Position numbers and translations under genes: made by a program | Shown here: positions 1-64,000 of the stretch, in pieces | Numbering within the stretch: the stretch's first letter is position 1 | Layout: the number at the start of each line of letters is the position of its first letter | Notes under the pieces: model-generated | The model's database searches: none | Seen by the model: only the letters and a program-made list of their open reading frames with translations | What the model was told of the DNA's origin: nothing | DNA from: Trinickia mobilis | Lineage (GTDB): Bacteria; Pseudomonadota; Gammaproteobacteria; Burkholderiales; Burkholderiaceae | Assembly (NCBI RefSeq): GCF_017315705.1 | Contig: NZ_JAFLRF010000001.1 | Span: 62,001 to 126,000 of the forward strand | Direction of reading: 5' to 3' | DNA: 64,000 bases

Positions 1-2310
1 ACGGTCGAACCAATCCAGACGCCGCCCGTGATCGACGAAAGTCCGCTTCAAGTTGCCGATCGATTCGCGCTCGACCAGCGCTGCCTCGTCCGCGAGGCCG
101 AAGCACCAGAGCGCGTCGACGTCGTCATGCTTGGCGAGCGCCGGCAGCAAGGCACTGCGTGCGCCCGTCAGGATGTTGAGCGCGCCAGCGGGCACGTCCG
201 ACGTCTCCACGACCTGATAGAAATCGGTGGCCATCAGCGGACAAGCCTCGCTCGGCAGCACCACGACGCGATTGCCGAGCGCGAGCGCCGGCGCGACGAG
301 CGACACGAACGCGAGCAGCGGCGCTTCGTCCGGGCACGCGATGCCGACGACGCCGAGCGGCTCGTGCATCGCGAGCGCGACGCCGCGCAGCGGCGGACTA
401 TGCACCGCGCCGTCGAACTTGTCGGCCCACGCCGCGTAGCTGAAAAGCCGCGTGATCGCGGCGCCGACTTCCTCGTGCGCGTCGTTCGCGCCGACGCCCG
501 CGCGCCGCGCCAGTTGCCGCGCGAACTCACCGCTGCGCGCCGCGAGATTTTCCGCGAGGTAGTACAGGACCTGCGCGCGATTGTGCGTGCTCGCCTGCGA
601 CCACTTCTGCGCATTGCGCGCGGCCGCAACCGCGTCGCGCACGTCCTTGCGGCTGCCGTCGCCGACTTCGCCGACGAACTCGCCGCCCGGCGCATGGACG
701 GCGCGCGAATAGCCGCTGTCGGGCCGCACCTGCTTGCCGCCGATAAAGAGCTTCGCGGTGCGGTCGATGCGATCGACACCGCCAATCGGCGCTTGCGCAC
801 GGCCTTCGCTCACGACCCGCGCCGCGCGCGGCGGCAGGCTCCAGCCCTGCGGCTTCAAATATTCATAGACGCCTTCGCGCCCGCCCTCGCGTCCATAGCC
901 CGACTCGCGATACCCGCCGAAGCCGACGGCCGCATCGAGCAGATTCGTCGCATTGACCCACACGACGCCGCACGCGAGCTGCGGCGCGATATCGAGCGCG
1001 CGGCCGATGGTCTCGCTCCACACGCTTGCGGCGAGGCCGTAGCGCGAATTGTTCGCGAGCGCGACCGCTTCTTCGGGCGTGCGAAAGCTCATCGTCACGA
1101 GCACCGGCCCGAAGATCTCTTCTTGCGCGAGCGTCGAGGCGGGCGCCACGTCCGTAATGAGCGTCGGCGGATAGAAGCATCCCGCATTCGGCAGCGCGAC
1201 TTCGCGAGCCTGCCAGATCGAGCAGCCTTCGGTCCTGCCCGTCTCGACGAGCGCTTCGATGCGCGCAAGCTGCACCGGATCGACGATCGCGCCGATGTCG
1301 ATGCCCTTGTCGAGCGACGTGCCCACACGCAGCGTCGCCATGCGCGCTTTGAGCTTCGCGATGAAACGCGCTTCGATCCCTTCCTGCACGAGCAGGCGCG
1401 AGCCCGCGCAGCACACCTGGCCCTGGTTGAACCAGATGGCGTCGACGACACCTTCCACCGCGCCGTCGAGGTCCGCATCGTCGAACACGATGAACGGCGA
1501 TTTGCCGCCGAGCTCGAGCGTCAGCGACTTGCCCGAGCCCGCCGTCACTTTGCGGATGTGGCGGCCGACTTCGGTCGAGCCCGTGAACGCGATCTTGTCG
1601 ACGCCCGGATGATCGACGAGCGCCGCGCCCGTGCGTCCGTCGCCCGTCACGACGTTGAGCACGCCGTCAGGCAGCCCCGCGCGCTGCGCGAGTTCGGCAA
1701 AGAGCAGCGCGGTAAGCGGCGTGTATTCGGCCGGCTTCAACACGACGCAATTGCCGAGCGCGATCGCCGGCGCGATCTTCCACGCGAGCATCAAGAGCGG
1801 GAAATTCCACGGCACGATCTGGCCGATCACGCCGAGCGGCGCCCAAGCGGCGAACTCGCTTTCCTGCAGTTGCGCCCAGCCCGCGTGATGCAGGAAGTGG
1901 CGAGCCGCCAACGGAATGTCGATATCGCGCGTCTCGCGAATCGGCTTGCCGTTGTCGAGCGCTTCGAGCACGGCAAAGAGGCGGCTGTGACGCTGCACCA
2001 TGCGCGCCAGCGCATACAGATGCCGCGCCCGCGCCGCGCCGCCGGCCGCGAGCCAGCCCGGCTGCGCGGCGCGCGCGGCGGCAACGGCTGCGGCAACGTC
2101 AGCCGCATCGCCCTGCGCGACTTGTGCCAGCACGTCGCCGGCGGCAGGCGCGCGCGTGTCGAACGACTCTCCCGAAGACGGCTTGCGCCACGCGCCGCCG
2201 ATGAAATGTCCGAACGACGCGCCGTGCTCGGCGAGCCATGCGCGCGCGGGCTGGTCGTCTTCCGGTGCGGGACCGTACGCCATCGATGAAAAATACTCGG
2301 CTACGCTCAT
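1..2310 (-). CDS. Two-domain aldehyde dehydrogenase, 3' end outside window
   Basis: An NAD(P)-dependent aldehyde dehydrogenase that oxidises an aldehyde to the acid. The reading frame is open from ATG 2310 to the left edge, 770 codons without a stop. The first domain (about residues 30-510) has the PWNF cofactor loop (167-170), the general base Glu266 in LELGGK and the nucleophile Cys300 in NQGQVCCAG. From about residue 520 a second ALDH-like domain begins (LFIGGK, later PSEACPL); no second catalytic cysteine is visible. This matches the roughly 795-residue ALDH family often found beside deoC. The start lies 11 bp after the deoC stop, so the two genes probably form one operon. Inference: it oxidises the acetaldehyde released by the aldolase. 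ATG 2283 is an alternative start. Confidence 0.9.
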   Translation of the reverse strand, partial: MSVAEYFSSMAYGPAPEDDQPARAWLAEHGASFGHFIGGAWRKPSSGESFDTRAPAAGDVLAQVAQGDAADVAAAVAAARAAQPGWLAAGGAARARHLYALARMVQRHSRLFAVLEALDNGKPIRETRDIDIPLAARHFLHHAGWAQLQESEFAAWAPLGVIGQIVPWNFPLLMLAWKIAPAIALGNCVVLKPAEYTPLTALLFAELAQRAGLPDGVLNVVTGDGRTGAALVDHPGVDKIAFTGSTEVGRHIRKVTAGSGKSLTLELGGKSPFIVFDDADLDGAVEGVVDAIWFNQGQVCCAGSRLLVQEGIEARFIAKLKARMATLRVGTSLDKGIDIGAIVDPVQLARIEALVETGRTEGCSIWQAREVALPNAGCFYPPTLITDVAPASTLAQEEIFGPVLVTMSFRTPEEAVALANNSRYGLAASVWSETIGRALDIAPQLACGVVWVNATNLLDAAVGFGGYRESGYGREGGREGVYEYLKPQGWSLPPRAARVVSEGRAQAPIGGVDRIDRTAKLFIGGKQVRPDSGYSRAVHAPGGEFVGEVGDGSRKDVRDAVAAARNAQKWSQASTHNRAQVLYYLAENLAARSGEFARQLARRAGVGANDAHEEVGAAITRLFSYAAWADKFDGAVHSPPLRGVALAMHEPLGVVGIACPDEAPLLAFVSLVAPALALGNRVVVLPSEACPLMATDFYQVVETSDVPAGALNILTGARSALLPALAKHDDVDALWCFGLADEAALVERESIGNLKRTFVDHGRRLDWFDR

Positions 2311-2321
2311 TGGAATTCTGC

Positions 2322-3335
2322 TCAGGCGACGGGGTGACGGTTGAAAGCGGAGTAACGGCCGCTCACGTGATGTTCGAGTTGGCGCTCGATATCGGCGAGA
2401 AGGCTCGATGCGCCGATGCGGAACAAGTCCGGTTCGAGCCACGGACGGCCCAGCTCCTCTTTCATCAGGATCTGATAGGCCAGCACGGACTTCGCGGTCG
2501 ATACGCCGCCCGCCGGCTTGAAGCCCACGCGCGCGCCGGTGCGCTCGCGGTACTCGCGAATCATGCGCGCCATCACGAGCGACACGTCGAGCGTCGCGTT
2601 CACGCCTTCCTTGCCGGTCGAGGTCTTGATGAAATCGGCGCCCGCCATCATGCAGACCATCGACGCCTTCGCGATGTTCGACAGCGTGCGGATGTCGCCC
2701 GTCGCGAGAATCGCTTTCAGATGCGCCGCGCCGCAGGCCGCGCGAAAGTCGCGCACTTCGTCGTAGAGCGCCTGCCAGTTGCCGGTCAGCACGTGCTCGC
2801 GCGTGACGACGATGTCGATTTCCGCCGCGCCGTCCCCGACCGATGCCTCGATTTCCTTGAGCTTGAACGGATGCGGAATGAGGCCGGCCGGAAAACCCGT
2901 GGAGACCGCCGCGACCGGAATCCCGCTGCCGCGCAGCGCATCGACGGCCGCCGCGACGAAGCGGTGATAGACGCACACGGCGCCGGTCGTGATCGCCCCG
3001 GGGTCGAAGCCGAGCGCATCGAGAAGGTCGGCGCGCACCGGCCGGCGCGCTTTCGCGCACAGGCGCCGCACGCGCCCTTCCGTGTCGTCGCCGTTCAGCG
3101 TCGTGAGATCGATGCAGGTGACGGCCTTCAACAGCCACGCGGCCTGCGCGTCTTTTTTCACCGAGCGGCGCGTGCCGAGCGTCGCGGTGCGCCGCTCGAC
3201 CGCCGACTGGTTGACGCGCAGCACGTCGAGCCACGAGGCGTCGAACGGCACGCCGGAATTGCGCGCCGGATGCACGTGCTGCGCGGCGTTCGCGCCGCGC
3301 ACAACGACCATGGAATGGGTTGGAGCTTCGGACAT
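2322..3335 (-). CDS. deoC: Deoxyribose-phosphate aldolase
   Basis: Cleaves 2-deoxyribose 5-phosphate to glyceraldehyde 3-phosphate and acetaldehyde in deoxynucleoside catabolism; cytosolic. The 337-residue protein carries the class I aldolase residues: Schiff-base Lys237 in ADFIKTSTGK, the second lysine Lys273 in GFKPAGGV and Asp174 in AEIDIVV. It is longer than the E. coli enzyme (about 259 residues), with an N-terminal extension of about 70 residues, as in the DeoC subgroup of proteobacteria and animals. It is first in a two-gene minus-strand unit with the aldehyde dehydrogenase and divergent from the SBP56 gene, with 262 bp between. No strong ribosome binding site is visible before ATG 3335. 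Confidence 0.95.
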   Translation of the reverse strand: MSEAPTHSMVVVRGANAAQHVHPARNSGVPFDASWLDVLRVNQSAVERRTATLGTRRSVKKDAQAAWLLKAVTCIDLTTLNGDDTEGRVRRLCAKARRPVRADLLDALGFDPGAITTGAVCVYHRFVAAAVDALRGSGIPVAAVSTGFPAGLIPHPFKLKEIEASVGDGAAEIDIVVTREHVLTGNWQALYDEVRDFRAACGAAHLKAILATGDIRTLSNIAKASMVCMMAGADFIKTSTGKEGVNATLDVSLVMARMIREYRERTGARVGFKPAGGVSTAKSVLAYQILMKEELGRPWLEPDLFRIGASSLLADIERQLEHHVSGRYSAFNRHPVA

Positions 3336-3597
3336 AGGGCCTGTGTGTTTGTGCGATGCACAACAAATGCTGATTGCGTGTTAGCAGGAATCCTACATCA
3401 ATTGAGAGAATCATAACAAGCCGTCGTTACGATTATTTCTAGACAGCGTCGCGACGCACGCCTGCCCTGGCGAAGTATCGATATCCGGATAAATTCGTCC
3501 GGCAATGCGCGCGCAATGCCGACACTGACTAACCGGCTAGTTCCTATACTGAACACTGTCGCTCGGTAGTAGATTCCGGCAGCTCGGGAGAATCGCG

Positions 3598-4992
3598 ATG
3601 CCAACCTGGAAGCCAGATCCGACGTTCTACCCGTCCGCGCGCATGGCGGGCGGTGCGCCGAAAGAAACGCTCGCCTACGTCGCGAGCTTCGACCCCACGC
3701 GGCAAACGCCCGACGCACTCGATGTGGTCGACATCGACTCCGCTTCGCCCAGCTACGCCTCGATCGTCAACCGCGTCCCCATGCCGAACCTGGGCGACGA
3801 ACTCCATCACTTCGGCTGGAACGCGTGCAGCTCGTGCCTGTGCCCGAACGCGCCGCACCCGCACTCGGAGCGGCGCTACCTGGTCGTGCCCGGCCTGCGC
3901 TCGTCGCGCATCCATATCCTCGATACCAGGCCCGATCCGCGCCGGCCGCAGATCGTGCGGGTCCTGGAGCCCGACGAAGTCGCCGGGCGGGCGGGCTATA
4001 CACGCCCGCATACCGTCCACTGCGGGCCGGAAGGCATCTATGTGGTGTCGCTCGCGAATGCGTCGGGCGAAGCGCCGGGCGGCGTGTTCCTGATGGACCA
4101 CCAGACCTTCGATATCCGCGGCCAGTGGGAAATCGACCGCGGACCGCAGCAGCTCGCGTACGACGGCTGGTGGCATCTCGGCTACGACACGATGGTGACG
4201 AGCGAATGGGGACTGCCCGCCACGTTCGAGAACGGTCTCGTGCCCGAGGTTTTGCTCGGCGGCCAGTACGGGCATCGGCTGCATTTCTGGGATCTGCATG
4301 CGCGCAAGCACAAGCAGGTGATCGATTTCGGCGAAGAGAACCAGCTCGTCTTCGAGCTGCGCCCCGCGCACAACCCCACGCGCGCGTATGGCTTCGTCAA
4401 TTCCGTGATCAGTCTGAAGGATTTGTCCGCGTCGATCTGGACGTGGTACCGCGAAGGCAACGCGTGGGCCGCGCGCAAGGTCATCGAGATTCCGGCCGAG
4501 CCTGCGGACCCCGACTTGCTGCCGCCGATGCTCAAGAGCTTCGGCGCCGTGCCGCCGCTCGTGACCGACATCGCGCTCTCGCTCGACGACCGCTTCCTCT
4601 ACGTGTCGTGCTGGGGCACCGGCGAAATGAAGCAATACGACGTCTCCGATCCGCATGCGCCGAAGCTCACGGGCAGCGTGCGCATCGGCGGCATCGTGGC
4701 GCGCGCGACGCATCCGAAGGCGGGCGGGCGCAAGCTGAACGGCGGCCCGCAGATGGTCGAAGCGAGCCGCGACGGCAGCCGCGTCTACTTCACGAATTCG
4801 CTGTACGGCGTGATCGACGAGCAGTTCTATCCCGACGGCGTCGAAGGCTGGATGGTGAAGCTCGACACCTCGGCCTCAGGCGGCTTGTCGTTCGACGAAA
4901 AATTCTTCCTCGAATGGCCGAAGACGCACCGCCCGCATCAGATCCGTCTCGAAGGCGGCGACGCGTCGTCCGATTCGTATTGCTACCCATGA
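3598..4992 (+). CDS. mtoX: SBP56 family selenium-binding protein / methanethiol oxidase
   Basis: A 464-residue member of the SBP56/SELENBP1 family. Characterised bacterial members (MtoX) are copper-dependent methanethiol oxidases producing formaldehyde, sulfide and peroxide. The protein has the family CSSC motif (Cys77-Cys80) followed by Cys82, and propeller-type repeats (LDDRFLYVSCWGTGE, EASRDGSRVYFTNS). No signal peptide is seen at the N-terminus, so it is predicted cytosolic, whereas Hyphomicrobium MtoX is periplasmic. That makes the exact activity uncertain. GGGAG sits 7 bp before the ATG. The next gene, 42 bp downstream, encodes a small membrane protein that may be a functional partner. 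Confidence 0.85.
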   Translation: MPTWKPDPTFYPSARMAGGAPKETLAYVASFDPTRQTPDALDVVDIDSASPSYASIVNRVPMPNLGDELHHFGWNACSSCLCPNAPHPHSERRYLVVPGLRSSRIHILDTRPDPRRPQIVRVLEPDEVAGRAGYTRPHTVHCGPEGIYVVSLANASGEAPGGVFLMDHQTFDIRGQWEIDRGPQQLAYDGWWHLGYDTMVTSEWGLPATFENGLVPEVLLGGQYGHRLHFWDLHARKHKQVIDFGEENQLVFELRPAHNPTRAYGFVNSVISLKDLSASIWTWYREGNAWAARKVIEIPAEPADPDLLPPMLKSFGAVPPLVTDIALSLDDRFLYVSCWGTGEMKQYDVSDPHAPKLTGSVRIGGIVARATHPKAGGRKLNGGPQMVEASRDGSRVYFTNSLYGVIDEQFYPDGVEGWMVKLDTSASGGLSFDEKFFLEWPKTHRPHQIRLEGGDASSDSYCYP

Positions 4993-5034
4993 GCCGCTAG
5001 CTAAGGGACCGAAGGAACCTAAGGGACGGCCATC

Positions 5035-5667
5035 GTGGACAGCCTCTTCCAAGCCTCGGCGACGACATGGGCCGCCATCGTCGGCAGCGGCGTGTTTCAC
5101 GGCGTCAATCCGGCGATGGGGTGGCTCTTCGCGACTGCGCTCGGCATGCAGCGCGGCAGCCGCGCCGCGCTCTTGATGGCGCTTGCCCCGCTCGCGCTCG
5201 GGCACGCGGCGGCGATTCTGCTCTTCACGGCTTCCGCCGCCGCGCTCGGCACGTGGCGCGCCGCGCTGCCGCTGCATCTGTTGCTCGGCGCGCTCCTGAT
5301 CGGCTGGGCCGTGTATCGGCATCGGTATGGGCATCGGCATCGCGTGCGTGTCGGCATGACGGCGGGATTCGCGGGGCTTGCCGCGTGGTCGGCGGCGATG
5401 GCGACGCTGCACGGCGCGGGGCTGATGCTGATGCCGGTGATGCTGCCGTTGTGCGGGTCCGGATTCGGAGGCGCTGCCGGCCTGCTCGTGCCGCTTCAGT
5501 TCACCGTCGTTCACACGGCGGTCACGCTCGTCACGACGGCCATCGCCGCGCTGGCCGCATACGAGACCATCGGACTCGGCGTGCTTCGGCGCGGCTGGAT
5601 CAATTTCGACTGGCTCTGGTGCGGCGCGCTCGCCACGACCGGCGCCGTGCTCATCGCGAGCGGCTGA
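5035..5667 (+). CDS. Six-helix membrane protein with HGVNPAMGW motif
   Basis: A 210-residue hydrophobic protein with about six predicted membrane segments. Helix 1 carries HGVNPAMGWL (residues 19-28), a polar and histidine-bearing signature that recalls metal-transport membrane proteins of the HupE/UreH/NiCoT type, although the full signatures of those families are absent. A His-rich hydrophilic stretch (YRHRYGHRHRVR) lies between predicted helices near residues 97-108. The start is GTG 5035, preceded by GAAGGAAC. It follows the SBP56 gene by 42 bp on the same strand and is probably cotranscribed. Inference: it could handle copper or another metal for the SBP56 protein. The function is not known. 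Confidence 0.7.
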   Translation: MDSLFQASATTWAAIVGSGVFHGVNPAMGWLFATALGMQRGSRAALLMALAPLALGHAAAILLFTASAAALGTWRAALPLHLLLGALLIGWAVYRHRYGHRHRVRVGMTAGFAGLAAWSAAMATLHGAGLMLMPVMLPLCGSGFGGAAGLLVPLQFTVVHTAVTLVTTAIAALAAYETIGLGVLRRGWINFDWLWCGALATTGAVLIASG

Positions 5668-5720
5668 GGGCATTTGCCTCTTCCCGCTGTGCCCGCCAAC
5701 CATCCGCAAGGGAGTGTGTC

Positions 5721-7196
5721 ATGTCCGCGTCGCCTTCCATCGAAAGCCATTCGCCCTACGGTCCGGACGGCACGATTGCCGGCGCCGACGAGCGTCTTTT
5801 CAACCACGATCTCGCACCCGTGCCGCGCAACAAGCGCACGTGGACCGGCTACAGCATCTTCGCGATGTGGATGTCGGACGTGCACAGCGTAGGCGGCTAT
5901 ACGTTCGCCGCCAGCCTGTTCCTGCTCGGCATCTCGGGCTGGCAGGTGCTGCTTGCGCTGGCGATCGGCATTCTGATCGTCTACGTGCTGATGAACTGGG
6001 TCGGCAAGCCGAGCTTCGAGCACGGCATTCCGTTTCCCGTGATGGCCCGCGTGAGCATGGGCGTGATGGGCGCGAACCTCGCGGCGATCATCCGGGGCGT
6101 GGTCGGCATCGTCTGGTATGGCGTGCAGACTTATTTCGCGTCGAAGGCGGTCGCCACGCTGCTGCTCGTCTTCGTGCCCTCGGTCGCCGCGTGGCGCGGC
6201 GTGAGCTTCCTGCGGCTCGACGGCCTCGGCTGGTTCAGCTTCCTGTTCATGTGGCTGTTCCAGTTGTTCATCTTCCAGCGCGGGATGGAAACGATCCGCC
6301 GCTTCATCGACTTCTGCGGCCCGGCCGTGTACGTCGTGATGTTCGTGCTGATGGCGTGGATCCTGTCGCAGGCGGGGCTCGGCAGCCTGAGCCTCACGCT
6401 CGGCGGCAAAGTGCTCTCGGGCAGCGAGCAGATGGCCAGCATGGGCAATGCGATCCTGCTAGTGGTCAGCTATTTCGCGGCGTTGCTGCTGAATTTCGGC
6501 GATTTCTCGCGCTTTGCGAAAAGCGAGCCGCAGATGAAGGTCGGCAACTTCCTCGGCCTGCCGGTCAACTTCATCGTGTTCGCGATCATCACCGTGATCG
6601 TGACGTCGGGCAGCGCGCATGTGTTCGGCTCGATGATCATGGACCCGGTCGCGATCGTCGGCAAAATTCAAAACAAGGTGGCGGTCGTGCTCGGCAGCCT
6701 GACCTTCATCGTCGCGACAATGGGGATCAACATCGTCGCCAATTTCGTTTCGCCGGCCTACGACATCGCCAATTTGTTCGCGAAGCACGTGGACTTCAAG
6801 AAAGGCGGCCTGATTGCATCGATACTCGCCGTGCTCGTATGCCCGTGGATTTTTGTCGACAGTCCCAAGGCGATCACGGTGTTCGTCAGCGTGTTCGGGT
6901 CGGTGCTTGCGCCGCTATATGGCGTGATGATGGCGGACTTCTATCTCGTGAAGCGCCAGAAGGTGGATACCGCGCAGCTTTACACGATGGCGCGCGAAGG
7001 CCGCTTTTACTACGACGGCGGGTGGAATCGCGTCGGGCTTGTGGCGCTCGTGCTGTCGGGCGTCATTTCGATCGGCTGGGAGCTGTGCACGCAGCTCTTG
7101 CACGTGCTGCCCGACAACAATTTCGGCTGGCTGATCGGGGCGGTCGCGGGTGCGGTGATTTATACCGTCGCGATGGGCTTGGCGAGGCGGACGTAG
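5721..7196 (+). CDS. NCS1 family nucleobase:cation symporter
   Basis: A 491-residue inner-membrane permease with about 12 hydrophobic helices. It belongs to the cytosine/purine/uracil/thiamine/allantoin (NCS1) family. Family-typical segments include WTGYSIFAMWMSDVHSVGGY near the N-terminus, the GIVWYGVQTYF segment of helix 3, and LLNFGDFSRFAK. The substrate is not decidable from sequence alone; pyrimidines, hydantoin or purines are typical. The frame is open upstream to 5067, but the start was placed at ATG 5721 after GGGAG, where the conserved N-terminus begins. It lies 53 bp after the membrane-protein gene and ends in a strong hairpin. Confidence 0.88.
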   Translation: MSASPSIESHSPYGPDGTIAGADERLFNHDLAPVPRNKRTWTGYSIFAMWMSDVHSVGGYTFAASLFLLGISGWQVLLALAIGILIVYVLMNWVGKPSFEHGIPFPVMARVSMGVMGANLAAIIRGVVGIVWYGVQTYFASKAVATLLLVFVPSVAAWRGVSFLRLDGLGWFSFLFMWLFQLFIFQRGMETIRRFIDFCGPAVYVVMFVLMAWILSQAGLGSLSLTLGGKVLSGSEQMASMGNAILLVVSYFAALLLNFGDFSRFAKSEPQMKVGNFLGLPVNFIVFAIITVIVTSGSAHVFGSMIMDPVAIVGKIQNKVAVVLGSLTFIVATMGINIVANFVSPAYDIANLFAKHVDFKKGGLIASILAVLVCPWIFVDSPKAITVFVSVFGSVLAPLYGVMMADFYLVKRQKVDTAQLYTMAREGRFYYDGGWNRVGLVALVLSGVISIGWELCTQLLHVLPDNNFGWLIGAVAGAVIYTVAMGLARRT

Positions 7197-7209
7197 GCGG
7201 GGGGCAACG

Positions 7210-7235
7210 CCCCTTCCGGCCGCAGCCGGAAGGGG
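7210..7235. terminator. Hairpin between convergent genes
   Basis: A perfect 11-bp stem (7210-7220 pairing with 7225-7235) with the loop CGCA. It lies between the permease stop (7196) and the 3' end of the convergent isocitrate dehydrogenase gene (7294). There is no T-run, so it is either a weak or bidirectional terminator or an mRNA 3' stabiliser. Confidence 0.55.
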
Positions 7236-7293
7236 CTCGATCGATGACGGCCCTGACACAGGCCGCACCGAACCAAGGCACCGCTAGACCTTC

Positions 7294-9531
<2,238 letters not shown>

Positions 9532-9677
9532 TGCTTGGCTCTGGACGAGAAACAGGTTGAGGAACGTCGCCGGCTGGGGCGCAATCCGGCTGAAACCCCT
9601 GAATTTTGCCTCAATTTGCTTTCGCGAGCTTTAACCCCGCCTGTTTCCTTTACCTCAGAAGTAATGGAACCCCCAAG

Positions 9678-11177
9678 CTACGCCGCCACCCCCGGTGCGC
9701 GCGTCTCGCGCATGAGACGAAACACGCGCTCGATATCCTCGCCTAAGGGCCGGTCGTCGCGATACGTCGCGACGACCTCGCGCAAACGGCGCCACAGGTC
9801 GCCGGTATAGCGCGCCCGCGCCGGGCCCGACGACTGCAAATCGCACGCTTGCGCAGCGGCGAGCCATTCGATTGCCATCACGCGCGCGCTGTTGTCCAGC
9901 AGTTCCAGCGCTTTCAACGCCGCCGGCGCCGCATGACACAGGTGATCTTCCTGCAAGCCGGACGTGACGCCGCCGTCGAGGCTGGCGGGCGCCGCAAGCC
10001 GCCGGTTCTGCGCGACGAGCGACGCCGCCGTGTATTGCGCGATCATGAATCCCGAGCACGTGCCGCTTAGCTGCGCCAGAAACGCCGGCAAACCGCTGAC
10101 GAGCGGGTTGACCAGGCGATCGACGCGGCGCTCCGCTATCGCGGCGACTTGCGCGATCGCCGTCGCGAGGCTGTCCATCGCCAGCGCGATCGATGCGCCC
10201 ACCGCATGCGCCTGCGAATGGACGCGCGGCGCATCGGGCGTGCCGCTGACGATCGGGTTGTCGGTCACCGCGGCCAGCTCGCGATTCACCACCTCGGCCG
10301 TCGTGGCGTGCACGTCGCGCGCCGCGCCGTGCACGTGCGGAATCGTGCGCAGGCTGAGCGCGTCCTGCGTGCGCGCTCCGGCGGCGGACGCCAGCACGCC
10401 GCTATCCGCGAGCATCGCGTGAAGACGCGCGCCCACCGCGGAGAGCCCCGGCGCGGCGCGCAGCGCGAGCGCATTCGCGTCGAACGCAACGAGTTGGCCG
10501 CGCAGAGCCTCGAAGCTCATCGCGGCAACCGCATCGGCCCAATCGAGCAGTCGCTCCGCACGTGCGAGCGCGAGCACGGCGAGCCCGGTCACGCAAGGCG
10601 TGCCGTTGACGAACGACAGACCTTCCTTCGCTTGAAGCACGAGCGGTTCGAGCCCGAGCCGACGCAGCGCCTCGGCGCCGGCAAGACGCTCGCCGCGATA
10701 GTGCGCGTACCCCGCCCCGACGCACACGAGCGCGATATGCGCCATATGCGTCAAGTAGCCGACCGAGCCCTGCGCCGGCACCTCCGGCAAGCATTCGGCG
10801 TTCAGCAGCTCAACCAGCCGCTCGACGACTTCGAGCCGCACGCCCGAATAACCGTGCGCGAAGTTGTTGATCGCCGCCGCCATGATCGCGCGGGTTTCGG
10901 CCGCGCCAAGCGGCGCGCCGACGCCGACCGCATGGCTCATCAGAATGTTGTGCGACAGCGCGCTTTGCTGGCTCGGCCCGATGATGACGTCGCACAGCGC
11001 GCCCACGCCGGTATTGACGCCGTACGCGCGCATCCCGCGCTCGACGATCCGTTCGACCAGCACCCGCGCTGCCGCGATGCGCTCGCGCGTCTGCGCCGAC
11101 AGTTCCAGCACCTCGCCGCCGGCCACCGCGGCCAGCTCGCGCCAGTCGAGCGGGCGCCTAGTTCGGATCACCGTCAT
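9678..11177 (-). CDS. Histidine ammonia-lyase-like protein lacking the MIO tripeptide
   Basis: A 499-residue protein of the HAL/PAL/TAL fold. The N-terminal loop YGVNTGVGAL (52-61), SHAVGVG (81-87), SFVNGT (188-193), AATDNP-like VTDNPIVSG and QEDH are all present. Active members form the MIO electrophile from Ala-Ser-Gly in GSVGASGDLAPL. Here GSVG (137-140) runs straight into YLTHMAHIAL, exactly three residues shorter, so the tripeptide is gone. The active-site Tyr of QDxYSLR is Leu274 (QDALSLR). A normal ammonia-lyase mechanism is therefore unlikely; it may be a pseudoenzyme, binding protein or enzyme with new chemistry. The gene lies 138 bp downstream of the ABC ATPase gene. The start was moved from the longest frame (11237) to ATG 11177, where homology begins. 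Confidence 0.8.
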   Translation of the reverse strand: MTVIRTRRPLDWRELAAVAGGEVLELSAQTRERIAAARVLVERIVERGMRAYGVNTGVGALCDVIIGPSQQSALSHNILMSHAVGVGAPLGAAETRAIMAAAINNFAHGYSGVRLEVVERLVELLNAECLPEVPAQGSVGYLTHMAHIALVCVGAGYAHYRGERLAGAEALRRLGLEPLVLQAKEGLSFVNGTPCVTGLAVLALARAERLLDWADAVAAMSFEALRGQLVAFDANALALRAAPGLSAVGARLHAMLADSGVLASAAGARTQDALSLRTIPHVHGAARDVHATTAEVVNRELAAVTDNPIVSGTPDAPRVHSQAHAVGASIALAMDSLATAIAQVAAIAERRVDRLVNPLVSGLPAFLAQLSGTCSGFMIAQYTAASLVAQNRRLAAPASLDGGVTSGLQEDHLCHAAPAALKALELLDNSARVMAIEWLAAAQACDLQSSGPARARYTGDLWRRLREVVATYRDDRPLGEDIERVFRLMRETRAPGVAA

Positions 11178-11212
11178 GTTGCCTTCCGCCGGGCCGCCCC
11201 AAGGAAGGCAAC

Positions 11213-11306
11213 CGCCCCCTCGGGGGGCGCTTTGCATGGGACCGGAGTAAGCGCTAAAGCGCTAACTCCGGTCGACAGCGAACGAACGTGAGCGTGGGGG
11301 TGGTTC
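11213..11306. repeat. GC-rich intergenic hairpins and repeat
   Basis: Between the lyase and ABC ATPase genes are a 7-bp GC hairpin (11213-11219 with 11223-11229), a larger near-perfect hairpin (11241-11255 with 11258-11272, one mismatch), then GTGAGCGTGGGGG. The reverse complement of that last core recurs at about 50200-50215 between two iron-transport genes. From general knowledge, such blocks are common in Burkholderiaceae intergenic regions. Here they may attenuate expression of the lyase relative to the transporter. Confidence 0.5.
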
Positions 11307-11315
11307 ATCTCTGCC

Positions 11316-12107
11316 TCAGTTCGCGGTACGGTGATGGTGACTGGAAACGAATTGCTTGAAGCGCTCGGAGCGCAGTTCGCCGAACACTTCGTCGGGCGTG
11401 CCGTCCGCCTCGACCTGCCCCTGATGCAGGAACATCACGCGGTTCGAGACATGCCGCGCAAAGCCCATTTCATGCGTGACGACGAGCATCGTGCGCCCCT
11501 CTTGCGCGAGCGAGCGCATCACGCGCAGCACCTCGCCCACGAGCTCGGGATCGAGCGCCGAGGTCGGCTCGTCGAAGAGCATCACCTTCGGATGCATCGC
11601 CAGCGCGCGCGCAATGGCGACGCGCTGCTGCTGACCGCCCGACAAATGCGCGGGATAGTGCGCGCGCTTTTCCGCGAGGCCGACCTTCGCGAGCAACGCC
11701 TCCGCCTCCTCGACCGCTTCGGCGCGGCTCCTCTTTTGCACGCGCAGCGGGCCTTCGATCAGATTCTCCAGCACGGTCATGTGCGACCACAGGTTGAAGT
11801 TCTGAAACACCATGCCCAGTTGCGAGCGGATGCGGTCGACTTGCTTGCGGTCGGCCGGCTGCAAGCGGCCGTCCTTGCGCCGCTTCATCTGCATCGTCTC
11901 GCCCGCGAGCGACACCGTGCCGTCGTCGGGCGTCTCCAGCAGGTTCAGGCAGCGCAGAAACGTGCTCTTGCCCGAGCCGCTCGCGCCGAGGATCGAAATC
12001 ACATCGCCTTCGTGCGCGTCGAGAGAAATGCCCTTCAGCACGTGCGCGTCGCCGAACGACTTGTGGATGTTCTTCACCGACAGCGCGACGGGTGTCGTTT
12101 GGTTCAT
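11316..12107 (-). CDS. Polar amino acid ABC transporter ATP-binding protein
   Basis: A 263-residue cytoplasmic ATPase of the HisP/GlnQ/OccP type that energises amino acid uptake. It has Walker [10 protein letters not shown], the Q-loop ([10 protein letters not shown]), the signature [15 protein letters not shown], Walker [13 protein letters not shown] and the H-loop [11 protein letters not shown]. The ANLWSH-like sequence [13 protein letters not shown] and the basic insert ([16 protein letters not shown]) are typical of the histidine/arginine/octopine branch. It lies 81 bp after the second permease gene in a minus-strand operon ordered SBP, permease, permease, ATPase, lyase-like. Specificity cannot be fixed; basic amino acids or opines are likely. 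Confidence 0.93.
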
Positions 12108-12188
12108 GTCACTCTCCAGAATGAAGCGTTTGCCGATGTGAAGCGTTTGCCGATGCGGCGCTCAATGCTTCTAGCTTGCGTTCAAGGC

Positions 12189-12938
12189 TCAGGATTCGGC
12201 TCGCGCTTCGGCGGGCATCGTTTGCGGCGTGTCCTGCTTCGCTACGGGCGCCGCGCGCAGGTGCCGCGACAGCCGCGTCTCCAACAAGCCGAGCAGCCGC
12301 ACGACCACGAAATTCAGCAGCAGATAGATCAGCGCTGCGCAGATGAAGACTTCAGTCGTCCGGTAGGTGCGCTGGATGATCTGCTGCGCGACGCCCGTCA
12401 CCTCCCATACGGTGACGAGACTCGCGAGCGCCGTCGACTTGACGAGCAGCACGGCTTCGGTCGAATACGCAGGCAAGCATTGCCGCAAAGCGATCGGACC
12501 GATCACGCGGCGCAGCAGCGAGAACCCGGACATGCCGCACGCGTAGCCCGCTTCGATCTGGCCGACCGGCACCGCGATCAGGCCGCCGCGAATGATTTCC
12601 GCCGTATAGCCCGCGGTGCACAGCGCCAGCGACAGCACCGCGCACAGATAAGGATCGCGCAGCACGGGCCACACGAAGCTGTCGCGGATCACGTGGAACT
12701 GACCGAGCCCGTAGTAGACGAGAAACATCTGGATCAACAGCGGCGAGCCGCGAAACACGAGAATGTAGGCGCGCGCGAAGCGATTCGGCAGCCAATGGGG
12801 GGACACGCGCATCGCGACGATCACGAGCGACAGCAGGCCGCCGAGCACGAGCGAGGCAAAGAACAGGCTCAGCGTGGTCGGCACCGCGGCGAGCAGTTGC
12901 GAGAACGTGTCGGTCAGGAAATCGATATCGAGGTGCAT
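12189..12938 (-). CDS. Polar amino acid ABC transporter permease (second subunit)
   Basis: A 249-residue inner-membrane permease of the HisM/OccM type. It has about five membrane helices and the binding-protein-dependent loop (EIIRGGLIAVPVGQIEAGYACG), the EAA motif that contacts the ATPase. The open frame begins at TTG 12959, overlapping the upstream permease stop, but ATG 12938 is preceded by GAGAG at good spacing and gives the usual N-terminus. It is adjacent to its paralogue, as is normal for heteromeric HisQ/HisM pairs. Confidence 0.9.
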   Translation of the reverse strand: MHLDIDFLTDTFSQLLAAVPTTLSLFFASLVLGGLLSLVIVAMRVSPHWLPNRFARAYILVFRGSPLLIQMFLVYYGLGQFHVIRDSFVWPVLRDPYLCAVLSLALCTAGYTAEIIRGGLIAVPVGQIEAGYACGMSGFSLLRRVIGPIALRQCLPAYSTEAVLLVKSTALASLVTVWEVTGVAQQIIQRTYRTTEVFICAALIYLLLNFVVVRLLGLLETRLSRHLRAAPVAKQDTPQTMPAEARAES

Positions 12939-12955
12939 GATCGAGCTCTCGTTGA

Positions 12956-13678
12956 TCAATTGCGCGCGAAATTGCGGCGGAAGGAACGCCCGACGTGCGC
13001 TTCCGCACGGTTGAAGATCCGGTTCGAGACACTCGTCATCAGCAGGTACAGCGCGCCGCCGACCACGAAGAACAGAAAGTAGTTATGCGTCGAGCCGGCC
13101 GCGATCTGGCTCGTGCGCAGCAATTCGGCGAGACCGGTCACCGAAATCAGCGCCGAGTCCTTGAGGCTCAATTGCCAGACGTTGCCGATGCCCGGCAACG
13201 CGAAACGCAGCACCTGCGGAACCAGGATGCGGCGCGCCATCGTGAAGGTGGGCATGCCCATCGCGCGCGCCGCTTCGAGCTCGCCTTTCGACACCGCCAG
13301 CACGGCCGCGCGATAGACCTCGGCCTGGTACGCGCCGGAAATCATGCCGACCGCGAACGCGCCGATCGCAAACGGCGGCACGCCGATGAACCCGTCGGCG
13401 CCGAACCACTGTCCGATCGTCGTGACGAGCGTCGAGCCGCCGAAATAGAACAGGTAGATCACGAGCAGTTCGGGCACGCCGCGAAACACGGTCGTGTACA
13501 GATCGCCCACGATGCGCGCGGTCCGGAAATGCGACAGTTTCGCTGCCGCCACGAAAGCGCCGAACACGACGCCGATCGCGAGCGCGGCGAGCGTCAGCAC
13601 GACGGTCATCAGCGCGGCGAGCAACAGCGCGCCGCCCCATCCTTCGGAACCGAAACCCAGTGTCTCGATCAGGTCCAT
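12956..13678 (-). CDS. Polar amino acid ABC transporter permease (first subunit)
   Basis: A 240-residue inner-membrane permease of the HisQ/OccQ type, with about five helices and the EAA loop (AEVYRAAVLAVSKGELEAARAMG). The conserved segment FRGVPELLVIYLFYFGGS is typical of the basic amino acid/octopine branch. It starts at ATG 13678, 97 bp after the binding-protein stop, beyond a GC hairpin. Its stop lies only 17 bp before the likely start of the partner permease, so the two are translationally close. Confidence 0.92.
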   Translation of the reverse strand: MDLIETLGFGSEGWGGALLLAALMTVVLTLAALAIGVVFGAFVAAAKLSHFRTARIVGDLYTTVFRGVPELLVIYLFYFGGSTLVTTIGQWFGADGFIGVPPFAIGAFAVGMISGAYQAEVYRAAVLAVSKGELEAARAMGMPTFTMARRILVPQVLRFALPGIGNVWQLSLKDSALISVTGLAELLRTSQIAAGSTHNYFLFFVVGGALYLLMTSVSNRIFNRAEAHVGRSFRRNFARN

Positions 13679-13711
13679 GCTTCACCCAGTACGTTCAAGT
13701 TCTGCAGCGAG

Positions 13712-13736
13712 GCGGCGGCGCGGACGGCGCCGCCGC
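13712..13736 (-). other. Intercistronic hairpin after binding-protein gene
   Basis: A perfect 10-bp GC stem (13712-13721 with 13727-13736) and 5-nt loop, just downstream of the binding-protein gene and before the permease genes. Hairpins at this position in ABC operons usually protect the upstream mRNA and keep binding protein in excess over the membrane subunits. That role is inferred from position. Confidence 0.55.
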
Positions 13737-13775
13737 GCTTCGACGCGCGGCTCGAGACCACGCTCAGGCCCGCTT

Positions 13776-14636
13776 TCAAGGCGCGACGTCCGTCTTGAAC
13801 CACTTGTCCGACAGCCGCTTGACGGTGCCGTCGGCCAGCGCCTCGCCGATCGCCGTATCGAACTTCGCCTTCAGATCCGCGTCCTGCTTGCGGAACGCGA
13901 GCCCTTCGCCCGGCCCCCAAATCGGGCCGCCGATCTTCGGACCCGCCAGCGTCACGCCTGCGTTCTCCTTCTTCGCGAGCGTCGCCGCGTAGTACGTCAC
14001 ATCGTCGAACGACGCGTCGATGCGGCCCGCGACGAGGTCGAGATCGCGCTCAGGCGAGGTCTTGTAGACGCGGATCGTCGCGATGTCCTTGAAGCTGTCG
14101 TTGATGAACTGCGTATAGACCGTGCCCGACTGGATGCCGATCGTCTTGCCCTTCAACTCCTTGCGCAAGGCATCGACGGTCGGCTTGTCGGTCTTCGGGT
14201 CGCCGGTCAGCTTGACGGCCGGCGCGCTGGGCGACGCCTTCGGCAGCACCTTCGTATCAGTCACGGCAAAAGTGGCCGGCGTGGCCGCGTACGGCCGCGA
14301 GAACGCGATGATCTTTTCGCGCTCGGGCGTGATCGAGATGGCATCCATCAGCACGTCGAACTTGCCGGCCTGCAGGCCGGGAATCATGCCGTCCCAATCC
14401 TGCGCGACGAGATTGCACTGCAGCTTGATGCGCGCGCACAGGTTCGCGACCAGCTCGGGCTCGAAGCCGCCGAGCTTGCCGCCGGGAAGCGTGAGGTTCC
14501 AAGGCTCGTAGCTGCCTTCGAGCGCGATCGTCACCGACTTCCACTCTTTCGCCTGCACGGGTGCCGCGAGCGTCGCCGCCGCGCCGAGGACCGCCACCGC
14601 CAAAACCTTCGTCAACGTTGTGCCCTTGACCTTCAC
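13776..14636 (-). CDS. Polar amino acid ABC transporter periplasmic binding protein
   Basis: A 286-residue periplasmic solute-binding protein of family 3. It has a signal peptide (about 25 residues, ending PVQA-KEW) followed by the family signature IALEGSYEPWNLTLPGGKLGGFEPEL. The segment VAQDWDGMIPGLQAGKFD and the ligand-contact region MDAISITPEREKIIAFSRPY resemble octopine/nopaline and lysine-arginine-ornithine/histidine binding proteins. The start was assigned to GTG 14636, 7 bp after GGAG; the open frame continues to 14675 without a better site. It is first in the operon, downstream of a perfect HutC-like palindrome. Exact ligand is uncertain. Confidence 0.9.
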   Translation of the reverse strand: MKVKGTTLTKVLAVAVLGAAATLAAPVQAKEWKSVTIALEGSYEPWNLTLPGGKLGGFEPELVANLCARIKLQCNLVAQDWDGMIPGLQAGKFDVLMDAISITPEREKIIAFSRPYAATPATFAVTDTKVLPKASPSAPAVKLTGDPKTDKPTVDALRKELKGKTIGIQSGTVYTQFINDSFKDIATIRVYKTSPERDLDLVAGRIDASFDDVTYYAATLAKKENAGVTLAGPKIGGPIWGPGEGLAFRKQDADLKAKFDTAIGEALADGTVKRLSDKWFKTDVAP

Positions 14637-15034
14637 TTCGAATCTCCAATGGATTGAGTAAGAAACCGCGAACAACCCTCTTATCGGTCAAGCGATCGCC
14701 CGCCAATTTGTATATACAACTCTGCATGAAACAAAAAATGGTCGCAAGCGCTTTTGCCGGGTCCCCGGGGAATCTTCGGGTAAGCCCTATAGATAAGGCT
14801 GTATGAGGAATGGAGAGGGGTGCCGAAGCATTCTCAATGAGCGAGAATTGCGCCGGAATGGTGCATCTCGTCTAGACAAGATGGTGCAACGGAAGGGGCT
14901 GATGGCGACGCCGCGCGAATCGAACCGGCGTGAAGAACGTCAAGGCGATCGAATGGCGGAGAGCCCAAGGCGAACGCCGGCCTCATGCCCGGCATGGACA
15001 CCGGCATGAGGCGACGACGGAGGAAGGTCCCGCG
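14637..15034. other. Intergenic control region, about 400 bp
   Basis: No gene is seen. It carries the leader and promoter of the amino acid transporter operon on the minus strand and the 3' flank of the sigma-54 regulator gene. Besides the HutC-like site there is a near-perfect 18-bp palindrome at 14865-14882 around GTCTAGAC, and a 10-bp inverted repeat (14980-14989 with 15003-15012) that could end transcription of the regulator gene; it lacks a T-run. Confidence 0.5.
14708..14719 (-). promoter_or_regulatory. HutC-like operator palindrome
   Basis: TTGTATATACAA is a perfect 12-bp palindrome 72 bp upstream of the binding-protein start. It matches the core recognised by HutC-type GntR repressors of histidine utilisation (TGTATATACA). 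It overlaps a TATA-like stretch and so could act by promoter occlusion. No hutC gene lies in the window; the regulator would act in trans. This supports a link between the transporter/lyase operon and histidine or urocanate. Confidence 0.55.
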
Positions 15035-16483
15035 CTATGGGGAAATGTGCTCGGCGCAGCGAAGCGCGTCGGCTTTTGCGTTGTGCCCCGCTTGGGCATC
15101 CAGCAGACGCAAATCCTTCATGGCAGGCGGCTCCGTGCGCAGGCCGATCGCGTTCAGCAGCCGATAGAGCGTGGCGCGCGACACCCCAAGCTCTGCCGCG
15201 GCGCTCGACAAGCTGTACGCGTGCCGCGTCAGCGCTTGCTGAACGGCGATGCGCTCCGCTTCGTTGCGAATCTCCGCGAGCGTGCGGCCCGTGCTGTGCG
15301 TCACGTCCGGCAAGCCCAGGTCCGCTGCGGTGATGAAACGCCCTTCAGCCATCACGACGGCGCGCCGCACGCAGTTGATCAGCTCGCGGACGTTGCCGGG
15401 CCAGTCGTAGTTGAACATCGCCGTGACGGCATCGCCCGAAAAACCGCGGAATTTGCGCGGACCATCCTGCTTGTACATGGCGAGCGCGTGCTCGGCGAGC
15501 AGCTTGATGTCGCTGCCGCGCTGGCGCAGCGGCGGCTCGGTAAGCCGCAAGACGCACAGCCGGTGATACAAGTCCGCGCGAAACCGGCCGTCGGCGACGG
15601 CCTCTTCGAGGTTGACGTGAGTCGCGGAAATGACGCGGGCGTCGACCCTCACCGTGCCCTCGCCGCCGAGCCGCTCGATCGTCCCTTCTTGAAGAAAGCG
15701 CAGCAAGACCGCCTGGCATTCGTGCGGCATGTCGCCGATTTCGTCGAGAAACAGCGTGCCCTCCGAGGCGGCTTCGATGCGGCCGATCTTTCTTTGCAGC
15801 GCGCCTGTGAACGCGCCCCGCTCGTGACCGAACAGCTCGGATTGCAGCAAGGTAGGCGGGATGGCCGCGCAATTGATCGCGACATAGGGCTTGCGGGCGC
15901 GCGACGAGCGATTGTGGATCGCGCGCGCCGTCAATTCCTTGCCCGTCCCCGATTCGCCGGCGATGAACACCGGCGCGTTGTTGCGTGCGCACTTGTCGAT
16001 GCCGCGATAAAGCAGTTGCATCGCTTCGCACTGGCCGATCATTTCATCGCGGCCCACTTCCGGCTCCGGCGCCACGATCGTCTCGCGCAGCACCGACAGT
16101 CCGTGCGCGTGGCCCAGCGCGAACAGAAGCCGCTCGTCCAGGCACGGCAGCGTGACGAAGTCGAAGCAATAGTCGAGGATGAAGCGGCGCGTCAGCACGT
16201 CTTCGGCCTGCCCCGGCCAAACCTGGGCGATCCAGGTTGCGTCGCTGCGCGCAATACATGCCTCGAGCTTCAACAGCGCCTGCGCCGTGCATTCCCGCGG
16301 CAACTCGATCAGCCCGACTTTGATCGAGCTGCGCTCGAGCAATTTTTCGGCTTGCTGCGTCGATTTCGCGTGCACCACGTGCCAGCCCACCGACGCGAGC
16401 GCCGCGTCGTTGTCTTGATCGAGTTTCGGCGAAATGCAAAGGACAGTGCGTTCAGCACATGGCTGAATCAAGGCGGTATTCAT
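15035..16483 (-). CDS. VpsR-type sigma-54 interaction domain regulator
   Basis: A 482-residue enhancer-binding-protein-like transcription factor. Residues about 1-130 form a receiver-like domain without an obvious phospho-acceptor context. The AAA+ domain follows, with Walker A GESGTGKE, the sigma-54 contact loop GAFTGA, Walker B LFLDEIGDM and the arginine-finger region FRADLYHRL. The C-terminal Fis-type helix-turn-helix is AAAELGVSRATLYRLL. Architecture and N-terminus resemble VpsR and Burkholderia BerB, c-di-GMP-responsive regulators of exopolysaccharide and biofilm genes. The start ATG 16483 follows GGGGGC; the frame is open to 16534. It faces the same way as the orphan tadE genes and may control the nearby pilus or glycan genes. 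That is inference. Confidence 0.85.
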   Translation of the reverse strand: MNTALIQPCAERTVLCISPKLDQDNDAALASVGWHVVHAKSTQQAEKLLERSSIKVGLIELPRECTAQALLKLEACIARSDATWIAQVWPGQAEDVLTRRFILDYCFDFVTLPCLDERLLFALGHAHGLSVLRETIVAPEPEVGRDEMIGQCEAMQLLYRGIDKCARNNAPVFIAGESGTGKELTARAIHNRSSRARKPYVAINCAAIPPTLLQSELFGHERGAFTGALQRKIGRIEAASEGTLFLDEIGDMPHECQAVLLRFLQEGTIERLGGEGTVRVDARVISATHVNLEEAVADGRFRADLYHRLCVLRLTEPPLRQRGSDIKLLAEHALAMYKQDGPRKFRGFSGDAVTAMFNYDWPGNVRELINCVRRAVVMAEGRFITAADLGLPDVTHSTGRTLAEIRNEAERIAVQQALTRHAYSLSSAAAELGVSRATLYRLLNAIGLRTEPPAMKDLRLLDAQAGHNAKADALRCAEHISP

Positions 16484-17299
16484 GTTGCCCCCGGTTTCGA
16501 TGCCGAACGCCAAGCAAATACCCTTGTGGCGCACGCTTGGAACTGCATCGGTTTCTTGCTGACTATCTTGGTCGTTTGCCGAACGCGTCGATTACCGACC
16601 GCGTCGATTACCGCAGTTCGCCATCAAGGCTGAATCTGCGAGCCGTATCGGCTGCTCTTGCTTCGGCATCCTTGCTGCATATTGTGCGAATGCGCCGGTC
16701 GCGCACCCGATTTGCGCTCAACTTTTACGGCATTCATGCCGAACCAAATAGTCCGGTCGTGCGTTTTTGTACTTTTCATTTTCCCCATCCCCGATTTGAA
16801 CAGTCGCCCTGCGGCGGCTAATCCCGATGCTACGCTCTAAATGGCGCATGGAATTCAACATAGTCCAATGTGTATCGAATTGCCATAGGAATTTGCCTTT
16901 GGAAACGATACAGCGCCGCCATTTTTTTCAGCGTGTGCGGAAGACCACATTACGGCCTTCCGGCGCCCTCTCACCTCGATTTCGGCTTTAAATCGGCAAT
17001 CGATAATCCTGGTTTTCCCGGGGATTTTTATATTTTTCATAGTTTCACGTAATGCGGATGCACCTTGATTCGCTCCGCCCTATTTCCCTGCGCGTTTCAA
17101 AACTGAAACAAATCGGGCGAAAAACGAATCTATTCGAGGAATTCCATTCGGCCTGCTGCCGTCGGGCGCGCGCTGGCGTACTATTTGCGTGCAGCCAAAC
17201 GAAATCGCCAATGAATACGCGCAATAGCAACGGCATGCGCCGCTACTATCGCGCGTGGAAGAAAGCACCCGCGACGTTGCAATCCATCCGCGAGTTCGA
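16484..17299. other. AT-richer intergenic region, no gene recognised
   Basis: About 800 bp between the regulator start and the 3' end of the first orphan tadE gene. Short open frames exist but none has a convincing ribosome site, family match or codon bias. The composition is less GC-rich than the flanks. It should hold the regulator promoter. Confidence 0.5.
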
Positions 17300-17722
17300 C
17301 TATTCGTAGACCATCGTCGTCTTGGCGGAAAGCACCACGCGTCCGCTGAGCGCATTGACGATCTTCGCGACCGCAAGCCCGTTGTAGGAATAGCTGACGG
17401 TCACTGTGAGCGGGTCACCGGACTTGGTCCCCGACGAGCGGTCGACAGCAACCACGACCGAATCGGACGAACCGAACGTAATCAACTTGTCCGAAGCGTA
17501 GTCTTGCGCCACGTTCATGATGTCGAGCGTGCTCATTCGCGACCTCGCATGCGCCACGCCTTGCCGCGCGGCTTCCTGGCTCGCCTGAGCAATCACTTTC
17601 TGATCGTAAGCGCCGACGCCGGCTTCGGCGACACCGAACAGCACCAGCAAGAGCGCGGGGAAAACGAGCGCCATCCCGATGCCCGTCGAACCCGCTTGCC
17701 GTTTTATTTTCTTTTGGCTCAT
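17300..17722 (-). CDS. Orphan TadE-like pseudopilin (copy 1)
   Basis: A 140-residue protein of the TadE type. It has a short basic N-terminus, then GSTGIGMALVFPALLLVLFGVAEAGV (a glycine before one hydrophobic helix with a Glu, as in Tad pseudopilins), and a periplasmic domain ending VTVSYSYNGLAVAKI...TTMVYE. Minor pseudopilins TadE/TadF are processed by the prepilin peptidase and act at the inner-membrane platform of Tad pili. The start chosen is ATG 17722, 6 nt after GAGG. It is separate from the main tad operon and on the opposite strand. It shares its layout with the copy at 18313-18744, so the two are likely paralogues. Confidence 0.8.
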   Translation of the reverse strand: MSQKKIKRQAGSTGIGMALVFPALLLVLFGVAEAGVGAYDQKVIAQASQEAARQGVAHARSRMSTLDIMNVAQDYASDKLITFGSSDSVVVAVDRSSGTKSGDPLTVTVSYSYNGLAVAKIVNALSGRVVLSAKTTMVYE

Positions 17723-17948
17723 GATCATCCTCGACCCACGTGACGTGCCGAATTCGTATACACGCCAAGAAGCAACTATCGAACCATCTCGGGCGCGGCT
17801 TGGGGCTGCAAGAAAATTGGGGTAGCGAAGCATGCGCAACGGACGCAATGCGTATCAACCGTGAATCGCGAGATACGTCGGCCAACGTACGGACAAAACG
17901 AAGCGCCTGCCATGCTCGTCGACGCACGGCAGGCCGGCGAGGCACGGG

Positions 17949-18160
17949 CCGTTTATCGGTAGGTCTACTGGCGATCCAATCACCGTAACGGTGAGCTATT
18001 CACGCGTCGGCTTCACTTTGGGCGAGTCGTTCATTCCGCCGCCTGACGGGATCACGCTCGCGGCAACGACGAGATGCAGAGCGCAGCCGATGCAGCTGCG
18101 CTCGCAGGCGCCGGCGCGCTTAGCGGTGCGGTTACCTTTCCAGTCTCGAATCCACCACGA
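17949..18160 (+). pseudogene. Decayed tadE/tadG-like fragment
   Basis: Lies between the two orphan tadE genes but on the opposite strand. Frame 17970-18090 reads GDPITVTVSYSRVGFTLGES then ITLAATTR, which resembles a TadE C-terminus (the neighbour has GDPLTVTVSYS). In another frame, 18062-18160 reads EMQSAADAAALAGAGALSG, the motif that follows the N-terminal helix of TadG-like proteins (ELQNAADAAALAGA). No single frame joins them and there is no start, so this is a recombined or frameshifted remnant of a tad gene set. Confidence 0.6.
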
Positions 18161-18312
18161 TTACGCCGGGGACATACGACAAACCTGCGCTCATGATGAC
18201 TGTCAAGCTGGCAAAAGGGCACCCATGGAGGCCCGCTGTCCAAGGTGTTCGCACCGGGGCTCAGGTTTGCTTCGATGCCGATCAGTGCCGTTCGGAAGAA
18301 ACGTGTGCTCGA

Positions 18313-18744
18313 TTATTCGTATTCCATTGTCGTCGCGGCAGAGAGCACCAGCGATCCGCCTAACATATTGATCAGCTTTGCGACGGCAAGGCCGCTATAG
18401 GCGTAGCTTACTGTTACCTTGAGCGAATTGTCGGATGCAGTGCCAGATGATCGATCTATGTCAACCGCAACCGATGAAGGCGCGCCGAACGTAATCAGAT
18501 AATCCGAAGCATAATTCCGCGCGATGCTCGTTATCTGAGTGGGAGTGACGCGCGGCGCCGAGTGTGCCACGCCAACGAGTGCCGCTTCGCGGCTCGCGTT
18601 GGCGAGGACTGTCTGGTCGTAAATGCCAATCGCCAATTCGACGATGCCGAACAGAAGCAGGCACAATACCGGCAAGACCAGTACGGACTCGATGATGGCC
18701 GAGCCGGGTAGACGCGCCGTTGACGCCGACCTTTTCGAATTCAT
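18313..18744 (-). CDS. Orphan TadE-like pseudopilin (copy 2)
   Basis: A 143-residue TadE-type pseudopilin, paralogous to the protein encoded at 17300-17722. The N-terminal segment GSAIIESVLVLPVLCLLLFGIVELAIG carries the glycine, the conserved Glu five residues on and one membrane helix. The C-terminal half (VAVDIDRSSGT..., VTVSYAYSGLAVAKLINMLGG, TTMEYE) parallels copy 1 residue by residue. The start is ATG 18744 after GGGGAAC. It is last in reading order before the decayed fragment and copy 1. Whether these minor pilins serve the downstream tad machinery is unknown. Confidence 0.8.
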   Translation of the reverse strand: MNSKRSASTARLPGSAIIESVLVLPVLCLLLFGIVELAIGIYDQTVLANASREAALVGVAHSAPRVTPTQITSIARNYASDYLITFGAPSSVAVDIDRSSGTASDNSLKVTVSYAYSGLAVAKLINMLGGSLVLSAATTMEYE

Positions 18745-18981
18745 TCTTGTTCCCCTAGTCACGCCGAACGACGAGTGCGACTTTTGCATCTGCGCTCAGG
18801 CGCCTGCCAACGTATCTCGGAGGCACCTGCCGAATACATATGCAATATTCGAACCATCTCGGTTACAGCCCCGGCTGGCCTAGTGGGCACTAAGGTGGTG
18901 GACCGGCAAAAGAGCCTGACGCCGCGAAAGCGTATCGATCGTGAAACGAGACGATGCAAGCAAGCCGGCGACGAACGACGG

Positions 18982-20073
18982 TTATTGCGAGACGGAAGAC
19001 GGACTGGAGGACGGCGAGCGAACCCGAACGCTAGATAGCCCATAAAAATATTGTCGACACGGCGTTTCGACGAAGCGGTTGAGCAAGTGCGCGAGCACGA
19101 CCGATGCGGCAAAAAATGCGGCAATTGCCGCGAAATTTACGAGTGGGCTTGAAGTCGCCGTAACCGCGACGGCATAAAGCGGAGCGACGACTGCATGCCC
19201 GAGATAAAGCGAATACGAGATACGGCCGAGATATTGAAACGGCCTTTCGTGAAAAAACTTCGCAATCGGGCCGCTATCGCACGCGAGCGACGCCACGAAC
19301 GCGCCAAAAACAAGCGGCGCGGCGAACGCCAAGCCGAGAACGTTTGAATAGGACATGAATAGCAGCGTGGCGGCGAAGGCCAATAATTGCGGGATGCGGC
19401 GCGACATAACGCGCATCGCGAGCACGTTCTTAAACTCGGCGACTAGCGCGCCGACGAAAAAGCCCGCGATGCACCGCGCCCATCCAAAACTGCAGTTAAG
19501 GGCGGCGAGACAATCGCCCGTGCGCAGGCAATCATGCCGAACAATCGACGCCGCGACGGCGATTGCATACCCGAGCATGGCGAGCACGCCGAACGCGACA
19601 AGCCGGGCCTTGCCGCGCAGCAGGAAGCAAAGCGCGGCGAAAACGAGATAGACGTAAAACTCATCGCTCGCGGACCAATTGACCTTCGTCCCGATCATGT
19701 CGGGAAACAGGTTTAGCCCTTGCGTCATGGTTGCGAGGGCGGCGACATGCGAAAGCGGGGGCAGCCCCGCAAGCGTGCCAGTCGAAAGCATCGTCACGAC
19801 GTTCGCGACGGCATAGAAAAGAATCGTCGTAGCGATGTGAACCGGCCAAAGGCGACCGAAGCGGCGAACAACGAATGTCCCGATTTGCGCGCCGCTCGAT
19901 AGACTTGCGCCGTACGCGCTGCAAATCACAAAGCCGCTCAGAACGAAAAACAGGTCCACGGCCAAGTACCCATGTCGGATTGCGGTCGGAAACGGCACGC
20001 CCGCATGGTAAAGCATGACAACGAACGCAGCGGCACCGCGTACGCCCTCGAGGCTCGAGTTTTGGTTTTTCAT
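18982..20073 (-). CDS. Acyltransferase 3 family membrane protein
   Basis: A 363-residue integral membrane O-acyltransferase (OafA/NodX type). The N-terminus has the family motif LEGVRGAAAFVVMLYHAG with the catalytic His in the first helix, followed by DLFFVLSGFVI and RRFGRLWPVH. About ten hydrophobic helices follow. Such enzymes transfer acetyl or other acyl groups from the cytoplasm onto O-antigen, capsule or glycan sugars. It is last in a minus-strand group with GtrA, methyltransferase, GtrB and GT87 genes, consistent with decoration of a lipid-linked glycan. Substrate unknown. Confidence 0.88.
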   Translation of the reverse strand: MKNQNSSLEGVRGAAAFVVMLYHAGVPFPTAIRHGYLAVDLFFVLSGFVICSAYGASLSSGAQIGTFVVRRFGRLWPVHIATTILFYAVANVVTMLSTGTLAGLPPLSHVAALATMTQGLNLFPDMIGTKVNWSASDEFYVYLVFAALCFLLRGKARLVAFGVLAMLGYAIAVAASIVRHDCLRTGDCLAALNCSFGWARCIAGFFVGALVAEFKNVLAMRVMSRRIPQLLAFAATLLFMSYSNVLGLAFAAPLVFGAFVASLACDSGPIAKFFHERPFQYLGRISYSLYLGHAVVAPLYAVAVTATSSPLVNFAAIAAFFAASVVLAHLLNRFVETPCRQYFYGLSSVRVRSPSSSPSSVSQ

Positions 20074-20125
20074 GGCGTTCCCTGTTCGGTTGGGCGAAAA
20101 ATCTCCTTTCGTGGCGGTGAAATTG

Positions 20126-20527
20126 TCAATCTACAGCCGATGCTCGATCCGCAGGGAACGCGAAGCATCGGGCGCCCGCGTATGCAAGGACCGTGTAGGT
20201 CAGCATTCCATAAAGCTGAACGATCAGGCTGCCCTGGCTCACGCGCGCCCCGAGCCATACCACCACCAGCAGATTCGCGGCATAGGCCACGAGACATACG
20301 AGCGCGTAACGGAACAAGCCCGTGCCTATTGCGCCACGATGGCGAAACGTCCACTTGCGATTGAGCACGAAGCTCCATAGAAACGCTACCGAATAACCGG
20401 CTACATTAGCCGCGACGTTGCTGAATCCAAAGCCGCTCAAGGTGAGCCAGATCACCGCAAATCCAACCGCGGTATTTGACAACCCAACGAGCACATATCG
20501 CACAGACGAATGATTGAACGTCTTCAT
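20126..20527 (-). CDS. GtrA family membrane protein
   Basis: A 133-residue protein with four predicted membrane helices of the GtrA family (RYVLVGLSNTAVGFAVIWL, then FLWSFVLNRKWTFRHRG, the conserved NRxWTF motif). GtrA is thought to flip an undecaprenyl-phosphate-linked sugar made by GtrB across the inner membrane. A GtrB homologue is two genes upstream, so the pair is complete. The frame is open to 20587; ATG 20527 was chosen because the conserved region begins there. Confidence 0.85.
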   Translation of the reverse strand: MKTFNHSSVRYVLVGLSNTAVGFAVIWLTLSGFGFSNVAANVAGYSVAFLWSFVLNRKWTFRHRGAIGTGLFRYALVCLVAYAANLLVVVWLGARVSQGSLIVQLYGMLTYTVLAYAGARCFAFPADRASAVD

Positions 20528-20596
20528 CGGTTCAAAGTGCTCACGGTAATTTGCCTGGCATTTGGTCGCTCGCCGACGTACGTCCATTCAACCGTC

Positions 20597-21328
20597 TCAA
20601 ATGGTCAGCACAGCGAGCAGCGACATCCCGAATGGAAGCGTGCCGTGTGCGAGCCATCGAGATTCCGCCTGGAAAATGCAATAGAGCGCGGCATTCACGG
20701 GCCTAGCCGGAATGGCGTCGCCGCTTGACATCTTGCGCCGAAGCAGCCGGTCGGACAAACGGGCTATTGCCGCAAGTGGGAAAAGCAGCGTGTTGAAGTG
20801 AGTGATGCGATCGACTCGATAACCCGCGACTTGCGCACACTCGACCAGCGATGCACGGCTGTAGCGACGGTAATGGTGGAGAAACTCGTCGTGAGCGCTC
20901 CACAACCACCCATATGCGGGTACCGTCACGACGATCGCTCCGCCCGGCGCTAGCAGCGCATGCATGTGTGCAAGCGAGCCGACGTCGTCAGAGATATGTT
21001 CAAGGCAGTCGAAGAAACAGATCAGATCAAATTGCCGCCCGTCGAAAGGCATGTCGTCAGGACAGCGCCCCGCACGAATATCAAAGCGGCCGCTGGTACG
21101 CCGTGATGTCAATGCAAGCGCTGTCTCGTCCATTTCAAGCCCGCTCACGCTGCCGAATTCGGACAGCATTTCCAAATTTCCACCCGTGCCCGAACCCACT
21201 TCAAGCACGCGAGCTTTTGGCGGCAATGCGAGACGGCGCAACACCGAACCAAGGACGTCGCGGCGTCCGCGGAACCACCAATGCTCGGTCTCGGTCTCGG
21301 CCATCTCCAAATAGGCTTCCGGGGACAT
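20597..21328 (-). CDS. Class I SAM-dependent methyltransferase
   Basis: A 243-residue cytosolic methyltransferase. SAM-binding motif I is VLEVGSGTGGNLEML (about 40-54), the acidic loop follows (SGLEMDE), and motif IV is FDLICFFDCLEHI. The N-terminus HWWFRGRRDVL is typical of methyltransferases in polysaccharide or lipid-glycan clusters. A good ribosome site (AGGAG) precedes ATG 21328. It sits between the GtrB and GtrA genes, 17 bp after the GtrB stop. Inference: it methylates a sugar or lipid carrier intermediate. Confidence 0.85.
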   Translation of the reverse strand: MSPEAYLEMAETETEHWWFRGRRDVLGSVLRRLALPPKARVLEVGSGTGGNLEMLSEFGSVSGLEMDETALALTSRRTSGRFDIRAGRCPDDMPFDGRQFDLICFFDCLEHISDDVGSLAHMHALLAPGGAIVVTVPAYGWLWSAHDEFLHHYRRYSRASLVECAQVAGYRVDRITHFNTLLFPLAAIARLSDRLLRRKMSSGDAIPARPVNAALYCIFQAESRWLAHGTLPFGMSLLAVLTI

Positions 21329-21345
21329 GGCGGTCTCCTGTGGAG

Positions 21346-22413
21346 TCAGCGGCCAGCCACCCGCACGCGCGACGCCGCGCGCCTGCGTGTGGGCTCCAAC
21401 CGCGATACGTTGGGCACGCGCGATTCATCGCGCCGGACGGGCAGTGTGCTGACCTTGCTCTTCACTTGATAACGACGGCGCACCAGATAAACGGGACGTT
21501 CTTTCGTCTCGTAGTAAATGCGGCCGACATACTCCCCGACCACACCGATGCCGACCAATTCGATCCCGCCCATAAAGAGCAGGATCGAAAGCAGCGAGGC
21601 GTATCCAGGCACCGGGTTCCCGAACAAAATTGTGCGGCCGACAATTAACCCGCCGTAGCAAAAAGCGAGTGCTGCAATTGCCAGTCCTATATAGGTCCAG
21701 CTCCGCAAAGGCACCGTACTGAAGCTCGTGATCCCTTCAAGCGCTAAATTCCACAGCCGCCATCCCGAGAATTTCGAACTGCCGGCGCCCCTTGGTTCGC
21801 GCTGATATTCGACTATCACGGTCCGATAGCCGACCCACGCAAACAACCCCTTCATGAAGCGCCGTCGCTCGGGCAAGCTTCGCAACGCATTGACAACCGC
21901 ACGGTCCATCAGACGGAAATCGCCGACGTTTTCGGGCAGCTTGACATCGGATAGAGCGTTATGAATGCGATAGTAAAGCGCGGCCGTCGTGCGCTTTGCG
22001 AACGTGTCGCAGGCGCGGTTGGTGCGTTTGGCGGCAACGACTTCGGCACCGTCGAACCAGTGTTCGATCATTACTGGAATCAGGCTGGGCGGATCCTGCA
22101 GGTCGGCGTCAATGGGAATGACGGCGTCACCCGATGCCTCGTCGAGGCCGGCAGTCAATGCGGCCTCCTTGCCAAAGTTGCGCGTGAAGTCGATGACGCG
22201 CACACGCGCGTCACGCGCGCCGGCACCAACCAGCTTGTCGAGCGTTCCGTCGCTGCTGCCATCGTTGACACATACAATTTCGAAACGAATTGATTTGATC
22301 GCTTCGAGAACCGGAACGATTTCGGCAAAGAACGCGTCGACAGCATCGCGCTCGTTATAGAACGGCGCGACTACCGAAATCAATGGCTTGTTGATCTTCG
22401 TCCATACAGACAT
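21346..22413 (-). CDS. GtrB-type family 2 glycosyltransferase
   Basis: A 355-residue polyisoprenyl-phosphate glycosyltransferase of the DPM1/GtrB type. The N-terminal GT2 domain shows SVVAPFYNERDAVDAFF, the nucleotide-sugar region VNDGSSDGT and the DADLQDPP metal-binding motif. Two C-terminal membrane helices (about residues 230-300) anchor it in the inner membrane. The family transfers glucose or a related sugar from a nucleotide donor to undecaprenyl phosphate for a GtrA flippase. The start ATG 22413 follows GGGGGG. The C-terminal 40 residues are basic and look variable. Confidence 0.88.
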   Translation of the reverse strand: MSVWTKINKPLISVVAPFYNERDAVDAFFAEIVPVLEAIKSIRFEIVCVNDGSSDGTLDKLVGAGARDARVRVIDFTRNFGKEAALTAGLDEASGDAVIPIDADLQDPPSLIPVMIEHWFDGAEVVAAKRTNRACDTFAKRTTAALYYRIHNALSDVKLPENVGDFRLMDRAVVNALRSLPERRRFMKGLFAWVGYRTVIVEYQREPRGAGSSKFSGWRLWNLALEGITSFSTVPLRSWTYIGLAIAALAFCYGGLIVGRTILFGNPVPGYASLLSILLFMGGIELVGIGVVGEYVGRIYYETKERPVYLVRRRYQVKSKVSTLPVRRDESRVPNVSRLEPTRRRAASRVRVAGR

Positions 22414-22553
22414 GATGCCCCCCGTCATTTCCATCCAACGCTCAGGCTAAGCCGTGTCACACGCACGAACGCCGCCAACATCGGTCGATGCGAGTACGTC
22501 CCCTGCTTAGCCGGATACGCGGTCGAAATTGCCGCGTCTTTTATTGCTTTTCC

Positions 22554-23828
22554 TCATTCGCCGGGATACGGCCGAAGAACGGCGGGCTCGCGTCTTTCAA
22601 ACGCGATGCGTCGAACCAGCATCCAAAGCGTAATCGCCGAGATCAGCGGCATAAACTGAAACTTCACGTGCATGACGACGAGAACGCCGGCGAGAGGAGC
22701 AAACCAAAGCACGACGAGCCACTCGCGCTCGAAACGTTTCCATCCCCTATCCATGGCGTATTTGCAATACCACGCGATAAGCACGCCATACCAGGCGAGG
22801 TCATAGTCGAACAGATACGGACTGACCAAGAGGCTGGCACAGATCAGCACCGCGGCGCGTAACGGATAGGAGCTCTCGCGGCACCAGGCGTAAACCACTG
22901 CGGCTGCAGCGGCCAGCGCGGATACGCTTTGGGCCGCGTAGGCAAGCGCCGGGGGGGCATGAGCCAGCTTCGCGAGTACGAACACGGTCGGGATTCGCGC
23001 CAGGGCAACTCGCCCCGTTTCAATGTAGCTCGCCGTCATTCCCGCGTTGTGCAAGAATGCCGCGAGCGTTTCGGTCCCGAACGCAAGCACCGCGACGGCA
23101 AGCATCGACACCGCGGTCAAAGCGAGAGCAGCGAGGGCGCGCCAGGAACGGGAACACAGCAGCGCGAGCGGAACGAGCACTGCCAGGTGCGGCTTCATGC
23201 ACAGCAAGCCGAAACAAATTCCCGCCATCACGGGACGACGGCGAAGCAACACGAGTCCAAGAGCGGCGAGCGAGGCGGTTAGCAGGCCATTTTGCCCGGA
23301 GATCGCAACGAGGGCGGCCCCTGGAAATGCCGCTGCGGTGAGTATCACTTGCCGGCAAGGAAGCGTGGCGTGAATCGCCCTGATAAAGAGCGCATAGGTG
23401 CCGCCGAGAAAAAGTGCCGCGGCAATTTTCCAAGGTAGTAGTGCAAATGGATAAACGAACAGCAGGAATGTCGGTGGGTAAAGCCACGGTAGGATGCCGA
23501 CCGGGTGAGATATCGCGCCGCTCTCTATGTTGGTCAGGGCATCCACGTTGTAGGCATCGACTGCGTGCCCGTGTAACGCCAGGTACGACGAGCTCCAGAA
23601 CGCCAGAAAATCTTTTGCGAGCGGAGTGATGTATTCGTGCGGATGCCATACGGCTTTGTACAAGTAAATCACGACGAACAGCGCGTAGCAGATGAGCGCC
23701 AGGATCGCGTAATTCCACAATCGTTCGCTGTTGAGCCAGTGCTGTCGGCGCGCGGGAGAGGCTGCGGGCAACGTGACTGCCGGCCGCTCGTGCCGGACCG
23801 GCAGATTGCGTGGCGAGATCGAATTCAT
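22554..23828 (-). CDS. GT87/DUF2029 membrane glycosyltransferase
   Basis: A 424-residue polytopic membrane protein of the GT87 (DUF2029) family. It has about ten hydrophobic helices, a first periplasmic loop with KDFLAFWSSSYLALHGHAVDAYN (the DFxxFW acid region thought to be catalytic) and GILPWLYPPTFLLF. Actinobacterial members are polyprenyl-phosphate-mannose mannosyltransferases; proteobacterial substrates are unknown. A good ribosome site (GGGAG) precedes ATG 23828. As the first gene of the glycan group it could use the lipid-linked sugar made by the GtrA/GtrB pair. Confidence 0.8.
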   Translation of the reverse strand: MNSISPRNLPVRHERPAVTLPAASPARRQHWLNSERLWNYAILALICYALFVVIYLYKAVWHPHEYITPLAKDFLAFWSSSYLALHGHAVDAYNVDALTNIESGAISHPVGILPWLYPPTFLLFVYPFALLPWKIAAALFLGGTYALFIRAIHATLPCRQVILTAAAFPGAALVAISGQNGLLTASLAALGLVLLRRRPVMAGICFGLLCMKPHLAVLVPLALLCSRSWRALAALALTAVSMLAVAVLAFGTETLAAFLHNAGMTASYIETGRVALARIPTVFVLAKLAHAPPALAYAAQSVSALAAAAAVVYAWCRESSYPLRAAVLICASLLVSPYLFDYDLAWYGVLIAWYCKYAMDRGWKRFEREWLVVLWFAPLAGVLVVMHVKFQFMPLISAITLWMLVRRIAFERREPAVLRPYPGE

Positions 23829-25117
23829 GGTCGCTCTCCCACTATCGTTCGTGCACGTCGCAACGTGACCGAGCGAACGGACGGCATGCATACGGGCCGG
23901 AGATCAACGCCCACGTCGCAAGCGATCTAGCGTGCGAGACAAGAATCGCGCCGCTGAACAGGGTCGACCGCTCCTGCGTCAGCCAGCCATGCGCGCTGCT
24001 TTCGTCGCCGCGCGCCCCCCGAATTATGGAATGCATATTTTCTGCCTTGTGTGGTCACCGGACGTTATCCCATGAGCCGTCCGTTCAAACTTTTTTAATT
24101 CGCATCACGTGAATGCGAACGAGACATCACGCATGTCTGCTTGGCTCATTGTTGAGAGAAAACGATGCGATTTTCAACCCGCCTTTTCCTTAGCGAGACC
24201 GCGCGATCGTGCATTTGTGCGCCAGCGTACAAATTGAAAGTCGTGTCACGCAGATCCACCGGGGTGCATGTTTCAACATCGAAACGTTCCGTGTCGGCTG
24301 GCCACTTCCAAAAGCCGCCTTTCCCTTGAAATCGACGCGTTATCGAAGTAAGGGTATATCCCTAGCAATCTGCGCAAACGCAATATCCACATGCCATTCG
24401 GCTGTGTTGATTGACGACGGGCCGAAGCCCGATTTTGTCGCAGACCTGCGACAGCTTGGGCATCGATGGCCTTCCGCCAGAGCAGGTGTGGCGCCGAGAC
24501 GCCCGTGTTTTCGCGTATTTGGCAAAGCTGGCCCACCCCTTGCAAAGCGAATGGCGCGGAAGTCGACGACGTAACGACCGGCAGCCATTCGAACCGCTCG
24601 GCGCAGATCGAGCTGGAATCGCCACCGACGTTACCCGCGGGGATAGTCCTTAGCGTTCCCTGCCGCCAACCTCAAATGCGGCAGGAACCCGGACAGGACG
24701 ACGGACAATCGCCGACTGACCAGCGGGACCGGTCTCGACCGGACACCACGAGCAGGCACTGAAAGCCGGGGGGGCTCTAGCATGAAAACAATGCATCGAC
24801 GCGACGTATCACTAGTCGCTACTGCGACCTTCGCCTCGCACGTCCAGCCGGTTATCCGCCGGCCGGTCGCGGCGTGCGCGTTCGCGCGGTCTCTTATCGG
24901 GTCCACGCTCCACACAACGCGTTTCGTTTCACGCGGACCAGTCCGCCGCTTCCGCTGTATCAACTCTTCTACTCGTCTCCAATCGTTCAGGAATGCAGAC
25001 GGACGACAACGTTCCCGGTAGAAGAAATATCCGGTTGTACCCGCATCACCTGTAGTTCACTCCCGAAGCCATATCCGGCCAGGGTATTTAGTTCGCCACC
25101 TAAATGGAGAGTCACAC
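23829..25117. other. 1.3-kb divergent control region, no gene recognised
   Basis: Separates the minus-strand glycan genes from the plus-strand tad operon. Short open frames occur but none has a family match or coding character. It contains a 7-bp inverted repeat (24099-24105 with 24113-24119) around CACGTG, a second 7-bp inverted repeat (24437-24443 with 24446-24452), and a 6-bp inverted repeat (25086-25091 with 25100-25105) immediately before the flp1 ribosome site. Its size suggests complex regulation of both operons, or loss of a gene. Confidence 0.5.
24099..24119. promoter_or_regulatory. Palindromic candidate operator
   Basis: TTCGCAT and ATGCGAA are separated by 7 bp containing CACGTG, following a T-run in an AT-rich patch of the divergent region. 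The dyad symmetry is typical of a dimeric regulator site. The regulator is unknown. Confidence 0.35.
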
Positions 25118-25288
25118 ATGAAAGCCATTGTCAACCAAGCGAAGCGTTTCATTCGCGACGAGGAAGGCGCCACCATGGTCGAGTACGGACTTATGGTCGC
25201 CCTGATCGCCATCGTCTGCATTACAGCCGTCAAGTTGATCGGCACGAATTTGAACGACGTGTTCAGCGACATTGCGGTAGACGTTTGA
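25118..25288 (+). CDS. flp: Flp type IVb pilin 1
   Basis: A 56-residue prepilin, the likely major subunit of the Tad pilus. The leader of 17 residues (MKAIVNQAKRFIRDEEG) ends in the conserved Gly, followed by the Flp motif ATMVEYG with the Glu5-Tyr6 pair of mature Flp pilins and one hydrophobic helix. The mature form would be 39 residues. TGGAGAG lies just before ATG 25118, and a small inverted repeat precedes it. It is first in the tad operon and is followed by an intrinsic terminator that should keep its transcript more abundant than the rest. Confidence 0.93.
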   Translation: MKAIVNQAKRFIRDEEGATMVEYGLMVALIAIVCITAVKLIGTNLNDVFSDIAVDV

Positions 25289-25296
25289 TCGGGCAC

Positions 25297-25335
25297 AGCG
25301 GACGAATCCGTTACCTCGTTTCGTCCGCTTTTTTT
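25297..25335 (+). terminator. Intrinsic terminator / attenuator after flp1
   Basis: A 10-bp stem (25297-25306 with 25320-25329) followed by seven T (25329-25335). It sits between the first and second pilin genes inside the tad operon. Partial readthrough would give a high pilin to machinery ratio. Confidence 0.8.
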
Positions 25336-25384
25336 GTTCACCTATCTCTGAATTGCATGCAAGAACGACTCAAAGGAGTTGACC

Positions 25385-25615
25385 GTGAGCACAAATATTT
25401 CCATTCGATACGGTTTTTTTCGCCGCTTGGTAACCGATGCGCGAGATTCGCGCGCCGTTGAAATGACAAGGGCCTTTCTTCGCGATGAAGAGGGCGCCAC
25501 CATGGTCGAGTACGGCCTTATGGTCGCCCTTATCGCAATCGTCTGCATCACAGCGGTTCAGTTGATCGGCACGAATTTGAACGACGTATTCAGCGACATC
25601 GCGGCAGACGTTTGA
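25385..25615 (+). CDS. flp: Flp type IVb pilin 2, long leader
   Basis: A second Flp prepilin whose predicted mature 39 residues differ from pilin 1 at only two positions (Lys to Gln, Val to Ala), so it is a tandem duplicate. The leader is unusual: from GTG 25385, which has AAGGAG at ideal spacing, it is 37 residues long before Gly-ATMVEYG, against 17 in pilin 1. An internal ATG at 25463 would give an 11-residue leader but lacks a ribosome site. It could be a minor or alternative pilin, translated at a lower level. Confidence 0.85.
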   Translation: MSTNISIRYGFFRRLVTDARDSRAVEMTRAFLRDEEGATMVEYGLMVALIAIVCITAVQLIGTNLNDVFSDIAADV

Positions 25616-25728
25616 TCAGGCGAAGCAGACAGAATTTGCGTTCTCGAGTCTGTCCGAGTTCGACTGCTTTGGCACGTAGGGCACCACGACGCCAAGGTGC
25701 CCGCGAAAATAAATTCCAGGGGGGCGTG

Positions 25729-25914
25729 ATGCATGCACAGCACACGATCGTTTCGAGGTTCCTGAAAGAGGACCAGGGCGCCACCATGGTCGAGTACGCG
25801 TTGCTCATATCGCTCATCGCGCTCATTGCCTTTGCGGGGGTCGTGGCTTTCGGCAATTCGATGCAAACCCTCTATCAGAACATTCGCGATCAAATCGCGG
25901 CCGCGCTCGCTTGA
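25729..25914 (+). CDS. flp: Flp type IVb pilin 3, divergent
   Basis: A 61-residue prepilin with a 17-residue leader (MHAQHTIVSRFLKEDQG) and the mature start ATMVEYALLISLIALIAF. It keeps the Glu-Tyr pair but diverges from pilins 1 and 2 after the helix, ending SMQTLYQNIRDQIAAALA. ATG 25729 follows GGGGGG; GTG 25726 is possible. It precedes the prepilin peptidase gene by 27 bp. It is likely a minor pilin or a subunit used under other conditions. Confidence 0.9.
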   Translation: MHAQHTIVSRFLKEDQGATMVEYALLISLIALIAFAGVVAFGNSMQTLYQNIRDQIAAALA

Positions 25915-25941
25915 CGCAAACAAACCAGACCGAGGCTCCTG

Positions 25942-26484
25942 ATGCTGCTCCTAACTCTTCCTCCTCAACCCATCGCGCCGTGCGTCATCGCGATGGCTGT
26001 GGTCGCGGCAAGCACGGACATCGTGTGCCGCCGCATTCCGAATCAGATCATCGGGATTGGCCTGATTGCGTCGCTCCTGATTCAGGCATGGGTGAATGGC
26101 CCGCTCCTTGGCAGCGGCAACTGGCTCGCGGGCGCCATGACCGGGTTCGGGCTGCTGGTACCGCTTTACATGGTGCGCGGCATGACCGCCGGCGACGTGA
26201 AGCTGCTGCTGATGATCGGCACATGGGTCGGCCCGACGATGACCCTCTACATCGCCCTCGCGACCTTTGTCATAGGCGGTGCATGGTCGCTCGCCTTTGG
26301 GCTATGGCACAAACGCATGACGCTTCTGCTCATGAACATCCTGCACCTCCTTTATGGAGGGTGGCGCATCGGACGCAAGGCGAATGCGCTGCCATACACG
26401 CCGATCAAATCGGTCGGATCGTTGCCTTACGGGGTGGCCATTGCGGCTGGAACCATAGGCGTTGTCTTTGCGTCGGTAGCGTAA
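25942..26484 (+). CDS. cpaA: Prepilin peptidase CpaA/TadV
   Basis: A 180-residue inner-membrane aspartic protease that removes the leader from Flp prepilins and TadE/F pseudopilins. The two catalytic aspartates are visible: Asp26 in STDIVCRRIPN and Asp85 in GMTAGDVKLL, a TAGD variant of the GxGD motif. It has about six helices and lacks the N-terminal methylase domain of PilD, as expected for CpaA. The last 60 residues are more polar than usual. It lies between the pilins and the AAA+ ATPase gene in the operon. Confidence 0.92.
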   Translation: MLLLTLPPQPIAPCVIAMAVVAASTDIVCRRIPNQIIGIGLIASLLIQAWVNGPLLGSGNWLAGAMTGFGLLVPLYMVRGMTAGDVKLLLMIGTWVGPTMTLYIALATFVIGGAWSLAFGLWHKRMTLLLMNILHLLYGGWRIGRKANALPYTPIKSVGSLPYGVAIAAGTIGVVFASVA

Positions 26485-26520
26485 CCGTGGCAATCGAGTG
26501 AGACGAGAGGGAGAGGAACC

Positions 26521-27924
26521 ATGACCGAACAGAATACCGAACACAGCGGCGGCGCACAGGTTACACGCCTGCACCAATCCCCGCTGTTGCGCGGACGCCT
26601 TGCGGACGCGCCGAGCGCTTCGCTGCGCGCCCCCCGCTCTCTCGCCGACACGGGTTTGCCGCCCGTGTTCGTCGGCCGTCTCGTGCTCAAATCGACGCTC
26701 TTGAACGGCAAGTCGAGCTTCTCCGATCTCTCGGAGCGGCACCGGCTTCCCGTCTCGGTGCTAGAGGACGTACTGGCGTTCCTCGTGCGCGAGCGTCTTG
26801 CCGAGATTACCCATCGCGGCGCCACCGACATCGACGTTCATTTCCGCCTCACGGAAGCCGGACGTGACCTTGCCGTCGATGAACTCTCGCGTTGCAGCTA
26901 CTGCGGCCCGGCACCCGTTGCATACGAGACCTATGTCGAGATCGTGCGCGAGCACTCGGTGCGCCGGCAGCGCATCTCGCAGTCCGACGTACGCGCCGCG
27001 TTCCGTGACCTGCGCGTCGACCCTGCCTTGCTCGATTCAGCCGCCGCCTCGCTCAACGCCGGGCGGCCGCTGATGCTGTACGGCCCGGCCGGCAGCGGCA
27101 AGACGTTCCTCGCCGAGCGGCTCGGACTGCTGCTGCAAGGCGACGTGCCGATTCCGTATGCCATCTACGTCAGCGGCGAGATCGTGCAACTGTACGACCC
27201 GCTGCTGCACCACGACGCCCCCGCGGCCAGCTCCGCGGCCGCGGGCGACAAGCGCTGGCGCATGTGCCGCCGGCCCGTCGTGATCTCGGGCGGCGAGTTG
27301 ACGCTCGAGGGGCTCGACCTGCGCTATGACGCCGCTGCGGGGTTTTATCAGGCGCCGCCGCACATGAAGGCAAACATGGGCCTCTACATCGTCGACGACC
27401 TCGGACGCCAACGGGTCGCCGCGCAGGACCTGCTCAACCGCTGGATCATGCCGCTCGATCGTGCCGTCGACTTGTTCACGCTGCAGTCCGGCTCGCGTTT
27501 CTCCGCGCCGTTCGACGTGTGGCCGGTGTTCTCGAGCAATCTCGATCCAGCCGCGATCGGCGACGAAGCGTTCTTGCGCCGCCTCGGCTCGAAGCTGCAT
27601 ATCGGTCCGCTGCCGCTCGAGAGCTACCGGGCCGTGTTCGAAGCGTGCTGCGCCTCGCTGGGACTCGCCGTCACGCAAAGCGCGTTCGACTACCTGCTGC
27701 ACAACCTGCACATGGTGAGCGGCAAGCCGTTTCTCGCCTGTTATCCGCGCGACCTGCTGAGCTTGGTGGGCGCATCCGTGGACTACCGCGGTGCCGCGCG
27801 CGAAGTGACCGAAGAAGGGTTGCGCGAAGCGTGGAACAGTTACTTCGGCACGGTCACGGATCACAACAGCCGTTATCCGCCGGCCACCGAACGACCCGGC
27901 AAAAAGCTTGCTGCCGGCGAATAG
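26521..27924 (+). CDS. Winged-helix AAA+ ATPase of the tad operon
   Basis: A 467-residue cytosolic protein. Residues about 45-120 resemble a winged helix (FSDLSERHRLPVSVLEDVLAFLVRERL). The AAA+ core has Walker A YGPAGSGKT, Walker B LYIVDDLGRQ and sensor-1-like VFSSNLDP. It is neither the secretion ATPase CpaF nor the TadZ-type ATPase, both encoded further along. Its place between cpaA and cpaB suggests a role in regulating or remodelling the Tad machine, for example a MoxR-like chaperone or a transcription-linked switch. Homologues occur in Burkholderia and Ralstonia tad loci as far as I recall, without known function. GGGAGAGG precedes the ATG. Confidence 0.8.
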   Translation: MTEQNTEHSGGAQVTRLHQSPLLRGRLADAPSASLRAPRSLADTGLPPVFVGRLVLKSTLLNGKSSFSDLSERHRLPVSVLEDVLAFLVRERLAEITHRGATDIDVHFRLTEAGRDLAVDELSRCSYCGPAPVAYETYVEIVREHSVRRQRISQSDVRAAFRDLRVDPALLDSAAASLNAGRPLMLYGPAGSGKTFLAERLGLLLQGDVPIPYAIYVSGEIVQLYDPLLHHDAPAASSAAAGDKRWRMCRRPVVISGGELTLEGLDLRYDAAAGFYQAPPHMKANMGLYIVDDLGRQRVAAQDLLNRWIMPLDRAVDLFTLQSGSRFSAPFDVWPVFSSNLDPAAIGDEAFLRRLGSKLHIGPLPLESYRAVFEACCASLGLAVTQSAFDYLLHNLHMVSGKPFLACYPRDLLSLVGASVDYRGAAREVTEEGLREAWNSYFGTVTDHNSRYPPATERPGKKLAAGE

Positions 27925-27956
27925 GCCGGCCCCCATGATCAACGAGGAGTCTTGCC

Positions 27957-28799
27957 ATGAAAAACAGTCGCGCTCTCATCATGCTGGCGATGGCCATGCT
28001 GGCCGGCCTGGCCGCCGTCGTCTTCGCGTCGCGATGGCTGATGCACACCTCGTCGAGCGGGATGACGACTGTTGCCGTCGCGACAGAAGACATCAATCTC
28101 GGCGAGCCGCTCAACACGAACTTGATTCGCACCGTCAGCTGGCCCACGTCGAGCGTGCCCCCGGGCTCGTTCACCGACGTAAAGGCGCTCGACGGTCGCG
28201 TCGTGCGCACGAGTCTCGCTCGCGGCGAGCCGGTGCTCGAATCGAAGCTCGCGCCGCTTGGCACGAAGGGCGGCCTGTCCGCCGTCATCAACGATGGTGA
28301 TCGGGCGATCACGGTCCGCGTGAACGACGTGATCGGCGTGGCGGGCTTCGCATTGCCGGGCAACTACGTCGACGTCATCGTCAACACGCAACAACCCGAA
28401 AGCAAGAACGACCAGCAGCAGAGCATCTCGAAGATCGTGCTCGAGAAGATCCTGGTCCTCGCCGTGGCCCAGCAAGTCAGTCGCGACGACACGCAGCCGA
28501 AGGTCGTCAACGCGGTCACGCTCGAAGTCACGCCCGATCAGGCGGAAAAGCTCGATCTCGCGCGCAGCGTCGGCACGTTGTCGCTGGTTCTGCGCAATCA
28601 GGTCGACAAGGACACGCTGACCACGAAGGGCGCGACCAAGCTCACGCTGCTCGGCACGCCGCCCGCACCGGCGTCGGCGCCCGCAGCCGCGCCGCGGCCA
28701 GCGCGCGTGCGCTATGTCGCACGCACCGAGCACGCCGAATCGAAGCGCGACTGTGTCGGCGTGCTCGCCGGCGTGAAGGGCAGCGTCGAATGCTTTTAA
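27957..28799 (+). CDS. cpaB: Flp pilus assembly protein CpaB/RcpC
   Basis: A 280-residue periplasmic protein with an N-terminal membrane anchor (LIMLAMAMLAGLAAVVFASRW) and a SAF domain (TVAVATEDINLGEPLNTNLI to GRVVRTSLARGEPVLESKLA), then the RcpC domain (GVAGFALPGNYVDVIVN, LEVTPDQAEKLDLARSVGTLSLVLR). It is thought to link the inner-membrane platform to the secretin. The Pro/Ala-rich stretch and the last 30 residues, with two cysteines, are less conserved. GAGGAG precedes the ATG. A 14-bp GC palindrome (28807-28820) separates it from cpaC. Confidence 0.92.
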   Translation: MKNSRALIMLAMAMLAGLAAVVFASRWLMHTSSSGMTTVAVATEDINLGEPLNTNLIRTVSWPTSSVPPGSFTDVKALDGRVVRTSLARGEPVLESKLAPLGTKGGLSAVINDGDRAITVRVNDVIGVAGFALPGNYVDVIVNTQQPESKNDQQQSISKIVLEKILVLAVAQQVSRDDTQPKVVNAVTLEVTPDQAEKLDLARSVGTLSLVLRNQVDKDTLTTKGATKLTLLGTPPAPASAPAAAPRPARVRYVARTEHAESKRDCVGVLAGVKGSVECF

Positions 28800-28902
28800 C
28801 GCATGCGGCGCCGCGGCGCCCTGACACCTAGCCGCGCCGCACGATGCAGGCAACTATGAAAAATCACGATGCGCACGCATCGAGCAACGGGGGCATTACG
28901 AA

Positions 28903-30831
28903 ATGAAAACGAAACTAGGGTTCTCATCCGACCGGGGTCCGCGCCGCTGCAAGCTGAGCAGCGCGGTAATGGCCGCCATGCTGGGCGCGGGGCTGCTGGG
29001 TGCGCAGCCGGGCAGCGCGCAAGTCGTCGTCGAGAGCGGCGTGCTCGCCAAGGGCAACACCGTCGCCGTGACGCAAATGGGCCGCAGGCCGACGACATTG
29101 AGCATCGCCGCGGCGTCCGCGCCCGCCGGCGCTCCACGCCCGGCCGCAGTCCCGCAGCCCCCCGTCGCCGAGGGGCCGCTGCGCGGCCCGAATTGCATCG
29201 GTGAGATCCGCGGCGAAACCACCGTCGTCGTGCCGCTCGGCAAGTCGACGCTCGTGCCCACGGACGAGCCCGTGCGCAACCGGACCCTCGGCAATCCTGC
29301 GATCGCGCAGGCAACCATGGTGTCGCCGCAAAGGCTTTACATTCTCGGCCAGTCGGTCGGCACGACCAACATGATCATCCAGGGAAGAAGCGGCGCGTGC
29401 CAGATCATCGACGTCGTCGTCAACGTGGACGCGGGCGGGCTGCAAGCGTCGCTGTCGCAGCTGATGCCCAACGAACGCAATCTCCGGGTGTCGACGGCCG
29501 CCGATAACTTTGTTCTCATGGGCCGCGTGTCGAGCGCGCAGGCAGCGCAAGAAGCGCTCGATATCGCGAAGGCGTACAGCCAGAGCGGCGGCACAGACAA
29601 CGCAAGCAAAAGCAGCGGCGTGCTGAACATGATGACGCTCGATTCGCCGCAGCAAGTGATGCTCGAAGTGAAGGTCGCGGAAGTGTCGAAGACACTGATC
29701 GATCAGCTCGGCTCGTCGCTGGCCCTTCAGGGCGGGTTCGGCTCGTGGACCGGCTCCCTCGTGAGCACCTTGCTGTCGGGCGCCTCCACCATCCTGACGG
29801 GCACCAAGTCGAACCACCTGCCGATTTCGATGTCCATCGACGCGCAAAAGACCGACAACCTCACCAAGATCCTGGCCGAGCCGAACCTCGTCACGATCAC
29901 CGGCCAGGAAGCCTCGTTCCTCGCCGGCGGCAAAGTGTTCATTCCCGTGCCGCAAAGCAACGCCAACGGCGGAACGACGATCACGCTTCAAGAGGAGGAG
30001 TTCGGCGTCGGGCTCAGATTCACGCCGACGGTGCTCGGCAACGGCCGCATCAACCTGAAGGTCGCGCCGGAAGTGTCGGAGCTCTCGCCGACCGGCGTCA
30101 CGGTAACCGCTACCGGCACGAGCAGCACGTCGATCCTGCCGCTCATCACGACGCGCCGCGCGTCGACGACCGTGCAAATGAACGACGGCGAATCGTTCGC
30201 GATCGGCGGCCTCATCAGCAACAACGTCACGGGCGCACTCAAGGCGTTTCCGGGTCTCGGCGAGCTGCCCGTGATCGGGGCGCTCCTGCGCAGCACGTCG
30301 TTCCAGCAGGACCGCACGGAGCTCGTGTTCGTCGTTACGCCGCATCTCGTCAAGCCGCTTCCGAACCAGAACTATCCGTTGCCGACTGACAGCTTTACGC
30401 AGCCCAACGAGGCCGACGTGTACGCCACAGGCGACATGGAAGGCCGCGGCGCCTCGCGCGCGAAAGGCGCGGCTCCGGCGGGCGGCGCACCAAGCAACTC
30501 GTCGACGCAGCCGTCCGCTCCGGCGGACTCGCAAGCGGGCGTGCCGTCGCCGGCACCGGTGCCGCGTGCGCCGACGGCTCCCGCCGATGCGCAGCTTGCT
30601 CCGCATGACCCGCCTCCCGCCGGCCCGGCGCCCGCTTCGCCGAGTTCGCGCGATGCCGCCAAGCAGCAGACGAGCGCCGCCCAGCCGCCCGCGAGCCAAT
30701 CCGCACCGGCACCGGACGCGCAAGCGGCGCGCGTCGCGCGCATTGAAGCGGCCGCCGCACGGATCGCCGAGACAGAGAAGCGGCGCGCGATAGCGATATC
30801 GAGCGCGTCAAACGGGACGATCAAGCAGTGA
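28903..30831 (+). CDS. cpaC: Tad pilus secretin CpaC/RcpA
   Basis: A 642-residue outer-membrane secretin forming the pilus exit channel. It has a signal peptide (about 40 residues, ending GSAQ), a BON-like/pilus-N domain (VPLGKSTLVPTDEPVRNRTL, RLYILGQSVGTTNMII) and the secretin core (VMLEVKVAEVSKTLIDQLG, ILAEPNLVTITGQEASFLAGG, MNDGESFAIGGLI, ELVFVVTPHLVKP). After the core, about 130 residues are Pro/Ala/Ser-rich and end in a basic segment, an extension longer than in CpaC of Caulobacter. It may cross peptidoglycan or bind the lipoprotein encoded next. Confidence 0.95.
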   Translation: MKTKLGFSSDRGPRRCKLSSAVMAAMLGAGLLGAQPGSAQVVVESGVLAKGNTVAVTQMGRRPTTLSIAAASAPAGAPRPAAVPQPPVAEGPLRGPNCIGEIRGETTVVVPLGKSTLVPTDEPVRNRTLGNPAIAQATMVSPQRLYILGQSVGTTNMIIQGRSGACQIIDVVVNVDAGGLQASLSQLMPNERNLRVSTAADNFVLMGRVSSAQAAQEALDIAKAYSQSGGTDNASKSSGVLNMMTLDSPQQVMLEVKVAEVSKTLIDQLGSSLALQGGFGSWTGSLVSTLLSGASTILTGTKSNHLPISMSIDAQKTDNLTKILAEPNLVTITGQEASFLAGGKVFIPVPQSNANGGTTITLQEEEFGVGLRFTPTVLGNGRINLKVAPEVSELSPTGVTVTATGTSSTSILPLITTRRASTTVQMNDGESFAIGGLISNNVTGALKAFPGLGELPVIGALLRSTSFQQDRTELVFVVTPHLVKPLPNQNYPLPTDSFTQPNEADVYATGDMEGRGASRAKGAAPAGGAPSNSSTQPSAPADSQAGVPSPAPVPRAPTAPADAQLAPHDPPPAGPAPASPSSRDAAKQQTSAAQPPASQSAPAPDAQAARVARIEAAAARIAETEKRRAIAISSASNGTIKQ

Positions 30832-30852
30832 CGTGATACCAAGGGGAATCTC

Positions 30853-31158
30853 ATGAAACTCGATTGCATTGTTTTCGCGCGCCGGGCACTTCTCATCGTG
30901 CCGGCCTGCGCACTGCTCGGCGGCTGCATGTCGAGCTCGCCGATCTGGGACGCGCATTTCGGCGAGTCCGTCAGGGCCATCACCCAGGCGCAAATCATCG
31001 ATCCGCAGGCGGGCGAGCACCGGCCGTCGAAGCCCGGCATCGACGGTAAGTCCGCTGCTTCGGCGATGGATGCATACGACAGCTCATTTAAAGCGCCCAC
31101 ACCGGCAGCCAATCCGTTCGTCATCGGCATCGGCGGCGGCGGCGGCGGCGGACAGTGA
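30853..31158 (+). CDS. Small pilus-locus lipoprotein
   Basis: A 101-residue lipoprotein: basic start, hydrophobic stretch, lipobox LLGGC with Cys25 after SPase II cleavage. The mature part is short and hydrophilic (QAQIIDPQAGEHRP) and ends in a glycine run. Its place after the secretin gene, where other loci encode CpaD/RcpB or a pilotin, suggests it helps secretin targeting or assembly. Similarity to CpaD is limited to the DPxAG-type segment, so the assignment is tentative. SD GGGGAATC precedes ATG 30853. Confidence 0.75.
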   Translation: MKLDCIVFARRALLIVPACALLGGCMSSSPIWDAHFGESVRAITQAQIIDPQAGEHRPSKPGIDGKSAASAMDAYDSSFKAPTPAANPFVIGIGGGGGGGQ

Positions 31159-31181
31159 TACCCATGCAGACGGAGATGATC

Positions 31182-32444
31182 ATGCGTCGCGAACTTCAAT
31201 CCCGTGTGCAACGCCGGACTCGTCAGTCCGAGCGCGGTGCCGTGGCCGTACTCGTGGCACTCGCACTCGTCGCGCTCATTGGAGCGGTCGGGCTCGCGCT
31301 CGATCTCGGCAAGCTCTATGTCGTCAGAAGCGAATTGCAGAACAGTGCGGATTCGTGCGCATTGGCCGCGGCCCGCGACCTGACGGGAGCAACGATCAAC
31401 CTCTCCGTCTCCGAGGCGTCCGGCATTACCGCCGGACACCTCAACTACGCATTCTTCCAGAGCACTCCGGTGCAACTGGCCGTCAACAACAACGTGACGT
31501 TCACCGATGCGCTGACCGACCCGTTCCTGCCGAAAAACTCGGTCACCAATCCGTCGACAATCAAGTACGTGCAGTGCACCACGTCGCTCTCGAACATCGC
31601 GAACTGGTTCATCCAGGTACTCGACGTGCTGCCGGGCGTGAACGTCGCCAACGCGTCGGTATCGGCCAACGCGGTGGCCACGATCAGCCCCGCGCAAACG
31701 ACGTGCGCGATTCCGGTATACGTCTGCCAGGCAGGCACCCAGGTCAGCCCGGCGATTCCCAATCAAAGCTATACGCCGGGCCAGTGGATCGCCTCGAAAG
31801 CCGGCTCGCCGCCCAGTTACGGGAACGGTAACTTCGGGTGGGCCGCGCTCAACGGCACCACCAACGCGAAGGACATCAGGGACGAGCTGACCGGCAACTA
31901 CTGCAGCCTCCCGGCCGTTGGCTCGACCGTCGGCTCCCCGGGCAACAAGCTCACGGACGACGGCGCATGGAACTCACGTTTCGGCATCTATCAGAACCCG
32001 TACTCCCAATCGAGCGATCCGACCGACTTCACGGGATATGCGTACACGTCCACGAGCTGGGCACCGCTAGCCAACGCATACAGCGACTTCGTCAGCAAGC
32101 GGGCCGCGTTCACAGCGTATCAGGGTGATGGGAACGGGGCCAACCAATCAGGTCTGACAACGAAGGGTTCCTCTTCGGGCACCAACTACACGGCTGGCGC
32201 CGACCGGCGCCTCGCGCTCGCCCCCGAGGTCGACTGCGGCCAGCTATTGGTCCCCGGCGGCCACTCCGCAAATATTCTCCGGTGGGATTGCGTCCTGATG
32301 CTCGATCCGATGGACAAGGCGGGCGACCCCGTTCATCTGGAGTACGAAGGCAACACGACGGACCCGACCATGCCGTGCGCGACGCACGGCATCCCGGGCA
32401 ACGGCTCATCGGTCGGGCCGCTGGTTCCGGTTCTGGTGCAATAG
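31182..32444 (+). CDS. tadG: TadG-like pilus assembly protein
   Basis: A 420-residue protein with the TadG N-terminus: ERGAVAVLVALALVALIGAVGLALDLGKLY (one membrane helix), then VRSELQNSADSCALAAARDLTG, the signature that follows the helix in TadG proteins. The remaining 330 residues are predicted periplasmic and rich in Ser/Thr/Asn with several Cys. The start ATG 31182 has GGAG at 6-nt spacing; the frame opens earlier at GTG 31155, overlapping the lipoprotein stop. TadG belongs to the minor pseudopilin/platform group. The large domain may act in adhesion or gating; that is inference. Confidence 0.85.
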   Translation: MRRELQSRVQRRTRQSERGAVAVLVALALVALIGAVGLALDLGKLYVVRSELQNSADSCALAAARDLTGATINLSVSEASGITAGHLNYAFFQSTPVQLAVNNNVTFTDALTDPFLPKNSVTNPSTIKYVQCTTSLSNIANWFIQVLDVLPGVNVANASVSANAVATISPAQTTCAIPVYVCQAGTQVSPAIPNQSYTPGQWIASKAGSPPSYGNGNFGWAALNGTTNAKDIRDELTGNYCSLPAVGSTVGSPGNKLTDDGAWNSRFGIYQNPYSQSSDPTDFTGYAYTSTSWAPLANAYSDFVSKRAAFTAYQGDGNGANQSGLTTKGSSSGTNYTAGADRRLALAPEVDCGQLLVPGGHSANILRWDCVLMLDPMDKAGDPVHLEYEGNTTDPTMPCATHGIPGNGSSVGPLVPVLVQ

Positions 32445-32455
32445 ACGAGGCGACC

Positions 32456-33004
32456 ATGAAAACCCGCTCCTCCTCACGCAAGTGCATGCGCGGCGCAGCT
32501 GCCGTCGAGTTCGCGCTGATGCTGATTCTGCTCGTTCCGCTCGCCCTCGGAGTGGCCGAGTTCGGCCACGCGATCTCGCAGTACGAAACGCTCACCAAGG
32601 GCACGCGCGACGCGGCGCGCTACCTCTCGACGTACCTGCCGAGCGACCCGGCCTACCCGCTCGCGCAGGCCCAGTGCCTCGTCATGTACGGCAGCGCGAC
32701 CTGCCCCACCGGCAACGCCACGCCGCTCGTCACCGGCCTCACGACATCGATGGTCGTGGTGTGTGACGCCGTGAACACCACGAATTGCCAGGACGCGACG
32801 GACCCGACCCTGTTCGCCAGCGTGCCGACCTACGACTCGAACAACGGCGCGCCCGGCGGCGCTCAGTCGGGCAGCATCAACGTGGTCGAGGTCAAGATCA
32901 AGGGCTTCAAGTACCAGCCGATCGAGCCGTTCTTCAATCCGACGCTCAATCTCGCGCAACTGATCTTCAACGACATCTTCACCGTCATGAGGCAAGTGTC
33001 ATGA
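32456..33004 (+). CDS. tadE: TadE-like pseudopilin
   Basis: A 182-residue pseudopilin. The segment RGAAAVEFALMLILLVPLALGVAEFG has the glycine and the Glu (VEF) of Tad pseudopilins before one membrane helix, then the typical YETLTKGTRDAARYLS motif. The periplasmic part ends near FNPTLNLAQLIFNDI. ATG 32456 follows GAGG. Its TGA overlaps the ATG of the next gene (ATGA), so the two are translationally coupled and probably made in equal amounts. Confidence 0.9.
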   Translation: MKTRSSSRKCMRGAAAVEFALMLILLVPLALGVAEFGHAISQYETLTKGTRDAARYLSTYLPSDPAYPLAQAQCLVMYGSATCPTGNATPLVTGLTTSMVVVCDAVNTTNCQDATDPTLFASVPTYDSNNGAPGGAQSGSINVVEVKIKGFKYQPIEPFFNPTLNLAQLIFNDIFTVMRQVS

Positions 33005-33477
33005 GCACTGTCATGGAGCAGCGTGCTGGTGCCATCCGTTCGCGGCGGCGCAAGGAGCGCGGCGCCGCCATGGTCGAGTTCGCACTCGTCGCGGCCGTCT
33101 TCTGCACGCTCCTGATCGGCGCCTTCGAGTTCGCCCGCGTGCTCTTCTACTGGAATACGGCCGGTGAAGCAGTGCGCCTCGGCGCGCGCACCGCCGTCGT
33201 ATGCGACGCGGACGCATCGGTGGTCAAAAAGAGGATCGCCTCGATGCTGCCGCTCCTCGCCAACTCGAACGTGACGCTGAGCTACACGCCGTCCGGCTGC
33301 GACTCGGATCCGACCACGGCGCGCAACACCTGCACGTTCGTCACGGTCAGCGTCACGAACGTACAGGTGCAGACGATGATTCCATTCGTCCCTCTCACGC
33401 TCACGATGCCGCCATTCACCACCACGTTGCCGCGCGAGAGTCTCATGACGGCCACGGGCGGCACAGTCTGTCATTAA
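33001..33477 (+). CDS. tadF: TadF-like pseudopilin
   Basis: A 158-residue pseudopilin: ERGAAMVEFALVAAVFCTLLIGAFEFARVLFYWNTAGEAVRLGAR matches the TadE/TadF helix and the post-helix motif. The periplasmic part has four Cys, possibly two disulfides. It overlaps the tadE-like gene by 4 bp. TadE and TadF together with TadG form the minor pseudopilin set in Aggregatibacter; naming this one TadF is by position and length only. Confidence 0.88.
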   Translation: MSTVMEQRAGAIRSRRRKERGAAMVEFALVAAVFCTLLIGAFEFARVLFYWNTAGEAVRLGARTAVVCDADASVVKKRIASMLPLLANSNVTLSYTPSGCDSDPTTARNTCTFVTVSVTNVQVQTMIPFVPLTLTMPPFTTTLPRESLMTATGGTVCH

Positions 33478-33504
33478 TTTTAGATAGTTCGGCGGGACAC
33501 CATC

Positions 33505-34713
33505 ATGATCGATCTCCTGAGCATTTCCACCGACGCCACGCGGCTCGCCGAGGTCGCACGCCTGATCGGCGAATGCGGCAGCTACCGGGGGACGCGTGCC
33601 GTCGCCACCCCGTCCCAGCTCCTCGCGCGCGGGGACAGTCTCGATGCATTCGACGTCCTGATCGTCGATGCCTTGTCGCTTCAGGATGCCGACTTGCCGA
33701 TCGTCACGGATTTGTGCCACCGGCATGGGCATCTCACATGCATTCTGCTGATTCCGGATGCGTCGCCTGAGACACTCATTGCCGCAATGCGCGCGGGCTT
33801 TCGCGACGTGATCCACTGGCCGCTCGATCAGCGCTCGCTTGCCGATGCGCTGCAGCGTGCAGAAAGTCGACGTGCGCTGCACGACACGCACGAGACCCGT
33901 ATCGTGTCGTTCATGTCGTGCAAGGGCGGGACGGGGACGAGTTTCATTGCCGGCAATGTCGCGCACGCGCTTTCGACGACGCTGCAAAAGCGTGTGCTGC
34001 TGATCGACCTCAATCAACTGTTCGGCGACGCCGCCTTTCTTGTCACGAACGAAACACCGCCTTCGACGCTGCCGCAGATGTGCGGGCAGATCGCGCGGAT
34101 GGATTCCGCCTTCCTCGACGCCTGCCTGCTTCATAGCAATGACCGGTTCGATCTGCTCGCCGGCGCGGGCGATCCGGTCAAGGCTGCCGACATCAAGGTG
34201 GAAACACTCGAATGGATCCTGGGCGTTGCGGTACCCCGCTACGATTTCGTGATCTTCGACCTCGGGCAGAGCATCAATCAGCTTTCGATACTCGCGCTTG
34301 ATCGCAGCGACGAAATCCACATCGTGTTGCAGGCCAGCATGCCGCACGCGCGCGCAGGGCGACGCCTGCAGGAAATCCTGTCGTCGCTCGGCTACTCCAC
34401 CGACCGGATGCGGCTGTTGCTGAACCGGTATTCCCGCCACGGCGAACATGCACGTGCCGCGATGGAGGAAGTCCTGGGCATGCAACCCTACGAGGTGCTT
34501 CCGGAGGACGCCGCGATCGTGGCCGCCGCGATGAACGAAGGGGTGCCGGTGTCACAGATCCGCCGTAATAGCGGCGTGGCGCGCAGTTTGCAGAAGCTCG
34601 CGCAAAAGATCGTCAACCACGGGCCGGCGTCCGCGCGCGCCCGCACACGCGGTGAGTCATTGGTTACCCGCTTCTTCGGCCGCAATGCGACGCCGAAGCT
34701 CAAGGCCATGTAA
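33505..34713 (+). CDS. cpaE: TadZ/CpaE pilus localisation ATPase
   Basis: A 402-residue ParA/MinD-superfamily protein with an N-terminal receiver-like domain (about 1-125, FDVLIVDALSLQDADLPIV) and a C-terminal ATPase domain. TadZ/CpaE proteins place the Tad machine at the pole. The P-loop reads SCKGGTGTSFIAGN: the deviant-Walker signature Lys is kept but the usual GK[ST] lysine is Thr, so ATP hydrolysis may be weak or absent. Walker B-like YDFVIFDLGQS follows. The gene lies between tadF and cpaF. Confidence 0.9.
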   Translation: MIDLLSISTDATRLAEVARLIGECGSYRGTRAVATPSQLLARGDSLDAFDVLIVDALSLQDADLPIVTDLCHRHGHLTCILLIPDASPETLIAAMRAGFRDVIHWPLDQRSLADALQRAESRRALHDTHETRIVSFMSCKGGTGTSFIAGNVAHALSTTLQKRVLLIDLNQLFGDAAFLVTNETPPSTLPQMCGQIARMDSAFLDACLLHSNDRFDLLAGAGDPVKAADIKVETLEWILGVAVPRYDFVIFDLGQSINQLSILALDRSDEIHIVLQASMPHARAGRRLQEILSSLGYSTDRMRLLLNRYSRHGEHARAAMEEVLGMQPYEVLPEDAAIVAAAMNEGVPVSQIRRNSGVARSLQKLAQKIVNHGPASARARTRGESLVTRFFGRNATPKLKAM

Positions 34714-34733
34714 TAAACGACTAGGAGAGCACC

Positions 34734-36101
34734 ATGTCATTGCGTGAACAGATATCCGCTCAATTGGTGAAGCCATTCGGAGAGCGAAACGGCGGGACAA
34801 ACGTGTCGAATGGGATGGCGCGCACCGCGTATCAGCAACTCAAGCGAGAGGTCCATCATTCGGTGCTCGAGCACGTCGAACTGGAACGTCTCTCGAGACT
34901 TCCGACCGATCAGGTCCGTCAGGAAATCGGCACACTTATCGGACGCATTCTCGAAGAAGAGAAGGCGCCCGCCAACGATGTCGAACGCAAGCAACTGGCG
35001 GTCGACGTGTACGACGAGATGTTCGGGTTCGGTCCGCTCGAAGTGCTGCTTCGCGACCCGACCGTATCCGACATTCTCGTCAATACGTCCAGTCAGACGT
35101 ACGTCGAACGCAAGGGCCGGCTCGAATTGACCGATGTGACGTTCTACGACGACGCGCACTTGATGAAAGTGATCGAGAAGATCGTGTCGCGCGTCGGACG
35201 GCGCATCGACGAATCGAGCCCAATGGTCGATGCGCGCCTGCCGGACGGCTCGCGGGTCAATGCGATCATCCCGCCCACCGCGGTGGACGGTCCGCTCGTT
35301 TCGATCCGGCGCTTCGCCGTGAATCCGCTGCAGGTGTCTGACCTGATCCAGCTGCAGACCCTCACGCCGCCGATGGCGGAGCTGCTCGACGCGCTGGCGC
35401 GCGCGAAGGTCAATATCCTCATATCGGGCGGCACCGGCAGCGGCAAGACGACCCTTCTGAACATTCTGTCCGGCTTCATTCCGGCCGACGAGCGCATCGT
35501 GACGATCGAAGACGCGGCGGAGCTGCAACTGCGGCAGCCGCATGTGCTCAGGCTCGAGACGCGTCCGCCGAACATCGAGGGGCGCGGCGAGGTCACGCAG
35601 CGCACGCTCGTGCGCAACGCCCTGCGGATGCGCCCCGATCGCATCATTCTCGGGGAAGTGCGCGGCGCGGAAGCGCTCGACATGCTCGCCGCCATGAATA
35701 CCGGCCATGAGGGTTCGCTTGCCACGATCCACGCGAACACGCCGCGCGATGCGCTCACGCGTCTCGAGAACATGATCAGCCTTGCCGGCATGTCGCTTCC
35801 GCCGAAAACGATGCGCCAGCAGATCGCGTCGGCGATCTCGGTGGTCATCCAGGCCTCCCGGCTAAACGACGGTCGGCGCAAGATCGTCAGCATCCAGGAG
35901 CTGACCGGCATGGAAGGGGAGATCGTCAACATGCAGGAAGTGTTCACGTTCAAGCGAACCGGAGTCGACCAGAACGGCAACGTGTGCGGCCATTTTTGCG
36001 CGACCGGCGTGCGACCGAAATTCGTCGAGCGGCTGCAGGCATTCGGCATCAACCTGCCGGATCAGATCTACGACCCCGCACGACGCTTCGAAACCACTTG
36101 A
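34734..36101 (+). CDS. cpaF: Tad secretion ATPase CpaF/TadA
   Basis: A 455-residue hexameric type II/IV secretion ATPase that powers pilus extension, and in Caulobacter also retraction. The N-terminal domain ([19 protein letters not shown]) is followed by Walker [13 protein letters not shown], the Asp box ([13 protein letters not shown]), Walker [14 protein letters not shown] and the His box ([18 protein letters not shown]). All catalytic elements look intact. AGGAGAG precedes ATG 34734. No separate retraction ATPase is present, as is normal for Tad loci. Confidence 0.97.
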
Positions 36102-36153
36102 TCAGCATGGCCCGACGTTTTTGCTGACCCGCTCAAGGTCTCAGGAGACCTGC

Positions 36154-37131
36154 ATGGACCCGATCTTCTACGCGTTTATCGTCCTGGTGTTCGTGACCGT
36201 GGTGCTCGCGGTCGAGGGCATCCATCTATGGTGGAACAGCCATCACGGCAGCGCCGCCCGGCGTATCGAAGCGCGCATCCGCGCATTGTCCGCAGGCGGC
36301 CAGGTGCAAAAGGAGCGTCTGACGATCCTGAAGGATCGCATGTTGGGCGAGACGAGCTCGCTCGAGAAGCTGGTGATGCAGATGCCGCGAGTCAAGGCGC
36401 TCGATCTTCTGATTCAGCAATCGGGGCTGAACTGGTCCGTTGCGCGGCTGATCGCCACGAGCCTGACCATCCCGCTGGTCCTGCTCGCCGCCGCCACCTT
36501 CCTGCCGGTGCCCATGGCGTTCGCCGCCATCGCCGCACTGGCAGCGGGCGCCCTGCCCTATCTCTATGTCAGTCGCCAGCGCGCCAAGCGGCTGCGCCGG
36601 CTCGAACTACAGTTGCCCGACGTCGCCGACACGATCGGCCGCGCGCTGCGCGCGGGCCACGCATTCCCCAGCGCGATCGGCATGGTGAGCGACGAGTTCG
36701 CCGAGCCGATGGCCGGTGAATTCCGCATCACGTTCGACGAAATCAACTATGGCGTAGCACTGAACGAAGCGTTGATGAATCTTGCGACGCGCGTGCCGAT
36801 TCGCGATTTGCGCTATTTCGTGATCGCCGTGCTGATCCAGAGGGAAACGGGGGGCAACCTAGCTGAGGTCCTGGACGGCATCGCGTTCCTGATCCGCGAG
36901 CGATTCAAGCTCTTCGACAAGGTTCGGGTTCTGGCCGCCGAGGGCAAGATGTCCGCATGGGTGCTTGGCTTGCTCCCGTTCCTGACGGCTGGGGCCATGA
37001 TGGTGCTGAATCCGACTTTCCTCCAAGTGCTCTGGCAAGACCCGGCCGGCCTGAAAGTGCTCGCAGCGATAGCTGTCATGATGGTGACCGGCGTGTTCTG
37101 GATGCGGCGAATCATCAGAATTCGCGTGTAG
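36154..37131 (+). CDS. tadB: Tad platform protein TadB
   Basis: A 325-residue inner-membrane platform protein with the T2SSF domain (LPDVADTIGRALRAGHAFPSAIGMVSDEF ... YFVIAVLIQRETGGNLAEVLDGIAFLIRER). Four membrane helices are predicted: one N-terminal, one or two before the T2SSF domain, and two near the C-terminus. It pairs with TadC to hold the pilin-loading platform above CpaF. The start ATG 36154 follows CAGGAGA; the frame is open to 36121. Confidence 0.95.
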   Translation: MDPIFYAFIVLVFVTVVLAVEGIHLWWNSHHGSAARRIEARIRALSAGGQVQKERLTILKDRMLGETSSLEKLVMQMPRVKALDLLIQQSGLNWSVARLIATSLTIPLVLLAAATFLPVPMAFAAIAALAAGALPYLYVSRQRAKRLRRLELQLPDVADTIGRALRAGHAFPSAIGMVSDEFAEPMAGEFRITFDEINYGVALNEALMNLATRVPIRDLRYFVIAVLIQRETGGNLAEVLDGIAFLIRERFKLFDKVRVLAAEGKMSAWVLGLLPFLTAGAMMVLNPTFLQVLWQDPAGLKVLAAIAVMMVTGVFWMRRIIRIRV

Positions 37132-37179
37132 TCGCGCGAGGTCCGGATGCGGTGCCGATCAAGATAGCAAGGAGATGTC

Positions 37180-38145
37180 ATGCAATCATCCAATACGATA
37201 AATATGCTGTTGCTCGTCGGTCTGTTCGCCGTTGTGTTCGCGGGGGTGCTCGGCGTCATGCTTGTCCTCTTGCCGCGCGACATGCGACGGCGTATCGAGC
37301 AGGCGGGCGGTGGGAGGGTTGCGCCGCAGTCCGAATCCATGTCGACGGGGACGGTATGGCTCGAAAAGATCGCGGGCATTTCGCAGCCCATTGCGAAACT
37401 GTCGCTTCCCAAAGAAAACTGGGAGAAGTCGGCGTTGCGCCTGCGCCTGATGAATGCGGGTTGGCGAGCGCCCGGCGCCGCAGCCATCTATTTCGCGGCG
37501 AAAACGGTGCTCGCGCTGAGCTTGCCTCTCGTGACGCTGATCTGGCTCGCCGGCACGTCGCTCGCCGCGGATCCGTTAATGCTGTCCTCCATCCTGATCA
37601 GTTTGGGGAGCTTCGGCTACTACTTGCCTAACTATGTGCTCAAGCGCTGCGTGCAATCGCGCCAGCGCACGATCTTCGAAGACTTTCCCGACGCGCTGGA
37701 CCTGCTGACCGTCTGCGTCGAGGCCGGTCTGAGTCTGGACGCCGGCCTCATGAAGGTGGCCGAGGAGATCAAGCTGCGCAGCGCGGTAGTCGCGGGCGAG
37801 CTCGAATTGATGCTGCTCGAGCTGCGCTCCGGATTTACGAAGGAAAAAGCATTGCGCAACCTCTCGCTGCGCACGGGCGTCGAAGATATCGATTCGTTCT
37901 GCACCATGCTGATTCAGGCTGAACGCTTTGGCACGAGCATCGGCGAATCGCTGCGCGTGCTGTCCGATACGCTGCGCACACGGCGCCGGAGCCGCGCCGA
38001 AGAGCAGGCAGCGAAGATCCCCGTGAAAATGCTGCTCCCGCTCGCGTTTTGCATCTTTCCCGCCTTGCTCACGGTATTGCTCGGACCGGCGTTCATTCAA
38101 GTCTATCGGGTTCTCTTGCCGACGATGACCGGCTCCGGAGGATAA
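37180..38145 (+). CDS. tadC: Tad platform protein TadC
   Basis: A 321-residue inner-membrane platform protein with a T2SSF domain (FPDALDLLTVCVEAGLSLDAGLMKVAEE ... FCTMLIQAERFGTSIGESLRVLSDTLRTRRRSRAEEQAAKIP). It is paralogous to TadB. The C-terminal tail reads LGPAFIQVYRVLLPTMTGSGG, and a second, divergent copy of this tail occurs 1 kb downstream (39105-39170). AAGGAGAT precedes ATG 37180. It is the last gene of the operon; an intrinsic terminator follows about 115 bp later. Confidence 0.95.
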   Translation: MQSSNTINMLLLVGLFAVVFAGVLGVMLVLLPRDMRRRIEQAGGGRVAPQSESMSTGTVWLEKIAGISQPIAKLSLPKENWEKSALRLRLMNAGWRAPGAAAIYFAAKTVLALSLPLVTLIWLAGTSLAADPLMLSSILISLGSFGYYLPNYVLKRCVQSRQRTIFEDFPDALDLLTVCVEAGLSLDAGLMKVAEEIKLRSAVVAGELELMLLELRSGFTKEKALRNLSLRTGVEDIDSFCTMLIQAERFGTSIGESLRVLSDTLRTRRRSRAEEQAAKIPVKMLLPLAFCIFPALLTVLLGPAFIQVYRVLLPTMTGSGG

Positions 38146-38259
38146 CGCCGCGCCGGCCGGACTTTTCGACGGCAACATTGCGTTCGCGAGTGCTGTTTCG
38201 ATGCGCTCCTTAGCGTGTGCGGAGCCCCTACCCGTGCGCCATTCGCGCGCGGGCTTTGA

Positions 38260-38289
38260 TGGGCGGCCACTACAGCGCCCATTTTTTTT
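38260..38289 (+). terminator. Intrinsic terminator of the tad operon (repeat copy 1)
   Basis: Stem TGGGCG (38260-38265) with CGCCCA (38276-38281), followed by eight T. The upstream flank and stem share GGCTTTGATGGGCGGC (38252-38267) with a second terminator at 39289-39329, so the element is duplicated around the methyltransferase gene. Confidence 0.8.
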
Positions 38290-38380
38290 CGTTGCAAGGC
38301 TCGCGCCGGCAACTGAGATTGGAAACACAAATCAATACAAGCGCACCGGAACCGCGGCGCGCGACTCTACGGGGGTCTTC

Positions 38381-39085
38381 ATGTTCAGCCGACTTGTCTC
38401 CACGGAAAACTCGCAAAGTTCAAGCGTGCCGCGCACGCCGGCACCCAACAGGGCGCACGACACAGCGCACGACTTGCCGCCGAGGTTCACAGAAGCGGCG
38501 TTGCGCGCGCTTACGGCAACGGTGCTCGGCGTGTTCGCCTACACGGCGATCATGGGATGGGTAGCGGCGCCGCACCGGGTGACCTTGCTTCTCTTGGTGG
38601 TGGGCGCCTGCCTGACGACGGGGTTGTCGCTCATCGCGCGCACGCCGAAACGCCGCGACTGGCGGCCGGTCGCGCTCATCTGCTCGCTTGGCGGGTCCTA
38701 TGGCTGCATCGCGTACAATCTCGCGCCCGGGGTGAAAGTCGTGCCCGAGGCGGTCGGTGCGACATTGCAAGTGCTCGGCATCTTGTGGCAGTTGTACGCG
38801 AAGGCATCGTTGCGGCGCTCGTTCGGCATCCTGCCCGCCAATCGTGGAGTCGTGTCGCGCGGCGCGTATTGCTTCGTGCGACATCCGATGTACCTCGGCT
38901 ATTTCGTCACCGATCTCGGCTTTCTTCTGGTGAACTTCAGCCTCTACAACATGCTCGTGCATGCCGCCCAACTGTCGCTGCAGATCGGGCGCATCAGGCA
39001 CGAGGAGCGGCTCCTGTCGGAAGACGAGCGCTATCGCGCGTATCGGGATGTCGTCCGATATCGGTTGATTCCCTTCGTGTTCTGA
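38381..39085 (+). CDS. Isoprenylcysteine methyltransferase-like membrane protein (copy 1)
   Basis: A 234-residue membrane protein with about five helices and the C-terminal PEMT/ICMT motif RGAYCFVRHPMYLGYFVTDLG followed by HEERLLSEDERYRAYRDVVRYRLIPFVF. Bacterial members methylate phospholipids or other membrane substrates; eukaryotic ICMT methylates prenyl-cysteine. It starts at ATG 38381 after GGGGGTC. It sits between the tad terminator and a relic of a second tadC, with the repeated terminator beyond, so it looks like an insertion into a tad 3' region. A second family member lies at 43091-43768. Confidence 0.78.
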   Translation: MFSRLVSTENSQSSSVPRTPAPNRAHDTAHDLPPRFTEAALRALTATVLGVFAYTAIMGWVAAPHRVTLLLLVVGACLTTGLSLIARTPKRRDWRPVALICSLGGSYGCIAYNLAPGVKVVPEAVGATLQVLGILWQLYAKASLRRSFGILPANRGVVSRGAYCFVRHPMYLGYFVTDLGFLLVNFSLYNMLVHAAQLSLQIGRIRHEERLLSEDERYRAYRDVVRYRLIPFVF

Positions 39086-39104
39086 CGGGGCAAGCGTGCC
39101 GCCC

Positions 39105-39170
39105 GCCGGGCCGGCGTTCATTCAAATCTACCGGGTGCTATTGCCCACCTTGTCCGGTACTGGCGGCTAG
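39105..39170 (+). pseudogene. Orphan C-terminal tail of a second tadC
   Basis: Reads AGPAFIQIYRVLLPTLSGTG then Gly and TAG, against LGPAFIQVYRVLLPTMTGSG at the end of the intact tadC. Many differences are synonymous, so it is not a recent copy; it may descend from another tad locus. It begins 20 bp after the methyltransferase stop with no coding sequence of TadC upstream. Confidence 0.75.
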
Positions 39171-39220
39171 CACTCACTGAACTTGTGGCACCGCGCTGAT
39201 TCGCAGCGCGGCGCGTGTTC

Positions 39221-39248
39221 GCGGGCCCCGTATCGGCCCGCTTTTTTT
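39221..39248 (+). terminator. Intrinsic terminator after the tadC relic
   Basis: Stem GCGGGCC (39221-39227) with GGCCCGC (39235-39241) followed by seven T. A second hairpin without T-run (39191-39198 with 39204-39211) precedes it. It would end transcription of the methyltransferase gene. Confidence 0.8.
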
Positions 39249-39296
39249 GAACTCGAAGACCCCCGCCAGTTCGCGCTTCAAGCGCGCTGGCTTTGA

Positions 39297-39329
39297 TGGG
39301 CGGCAAGCACTGCGCCCATTCTTTTTTTT
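39297..39329 (+). terminator. Repeat copy 2 of the tad terminator
   Basis: Stem TGGGCG (39297-39302) with CGCCCA (39313-39318), then TTC and eight T. It shares the 16-bp GGCTTTGATGGGCGGC flank (39289-39304) with the terminator after tadC. It lies 62 bp from the 3' end of the convergent flavoprotein gene. Confidence 0.75.
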
Positions 39330-39391
39330 GCGCCTTGAACTCAAGCCATTTCACGGAAATGCCAGCACAGGCTCCGCGTGCTTTAGGCACG

Positions 39392-41872
39392 CTACGATCG
39401 CACGCGCTCCGCAGCCGCATCATACGGCGCCTTCAAATGCAACGTCACGTCGAGCCTCTCCCCTGCCAGATCGATCTGATACCGCCCGCTTAGCAAGTAA
39501 TCGGCATCCACCGGCACCCCGCCCGCGTCGATATAGCCGAGTGCCACCGGACACCCCAGCGTATGCCCGAACGCCGCTGAACTGACCGAGCCCACCGCCG
39601 CGCCATCCCGCAGAATCGCCTCGCCGCCCCACAGCATCTTGTCGCCGTGTCCGTCGACGGTCAGCGCGACGAGCCGCCGCGCAAGCGGCTTGTTTTTGCG
39701 TTCCAGCAATGCCTCGCGCCCGCGAAACGGAATGTCCTTGTCGAGTTTGCAAGCGAACGCAAGACCCGCTTCGAACGGATCGCGATCGGGCGACAGCTCG
39801 CGTCCCCACGCGCGGTAGGCTTTCTCGATACGCAGCGATTCGAGCGCGTAATACCCCGCGTTGACGAGGCCGAACGCGGCGCCCGCGTCCATCAGCGTCT
39901 CGTAGACGCCGACCGCGAATTCCACCGGCACATACAGCTCCCAGCCCAGTTCGCCGACGTAAGTGAGGCGCGTCGCGCGCACCGTCGCGTAGCCGATGTC
40001 GACCTCGCGGCTCGTGCCGAAAGCAAACGCCTCGTTCGAGAAGCCGCTCTTCGAAACCTGCTGCAGCAGCGCGCGCGAATTCGGCCCCATCACGGCGAGC
40101 ACCGCGTATTGGCCGGTCACGTCGACGACCGTGCAGTGCTTGCCCTCGGGCAGATGCTTTTCGATGAAGTCGAGATCGCGCACGGTTTGCGCGGAGCCCG
40201 TGACGAGCAGGTATTGATCGTAGGCGAGGCGCGTGAGCGTGAAGTCCGATTCGTAGCCGCCGCGTTCGTTGAGCATGCCGGTATAAACGGTCTTGCCCGG
40301 CTCGACCGCCACGTCGTTCGCGACGAGCCCTTGCAGCACGTCTTCGGCATCGCGCCCCTTGAGCAGGAATTTCGAAAACGACGTCAGGTCGAAGAGCGCC
40401 ACGCGCTCGCGGCAGGCGCGATGCTCGGCCGCGCTCCATGCATGCCAGTTCTGCTGGCCGAAGCCGTATTGAATCGCGGGCGTCTCGCCCTTCGGCGCGA
40501 AGCAGTTCGCGCGTTCCCAGCCCATCTTGCTCCCGAAGCACGCGCCCGCGTCGCGCAGGTGCGCGTACAGCGGCGAACGCCGGAACGGCCGCGCGGTATC
40601 GAGTTCGCGATTCGGCCAGGGCATCGCGTAGTGAAGCCCCAGCGTCTCCTTCACGCGGTCGTGGAGCCAGGCGTCGTTGCCGTTGAAGTGCGCGAAGCGG
40701 CGGATGTCGACCGGCCACAAATCCATCGTCGCCTCGCCCGCCATGATCCACTCGGCGAGCGCCATCCCGGCGCCGCCCGCGGACGCGATCCCCATCGAAT
40801 TGAAGCCCGCGCCGACATAGAAGTTCTTGAGTTCCGGCGCCTCGCCGACGATGAAATTGTTATCGGGCGTGAACGACTCCGGCCCGTTGTAGAACTGCCG
40901 CACTTGGGCCGTTTCGAGCGCGGGCACGCGGATCAGCGCGTTCTGCATCAGGATCTCGAACTGGTCCCAATCGTCGGGCAGCAATTGGAATTCGAAGTGC
41001 TCGGGAATGCCGTTCATGCCCCACGGCTTCGCGTCGGGCTCGAAGCCGCCCATCACGAGGCCGCCCACTTCCTCCTTGAAGTAGATATAGCCGTCCGGAT
41101 CGCGCATGACCGGCAAGTCGGGATGCACGCCGGGAATCTTCTCGGTGACGATGTAGTAGTGCTCGGCCGAATGCAGCGGCACCGTCACGCCGCACAGGCG
41201 GCCGATCGCCTTCGCCCACTGGCCGCCGCAATTGACGACGATATCGGCGCCGATCGTGCCCGCCTCGCCGGCCTTGGTGCGCCACTCGACACCCGTTGCC
41301 TTGCGTCCCGCGCCCGTGCGCTCGGTTTGAACGCCCGTCACGCGCACGTTCTCGACGATGCGCGCGCCGCGCATCCGTGCGCCGCGTGCGAGCGCCTGCG
41401 TGAGGTCGGTCGGGTTCGCCTTGCCGTCGCCGGGCAGCCAGACGGCGCCGAGCAGATCGTCGGTGCGCATCACCGGCCACAGCTCGCCCGCCTGGCTCGC
41501 GCCGATCACGTCGCACTCGACGCCATACGCGCGCGCCACCGCGGCCGTGCGCTTCAGTTGCGTCATGCGCTCGCTCGTGCGCGCAACCGACAGCGAGCCG
41601 CACGGCTTCCAGCCGGTCGCGAGCCCGGTGTCCGCTTCGAGTTCGGCGTAGAGCTTGGTCGAATAGCGGATCAGCTTCGTCATGCTCTCCTGCGAGCGCA
41701 ATTGGCCGACGAGTCCGGCGGCATGCCAGGTCGTGCCGCACGAGAGCTGGCCTTGTTCGAGCAGCGTCACGCCGGTCCAGCCGGCCTTCGCGAGGTGGTA
41801 GGCGACGGAACAGCCGATGATGCCGCCGCCGATGATGACAACGCGCGAATGCGAGGGAATGCCGGAGCTCAT
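39392..41872 (-). CDS. Sarcosine/dimethylglycine dehydrogenase-like FAD-GcvT protein
   Basis: An 826-residue two-part enzyme. The N-terminal FAD oxidoreductase domain has the dinucleotide motif VVIIGGGIIGCSVAYHLAKAG (residues 11-31) and VGAGFNSMGIASAGGAG near 360. The C-terminal half (about 430-810) is a GcvT/aminomethyltransferase-like folate-binding region (FDLTSFSKFLLKG, YTGMLNERGGYESDFTLTRL, LRIEKAYRAWGRELSPDRDP). This architecture is that of dimethylglycine and sarcosine dehydrogenases, which demethylate N-methyl-glycines and pass the one-carbon unit to tetrahydrofolate. The exact substrate is not fixed. Standing alone here, it converges with the tad/methyltransferase region. Confidence 0.88.
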   Translation of the reverse strand: MSSGIPSHSRVVIIGGGIIGCSVAYHLAKAGWTGVTLLEQGQLSCGTTWHAAGLVGQLRSQESMTKLIRYSTKLYAELEADTGLATGWKPCGSLSVARTSERMTQLKRTAAVARAYGVECDVIGASQAGELWPVMRTDDLLGAVWLPGDGKANPTDLTQALARGARMRGARIVENVRVTGVQTERTGAGRKATGVEWRTKAGEAGTIGADIVVNCGGQWAKAIGRLCGVTVPLHSAEHYYIVTEKIPGVHPDLPVMRDPDGYIYFKEEVGGLVMGGFEPDAKPWGMNGIPEHFEFQLLPDDWDQFEILMQNALIRVPALETAQVRQFYNGPESFTPDNNFIVGEAPELKNFYVGAGFNSMGIASAGGAGMALAEWIMAGEATMDLWPVDIRRFAHFNGNDAWLHDRVKETLGLHYAMPWPNRELDTARPFRRSPLYAHLRDAGACFGSKMGWERANCFAPKGETPAIQYGFGQQNWHAWSAAEHRACRERVALFDLTSFSKFLLKGRDAEDVLQGLVANDVAVEPGKTVYTGMLNERGGYESDFTLTRLAYDQYLLVTGSAQTVRDLDFIEKHLPEGKHCTVVDVTGQYAVLAVMGPNSRALLQQVSKSGFSNEAFAFGTSREVDIGYATVRATRLTYVGELGWELYVPVEFAVGVYETLMDAGAAFGLVNAGYYALESLRIEKAYRAWGRELSPDRDPFEAGLAFACKLDKDIPFRGREALLERKNKPLARRLVALTVDGHGDKMLWGGEAILRDGAAVGSVSSAAFGHTLGCPVALGYIDAGGVPVDADYLLSGRYQIDLAGERLDVTLHLKAPYDAAAERVRS

Positions 41873-42040
41873 GGAGGTCTCGAATAGGGACGAAGCACGG
41901 ATGACGGAATGCCGGCACGCGAAATCGGCGCCGCGTTACGGTGCAACATAATGCCACTATTTGATGCATGATGCCACATCGTCGGCGCCAAATAATAGCG
42001 CGGAAACAACACGACTGCCGCCCAATCTCCTCGCTCGGGA

Positions 42041-42226
42041 TCAGCGCGAATGCGAACGCATCGCCCCCGGTTCGGCGGCTTGCTGCCCATCGCCGTTCGC
42101 AGGATCGCCGGACGGTTCCGCACTTTGCTCCAGCACTGCACGCGCAAGCTGCATGTCGGTCGCGCGCTCCCAGCGCACGACCGCGATCGTCGCGACGCCA
42201 TTACCGATCAGGTTCGTCAACGCAAC
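42041..42226 (-). pseudogene. dctA: 3' remnant of a dctA C4-dicarboxylate transporter gene
   Basis: The minus frame reads VALTNLIGNGVATIAVVRWE and then RATDMQLARAVLEQ before a stop at 42041. ALTNLIGNGVATI is the near-invariant C-terminal motif of DctA permeases. Upstream (higher coordinates) homology stops at about 42228, where an AT-rich block begins. About 370 N-terminal codons are missing, so this is a truncated remnant. Confidence 0.75.
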
Positions 42227-42262
42227 GAACTTCGACCGCCGACTTCCAATATGACAAACATA

Positions 42263-42292
42263 TTGCAAATAAGAATCTTTTCGCAATATAAT
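42263..42292 (+). promoter_or_regulatory. Sigma-70-type promoter of the AT-rich cassette
   Basis: TTGCAA (42263-42268), 18-bp spacer, perfect TATAAT (42287-42292). The two boxes are nearly bracketed by an inverted repeat (ATTGC ... GCAAT). It lies about 73 bp upstream of the first small gene of the cassette. Confidence 0.6.
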
Positions 42293-42365
42293 TGAAACCA
42301 AGTAGTTAGGAATCTTAAATTTCAAGGGCGACGTTTTATCCAAAAAACCAGGAGGAACCCATTCC

Positions 42366-42548
42366 ATGAGGGAACTGAGTATTAGTGAGAGTGAGCAAAG
42401 TCAGCGGATCATTCACTGCATCGCAGTGTCCCCTGCGATCACTCTCGCTGACTTGACGGCCCAGCTTCCGGAATTGGACGCGCACAAGTTACGCCAACTC
42501 GTCACTGAACTCTGCCGTCAGCATGTCCTGGAATTGGTCCGTCAGTGA
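42366..42548 (+). CDS. Small 60-residue protein, winged-helix-like
   Basis: A 60-residue acidic protein with no cysteine-rich or membrane features beyond a short apolar patch. The layout IIHCIAVSPAITLADLTAQL then LDAHKLRQLVTELCRQHVLELV resembles a mini winged helix (start of H1, turn, recognition-like helix), as in small phage or plasmid regulators. AGGAGG lies 10 nt before ATG 42366, and a consensus-like promoter is upstream, which supports real expression. It sits in an AT-rich islet next to a dctA remnant. I do not recognise the family. Confidence 0.6.
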   Translation: MRELSISESEQSQRIIHCIAVSPAITLADLTAQLPELDAHKLRQLVTELCRQHVLELVRQ

Positions 42549-42586
42549 CGGCGTATCGCAACACCCGACTCTGAATTTCTACAGCC

Positions 42587-42955
42587 ATGACAATCCAATT
42601 CAAGTTTGTGCTCACATGGATCATTCCCGAGCTCAAGGGTCTTTCCCGAACCGAAATCGAGTCCATGGTGGAAATCGCCAGGCAATTTTCCATTCCGCGA
42701 ATCAGAAAGTATTCTGGATATGCCTTTATTGTTTCACTCTTTACACCCTTTATTTTTTTTGTTTCCCTATTCATCACGTTAGGTCTCGTCCCGAGTAATA
42801 ACCATTTAATTTTTATTGGAATGATGGGGTTGATTTCAATGCTTTCAACGCTTTCAAGCTCCCTTTTGGCATCAATATTTAACTCCCTTATTCTCAAGCC
42901 GGCAATCTGCGATCAGTTGAATAAAAAACCACGGCCCCCACATGCATCTGCCTAA
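42587..42955 (+). CDS. Unrecognised small membrane protein
   Basis: A 122-residue protein. The first 45 residues are amphipathic and charged (LKGLSRTEIESMVEIARQF). Then come two or three hydrophobic helices (about 45-70, 75-95 and 98-110) and a short basic tail (NKKPRPPHASA). The codon use is AT-rich (TTT, ATT, AAT), unlike the flanking genes, suggesting transfer. It starts 38 bp after the 60-residue gene on the same strand and shares its promoter; no strong ribosome site is seen. Function unknown. Confidence 0.55.
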   Translation: MTIQFKFVLTWIIPELKGLSRTEIESMVEIARQFSIPRIRKYSGYAFIVSLFTPFIFFVSLFITLGLVPSNNHLIFIGMMGLISMLSTLSSSLLASIFNSLILKPAICDQLNKKPRPPHASA

Positions 42956-43090
42956 GCATTCCGGCGATGGCACGACCGTTCCTATTCGCCCTCACGAGAC
43001 TTTCGCGATGTATCTGCCGGTGATTTCTTGTCGCACGGTTCAAGCGTGTGAAGAGAACCGCAGCGACGTAAGAACCAATACCGCCCGCTG

Positions 43091-43768
43091 TCACCAAACA
43101 TACGGCACGAGCCGATACCGCACGCGCGCCATATACGCGTCATACCCCGTCAACTCTTCAGCAAGCACGCCCTCTTCGCGCACGGCGCGATAACCGAGCC
43201 CCGCGACGATAATCGGCACGAACGCGAGCCCCCACCACGAGCCGAGCAGCAGCGCCATGCCGACGAGATAAAGAATCGCGCTCGAATACATCGGATGCCG
43301 GACGTACGCATACGGCCCCGTGTCGATCACCTTGTGTCCGCGCTCGCTTTGAATCTTGACGACCGGCGCCGCGAAACTGTTCTCGCGAAACACGAGGCAG
43401 ACGAGGTAGATGCTCGCAGCCATCATCGCGCCGCCGATGCCTTGCAGCCACAGCGGCACGTCCGACCAGTGAAAGCGTCTCGCGTCGAGCCCCATCAGCG
43501 CGAGCCACACGATCCACGCCACGGCGGCGCACATCATGAAGATCTGATCCCAGCGCTTCTGCCCGCGCTGCACGAAAATCGACATGCGCTCGGCAAGCAG
43601 CGCCGGATCGCGCCGCGCAAGCCAGATGCCCGAGGCAAGGCTAAGCAGCGTCATTTCGACGAGAAATGCCCAGCCGGCCGGCCATCGCGTCGTACCGGCC
43701 GCGCCGAACAGCAACGCGCCCATGCCTAACACCCAACCCAGCGTGCTGACGATGAGACGTGGGATCAC
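43091..43768 (-). CDS. Isoprenylcysteine methyltransferase-like membrane protein (copy 2)
   Basis: A 225-residue membrane protein with about five helices. The C-terminal ICMT/PEMT motif is GPYAYVRHPMYSSAILYLVG, followed by REEGVLAEELTGYDAYMARVRYRLVPYVW. The start is GTG 43768, with GGAGGG upstream, and overlaps the stop of the acetyltransferase gene by the sequence GTGA, so translation is coupled. A methyltransferase linked to an arylamine N-acetyltransferase suggests joint modification of a small amine or a lipid, but the substrate cannot be told. The frame upstream of 43768 is a shadow of the acetyltransferase. Confidence 0.82.
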   Translation of the reverse strand: MIPRLIVSTLGWVLGMGALLFGAAGTTRWPAGWAFLVEMTLLSLASGIWLARRDPALLAERMSIFVQRGQKRWDQIFMMCAAVAWIVWLALMGLDARRFHWSDVPLWLQGIGGAMMAASIYLVCLVFRENSFAAPVVKIQSERGHKVIDTGPYAYVRHPMYSSAILYLVGMALLLGSWWGLAFVPIIVAGLGYRAVREEGVLAEELTGYDAYMARVRYRLVPYVW

Positions 43769-44604
43769 GGCGATCCCTCCACGCGCACGGCAACGCGTTC
43801 GAACACGCCGGCGACATCGATGCCGGCGACGTCGATATCGAAGCGCTCCGTCAGCTCGCGTTCGAGTTCGCGTGCGCTGCCGATCTTGTGCACGGTGCTG
43901 CTGCCGTCTTTGGCGCGCTCGGTCAGCGTGTCGTTGAAGAGCGTGACGCGGCCGGGCGGCAGCACGCGGCTCACGACGAGGTTGTTCGTGAAGCGCGACT
44001 CGGGGTGCGCCGTCGTGTACCAGTTCGCCACTTCGTAGTCGATCCACTCTGCTTTCTGCGGCATGAAGCGATAAACCTTGGGCCAGTCGGCCGCCTGCAG
44101 TTCGAGGTCGAAGGCGCCCGTGTCCGTCGCGCTCAAACGGAACGACTCGAGACGCGTTTGTTGCACCACGTCCGGCACGAAACGCAGCGGCGCCGTCAGC
44201 GTGACGCTGCCGAACCCGACATCGGCAAGCCATGTTTCGTCACCGAGGTCGATACGCAGCAGCATGTGCGAGAGCGCGGTGATCGCGTCCGGCGCTCTGC
44301 CCCAAAGCACGCGCGCGATATGCGGCGTCACGTGAAAACCAAGCTCCATCAGCACGTGCGCGAACAACGTGTTCTGCTCGAAGCAATACCCGCCGCGACG
44401 GCGCTCGACCAGCTTCGCCACGACCGACGGCAGATCGACGAACACGCGGCGCCCGGTCAGCGGATCGAGATTTTCGAACGGGATGCGCTGCGGATGCAGC
44501 CATTGAAGCGCTCTCAGCACATCGAGCGTCGGCGTACGCGGCCCGGTGTAGCCGATGCGTTCGAAATAGCGGTCGAGGTCAAGCCGTTGGTGCCCGTGCG
44601 TCAT
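43765..44604 (-). CDS. nat: Arylamine N-acetyltransferase
   Basis: A 279-residue cytosolic enzyme that moves acetyl from acetyl-CoA to arylamines, hydrazines or hydroxylamines. The catalytic triad is visible: Cys in RGGYCFEQN (residue 73), His in ALSHMLL and Asp in WLADVGFG. Length and N-terminus (LDLDRYFERIGYTGPRTPTLDVL) match prokaryotic NATs. It is first in a two-gene unit with the membrane methyltransferase and divergent from the iron operon. Confidence 0.95.
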   Translation of the reverse strand: MTHGHQRLDLDRYFERIGYTGPRTPTLDVLRALQWLHPQRIPFENLDPLTGRRVFVDLPSVVAKLVERRRGGYCFEQNTLFAHVLMELGFHVTPHIARVLWGRAPDAITALSHMLLRIDLGDETWLADVGFGSVTLTAPLRFVPDVVQQTRLESFRLSATDTGAFDLELQAADWPKVYRFMPQKAEWIDYEVANWYTTAHPESRFTNNLVVSRVLPPGRVTLFNDTLTERAKDGSSTVHKIGSARELERELTERFDIDVAGIDVAGVFERVAVRVEGSP

Positions 44605-44817
44605 CGAAAGTCCCCTGATGTAAGGTTGAGCCGCGCCGAAGCCGGTTCAGGCTACCTCAGTTCGGCAATTTTCGGACAGCGCTCAATGCGTACGCCGAGC
44701 GCGATTCGCCAATCCGATAATTTCATTGTCATTACATATAAATTTCAATTGTATTTGTCAGAACTAAACAATTAGCAGCACTCCGTAAATTTCCCCGTTA
44801 CATGTTAGTAATATGGA

Positions 44818-44832
44818 TGCGAATCATTCGCA
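44818..44832. promoter_or_regulatory. Fur box
   Basis: TGCGAATCATTCGCA is a perfect 7-1-7 inverted repeat of the kind bound by Fur (compare TGATAATNATTATCA). It lies 6 bp upstream of a -35 box, so iron-loaded Fur would block the promoter. The downstream genes are iron-transport genes, which fits. Confidence 0.75.
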
Positions 44833-44838
44833 TTTGTA

Positions 44839-44867
44839 TTGACGATGCTATCCAGCATGAGTACGAT
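44839..44867 (+). promoter_or_regulatory. Sigma-70 promoter of the iron operon
   Basis: TTGACG (44839-44844), 17-bp spacer, TACGAT (44862-44867), directly downstream of the Fur box. Start of transcription would be near 44875, with a leader of about 130 nt before the porin. Confidence 0.65.
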
Positions 44868-45006
44868 CTCGCCATTCGCTCTGCTGCCTGATCGATATCC
44901 AGCGGCGTAAGTATGCGGCAGCGTAAGAAGAGCGATTTGCAGCCAAGCGCCACGTCTTCAAGCGACAACTGTGGCTACCTGCCAGCTCAAACAACAAAGG
45001 ACTTTG

Positions 45007-46521
45007 ATGAAGCTCGCTTCGTCCATTGCACGCGACGCCCAAGCGGGTTCGCACGGGGATGCGCCGGGTGGCGCGCGTATGCCTGCCCTTCGCCGCCTTG
45101 CAATTCATACTGCTTTCGCTTGCGCCTCGATTGCAAGCACCGCCGCGGTACATGCCCAGAGTTCGGACGCCACGCCTGACGCGCCCGAAGCCGACCTCAA
45201 GATTCAAGCGCAGCCGACCCATCAATGGACCGGCGTCTGGACCCGCCAGAATCTGCTCGGCGACATCGGCGGCCTGCGTCCGTGGCTCAACAAGTACGGC
45301 ATCAGCTTCGGCCTGCAGGAAACGAGCGAATACCTGTACAACACGCGCGGCGGCCTCGGCACGGGCGGCGCCTACGACGGCCTCACGACGATGTCGCTGG
45401 CCCTCGACACGCAAAAGGCGTTCGGCCTGCCCGGCGGCACGTTCAACGTCAGCGCGTTTCAGATTCACGGCACCAATCTCTCCACGCGCTATCTCGGCAC
45501 GCTCGACACCGCGAGCGGCATCGAAGCGGACGACACCACGCGTCTGTGGGAGCTGTGGTACCAGCAGGCGTTCCTCGACCACCGCGTCGACATCAAGGTC
45601 GGCCAGCAAAGTCTCGACCAGGAGTTCATGGTCAGCTCGTATGCCGGCACGTTCGTCAACACGATGTTCGGCTGGCCGGGCGTGCCCTCGTACGACATGC
45701 CGGCCGGCGGCCCCGCGTATCCGCTTTCAGCGCTCGGCGTGCGCGTGCGCGCGCAAATCACGCCTTCGATCACGGCGCTCGCCGGCGTGTTCGACGGCAA
45801 CCCGGCGCCCGGCAACGGCGACCCGCAAAAGCTCAATTCGAGCGGCACGAACTTCAATCTGCACAACGGCGCGCTCTACATCGGCGAAGTGCAGTACGCG
45901 ATCAACCAGCCGTCTGAAGGTGCGATGGAAACGGGCGACGGCACGAAGAGCGCAAGCGGCGGCCTGCCGGGCACCTACAAGCTCGGCGTCTGGTACAACA
46001 ACGAGACCTTTGCCGATCAAGGCATCGACAACACGGGCCTTTCGCTCGCGAATCCGCTGTCGACGGGCGTTCCTGCTTCGCACCAAGGCGACTACAGCTT
46101 CTACGCGGTGGCCGACCAGATGGTGTGGCGCCCCGACCCGGACGGGCCGCGCAGCATCGGCGTGTTCGCACGCGTGATGGGCGCGCCGGGCGATCGCAAC
46201 GAGGTCAGCTTGAGCGCGAACCTCGGCGTCGTCATGAAGGCGCCGTTCAAGGGGCGCGACAACGACAGCGTCGGCCTGGGTCTCGCCTACATCAAGATCG
46301 GCAATCATTTGAGCGGCTTCGACGCGGCGCAGGGCTTCGTGCCGCGCACCGGCGAAACCGCGCTCGAAGCGACCTACCAGTACCAGGTCACGCCGTGGTG
46401 GCAACTGCAGGCCGACGCGCAGTACACGTTCAACGCGGGCGCGGGCCAGAACCCGAGCGATCCGGCGCAGGGACTGCGCAACACGTTCGTGATCGGCATG
46501 CGGACCAACATCACGTTCTGA
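45007..46521 (+). CDS. OprB-type carbohydrate-selective porin homologue
   Basis: A 504-residue outer-membrane protein of the OprB family. It has an N-terminal signal peptide (around residues 30-50, ending VHA-QSS), GVWTRQNLLGDIGGLRPWLNKYGI (family start), many amphipathic strands and the C-terminal Phe (TNITF). OprB proteins usually pass sugars, but this one is the first gene behind a Fur box and ahead of iron genes, so it more likely admits a ferric or iron-chelate substrate. AAAGGAC precedes ATG 45007. Confidence 0.85.
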   Translation: MKLASSIARDAQAGSHGDAPGGARMPALRRLAIHTAFACASIASTAAVHAQSSDATPDAPEADLKIQAQPTHQWTGVWTRQNLLGDIGGLRPWLNKYGISFGLQETSEYLYNTRGGLGTGGAYDGLTTMSLALDTQKAFGLPGGTFNVSAFQIHGTNLSTRYLGTLDTASGIEADDTTRLWELWYQQAFLDHRVDIKVGQQSLDQEFMVSSYAGTFVNTMFGWPGVPSYDMPAGGPAYPLSALGVRVRAQITPSITALAGVFDGNPAPGNGDPQKLNSSGTNFNLHNGALYIGEVQYAINQPSEGAMETGDGTKSASGGLPGTYKLGVWYNNETFADQGIDNTGLSLANPLSTGVPASHQGDYSFYAVADQMVWRPDPDGPRSIGVFARVMGAPGDRNEVSLSANLGVVMKAPFKGRDNDSVGLGLAYIKIGNHLSGFDAAQGFVPRTGETALEATYQYQVTPWWQLQADAQYTFNAGAGQNPSDPAQGLRNTFVIGMRTNITF

Positions 46522-46573
46522 GCACCGGCATGACGGCACCTTTTCGCAATCGACGACTGACGGCGGCACCCAC

Positions 46574-47734
46574 ATGAAACCACTCTCGCTTACGAAATCC
46601 GGCGCACGCATCGCGCTGGCCGCGGCTGCGGCAGCCGCGGCGCTAGCGGCCGCACAAGCGGCCTACGCGGAGCCGCAAGGCTTCCTCGAAACCGTCCACA
46701 AGCACACGACCCTCGTCAACACGGTGCCCGACAACGGCGACCAGAACCCGTACGCGATCGCCGTCGCGCCCGTATCCTCAGGCGCGTTCAAGAAGGGCGA
46801 CGTGCTGGTCGACAACTTCAACAATTCGGCGAACCTGCAAGGCACGGGCAGCACGATCGTCGACTATCACGCCGACACGAAGCAGATGACCACGTTCGCG
46901 ACGCTTCCGCGCGAGCTCAAGGAATGCCCGGGCGGGATCGGCCTGTCGACGGCGATGACGGTGCTCAAGTCGGGCTGGGTGATCGTCGGCAGCACGCCGA
47001 GCAACGACGGCACCACGACGACCAAAGGCGCCGGCTGCCTGATCGTGCTGGACAACCAGGGCAAGCTCGTCTCGACGATCACCGGCGAGAACATCAACGA
47101 CCCGTGGGGCAACATGGCCGTGGTCGACAACGGCGACACGGCGACGCTGTTCGTGTCGATGGCCGGCTTCGGCGTCGGCAGCCCGAACGCGGCCGGTCCC
47201 GACGGCGACCCGCCTGTGTTCAAGCAGTCCACCGTGCTGCGCCTCGAGCTCGACATCCCGGCCGGCAAGCCGCCGGCCGTCAAGCAGCAGACGGTGATCG
47301 CGAGCGGCTTCGGCGCGCAGGCCGACAAGGGCGTGTTCCTGATCGGACCGACCGGCCTCGCATTGTCCGCCGACCGCAAGCTGCTGTACGTATCGGACGC
47401 GATCGGCAACCGCATCAACGAGATCGAAGACCCGCTCACGCGCGACTTCAGCGCAGGCGTCGGCCGCCAGGTCACCGCCGACGGCCTCTTGCACCGCCCG
47501 CTCGCGATGGATACGGCGCCCAACGGCCACCTGCTCGTGACGAACGCGCTGAACGGCCAGGTCGTCGAGATCGACCCGGCCTCCGGCAAGCAGCTCTACG
47601 CGCGCTGGATCGACACCGACAAGGCGCAATCGCCCCCGGGCAACGGCGACTTGTTCGGCATCGTCATGACGCCCGAAGGCGACGGTTTCTACTACGTCGA
47701 AGATGACGTGAACACACTGGTACTGGCGAAATAA
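46574..47734 (+). CDS. Periplasmic beta-propeller protein
   Basis: A 386-residue exported protein. The Ala-rich signal peptide is cleaved after AYA (about residue 32). The mature part has repeated NPYAIAVAP..., GNMAVVDNGDTATLFVS..., GPTGLALSADRKLLYVSD..., RPLAMDTAPNGHLLVTNALNGQVVEIDP segments, typical of an NHL/YncE-like six-bladed propeller. It overlaps nothing but ends 1 bp before the peroxidase start, so the two are tightly coupled. The role in iron uptake is unknown; it could bind or deliver the substrate of the peroxidase. Confidence 0.78.
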   Translation: MKPLSLTKSGARIALAAAAAAAALAAAQAAYAEPQGFLETVHKHTTLVNTVPDNGDQNPYAIAVAPVSSGAFKKGDVLVDNFNNSANLQGTGSTIVDYHADTKQMTTFATLPRELKECPGGIGLSTAMTVLKSGWVIVGSTPSNDGTTTTKGAGCLIVLDNQGKLVSTITGENINDPWGNMAVVDNGDTATLFVSMAGFGVGSPNAAGPDGDPPVFKQSTVLRLELDIPAGKPPAVKQQTVIASGFGAQADKGVFLIGPTGLALSADRKLLYVSDAIGNRINEIEDPLTRDFSAGVGRQVTADGLLHRPLAMDTAPNGHLLVTNALNGQVVEIDPASGKQLYARWIDTDKAQSPPGNGDLFGIVMTPEGDGFYYVEDDVNTLVLAK

Positions 47735-47735
47735 C

Positions 47736-49055
47736 ATGACCGACGATACGAAGCCGCTCAAGCGCCCAACCCGGCGCGGCTTCCTGAAAGCGAGCGGGGC
47801 CGCGGTAGCGGCCGGCGCGACGCTGGGAGCCGCGCTCGGCACGAGCGCCGCAAAAGCGGCACAGACCCCGCATGAACCCGCGCACGGCAAGCCGCACGCG
47901 GACGATCCGCAATCCGCGGCGGAGCCGTTCTACGGCGCTCACCAAGGGGGGATCGTCACGCCGCAGCAAGCGCATACGTACGTGGCGGCGTTCGACCTCA
48001 CGACGGCCAAGCGCGAAGACGTGCTCGACCTGCTGCGCGAATGGACCGATGCCGCGGCGCGCCTGACGCGCGGGCAGACGGCCCAGCCGCTGCCGGCGTC
48101 CGCCGACAAGTCCGCGCCCGATTCGGGCGACGTGCTCGGTCTCGGCGCGGCCGGCCTGACGATCACGTTCGGCTTCGGCCCGGGCCTCTTCACGAAGGAC
48201 GGCAAGGACCGCTACGGCCTCGCCGGCAAGCGCCCCGCCGCGCTCGTCGATTTGCCGCGCTTTAACGGCGATCAATTGCTGCCGGAGAAATCGGGCGGCG
48301 ACCTCTTCGTGCAGGCCTGCGCGAACGACGCGCAAGTCGCCTTCCACGCGGTGCGCCAGCTCGCGCGCATGGGCTACGGCATCGTGCAGATGCAGTGGGG
48401 CCAGGCCGGCTTCCTGTCGGGCCCGAAGGGGCAGACGCCGCGCAACCTGATGGGCTTCAAGGACGGCACGAACAATCCGCCGACGCAGGACCCCGCGCTG
48501 ATGAACCAGTTCATCTGGGCCGGCGACGAGGGTCCGGCGTGGATGCAAAACGGCACCTACGCGGTGTTCCGGCGCATCCGCATCACGATCGAGCACTGGG
48601 ACCAGATGGAAGTGGGCTTCCAGGAATCGGTGTTCGGCCGCCACAAGACCAGCGGCGCGCCGATCGGCAAGAAAAACGAGTTCGACGCGCTCGATCTCGA
48701 TGCGCAGGACAAGGACGGCAACGCGCTGATTCCCGACAATTCGCACGTGCGCCTCTCGACGGCCGCGACGAACGGCGGCCAGCGGATTCTGCGCCGCTCG
48801 TATTCGTACAACGACAGCACGAACTTTTACATCGAGCGCTGGCCGCCTTGGCGCCAGGAAACGGAGTACGATGCCGGGCTGATTTTCATCGCGCACCAGC
48901 GCGATCCGCGCACCGGCTTCATTCCGATCAACGAGAAGCTCGCGAAGCTCGACATGATGAACCAGTTCACGACGCACGTCGGCAGCGCGATCTTCGCGAT
49001 CCCGCCGGGCGCGAAGGAAGGTTCGTTCATCGGCGCGGAGCTGTTCGGCGCTTGA
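47736..49055 (+). CDS. efeB: Tat-exported DyP-type heme peroxidase (EfeB-like)
   Basis: A 439-residue DyP-type peroxidase. The Tat signal TRRGFLK (12-18) sends the folded hemoprotein to the periplasm. The catalytic GxxDG is GFKDG (240-244, Asp243), the proximal His is probably His336 in SHVRLS, and a distal Arg lies in FRRIRITIE. EfeB members oxidise ferrous iron or heme-like substrates and support iron uptake. Here it is coupled to the propeller gene and precedes a ferric-iron ABC transporter instead of EfeU/EfeO. The 1-bp gap suggests coupled translation. Confidence 0.92.
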   Translation: MTDDTKPLKRPTRRGFLKASGAAVAAGATLGAALGTSAAKAAQTPHEPAHGKPHADDPQSAAEPFYGAHQGGIVTPQQAHTYVAAFDLTTAKREDVLDLLREWTDAAARLTRGQTAQPLPASADKSAPDSGDVLGLGAAGLTITFGFGPGLFTKDGKDRYGLAGKRPAALVDLPRFNGDQLLPEKSGGDLFVQACANDAQVAFHAVRQLARMGYGIVQMQWGQAGFLSGPKGQTPRNLMGFKDGTNNPPTQDPALMNQFIWAGDEGPAWMQNGTYAVFRRIRITIEHWDQMEVGFQESVFGRHKTSGAPIGKKNEFDALDLDAQDKDGNALIPDNSHVRLSTAATNGGQRILRRSYSYNDSTNFYIERWPPWRQETEYDAGLIFIAHQRDPRTGFIPINEKLAKLDMMNQFTTHVGSAIFAIPPGAKEGSFIGAELFGA

Positions 49056-49162
49056 GTCTTGCGTCGAGCCCGGAACATCGGAACGGCGCGCCGCCCGCGC
49101 ATCGCGGCGGCCCGCCGGCACACATCAACAGACACACCCGTATTCGAAGAGGAATCTGGATC

Positions 49163-50194
49163 ATGGCAGGTTTGAAGTTCGGCACCCGGCTCGCCGCGAT
49201 CGGCGGCGCAGCGACCCTTGCAATGGCGGCGCTCGGCGCGCTGCCGACGGCCGCGCACGCCGCCTCGCTCACGCTCTACAGCGCGCAGCACGAGCAAGTC
49301 GTCGACATGCTGACGAAGGATTTTGAAAAGCAGACCGGCATCCCGGTGAAGGTGCGCAACGGCGAAGGCCCGGCGCTCGCCGCGCAGCTCGTCGCCGAAG
49401 GCAACGCCACGCCCGCCGACGTCTACTTCACCGAAAACTCGCCCGAGCTCGTGCTGCTCGGCGAGAAGGGCTTGCTCGGAAAGGTCGACGCCTCGACGCT
49501 CGCCACCACGCCCGCGCGCTATAACGCGCCGCAAGGCGACTGGGTCGGCGTGCTCGCGCGCGAGAACGTGCTCGCGTACAGCACGGCGAAGATCCAGCCG
49601 GCGCAACTGCCGGCCTCGCTGATGGATCTCGCGAAGCCCGAGTGGAAGGGCAAGGTCGGCATCGCGCCCTCCGACGCGGACTTCCTGCCGCTCGTCTCCG
49701 CCGTGCTCGCCGCCAAAGGCGAAGCCGCGACGCTCGCCTGGCTGAAGGGCCTGAAGGCGAACGCGCAGATCTTCGACGACGACGAAGGCGTGGTCGCCGC
49801 CGTCAATCGCGGCGCGGTCGCGACGGGCGTGATCAACAGCTACTACTGGGCGCGCCTGCATGCCGAACTCGGCGACAAGTCCACCAAGAGCGCCGTCTAT
49901 CACTTCGGCAACGGCGACGTCGGCGGGTTGATCAACGTGTCGGGCGCGGCGGTGCTCAAGGCCTCGCACAACACCGATGCCGCGCAGAAGTTCCTCGCCT
50001 ATCTCGTGAGCGAGCGCGCGCAGAAGCTGATCGCGGGCAGCCACATCAGCTTCGAATATCCGCTGCGCGCAGGCGTGGCGCCCGATCCGATCCTGAAGCC
50101 GTTCAACGAACTGGCGCCGCCGCCGCTCACGCTCGAACAGCTCGGCGACGACAGCCAGGCCGGCAAGCTGCTTCGTCAAGCGGGACTTTTGTAA
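49163..50194 (+). CDS. Ferric iron ABC transporter binding protein
   Basis: A 343-residue periplasmic iron-binding protein of the FbpA/FutA type. It has a signal peptide ending AHA-ASLTLYSAQHEQV, the family motif TGIPVKVRNGEGPALAAQL and the late tyrosines of ferric-binding proteins in GVINSYYWARLHAELG. In FbpA two adjacent tyrosines ligate ferric iron. The start is ATG 49163 after GAGGAAT. It would deliver iron made available by the porin and peroxidase to the permease. Confidence 0.93.
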   Translation: MAGLKFGTRLAAIGGAATLAMAALGALPTAAHAASLTLYSAQHEQVVDMLTKDFEKQTGIPVKVRNGEGPALAAQLVAEGNATPADVYFTENSPELVLLGEKGLLGKVDASTLATTPARYNAPQGDWVGVLARENVLAYSTAKIQPAQLPASLMDLAKPEWKGKVGIAPSDADFLPLVSAVLAAKGEAATLAWLKGLKANAQIFDDDEGVVAAVNRGAVATGVINSYYWARLHAELGDKSTKSAVYHFGNGDVGGLINVSGAAVLKASHNTDAAQKFLAYLVSERAQKLIAGSHISFEYPLRAGVAPDPILKPFNELAPPPLTLEQLGDDSQAGKLLRQAGLL

Positions 50195-50235
50195 ATGAAC
50201 GCCCCCCACGCTCACTGTCGCTCGCGCGAGCCATC

Positions 50236-51831
50236 ATGAGCAACGCTGCCGTGGCGGTCACGCCATCGTCCGAAACCGCGGCGCGCGCCACCCGGCGCGC
50301 GCCGCACGGCCTTTTTGCGGCCGCCGCCATCGGTGCGCTGCTCGTCCTGATGCCGCTCGCGTTCACGGTTTACCGCGCCGCGAGCTTCGGTCTTTCCGAT
50401 GCCGCCGAGCTGGTGTTCCGCCCGCTCGTCGGCGAATTGCTGCTCAACACGCTCTTGATCACGGTGACGGCGACGCTCGCTGCCGCCGTGCTCGGCACCG
50501 CCGCCGCGTGGTTCATCGAACGCACGCATCTGCCGGGCCGGCGCGCGTGGGCGCTGTTGATGGCCGCGCCGCTCGCGATGCCCGCGTTCATCACGAGCTA
50601 TGCGTGGGTGTCGTTGTCGCTCGATTTGCAGGACTTCACGGGCGCCCTGCTCGTCATCACGTCGACGTATTTCCCGCTCGTCTACTTGCCGGTGGCCGCC
50701 GCGTTGCGCGGCATGGACCCCGCGCTCGAAGAAAGCGCGCGTTCGCTCGGCTGCGGACGCTGGTCGACGTTCGTGCGCGTCGTGCTGCCGCAATTGCGCC
50801 CGGCGCTGCTGGGCGGGATGCTGCTCGTCGCGCTCGGCGTGCTGTCCGAGTTCGGCGCGTTCTCGCTGTTGCGCTTCCGCACGTTTACGACCGAGATCTA
50901 CGCCGAGTACCGCACGAGCTTCGACGGCGGCGGCGCATCGATCTTCGCTTCGCTCCTGATGACGATGTGCCTCGTGTGCCTCGTGCTCGAAGTCCGCGTG
51001 CGCGGCAAGGCGCGCTACGAGCGCGTCGATCGCGGCGCGCGCCGCGCGGCGCTGCGCTATCCGCTCGGCACGGGGCGCTGGCTCGTCGTCGCGGGCTTCG
51101 CGGCGGTCGTCGTCGCGACGCTCGGCGTGCCGCTCGGCATGATCGCCTACTGGCTCACGCAGCCGGGCGCCGCCGCCGTCACGCCGGCCGACGTCTCGCC
51201 GGAGCTGCTCTGGAACGCGGCCACGGCCTCGCTCGGCTTCGGCGCCGCCGCCGCGCTCGTGACCACGCTGCTCGCGCTGCCGCTCGCGTTCCTGCTCGTG
51301 CGCTATCCCGGCAGGATCGCGACGCTCTTCGAGCGCACCGTCTTCATCGCGCAGGGCATGCCGGGGCTCGTGATCGCGCTCGCGATCGTCTCGCTCGCCG
51401 TGCGCTTCCTGTTGCCGCTCTATCAGAGCGCGGCGCTGCTCGTCGTCGCCTACGCGATCCTGTGCCTGCCGCTCGCGCTCGTGAGCGTGCGCGCCGCGTT
51501 GATGCAGTCGCAGCCGCGTCTCGAAGAGACCTCGCGCGCGCTCGGTCTCAACGCCTTGCAAACGGCGTGGCGCGTGCTGCTGCCGCTCGCCGGGCCGGGC
51601 CTCGGCTCGGCCGCGGCGATGGTGTTCATCTCCGTCGTCACCGAATTGAACGCGACGCTCCTGCTCTCGCCGATCGGCACGCATACGCTCGCGACGCAAG
51701 TGTGGACCGACACCTCCACGCTCGCCTTCGCCGCGGCGGCGCCCTACGCGGCGCTGCTCGTCGGCATCTCGCTCTTTGCGTCGGGCGTGCTGTTCGCGCT
51801 GCTCGGCAAATCGGCGGTGCTCGAGCGCTGA
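50236..51831 (+). CDS. Ferric iron ABC transporter permease (fused two-domain)
   Basis: A 531-residue inner-membrane permease made of two fused copies of the FbpB/ThiP type. About twelve helices are arranged as two sets of six. Two EAA loops are visible (EESARSLGCGRWSTFVRVVLPQL about 173-195, and EETSRALGLNALQTAWRVLLPLAGPG near 430). Fused permeases are normal for FbpB/HitB/SfuB. A GC-rich stretch that matches an intergenic repeat core lies just before the start at 50200-50215. Confidence 0.92.
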   Translation: MSNAAVAVTPSSETAARATRRAPHGLFAAAAIGALLVLMPLAFTVYRAASFGLSDAAELVFRPLVGELLLNTLLITVTATLAAAVLGTAAAWFIERTHLPGRRAWALLMAAPLAMPAFITSYAWVSLSLDLQDFTGALLVITSTYFPLVYLPVAAALRGMDPALEESARSLGCGRWSTFVRVVLPQLRPALLGGMLLVALGVLSEFGAFSLLRFRTFTTEIYAEYRTSFDGGGASIFASLLMTMCLVCLVLEVRVRGKARYERVDRGARRAALRYPLGTGRWLVVAGFAAVVVATLGVPLGMIAYWLTQPGAAAVTPADVSPELLWNAATASLGFGAAAALVTTLLALPLAFLLVRYPGRIATLFERTVFIAQGMPGLVIALAIVSLAVRFLLPLYQSAALLVVAYAILCLPLALVSVRAALMQSQPRLEETSRALGLNALQTAWRVLLPLAGPGLGSAAAMVFISVVTELNATLLLSPIGTHTLATQVWTDTSTLAFAAAAPYAALLVGISLFASGVLFALLGKSAVLER

Positions 51832-51887
51832 CGGTGCGCCGGCCGGCACGGCGGCACGGGCGAACGATTTACGAATGAGTCACATCG

Positions 51888-52958
51888 ATGAGCAATCTGA
51901 ACATCAGCGGCTTGAAGAAGTCGTTCAAGGGCACCGCGGTGCTGCACGGCATCGACCTGACGGTCAAGAGCGGCACGCTGCTCGCGCTGCTCGGTCCGTC
52001 GGGCAGCGGCAAGACCACGCTGCTGCGCGTGCTGTGCGGGTTCGAGGAAGCCGACGCCGGGACGGTCGAGATCGACGGCCGGCGCGTGGCGGGTCCCGGC
52101 CTGCACATGCCTTCGGAGCAGCGCCGCATCGGCTACGTGCCCCAGGAAGGCGCGCTCTTCCCGCATCTGTCGGTGGCCGACAACATCGTGTTCGGCCTGC
52201 CGCGCAGGTTGCGCCGCACGCGCCATCGCGTCGCGGAACTGCTCGAACTCGTGGGATTGCCCGCGTCGTACGCGGAGCGCGCACCGCAGCAGCTCTCGGG
52301 CGGCCAGCAGCAGCGCGTCGCGCTGGCGCGGGCGCTCGCGCCGTCGCCGACGCTCGTGATGCTCGACGAGCCGTTTTCGTCGCTCGACGCGGCGCTGCGC
52401 ATCGAAACGCGGCAAGCGGTCGCCGATGCGCTCGCAGCGGCGGGCGCGACCGCGGTGCTCGTCACGCACGATCAGTCGGAAGCGCTATCGCTGGGCCATG
52501 AAGTGGCGGTGCTCTGGCACGGCAAGCTGATCCAGACCGCGACGCCCAAAGCGCTCTACCGGCGGCCGGTGTCGCGCGAGCTGGCCTCGTTCGTCGGGGA
52601 AGCGGTGTTGTTGCCGGGGGTGGCGGCGCACGATGCCGTCGATTGCCAGCTTGGGACGCTCAAGCTCGCGGCCCCGGCCAATGCCGGCCCCGTCCATGTG
52701 ATGGTGCGTCCCGAACAGATCCGCATCCTGCCCGCCGGCGTCGGCGCAGCCTCGCAGGGGGACGGCGATGCGTCGTTGCATGCGGCGACGGTGCGCGAGG
52801 TCGCTTTCTTCGGCCAGGACGCCAGCATCGGCCTCATGCTCGACGCGGCGCCCGGCTTGTCGATACGGGCGCGCGTGCCCGGCTATTTGAGCCCGCAAGT
52901 GGGCGACAAGGTCAGCGTCGCGGTGGATGGAGAGGTGACGGCGTATCCCTGCGCTTGA
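51888..52958 (+). CDS. Ferric iron ABC transporter ATPase
   Basis: A 356-residue ATPase with a TOBE-like C-terminal domain. Walker A GPSGSGKTTL, Q-loop VPQEGALFPHLSV, signature [15 protein letters not shown], Walker B LVMLDEPFSSLDAAL and H-loop VLVTHDQSEAL are all present. The regulatory C-terminal domain (about 240-356) is as in FbpC/PotA-type importers. ATG 51888 starts 57 bp after the permease stop. It is the last plus-strand gene; the following 12 bp lead to the convergent gene at 52971. Confidence 0.93.
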   Translation: MSNLNISGLKKSFKGTAVLHGIDLTVKSGTLLALLGPSGSGKTTLLRVLCGFEEADAGTVEIDGRRVAGPGLHMPSEQRRIGYVPQEGALFPHLSVADNIVFGLPRRLRRTRHRVAELLELVGLPASYAERAPQQLSGGQQQRVALARALAPSPTLVMLDEPFSSLDAALRIETRQAVADALAAAGATAVLVTHDQSEALSLGHEVAVLWHGKLIQTATPKALYRRPVSRELASFVGEAVLLPGVAAHDAVDCQLGTLKLAAPANAGPVHVMVRPEQIRILPAGVGAASQGDGDASLHAATVREVAFFGQDASIGLMLDAAPGLSIRARVPGYLSPQVGDKVSVAVDGEVTAYPCA

Positions 52959-52970
52959 GCGAGGCGTGCG

Positions 52971-53408
52971 CTACTCCGGCGCACGCGCGCCGCTCGCGCG
53001 CTGCCTCGACCGCTTCGACAGGCTCAGATAGAGTGCCACCCCGTACTCGCCATACAAACGCTCCGCGAGCTGGCGCAGCGAGCCATCGTTCCGCCAGCGC
53101 TGATAGCGCCGATGACACGTTTGATAAGGCGGATAGCGCGCGGGCAGCTTCGACCACCCCTCTCCGCTGCGCATGATCCACAGCACGCCGTTGAGCACGG
53201 CGCGCGTGTCCGCAAGCGGGCGGCCGCAGCCGCGATAGGGGCCCGACTCCGGCATCATCGATCGCGCGATCTCCCATTCGCGATCGCTCAGGTCGCGCTG
53301 CGGAATCGGCACCTGATGCGCGCGCGGCTCCAGTTGAGTCCGGCTCCCCGTTAGATTTCCGTGCGCGTGCTGCCACGCTTCGCCGTGTCTGTCGAATACT
53401 GAGTTCAT
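52971..53408 (-). CDS. Lone IS5-type transposase N-terminal domain protein
   Basis: A 145-residue protein that matches the N-terminal DUF4096-type domain of IS5 family transposases (DLSDREWEIARSMMPESGP, GRPLADTRAVLNGVLWIMRSGEGWSKLPARYPPYQTCHRRYQRW). The DDE catalytic domain is absent, so it cannot transpose. No terminal inverted repeats are seen. It begins with ATG 53408 overlapping the TGA of the upstream flagellar-operon gene (ATGA), so it is translated as part of that operon. It is either a domesticated DNA-binding protein or a truncated transposase caught in frame. Confidence 0.65.
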   Translation of the reverse strand: MNSVFDRHGEAWQHAHGNLTGSRTQLEPRAHQVPIPQRDLSDREWEIARSMMPESGPYRGCGRPLADTRAVLNGVLWIMRSGEGWSKLPARYPPYQTCHRRYQRWRNDGSLRQLAERLYGEYGVALYLSLSKRSRQRASGARAPE

Positions 53409-54517
53409 GAGCCGCTCCGTCTGACGCCGGCCGCGGCGGGCCGCGCTGCCGCCTGCCCCGGCTCGTTGGCCGCCCTCATCGGGATCGGCAGCTTCAGCAG
53501 CGAACGCACGCGGCCGGCGTCGATATGCGCGGCTGCCTGGGCGGCCGCCGCGAAACTTTCGAAACCATCCGCCGAGCTCAACTGCGCCTTGAATTGCGCG
53601 CTGCAGCCATCGGCCCGGCGCTGTTCGGCAGCCCCTGCCGCGCGCCCGATGGTCTGCTGCGCCCGGTCCAGTTTCGTCTGCAGGGCGGTTTGCACCCGCG
53701 CGATCTGCTTGAGCGCATCGGCGACGCCGCGCAACGACTCACGCAGCCCGGCGTCGCTATCCGTCTTCCAGTTTTGCGGCGCAATCGACCCCGGCACGGC
53801 CTCGGCCTGAATCCGGTTCGGGCGGCCGCTCGGAAAGCGAATTCCGCCGCCCGCGATCGTCAGGCTGGCCTGAAGCTCCGGCCAAGCCGCTTCCGGGATC
53901 GAGAACGTGATGCGGCCCGCGCCGTCGGACGCCGCGGAAATCCCGCCGCGAGCGAGCGCGTAGTTGAGGCGGGCCGCTTGCTCGTCCCCGTACATATCGG
54001 CATCGAAGCGCACGAGCATCGGCGCCGAGCTTGCGGCGGTATGAAAGACCAGCGTTTCCGGCTTGTGCGATTGCGTCGAGTACGCGTCGAGCCCGCAAAT
54101 GCGAAACGCCTGGCGCGCGGATGCGGCCTCGCCGTACTCGAGCTGGGCGCTCAACCGCCCGCCTGTCGCGGCACTGCGCGTCTTCCAGCAAGCCGCGAAT
54201 TGCGCGATCCGCTCGCCGACGGCGTGGTCGTCCTGCGTTTTGCCGCTGATCCGCGCGACGACCGCGCCCTTGACTTGCGCGAGCTGAGAGGCCGCACGGC
54301 TCAGGAACGCCAGCGTCTGCTGGGCGCCCGTGACCTGCCGATTGAGCCGCAGGTGCGCCGCGACCGCGTCGCCGCGCCGATAGCCGGTGAGACTGGGTCC
54401 CCGCGCCGGGCCTGCGTTGCGCGCCTTGCCGGCCGCATCCAGACCCGTCGCGGCCGCGGCCGCCGGCGCATTCGCCGCGTGCGCCGCGCCAATCGTCGAT
54501 AGCCGAACGCTCGTCAT
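53405..54517 (-). CDS. Uncharacterised protein downstream of flgL
   Basis: A 370-residue protein of unknown function, predicted soluble, without signal peptide or membrane helix. The N- and C-terminal 60 residues are Ala-rich low complexity. The central part (about 130-270) reads like a folded beta-rich domain (ARQAFRICGLDAYSTQSHKP, RITFSIPEAAWPELQASLTI). It follows flgL by 12 bp and is coupled to the DUF4096-like gene by ATGA. Its position in the flagellar operon suggests a hook-junction or secreted flagellar partner. I do not recognise the family. Confidence 0.65.
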   Translation of the reverse strand: MTSVRLSTIGAAHAANAPAAAAATGLDAAGKARNAGPARGPSLTGYRRGDAVAAHLRLNRQVTGAQQTLAFLSRAASQLAQVKGAVVARISGKTQDDHAVGERIAQFAACWKTRSAATGGRLSAQLEYGEAASARQAFRICGLDAYSTQSHKPETLVFHTAASSAPMLVRFDADMYGDEQAARLNYALARGGISAASDGAGRITFSIPEAAWPELQASLTIAGGGIRFPSGRPNRIQAEAVPGSIAPQNWKTDSDAGLRESLRGVADALKQIARVQTALQTKLDRAQQTIGRAAGAAEQRRADGCSAQFKAQLSSADGFESFAAAAQAAAHIDAGRVRSLLKLPIPMRAANEPGQAAARPAAAGVRRSGS

Positions 54518-54529
54518 GGCTGCCTCGCG

Positions 54530-55441
54530 TTACAGCACGTCGAACAGCGACATCTGCATGACCCTGCCGTAGACCTTTTGGGTCGCCTGCACGGCGGTCA
54601 TGTACCCGTTCAGCTCGGTCATCGCCGAACCGTAGTCGACTTGCCCCAGCTGCAGCGTCGCCTGATCGTTGGCGAGGCCGACCGCCTGCTGATTGATTTG
54701 CAACTGCGCGAGCATGTTGCGCGACGCGCCCATCTGCGCGGTCTTGGCGCTGACCGTGCCGATTGCCGCATCGATCTGATCGAGACAGTCGGCGAACGCT
54801 TGCCGCACGGCGGGATCGTTCGGGTCGACGTCAGGGTCGCTCGCCGTCTCGGCCGCCGCGTCGAGGCGGTTCAGCAACTCGGCCATGTCGTCGAGGCTCA
54901 CGTTGCCCGCGGCCGTCGTGCCGTTGCCCACGGCCGCCATCTGCGCTTCGGTGTTGCCCGTGAACGTATAGCGCTGGCCGGCCGGCGCGTTCGGGTCGTA
55001 GGAGAGGGCCGGCCGGTCCGTGGCCGTGCCCGAGAAAAGGTAGTTGCCGTCGCTGTCGCGCGAATTGGCCGTGATCATGATGCTGTCGCGCAAGCTCTTG
55101 ATCGACTGCGCCATCGCGTTCAGGTCGCTCGGGGCGGCGCTGCCGTCGGAGGCCCACACCATCAGGTCGCGCGCCGACGTCATGTCCTGCGTGATGCCGC
55201 TGAGATAGGCTTCGCTCTTTTGCAGACGGACCCCCAGTTGATCGATGTTCGTCTGGTACTGCGCGAGCTGACCGCTTTGCTGCGCGATCAGCGACAGGCG
55301 CACCGAGTTGATCGGATCGTCCGACGGACGCAAGATGCGCTGGCCCGTGGCGATCTGCTGCATCAGGTCCGTCATGTGCTTGTTCGAGTTCTGCAGGGTC
55401 GCGTTCATCAATGCGGCGTATTGGGCGGTGGAAACACGCAT
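54530..55441 (-). CDS. flgL: Hook-filament junction protein FlgL
   Basis: A 303-residue junction protein between hook-associated FlgK and flagellin. It has flagellin-like coiled-coil ends: RVSTAQYAALMNATLQNSNKHMTDLMQQIATGQRI at the N-terminus and YGSAMTELNGYMTAVQATQKVYGRVMQM at the C-terminus. ATG 55441 is used, although a larger frame shadows it. It is a normal length (E. coli 317). The gene follows flgK with a 20-bp gap. Confidence 0.92.
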   Translation of the reverse strand: MRVSTAQYAALMNATLQNSNKHMTDLMQQIATGQRILRPSDDPINSVRLSLIAQQSGQLAQYQTNIDQLGVRLQKSEAYLSGITQDMTSARDLMVWASDGSAAPSDLNAMAQSIKSLRDSIMITANSRDSDGNYLFSGTATDRPALSYDPNAPAGQRYTFTGNTEAQMAAVGNGTTAAGNVSLDDMAELLNRLDAAAETASDPDVDPNDPAVRQAFADCLDQIDAAIGTVSAKTAQMGASRNMLAQLQINQQAVGLANDQATLQLGQVDYGSAMTELNGYMTAVQATQKVYGRVMQMSLFDVL

Positions 55442-55461
55442 GCTGGTTTTCTCCCTTGTGA

Positions 55462-56811
55462 TCAGACCGCGTCCATGACGGTCTGGAACAACTGGTTCGC
55501 GACCGAGATGACTTTCATGTTGGCCTGATACATCTGCTGGTATTGAACGAGGCTCACCGCCTCTTCGTCCTGGTTGACGCCGCTCACCGACTGCCATGCC
55601 GCCACGGCCTGCGCGCGCACCGCGCCCGCGGTATGGGCCGATTGCTGGTTCTTCTGGCTCGCGGCGCCGATCGCGCCGGACATCGCCGCAGTGGCGGAGC
55701 CGAATTTGACGGTGCCGAGGCCGTCGAGCGTCACCTCCCGGCTCTCCACGTCGATCAGTTTCAGGAGATTGTCCGTATTGGCCGGCCCGTTCGGGTCGCT
55801 GGAGAACGCGAGGTCGTCGGCGGTCACGGACGAATCGATGTTCAAGTTGCCCGATGCCGGGTCGTAGACGAAGAGCGGCTTGCCGGGCCGGCCGTTCATG
55901 TCGTAGCCGGCGGCAAGCTGGTCGTTGAAGGTCTGCGCGAATTGCTGCTTGAGCTCGTTCAAGGCCTGCATTTGCGGGCGCAGCGTTTGCGTCTCGTAGT
56001 CGTGCAGGCCGGCGAGCGCGCCGCCCAGCTTGTCGGCGGGCACGCCGAAAGTCTGATTGCCGAATTGCACCGAGATCTGCTGCAGGCCGTTGCCGTCGCG
56101 CTCGACGCTCATCGTCGCGGACTTGCTGCCCGCGACGAGCGGCTGGCCGCCCGCGAGCGAGACGTCGGCCGTGCCGTTGTCCTGCATCACGACGCGCACG
56201 TCGGCGTATTCGCTCAGCCGATCGATCGCGTGGTCGCGCTGGTCCTGCAGCGCGGACGTGTCGCTGCCGCTCGCCTGCGCCGCCGCGATCTGCTTGTTCA
56301 GGTCTGCGATCGATTTCGACAGCCCGTTGACCTGATCGACGGTCGACTGGCGCTGCTGCTCCAGCGTGCTCACCTGATCGGAGAACACCCTCGACATGTT
56401 GTTGAACGCCTGGCACATGCCGTTGGCCGCGTAAAGCACGCCGTTGCGGTTCGCGCTCGCGGTCGGATCGCCGCTCGCGGCTTGCAGCGCGCTGAAGAGC
56501 GCCCCCATGCCGAGGCTCAGGTCGCCCGACGCATCGCCGCCGCCGAACGCCGCCTCGAGCTGGTCGAGATAGGTCTGGCTGGCGTTGTAGTGGCCCGCTT
56601 GCGAGTTCGAGGCCCAGAGCTGCTGGGTCTTGTAGGCGTCGTTGAAGCGGATGAGCGCCGGCGTATAGACCCCGCCGGCGGCCAGCGAGGCGATCAGCAC
56701 GCCCTGGCGCGAATAGCCCGGCGTCATCAGGTTCGCAAGGTTGTTGCTCGACGCGTTGAGGGCAAGCTGCGCGGCAAGCGTGCCGGACAGCCCGATTGAG
56801 ATCATGTTCAT
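55462..56811 (-). CDS. flgK: Hook-associated protein FlgK, short form
   Basis: The first hook-junction protein. The N-terminus MISIGLSGTLAAQLALNASSNNLANLMTPGYSRQ and the C-terminus SGVNQDEEAVSLVQYQQMYQANMKVISVANQLFQTVMDAV (only partly quoted here as family motifs) are typical. It is only 449 residues, against about 547 in E. coli and longer forms in the main system of many Burkholderia, so the variable surface domains are reduced. ATG 56811 has GGAAC upstream; ATG 56805 is possible. Confidence 0.9.
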   Translation of the reverse strand: MNMISIGLSGTLAAQLALNASSNNLANLMTPGYSRQGVLIASLAAGGVYTPALIRFNDAYKTQQLWASNSQAGHYNASQTYLDQLEAAFGGGDASGDLSLGMGALFSALQAASGDPTASANRNGVLYAANGMCQAFNNMSRVFSDQVSTLEQQRQSTVDQVNGLSKSIADLNKQIAAAQASGSDTSALQDQRDHAIDRLSEYADVRVVMQDNGTADVSLAGGQPLVAGSKSATMSVERDGNGLQQISVQFGNQTFGVPADKLGGALAGLHDYETQTLRPQMQALNELKQQFAQTFNDQLAAGYDMNGRPGKPLFVYDPASGNLNIDSSVTADDLAFSSDPNGPANTDNLLKLIDVESREVTLDGLGTVKFGSATAAMSGAIGAASQKNQQSAHTAGAVRAQAVAAWQSVSGVNQDEEAVSLVQYQQMYQANMKVISVANQLFQTVMDAV

Positions 56812-56912
56812 CGTCGTTCCGAAAGTAGTGTGCAACGGCTCCGGTCAGCGCCCGGACGTTGCGGAATTCATCGATCGCTCAACGCTGGTAAGCGACCCGC
56901 GCACTGCATTCA

Positions 56913-57257
56913 TTAAGCCTTCGTCTCGAGCTGACCCGGCGCCAACTGCCGCACGATGAAGTCCGAGATGCCGAACGCGTGCTGCGACGCCAGCGCATCG
57001 GCGACGAAGGTGCTCGCGTAGTCGAGCATGTCGTTGGCGGCGGTGTCGCGCAGCGGACTGTCCGGCGCGCTCATGGCGCGCGTCGCGTTGTTCATCTCGC
57101 GCAGCATCTGCTTGATGAACATCGCTTCGAATTGCTCGCTCGCGTGGCGCAAACGCTTGTCGTCGGCCGGCTGCGGCGCGGGTGCGTCCTGGCCAGCCGG
57201 CGCGGCTTGCGCGAGCGGGAACGCCGCGCGGCTCTCGAGAGGTTTCAGCATCGTCAT
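56913..57257 (-). CDS. flgJ: Rod cap protein FlgJ, rod-binding domain only
   Basis: A 114-residue protein equal to the N-terminal rod-cap domain of FlgJ (RLRHASEQFEAMFIKQMLREMNNA, then LDYASTFVADALASQHAFGISD). The C-terminal glucosaminidase domain is missing, but a separate glucosaminidase is encoded at the right edge of the window, upstream of flgB. It lies 11 bp after the flgI stop. Confidence 0.9.
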   Translation of the reverse strand: MTMLKPLESRAAFPLAQAAPAGQDAPAPQPADDKRLRHASEQFEAMFIKQMLREMNNATRAMSAPDSPLRDTAANDMLDYASTFVADALASQHAFGISDFIVRQLAPGQLETKA

Positions 57258-57268
57258 CGTCCGCTCCG

Positions 57269-58411
57269 TCAGATCACGACCAGTTCGCCGTTCAATGCGC
57301 CCGCTTCATCGATCGCCTGCAGGATCGCCATCAGGTCGTCCGGCGTCGCGCCCATGGCGTTGACCGTGTCGACGATGGTTTGCAGCTTCACGTTGGCCGG
57401 CCACTTGAACATGTGCGCGCGATCCTGCTCGACCTTCACGGACGTGGCCGGCGACGTCACCGTGCGCCCTTTGCCGAACGCGTTCGGCTGGCTGACTTCG
57501 GTGCTCTCCGAGATCACCACCTTGAGCGAGCCGTGCGAAACGGCGACCGGCTTGACCGTCATGCCGTCCGAGATCACGACCGTGCCCGTGCGGGAATTGA
57601 TCACGGCGCGCGGAAGGCCCTGGCCCGCCGTGACATCGAGTGCGTCGAGCTTCGCGACGAACGCCACGCGTTGCGTCGGATCGGCGGGCGCGGCCACCTC
57701 GACCGAGGTCTGGCCCTGCGCCGTCGCCGTTTCGGCGCCGAGCGAGCGGTTGATCGTGTTCACGATGTTGGTCGCGGTCTGGAAGCTCGGGCGCTTGAGG
57801 CTCAGGCGCACGGTCGGCTTGTCCGCGAAATCGGTGCCGATTTCGTTTTCGATCGTCGCGCCGTTCGGAATGCGGCCCGCGGAGGTCGAGTTGATCGTGA
57901 TGCTCGAGCCGCTGTTGCCTTGCGCGTGAATGCCGGGAATCACGACGTTGCCTTGCGCGAGCGCATAGACCCGGCCGTCGACGCCTTTGAGCGGCGTGAG
58001 CATCAGCATGCCGCCGCGCAGGCTCTTCGCGTCGCCCATCGACGACACGGTCACGTCGATCTTCTGCCCTCTCGCATAGCCCGGCGGAAACGTGGCGCTC
58101 ACCATCACCGCCGCGACGTTCTTCGAGCGCAGGTTCACGTTCTCCGGCATCTTGACGCCGAACTGCTTGAGCGTGTTGACGATCGACTGGCCCGTGTACT
58201 TGATCTGCTGGCCGTCGCCGGTGCCGTTCAGGCCGACGACGAGCCCGTAGCCGACGAGCTGGTTCTCGCGCATGCCCTCGATGTTGACGAGCGAGCCGAG
58301 CGGCGCCGCATCGGCGCTCGCCGCGAGCGGCCCGAAGAGACAGACGGCGAGCGCGAGCACGAGGCGCAGTACCGCGCGCCGAGCGATCCGGTTGATGAGG
58401 TGAGGTTTCAT
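57269..58411 (-). CDS. flgI: Flagellar P-ring protein FlgI
   Basis: A 380-residue periplasmic P-ring subunit. It has a signal peptide ending SADA-APLGSLVNIEGMRENQLVGYG, the diagnostic start of mature FlgI. Further family blocks are LVVGLNGTGDGQQ, MMLTPLKGVDGRVYALAQG-like and INSRTGTVVISD. It is of usual length. With FlgH it forms the LP bushing of the rod. It starts at ATG 58411, 11 bp after the flgH stop. Confidence 0.96.
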   Translation of the reverse strand: MKPHLINRIARRAVLRLVLALAVCLFGPLAASADAAPLGSLVNIEGMRENQLVGYGLVVGLNGTGDGQQIKYTGQSIVNTLKQFGVKMPENVNLRSKNVAAVMVSATFPPGYARGQKIDVTVSSMGDAKSLRGGMLMLTPLKGVDGRVYALAQGNVVIPGIHAQGNSGSSITINSTSAGRIPNGATIENEIGTDFADKPTVRLSLKRPSFQTATNIVNTINRSLGAETATAQGQTSVEVAAPADPTQRVAFVAKLDALDVTAGQGLPRAVINSRTGTVVISDGMTVKPVAVSHGSLKVVISESTEVSQPNAFGKGRTVTSPATSVKVEQDRAHMFKWPANVKLQTIVDTVNAMGATPDDLMAILQAIDEAGALNGELVVI

Positions 58412-58422
58412 GATTGTTCTAT

Positions 58423-59085
58423 TCAGAAAGGCATGAACGCGCTGTTCAACGCACGCGTGAGCCAGCCTGCCTGGTTGGAATCCGCGAGCGCGCCGCGGCC
58501 GACATATTGAATATTCGAGTTGGCGATGCGTTGCGAAGACACACGGTTATTCGTATCGATATCGGAGGTGCGCACGTAGCCCGAGAGCCGCACCGCTTCC
58601 TCGCCCTGATTGAGCGCCAGCATTTTTTCGCCCTTGACCTCGAGCAGTCCGTTCGGCAGCACTCGATGGACGACGACGGTAATCTCGCCGCGCAGCGCGT
58701 TTTGCTGCTCGCTCGTGCCCGAGCCGTCGAAGCCTCGGCTCGCGCCCATCGACGTGTCGAACGGCAGCGTCATCGTCGCGAGCACGCCCGGCTTCACGTC
58801 GACGCTGCTTTTCTTGCCGAACGACGTGCCCGCCTTCTTGCGCGCCTGCGTGTCTTCTTCGAGCAGCACGGTGAGCGTGTCGCCGGGACGGAACGCATGG
58901 TTGTCGGAGGTCAGCGACCACGGCGCCTGATCGACGAACAAGCCGCCGGACGTCCCCGCCGGCTGCGCCGCGACCGGCGGCATGTCGTAGCCTTCGGCAT
59001 GCATCTGCTGGGGCATGACCACCGTGCAACCCGAGAGCGCAGCGGCCACCGCCAGCACGGCGGCCGCGGTTGACCGAACGCTCAT
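58423..59085 (-). CDS. flgH: Flagellar L-ring lipoprotein FlgH
   Basis: A 220-residue outer-membrane lipoprotein forming the L-ring. The lipobox is ALSGC with Cys20. Family segments include GDTLTVLLEEDTQARKKAGT, VVVHRVLPNGLLEVKGEKML and RLSGYVRTSDIDTNNRVSSQ. Its ATG overlaps the flgG stop by 4 bp (ATGA), so translation is coupled. Confidence 0.96.
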   Translation of the reverse strand: MSVRSTAAAVLAVAAALSGCTVVMPQQMHAEGYDMPPVAAQPAGTSGGLFVDQAPWSLTSDNHAFRPGDTLTVLLEEDTQARKKAGTSFGKKSSVDVKPGVLATMTLPFDTSMGASRGFDGSGTSEQQNALRGEITVVVHRVLPNGLLEVKGEKMLALNQGEEAVRLSGYVRTSDIDTNNRVSSQRIANSNIQYVGRGALADSNQAGWLTRALNSAFMPF

Positions 59086-59870
59086 CTCGCCACCTGCGCC
59101 AGTTGCTGAAGCATGTTGTCGGCGGCCGTCAGCACCTTGGTGTTCATCTCATAAGTGCGTTGCGCAGAAATCATGTCGACCATTTCCTCGACCACCTGCA
59201 CGTTCGAGCCCTCGAGCTGGCCTTGCTTGATCGTGCCGAGGCCGTTGGTGCCCGGATCGCCCTCGTTCGGCGCGCCGCTTGCCACCGTCTCTTGATAGAG
59301 GTTGTCGCCGAGTGCGAGCAAGCCCGTCGGGTTCACGAAGTTCGCGAGTTGCAGCTTGCCGAGCTCCTGCGGCGTGGCCGAGCCCTGCACGGTCGCGGTG
59401 ACGGTGCCGTCTGCGCCGATCGTGACGCCCGTCGCGTTTTGCGGAATCGTGATTTCCGGCTGGATCGGCAGGCCCTGCGCGTTGACGAGCGTGCCGTCCG
59501 CGTTCACCTGCAACTGGCCGGCGCGCGTGTAGGCCGTTTCGCCGTCCGCGGTCTGCACTTGGAGAAAGCCGTTGCCGGCGATGGCGACGTCGAGCGGCTG
59601 TCCCGTGTTTTGCAGGGCGCCGTTCGTAAATACTTTCTGCGAGTCGACGAGGCGCGTGCCGGTGCCGAGCTGAATGCCCGACGGCGACGCGACGTTCTCG
59701 CTTTGCTGGCCGCCCGGCTGCTGCTCGATCTGATAGAACTGATCTTCGAACACGAGCCGGTCGCGCTTGAAGCCCACCGTATTGGCGTTCGCGAGGTTGT
59801 TCGCGATCGCCTGCAGCTTCGCGTCCTGCGCTTGCAAGCCGGTCTTGCTGATCCACATTGCCTGATTCAT
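59082..59870 (-). CDS. flgG: Distal rod protein FlgG
   Basis: A 262-residue distal rod subunit. The N-terminus NQAMWISKTGLQAQDAKLQA followed by NNLANANTVGFKRDRLVFED is the classical FlgG signature. The C-terminus ends VVEEMVDMISAQRTYEMNTK with the terminal heptad helix. It overlaps flgH by 4 bp and follows flgF by 23 bp. Confidence 0.97.
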   Translation of the reverse strand: MNQAMWISKTGLQAQDAKLQAIANNLANANTVGFKRDRLVFEDQFYQIEQQPGGQQSENVASPSGIQLGTGTRLVDSQKVFTNGALQNTGQPLDVAIAGNGFLQVQTADGETAYTRAGQLQVNADGTLVNAQGLPIQPEITIPQNATGVTIGADGTVTATVQGSATPQELGKLQLANFVNPTGLLALGDNLYQETVASGAPNEGDPGTNGLGTIKQGQLEGSNVQVVEEMVDMISAQRTYEMNTKVLTAADNMLQQLAQVAR

Positions 59871-59893
59871 CTTGATCCCTTTCTGCTGTTTCG

Positions 59894-60622
59894 TTAGCCG
59901 CGGATGAGGCGGTTGCCGGCATCGGCGTTGTCGTCGGCCACCTTGAACATCCGCATCTGGACTTCAAAGTCGCGATTGAGCGTCATCGTCTTCAGCATCT
60001 CTTCGATCGGCGAGACGTTGCTCGACTCGAGATGACCGGGCGTCACCGCCACCGTTTGGTCGTCGAGGAGCGGCGCGCCGCTCCTCGACACGATGAGACC
60101 CTCTTCGTTCTTGATCACGTCGCCGGGCATCGTCGCGACGACGAGCTTGATCTTGTCGGCGATCTGCAGGTCCGTTTCGCCGGGCGCGCGGATCGAGATC
60201 GTGCCGTCTTCGCCGATCTTGACGGCGTCGAACTCGGGCAGCACGATCGGGCCCGCTGCGCCGAGCAGCGGGTGGCCGTTCGTCGTGAGCCGGCCTTCGC
60301 CGTCGATCTTGAAGTTGCCGTTGCGCGTGTAGGCCTCGCCTTGATCGGTATCGACGGCGAAGTAGCCGCCGCCGCTGATCGCGACGTCGAGGTTGCGGCC
60401 CGTTTCCACCATGTGCCCCTGCGACACGTCCACCATGTCGGCACTCAGCGTCACCGAATGCCGCGCGTCGTAGCCGAAGCCCCTTACGCCGCTCGTCTGC
60501 GCGAGTTCGAGGTCGGCGCGAAAGCCGTCGGTCTGCGCGTTCGCGAGGTTGTTGGCGTGCATCTGCAGCGAGTACTGCGTGCGGTCCGCCGCGCTCATGA
60601 TCGTGTAGATGAGCTTGTCCAT
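59894..60622 (-). CDS. flgF: Proximal rod protein FlgF
   Basis: A 242-residue proximal rod subunit. The start MDKLIYTIMSAADRTQYSLQ followed by MHANNLANAQTDGFRADLEL is typical of FlgF. The Flg_bb_rod N-terminus, LE-type hook domain and C-terminal helix (SNVSPIEEMLKTMTLNRDFE) are intact. It starts 4 bp after the flgE stop. Confidence 0.96.
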   Translation of the reverse strand: MDKLIYTIMSAADRTQYSLQMHANNLANAQTDGFRADLELAQTSGVRGFGYDARHSVTLSADMVDVSQGHMVETGRNLDVAISGGGYFAVDTDQGEAYTRNGNFKIDGEGRLTTNGHPLLGAAGPIVLPEFDAVKIGEDGTISIRAPGETDLQIADKIKLVVATMPGDVIKNEEGLIVSRSGAPLLDDQTVAVTPGHLESSNVSPIEEMLKTMTLNRDFEVQMRMFKVADDNADAGNRLIRG

Positions 60623-60626
60623 GGCG

Positions 60627-61796
60627 TTACACCGCTTGCATGAGCGCCTGCATCATCTGGCTTTCCGTCGAGATCACCTTCGAGTTCGCCTGATAGTTGC
60701 GTTGCGCCGTCGTGAGATTCACCAGCTCGGACGTCATGTCGACGTTCGATTGCTCGAGCGCGCCGACCGTCAGCTTGCCGGGCAGGCCGGTGCCCGGCGT
60801 GCCGTAGAGCGCCGTGCCCGACGTGTTGGTCGCTTTCCAGCAGGTGCCGTCCACGGCTTGCAGGCCGTCGTCGTCGGGGAACGTCGCGAGCGCGACCTGG
60901 CCGACCGTTTCCTTCTGGCCGTTGCTGTAGCGCGCGATGATCGAGCCGTTTTCGTCCAACGAGACGTCGGTGAGCGAACCGGCTTGATAGCCGTCGGTCT
61001 TGTTGGTGGTGGTCGTCATGTCGCCCGCGTATTGCGTCGTGCCCGCGTAATCGAGGTTCACGACCAACGCCGCCGCACCGTCCGGCGTGCCGAGATCGAG
61101 CGCGACCGGGCCCGTCGGCGCCGTGAGCTTGCCGTTCTCGTCGAACGTCAGGTTCGAGGTCGCTTGCAGGTCGCCGCCGTCCATCGTGTAGTGCACGTCG
61201 ATCGAACCGTCGTCCTTCTTGACGAAGTACTGCGTGACCGAATGCTCGCGGCCGAGCGAATCGTAGACGGTGGACACCACCGAGCTGTTGAAGGACTGCG
61301 CGTCGTCCTTGTCGAACGTCGTCGAGGCGGGCGGCGTCCAGTCGGCGGACATGTTGCCGACATACGAGAGCGAGCCGCTCGCTTTGGCGGGGATCGAGCC
61401 CGTCGGCACGCTCATGTCGCCGAAGCCGCCGGCCGCCGAGTAGCCCTGCACGTGGCGGCCGAAGCTGTCGACGACGAAGCCGTCCTTGTCCGTGCTGAAG
61501 ATGCCCACGCGCGAGTACAGCATCGAGCCGTCGCTATCCTTGCTGACGAAGAAGCCCTTGCCCTGGATCGCGGCGTCCATGCCGCGGCCGGTCTGCAGCA
61601 CGTTGCCGCCGATGTCGATCGTTTGCGTCACCGAGCCGATGTACACGCCGCTCGGCTGCATGCCGGCATACGCGGCGGCGAAGTTGGCGCGGCCCGCTTT
61701 GAAGCCGAAAGTGCCGGTGTTGGCGATGTTGTTGCTGATCGAATTCAATTGGCCGTTGACCGCGTTGATGCCGGACAGTGCGATATCGAAACTCAT
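60627..61796 (-). CDS. flgE: Flagellar hook protein FlgE
   Basis: A 389-residue hook subunit. The N-terminus MSFDIALSGINAVNGQLNSI followed by NNIANTGTFGFKAGRANF and the C-terminus QSNVDMTSELVNLTTAQRNY are standard. The middle (about 150-300) forms the variable D1/D2 domains. Length is close to E. coli FlgE (402). It begins directly after the flgD stop with no gap, so it is coupled to flgD. Confidence 0.97.
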   Translation of the reverse strand: MSFDIALSGINAVNGQLNSISNNIANTGTFGFKAGRANFAAAYAGMQPSGVYIGSVTQTIDIGGNVLQTGRGMDAAIQGKGFFVSKDSDGSMLYSRVGIFSTDKDGFVVDSFGRHVQGYSAAGGFGDMSVPTGSIPAKASGSLSYVGNMSADWTPPASTTFDKDDAQSFNSSVVSTVYDSLGREHSVTQYFVKKDDGSIDVHYTMDGGDLQATSNLTFDENGKLTAPTGPVALDLGTPDGAAALVVNLDYAGTTQYAGDMTTTTNKTDGYQAGSLTDVSLDENGSIIARYSNGQKETVGQVALATFPDDDGLQAVDGTCWKATNTSGTALYGTPGTGLPGKLTVGALEQSNVDMTSELVNLTTAQRNYQANSKVISTESQMMQALMQAV

Positions 61797-62597
61797 TTAG
61801 AAGACCTTTTTAGAAAAGAGGGAAAGCGGGAGCCGCGGCTCGGGCTTCAAGTTGTGATCGGGGTTGCCGTCCGGGGCGCTGCCTGGATTCCCCAGAAAAC
61901 GTGTGATGTCTGCCGTCGTGACGTCGCCGATGCCGGCCACGCTCAAGATCACCTGGCCGTTGTCGCCGAGGCGCACGCTCTGGAGCTTGCCCTCGATCTC
62001 GACGGACGGCGTCTGCGCAGTGCCGGCGTCGCCGGAGCCCGCCTGCACGGCCACCGTGTAGCGGCCGGCCGGCAAGCCGAGCTGCGCCGGATCGATATCG
62101 AACTTGACCTCGCCCGCCTTCTGCGCACCGAGATCGATCTTGTGCGGCACGCCGTCGGAGCCGGTGACGGTGACCGTCGTGCTGTCGGCCGACGCATCGA
62201 GATTGAACGCGCCGTGCACCGCGGTGCTGCCGTCGAGATCGACCGCATCGGTCTTGACCATGACGTTCGAGCCGACCTGCCCGCCGAGCGACACCACCAG
62301 CATGCTTTCGAGCATCGCGGAATTCACTTGCGACAGCGCCGCCATGTTCTGCATCGCCTCGACCTGGCTCATTTGCGTGAGCTGCGTGACGAACTGCTCG
62401 GGCTTCATCGGTTCGAGCGGATCCTGGTTCTGGATCTGCGCAACGAGCAGCTTCGTGAACATGTCGGACATCGAGCCGGAACTGGCCGACGGCATGCCGG
62501 TGTTGCCGTTGCCGTCGTCGGCGCCGACCGGGCCGTTCGCCGCCCCGTCGGCCGCGCCGAGCGAATGATAGTGATCTGTGGCAGAAAAGAGCTGCAT
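61797..62597 (-). CDS. flgD: Hook scaffold protein FlgD
   Basis: A 266-residue hook-capping scaffold needed for FlgE assembly. The N-terminal region SDMFTKLLVAQIQNQDPLEP followed by MKPEQFVTQLTQMSQVEAMQ is the FlgD signature. The C-terminal half forms the FlgD Ig-like/TUDOR domain (about 120-240). It is slightly longer at the C-terminus than E. coli FlgD (231). It is zero-gap with flgE. Confidence 0.95.
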   Translation of the reverse strand: MQLFSATDHYHSLGAADGAANGPVGADDGNGNTGMPSASSGSMSDMFTKLLVAQIQNQDPLEPMKPEQFVTQLTQMSQVEAMQNMAALSQVNSAMLESMLVVSLGGQVGSNVMVKTDAVDLDGSTAVHGAFNLDASADSTTVTVTGSDGVPHKIDLGAQKAGEVKFDIDPAQLGLPAGRYTVAVQAGSGDAGTAQTPSVEIEGKLQSVRLGDNGQVILSVAGIGDVTTADITRFLGNPGSAPDGNPDHNLKPEPRLPLSLFSKKVF

Positions 62598-62609
62598 GGT
62601 TTCGGGTCC

Positions 62610-63038
62610 TTATGATTGGCCGAGTTTCAACAGGTCCTGTTGCATCGCGTTCAGGCGCGAGAGCACCTCCACGTTGGTCGAGAACGCGCGCGAGGCCGAC
62701 AGCATGTCGGTCATTTCCGCAACCGGATCGACGTTCGAGTAGAAGACGTTGCCGTCGGCATCCGCGAGCGGGCTGTTCGGCTCATAGCGTTTCTTCACCG
62801 GCTCCCGGCTTTCCACCACGTCCATCACCTGCACGCGTGCGCCGGCCACGTCGCCTTCGCCGGTCGGCGAATAGACCGTCGCGAACACCGGCTGGCGCGC
62901 GCGGTAGACCTGGTCTTCGGTCTTGGCCGACGAATCGGCATTGGCGAGGTTGCTCGCCACCGTGTTGAGCCGGATGGTCTGCGCCGTCATGGCGGAACCG
63001 GCGATTTGTGCGATATCCCTGAATCCCATGGCAATCAC
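62610..63038 (-). CDS. flgC: Proximal rod protein FlgC
   Basis: A 142-residue proximal rod subunit. Segments IAQIAGSAMTAQTIRLNTVASNLANADS and the C-terminal SNVDPVAEMTDMLSASRAFS are typical; only the short family motifs are quoted here. It overlaps flgB by the sequence ATGA (63035-63038), so the two rod proteins are coupled, as in most flg operons. Confidence 0.95.
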   Translation of the reverse strand: MIAMGFRDIAQIAGSAMTAQTIRLNTVASNLANADSSAKTEDQVYRARQPVFATVYSPTGEGDVAGARVQVMDVVESREPVKKRYEPNSPLADADGNVFYSNVDPVAEMTDMLSASRAFSTNVEVLSRLNAMQQDLLKLGQS

Positions 63039-63409
63039 CCGTTTCCGTTGATGGCCATATTGAGGCCCTTGAATTTGGCGGTCAGGAACGTCAGTCCCAT
63101 TTGAAAATCGGCGGCGTTCTGCGCGAACGCGGCTTGTTCGACGCCGAGCTCCACCGTGTTGCCGTCGATCGACGGCTGGTTCGGCAGGCGGTACAGCAAG
63201 TCGGGCTGCTCGCCGCCCAAGTCGCCGAGCGAGCCCGCTTGCGCCGTGCTCATCTCATGCTGCAGCGCCGCCTTGAAGTCGAGATCGCGCGCCTGATAGC
63301 CGGGCGTGGTCTCGTTGGCCAGATTCGACGCGAGCACCTTGCTGCGTTCGACGCGCAATTCGAGCGCCTGCGGATGAACGCCCAGCGCCTGGTTCAGATG
63401 AATTCCCAT
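63035..63409 (-). CDS. flgB: Proximal rod protein FlgB
   Basis: A 124-residue proximal rod subunit, first of the canonical flgB-flgL order. Motifs LRVERSKVLASNLANETTPG and ARDLDFKAALQ are typical. The gene starts 17 bp after the stop of the glucosaminidase gene, so both probably share a transcript or promoter lying beyond the right edge. Confidence 0.95.
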   Translation of the reverse strand: MGIHLNQALGVHPQALELRVERSKVLASNLANETTPGYQARDLDFKAALQHEMSTAQAGSLGDLGGEQPDLLYRLPNQPSIDGNTVELGVEQAAFAQNAADFQMGLTFLTAKFKGLNMAINGNG

Positions 63410-63426
63410 GAATCAACTCCTTATGT

Positions 63427-64000
63427 TCAATCGTCGGCCGAGACCGCGGACAGCGCGGCCGGCAGCTTCTCGCGGGCGAATGCCGCCGTTTGCGCTTTCA
63501 CGTCCGCCACGACGCGGGTCAGCTTGTGCGTGTACACCGGGTCGGTGGCATAGCCCCCGCGCGCGAGCGCTTTGGCGAATGCCGCGGCGTCGCTGCCGGT
63601 GCCTTGCGCGCGGCTGAAGCGCGGATTCGTCTGCAGCAGGTTCACGTAGTCGGCAAACGCGCTCTGGTCGTCGGCATAAGCGCGAAAGCGCTCGATCGTC
63701 TTGATGCCCGCGCCCTTCACGTATTCGGTCGTCGTGATGTCGGCGGTCTTGCCGTCCCAGCTCGAACCGGCCTTCAGGCCGAACAGGTTGTGCGTATCGT
63801 TGCCCTTCGCATCGCGCACCGGACGGCGTCCCCAATCGGATTCCAGCGCGGCATGCGCCACCAGCAGATCCGGTGCGACGCCGAGCTTTTGCGCCGCGAG
63901 CTTCGCCCACGGGCTCACGCGGTCGACGAACGACGCCTTGTCCCCCACGGGTGCCGAGCGCCCTTGCGTCGCAGCCTGCGCCTGCAGCGGGTTGTTCAGC
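63427..64000 (-). CDS. Flagellar peptidoglycan glucosaminidase (FlgJ C-terminal type), 5' end outside
   Basis: Frame open from the right edge to TGA 63427; 190 residues are visible. The Glucosaminidase domain (SFVDRVSPWAKLAAQKLGVA, AHAALESDWGRRP with the catalytic Glu, NLFGLKAGSSWDG) equals the C-terminal half of bifunctional FlgJ. A linker (NNPLQAQAATQG) precedes it and continues off the window, so an N-terminal rod-cap domain may lie outside, giving a second FlgJ. It lies immediately upstream of flgB, an unusual place for this activity. GTG 63948 is an internal codon, not a convincing start. Confidence 0.8.
   Translation of the reverse strand, partial: LNNPLQAQAATQGRSAPVGDKASFVDRVSPWAKLAAQKLGVAPDLLVAHAALESDWGRRPVRDAKGNDTHNLFGLKAGSSWDGKTADITTTEYVKGAGIKTIERFRAYADDQSAFADYVNLLQTNPRFSRAQGTGSDAAAFAKALARGGYATDPVYTHKLTRVVADVKAQTAAFAREKLPAALSAVSADD

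Follow-up and report, generated by a model that had tools for sequence, protein, structure and literature searches.

How did a methyltransferase gene come to lie between two tadC 3ʹ ends, each followed by a terminator with the same flank? The question is raised by a tad locus of Trinickia mobilis, which was analyzed in a stretch of 64,000 nucleotides of the genome (the window, to which all coordinates refer). An earlier note on this DNA had answered it with recombination between two tad loci, which left a methyltransferase cassette between duplicated 3ʹ ends. The close-congener comparison covered three genomes in all: the own genome (G000) and two others, G001 and G002.

Two tadC ends around a methyltransferase gene

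The window contains a predicted Tad/Flp pilus locus, identified by genes for TadV, RcpC, TadE/G-like, TadB, and TadC proteins. On the plus strand, the genes run from a TadV-like prepilin peptidase (25942–26484), in which PF01478 alone and no methylase domain was found, through RcpC/CpaB (27957–28799; PF16976), the secretin RcpA (28903–30831), three TadE/TadG-like genes (31155–33477; the first at 31155–32444, the others ending at 33004 and 33477; PF13400, PF07811), a CpaE/TadZ-like gene (33505–34713), and a CpaF/TadA-like ATPase gene (34734–36101) to the platform protein TadB (36157–37131) and an intact tadC of 321 aa (37180–38145). The Pfam scan found PF07811 twice and PF13400 also among these genes, and one T2SSF domain (PF00482) each in TadB and TadC. 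RcpA, TadZ, and the TadA ATPase are identities that we presume from position, for RcpA also from sequence, for open reading frames (ORFs) with relatives compared in other tad loci. The window tadC belongs to type A, one of the two clades named here, A and B, in the TadC tree described below.

Downstream of tadC, on the same strand, lie terminator 1 (38245–38289), with an 8-bp stem, a 10-base loop, T8, and the flanking 16-mer GGCTTTGATGGGCGGC at 38252–38267; an intact gene of 234 aa for a membrane methyltransferase of the ICMT family, here called ICMT (38381–39085; PF04140); an orphan tadC 3ʹ end of 20 codons and a stop (39107–39170); a terminator-like hairpin with T7 (39221–39241); and terminator 2 (39282–39326), which carries the same 16-mer at 39289–39304. 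The right-flank dehydrogenase gene, which we take to be of the dimethylglycine/sarcosine type, follows on the minus strand (39392–41872). Repeat comparison and Pfam thus bear out every element that the earlier note had listed, namely tadC, a terminator flanked by GGCTTTGATGGGCGGC, the ICMT gene, the TadC tail, and the second terminator. The tail, which that note called in-frame, translates to GPAFIQIYRVLLPTLSGTGG and a stop in an open frame, but this frame is not that of the ICMT gene.

Two repeats bracket the ICMT gene, the 63-bp tadC 3ʹ end at 78% identity and the 45-bp terminator at 87%. The last 63 bp of tadC match the tail at 49 of 63 positions, and no other place in the window, whichever the strand, exceeds 34 of 63; the terminators match each other at 39 of 45, compared with 26 of 45 for the next best place in the window (plus strand only). 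In the genome of 7,997,074 bases, a 14-base core of the 16-mer occurs twice, both times at the locus, and a looser stem pattern occurs at four places, two of them at the locus. The core is absent from the two congeners, and a homologue of terminator 1 follows tadC in Trinickia fusca. The core and looser-stem counts rule out a genome-wide terminator repeat, which the earlier note had named as a threat to its reading, together with recurrence of the tail motif after unrelated genes. The latter was not found either: a TadC protein search located the orphan tail in the own genome at this locus only. We give almost no credence to the idea that a common terminator and a conserved motif met here by chance, or that the assembly is wrong. 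The looser stem does occur at two other genome places, but the matches lie far above background, the 14-base core occurs nowhere else in the genome, the locus lies inside a 610-kb contig, and an independent genome, G002, has the 3ʹ end of ICMT as well as terminator 2 with its preceding hairpin.

The next issue is whether the tail is a copy of the neighboring tadC. The two differ at 15 of 63 bases, one of them in the stop codon, and at 4 of 20 residues (V/I, M/L, T/S, S/T), all of them conservative, and the tail contains no stop or frameshift. So few residue changes have a probability of 0.0014–0.0023 under neutral change, and a simple tandem duplication with neutral decay of the second copy failed on this ground (P about 0.002). 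With 15 base changes and only four conservative residue changes, the tail is not a decayed copy of its neighbor. Moreover, of the first 45 bases, the own tadC shares 43 with the tadC of G002 and 37 with the tail, and is thus nearer to the former; no tandem repeat was found in 37000–40000. A local duplication, in which ICMT was inserted at the end of tadC, the tail and terminator were duplicated, and the second copy decayed, would explain why a tadC end and a similar terminator, in the same order, occur both before and after ICMT; against the above results, we regard it as improbable. On these comparisons, the tail comes from another A-type tadC, here termed A2 to set it apart from the present window cluster, A1. 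Compared with 117 tadC ends, it matches best in Cupriavidus/Ralstonia rows (39 of its first 45 bases), but this is too close to the rest, and 63 bp is too short, for the donor to be named. The two ends differ as two functional alleles do, indicating that at least three sources are needed. To speak of duplicated 3ʹ ends is accordingly too simple: the two tadC ends with terminators are present, but copying of one from the other is disfavored.

Affinities of TadC and ICMT

Trees were built for TadC (73 rows) and ICMT (27 rows). The type A clade has 20 rows (100/99), comprising the window, G002, T. fusca, T. symbiotica, other Trinickia, and several Paraburkholderia; apart from the window and G002, none of its 18 other members has an ICMT relative within 6 kb on either side. 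The type B clade has 11 rows (100/99), including G001, T. dabaoshanensis, and some Paraburkholderia, and ICMT lies downstream in 11 of 11, a biased count since several rows were picked for an ICMT already found there. In a fairer sample, chosen by TadC alone, 11 of 299 genomes had a TadC with 65%–69% identity to the G001 protein (the query itself counting as 100%); seven of these carried ICMT within about 3.7 kb downstream and four lacked it in about 9–10 kb, indicating that B clusters do not invariably include ICMT.

The window ICMT groups with Trinickia ICMTs behind B-type tadC (98/96) and next with that of G001 (99/98). The two trees disagree, which indicates that in the window TadC and ICMT are related to different cluster types. 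The window tad proteins are nearer to those of T. fusca (CpaF 90%, TadB 84%) than to those of G001 (71% and 54%), and the TadE/G-like genes between RcpA and CpaE are present in A clusters and missing from B clusters in the stretches compared. In the B-type pairs of Trinickia, for example T. dabaoshanensis, and of G001, ICMT lies on the same strand 16–80 bp behind tadC (tblastn ends), tadC itself is about 50%–55% identical to the window TadC, and neither a pair of terminators nor a TadC tail was seen. The locus studied here differs from a known Tad/Flp (type IVc) locus in its hybrid 3ʹ end, an A/B/A mosaic of an A-type tadC, a B-type ICMT, and a second A-type tadC end. The 107 bases before ICMT gave only short matches to the B loci.

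The comparison with congeners that the earlier note proposed places a B-type tadC–ICMT cluster of G001 at the same chromosomal site. The flanks of G000 and G001 are collinear, at 86%–90% identity in 3476–9634 and 39403–41878 and 79% in 15034–16511, while DNA identity of the tad genes is 66%–76%. The dehydrogenase gene is syntenic in both congeners, with 91% and 94% protein identity to the G001 and G002 counterparts (DNA 88% in G001), and among 30 loci with about 1.5 kb of flank, a tad cluster stood beside it in three, all of the own genus. Collinear flanks around unlike tad genes indicate that the site has held both cluster types within one genus. A second tad locus with ICMT after tadC, for which the note had suggested looking, exists at this site in G001. 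Two further tad-like loci of G000 (contigs C61 and C54; L185 and L186) have TadC 32%–35% identical, and no relative of the window ICMT was found there. Between G000 and G001, the dS of ICMT is 0.85, compared with 0.45 for a flanking gene, which rules out ICMT as a plain vertical remnant of the G001 cluster.

The disagreement of the trees and the G001 site support recombination between tad loci of different type, as the earlier note had it; its number of loci, two, falls short of the three or more sources. A different view is that a promiscuous ICMT, unrelated to B-type clusters, was inserted alone, and that the tail is an older tad remnant left in place. In its favor, several TadC clades have ICMT-family genes near tadC, other such genes stand elsewhere in genomes with no tadC nearby, and four B-type genomes are without ICMT; we nevertheless hold it to be unlikely, since the window ICMT groups with precisely those directly behind B-type tadC, in Trinickia and, at the same site, in G001.

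The congener G002 and probable cluster replacement

G002 is collinear with the window through tadC to 38215 and then jumps to 39025, so that terminator 1 and most of ICMT have been lost. It retains the last 57 coding bases of ICMT and 24–28 bases beyond (39025–39109, 95.3% identical over 85 bp). At the position of the tail it has other sequence, followed by the same hairpin and a counterpart of terminator 2; from 39156 onwards, identity between G000 and G002 is 78%. The ICMT remnant indicates that a hybrid of A-type tadC and ICMT was common to G000 and G002, and the junction to the right of the hybrid differs between them. At L010:3335–3445, G002 has a secreted-looking, glycine-rich reading frame of 36 aa, ending in ..GGTGG at the stop position of the tail. 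It begins like a longer glycine-rich gene found in G002 and in another genome, G040, and its final codons may be those of a tadC. When the source of the G002 stretch after ICMT was sought in 299 family genomes, the matches outside the genus were short, 23–46 bases or so; two such short matches that were inspected, in G040 and in G002 itself, both begin the longer glycine-rich gene.

Synonymous divergence between G000 and G002 also changes along the locus. The dS was 0.068–0.170 in 11 tract genes (22554 to 38145) compared with 0.163–0.374 in 13 flanking genes, under half of the flanks (Mann–Whitney, one-sided p 2.5e-5). For this list, ORFs were dropped if shorter than 150 aa or if their dN/dS was at least 0.6, and overlaps were resolved to the lowest ratio. 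The test excludes 17300–17848 (0.157), 18313–18789 (1.81), 18982–20073 (2.42), and 21346–22434 (0.549), which lie between the left flank and the tract in a stretch not collinear with G002. The region 17991–22434, between left flank and tad tract, is variable, with acyltransferase, SAM-methyltransferase, and glycosyltransferase genes, and G002 either has a strongly diverged version (dS 1.8–2.4 in two ORFs) or lacks it. GC3 of sampled tract genes was not above that of the flanks, making stronger codon bias an unlikely cause of the low dS; gene-to-gene differences in silent-site constraint could explain part of it.

The end of ICMT, at 95.3%, goes with the more similar tract, and what follows the tail, at 78%, with the divergent flank. 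Taken together, the dS step and the identity drop at the ICMT/tail junction suggest that tad and ICMT probably moved as one block (22554–39109, no strand assigned; tad cluster, terminator 1, and ICMT) after the split of G000 and G002. The block would have been exchanged between the two lineages, or would have entered both from a common source, with its right edge at the ICMT/tail junction. The cassette, accordingly, need not have arisen in the own genome, as the divergence step suggests block movement.

We consider it likely that the locus is the scar of repeated replacement of tad (Flp pilus) clusters at a single site, with 3ʹ ends left behind as fossils. The A1 cluster, with its own terminator and the ICMT gene of B affinity, forms a block of about 16.6 kb abutting the last 20 codons and the terminators of the A2 tadC. 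Each incoming cluster would have recombined via shared flanks or short homologies, and a right-hand crossover near the tadC 3ʹ end would have left the 3ʹ ends of earlier clusters standing before the dehydrogenase gene. When G000 and G002 split, the site may already have contained A2 or its 3ʹ end, and the block may have spread only after tad A1 and ICMT had been joined as a hybrid; A2 would come earliest in the order and tad A1 plus ICMT later. As for mobile elements, there was no tRNA in the window and no transposase among the proteins scanned, a subset of the ORFs, and near the junctions only inverted repeats of low complementarity were found. None of the 13 records in a plasmid search spanned the whole arrangement.

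The methyltransferase and the Tad pilus

The window ICMT scores above the cut-off for PF04140 (32.5 bits; cut-off 24). With its Pfam matches above cut-off, it resembles the ICMT/PEMT family (PF04140, PF04191), and the RHP-YLGY, EE, and VRYR-IP motifs of the catalytic region are kept in an alignment with five relatives. It differs from a protein-S-isoprenylcysteine O-methyltransferase in scoring far under the equivalog cut-off of NCBIfam NF040696 (29.9 bits; cut-off 160), and no prenylated-protein context was seen. The chance that ICMT would show no stop after neutral change of 4%, 8%, and 12% of sites is 0.47, 0.22, and 0.12, respectively, and intactness alone is no proof of selection; judged from its sequence, ICMT is probably still a working enzyme. 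The predicted terminator 1 lies between the two genes and should uncouple ICMT from tadC, so that they would no longer share a transcription unit. No sigma-70-like promoter was found in 38100–39420. A second ICMT/PEMT-family gene (PF04191, PF04140) lies at 43091–43720 on the minus strand and is a distant relative of the tad-linked ICMT, with 37% identity over 79 residues.

Pairing of ICMT with tadC is not confined to this locus. An ICMT-family gene was found near tadC, within 1.5 kb of flank, in 12 of 30 loci chosen by TadC alone (L218–L247, one being that of the query); in 11 it shares the strand of tadC and lies downstream, at most about 0.7 kb away, and in one it is on the other strand; among 80 loci picked for closeness to A-type TadC, six had an ICMT relative. 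The pairing recurs in TadC clades including Trinickia, Pandoraea, and Paraburkholderia. On pPT70, a 70-kb plasmid of Paraburkholderia terrae (L181), tadC, a MarR-type gene, and an ICMT-family gene stand in a row, and such clusters might travel on a plasmid of this kind.

The Tad prepilin peptidase is described without a methylation domain in the available part of PMC10191384, and the window peptidase, with the peptidase domain only, agrees with that description as far as it goes. The recurrent pairing and a peptidase without a methylase domain make methylation of a Tad component an attractive idea. That ICMT is a Tad-dedicated methyltransferase, acting on the mature pilin or another Tad component, is nonetheless a tentative and rather doubtful proposal. 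If true, ICMT would make up in trans for the methylation step missing from the Tad prepilin peptidase, and its recurrence behind tadC in several clades and its travel with a foreign tad cluster would reflect a partnership. A different role is guessed at in the available part of PMC10224339 for an ICMT relative of Burkholderia cenocepacia that neighbors a collagen-like protein. Our literature search, to which subscription papers were external, found nothing linking isoprenylcysteine with TadC or tight adherence.

Mobility between lineages is what the window cluster would have in common with the Tad/Flp locus, the "widespread colonization island", as the available part of PMC4122924 describes it. 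The event is of a known kind, and the fossil junctions and the ICMT–tadC pairing are the parts worth following. Cluster replacement at this site would offer a readable case in which a whole secretion/pilus cluster was exchanged, the old 3ʹ ends serving as datable fossils that show where the crossover fell, and it poses a question that can be put to the test, namely the reason for which ICMT-family methyltransferase genes are met time and again immediately after tadC.
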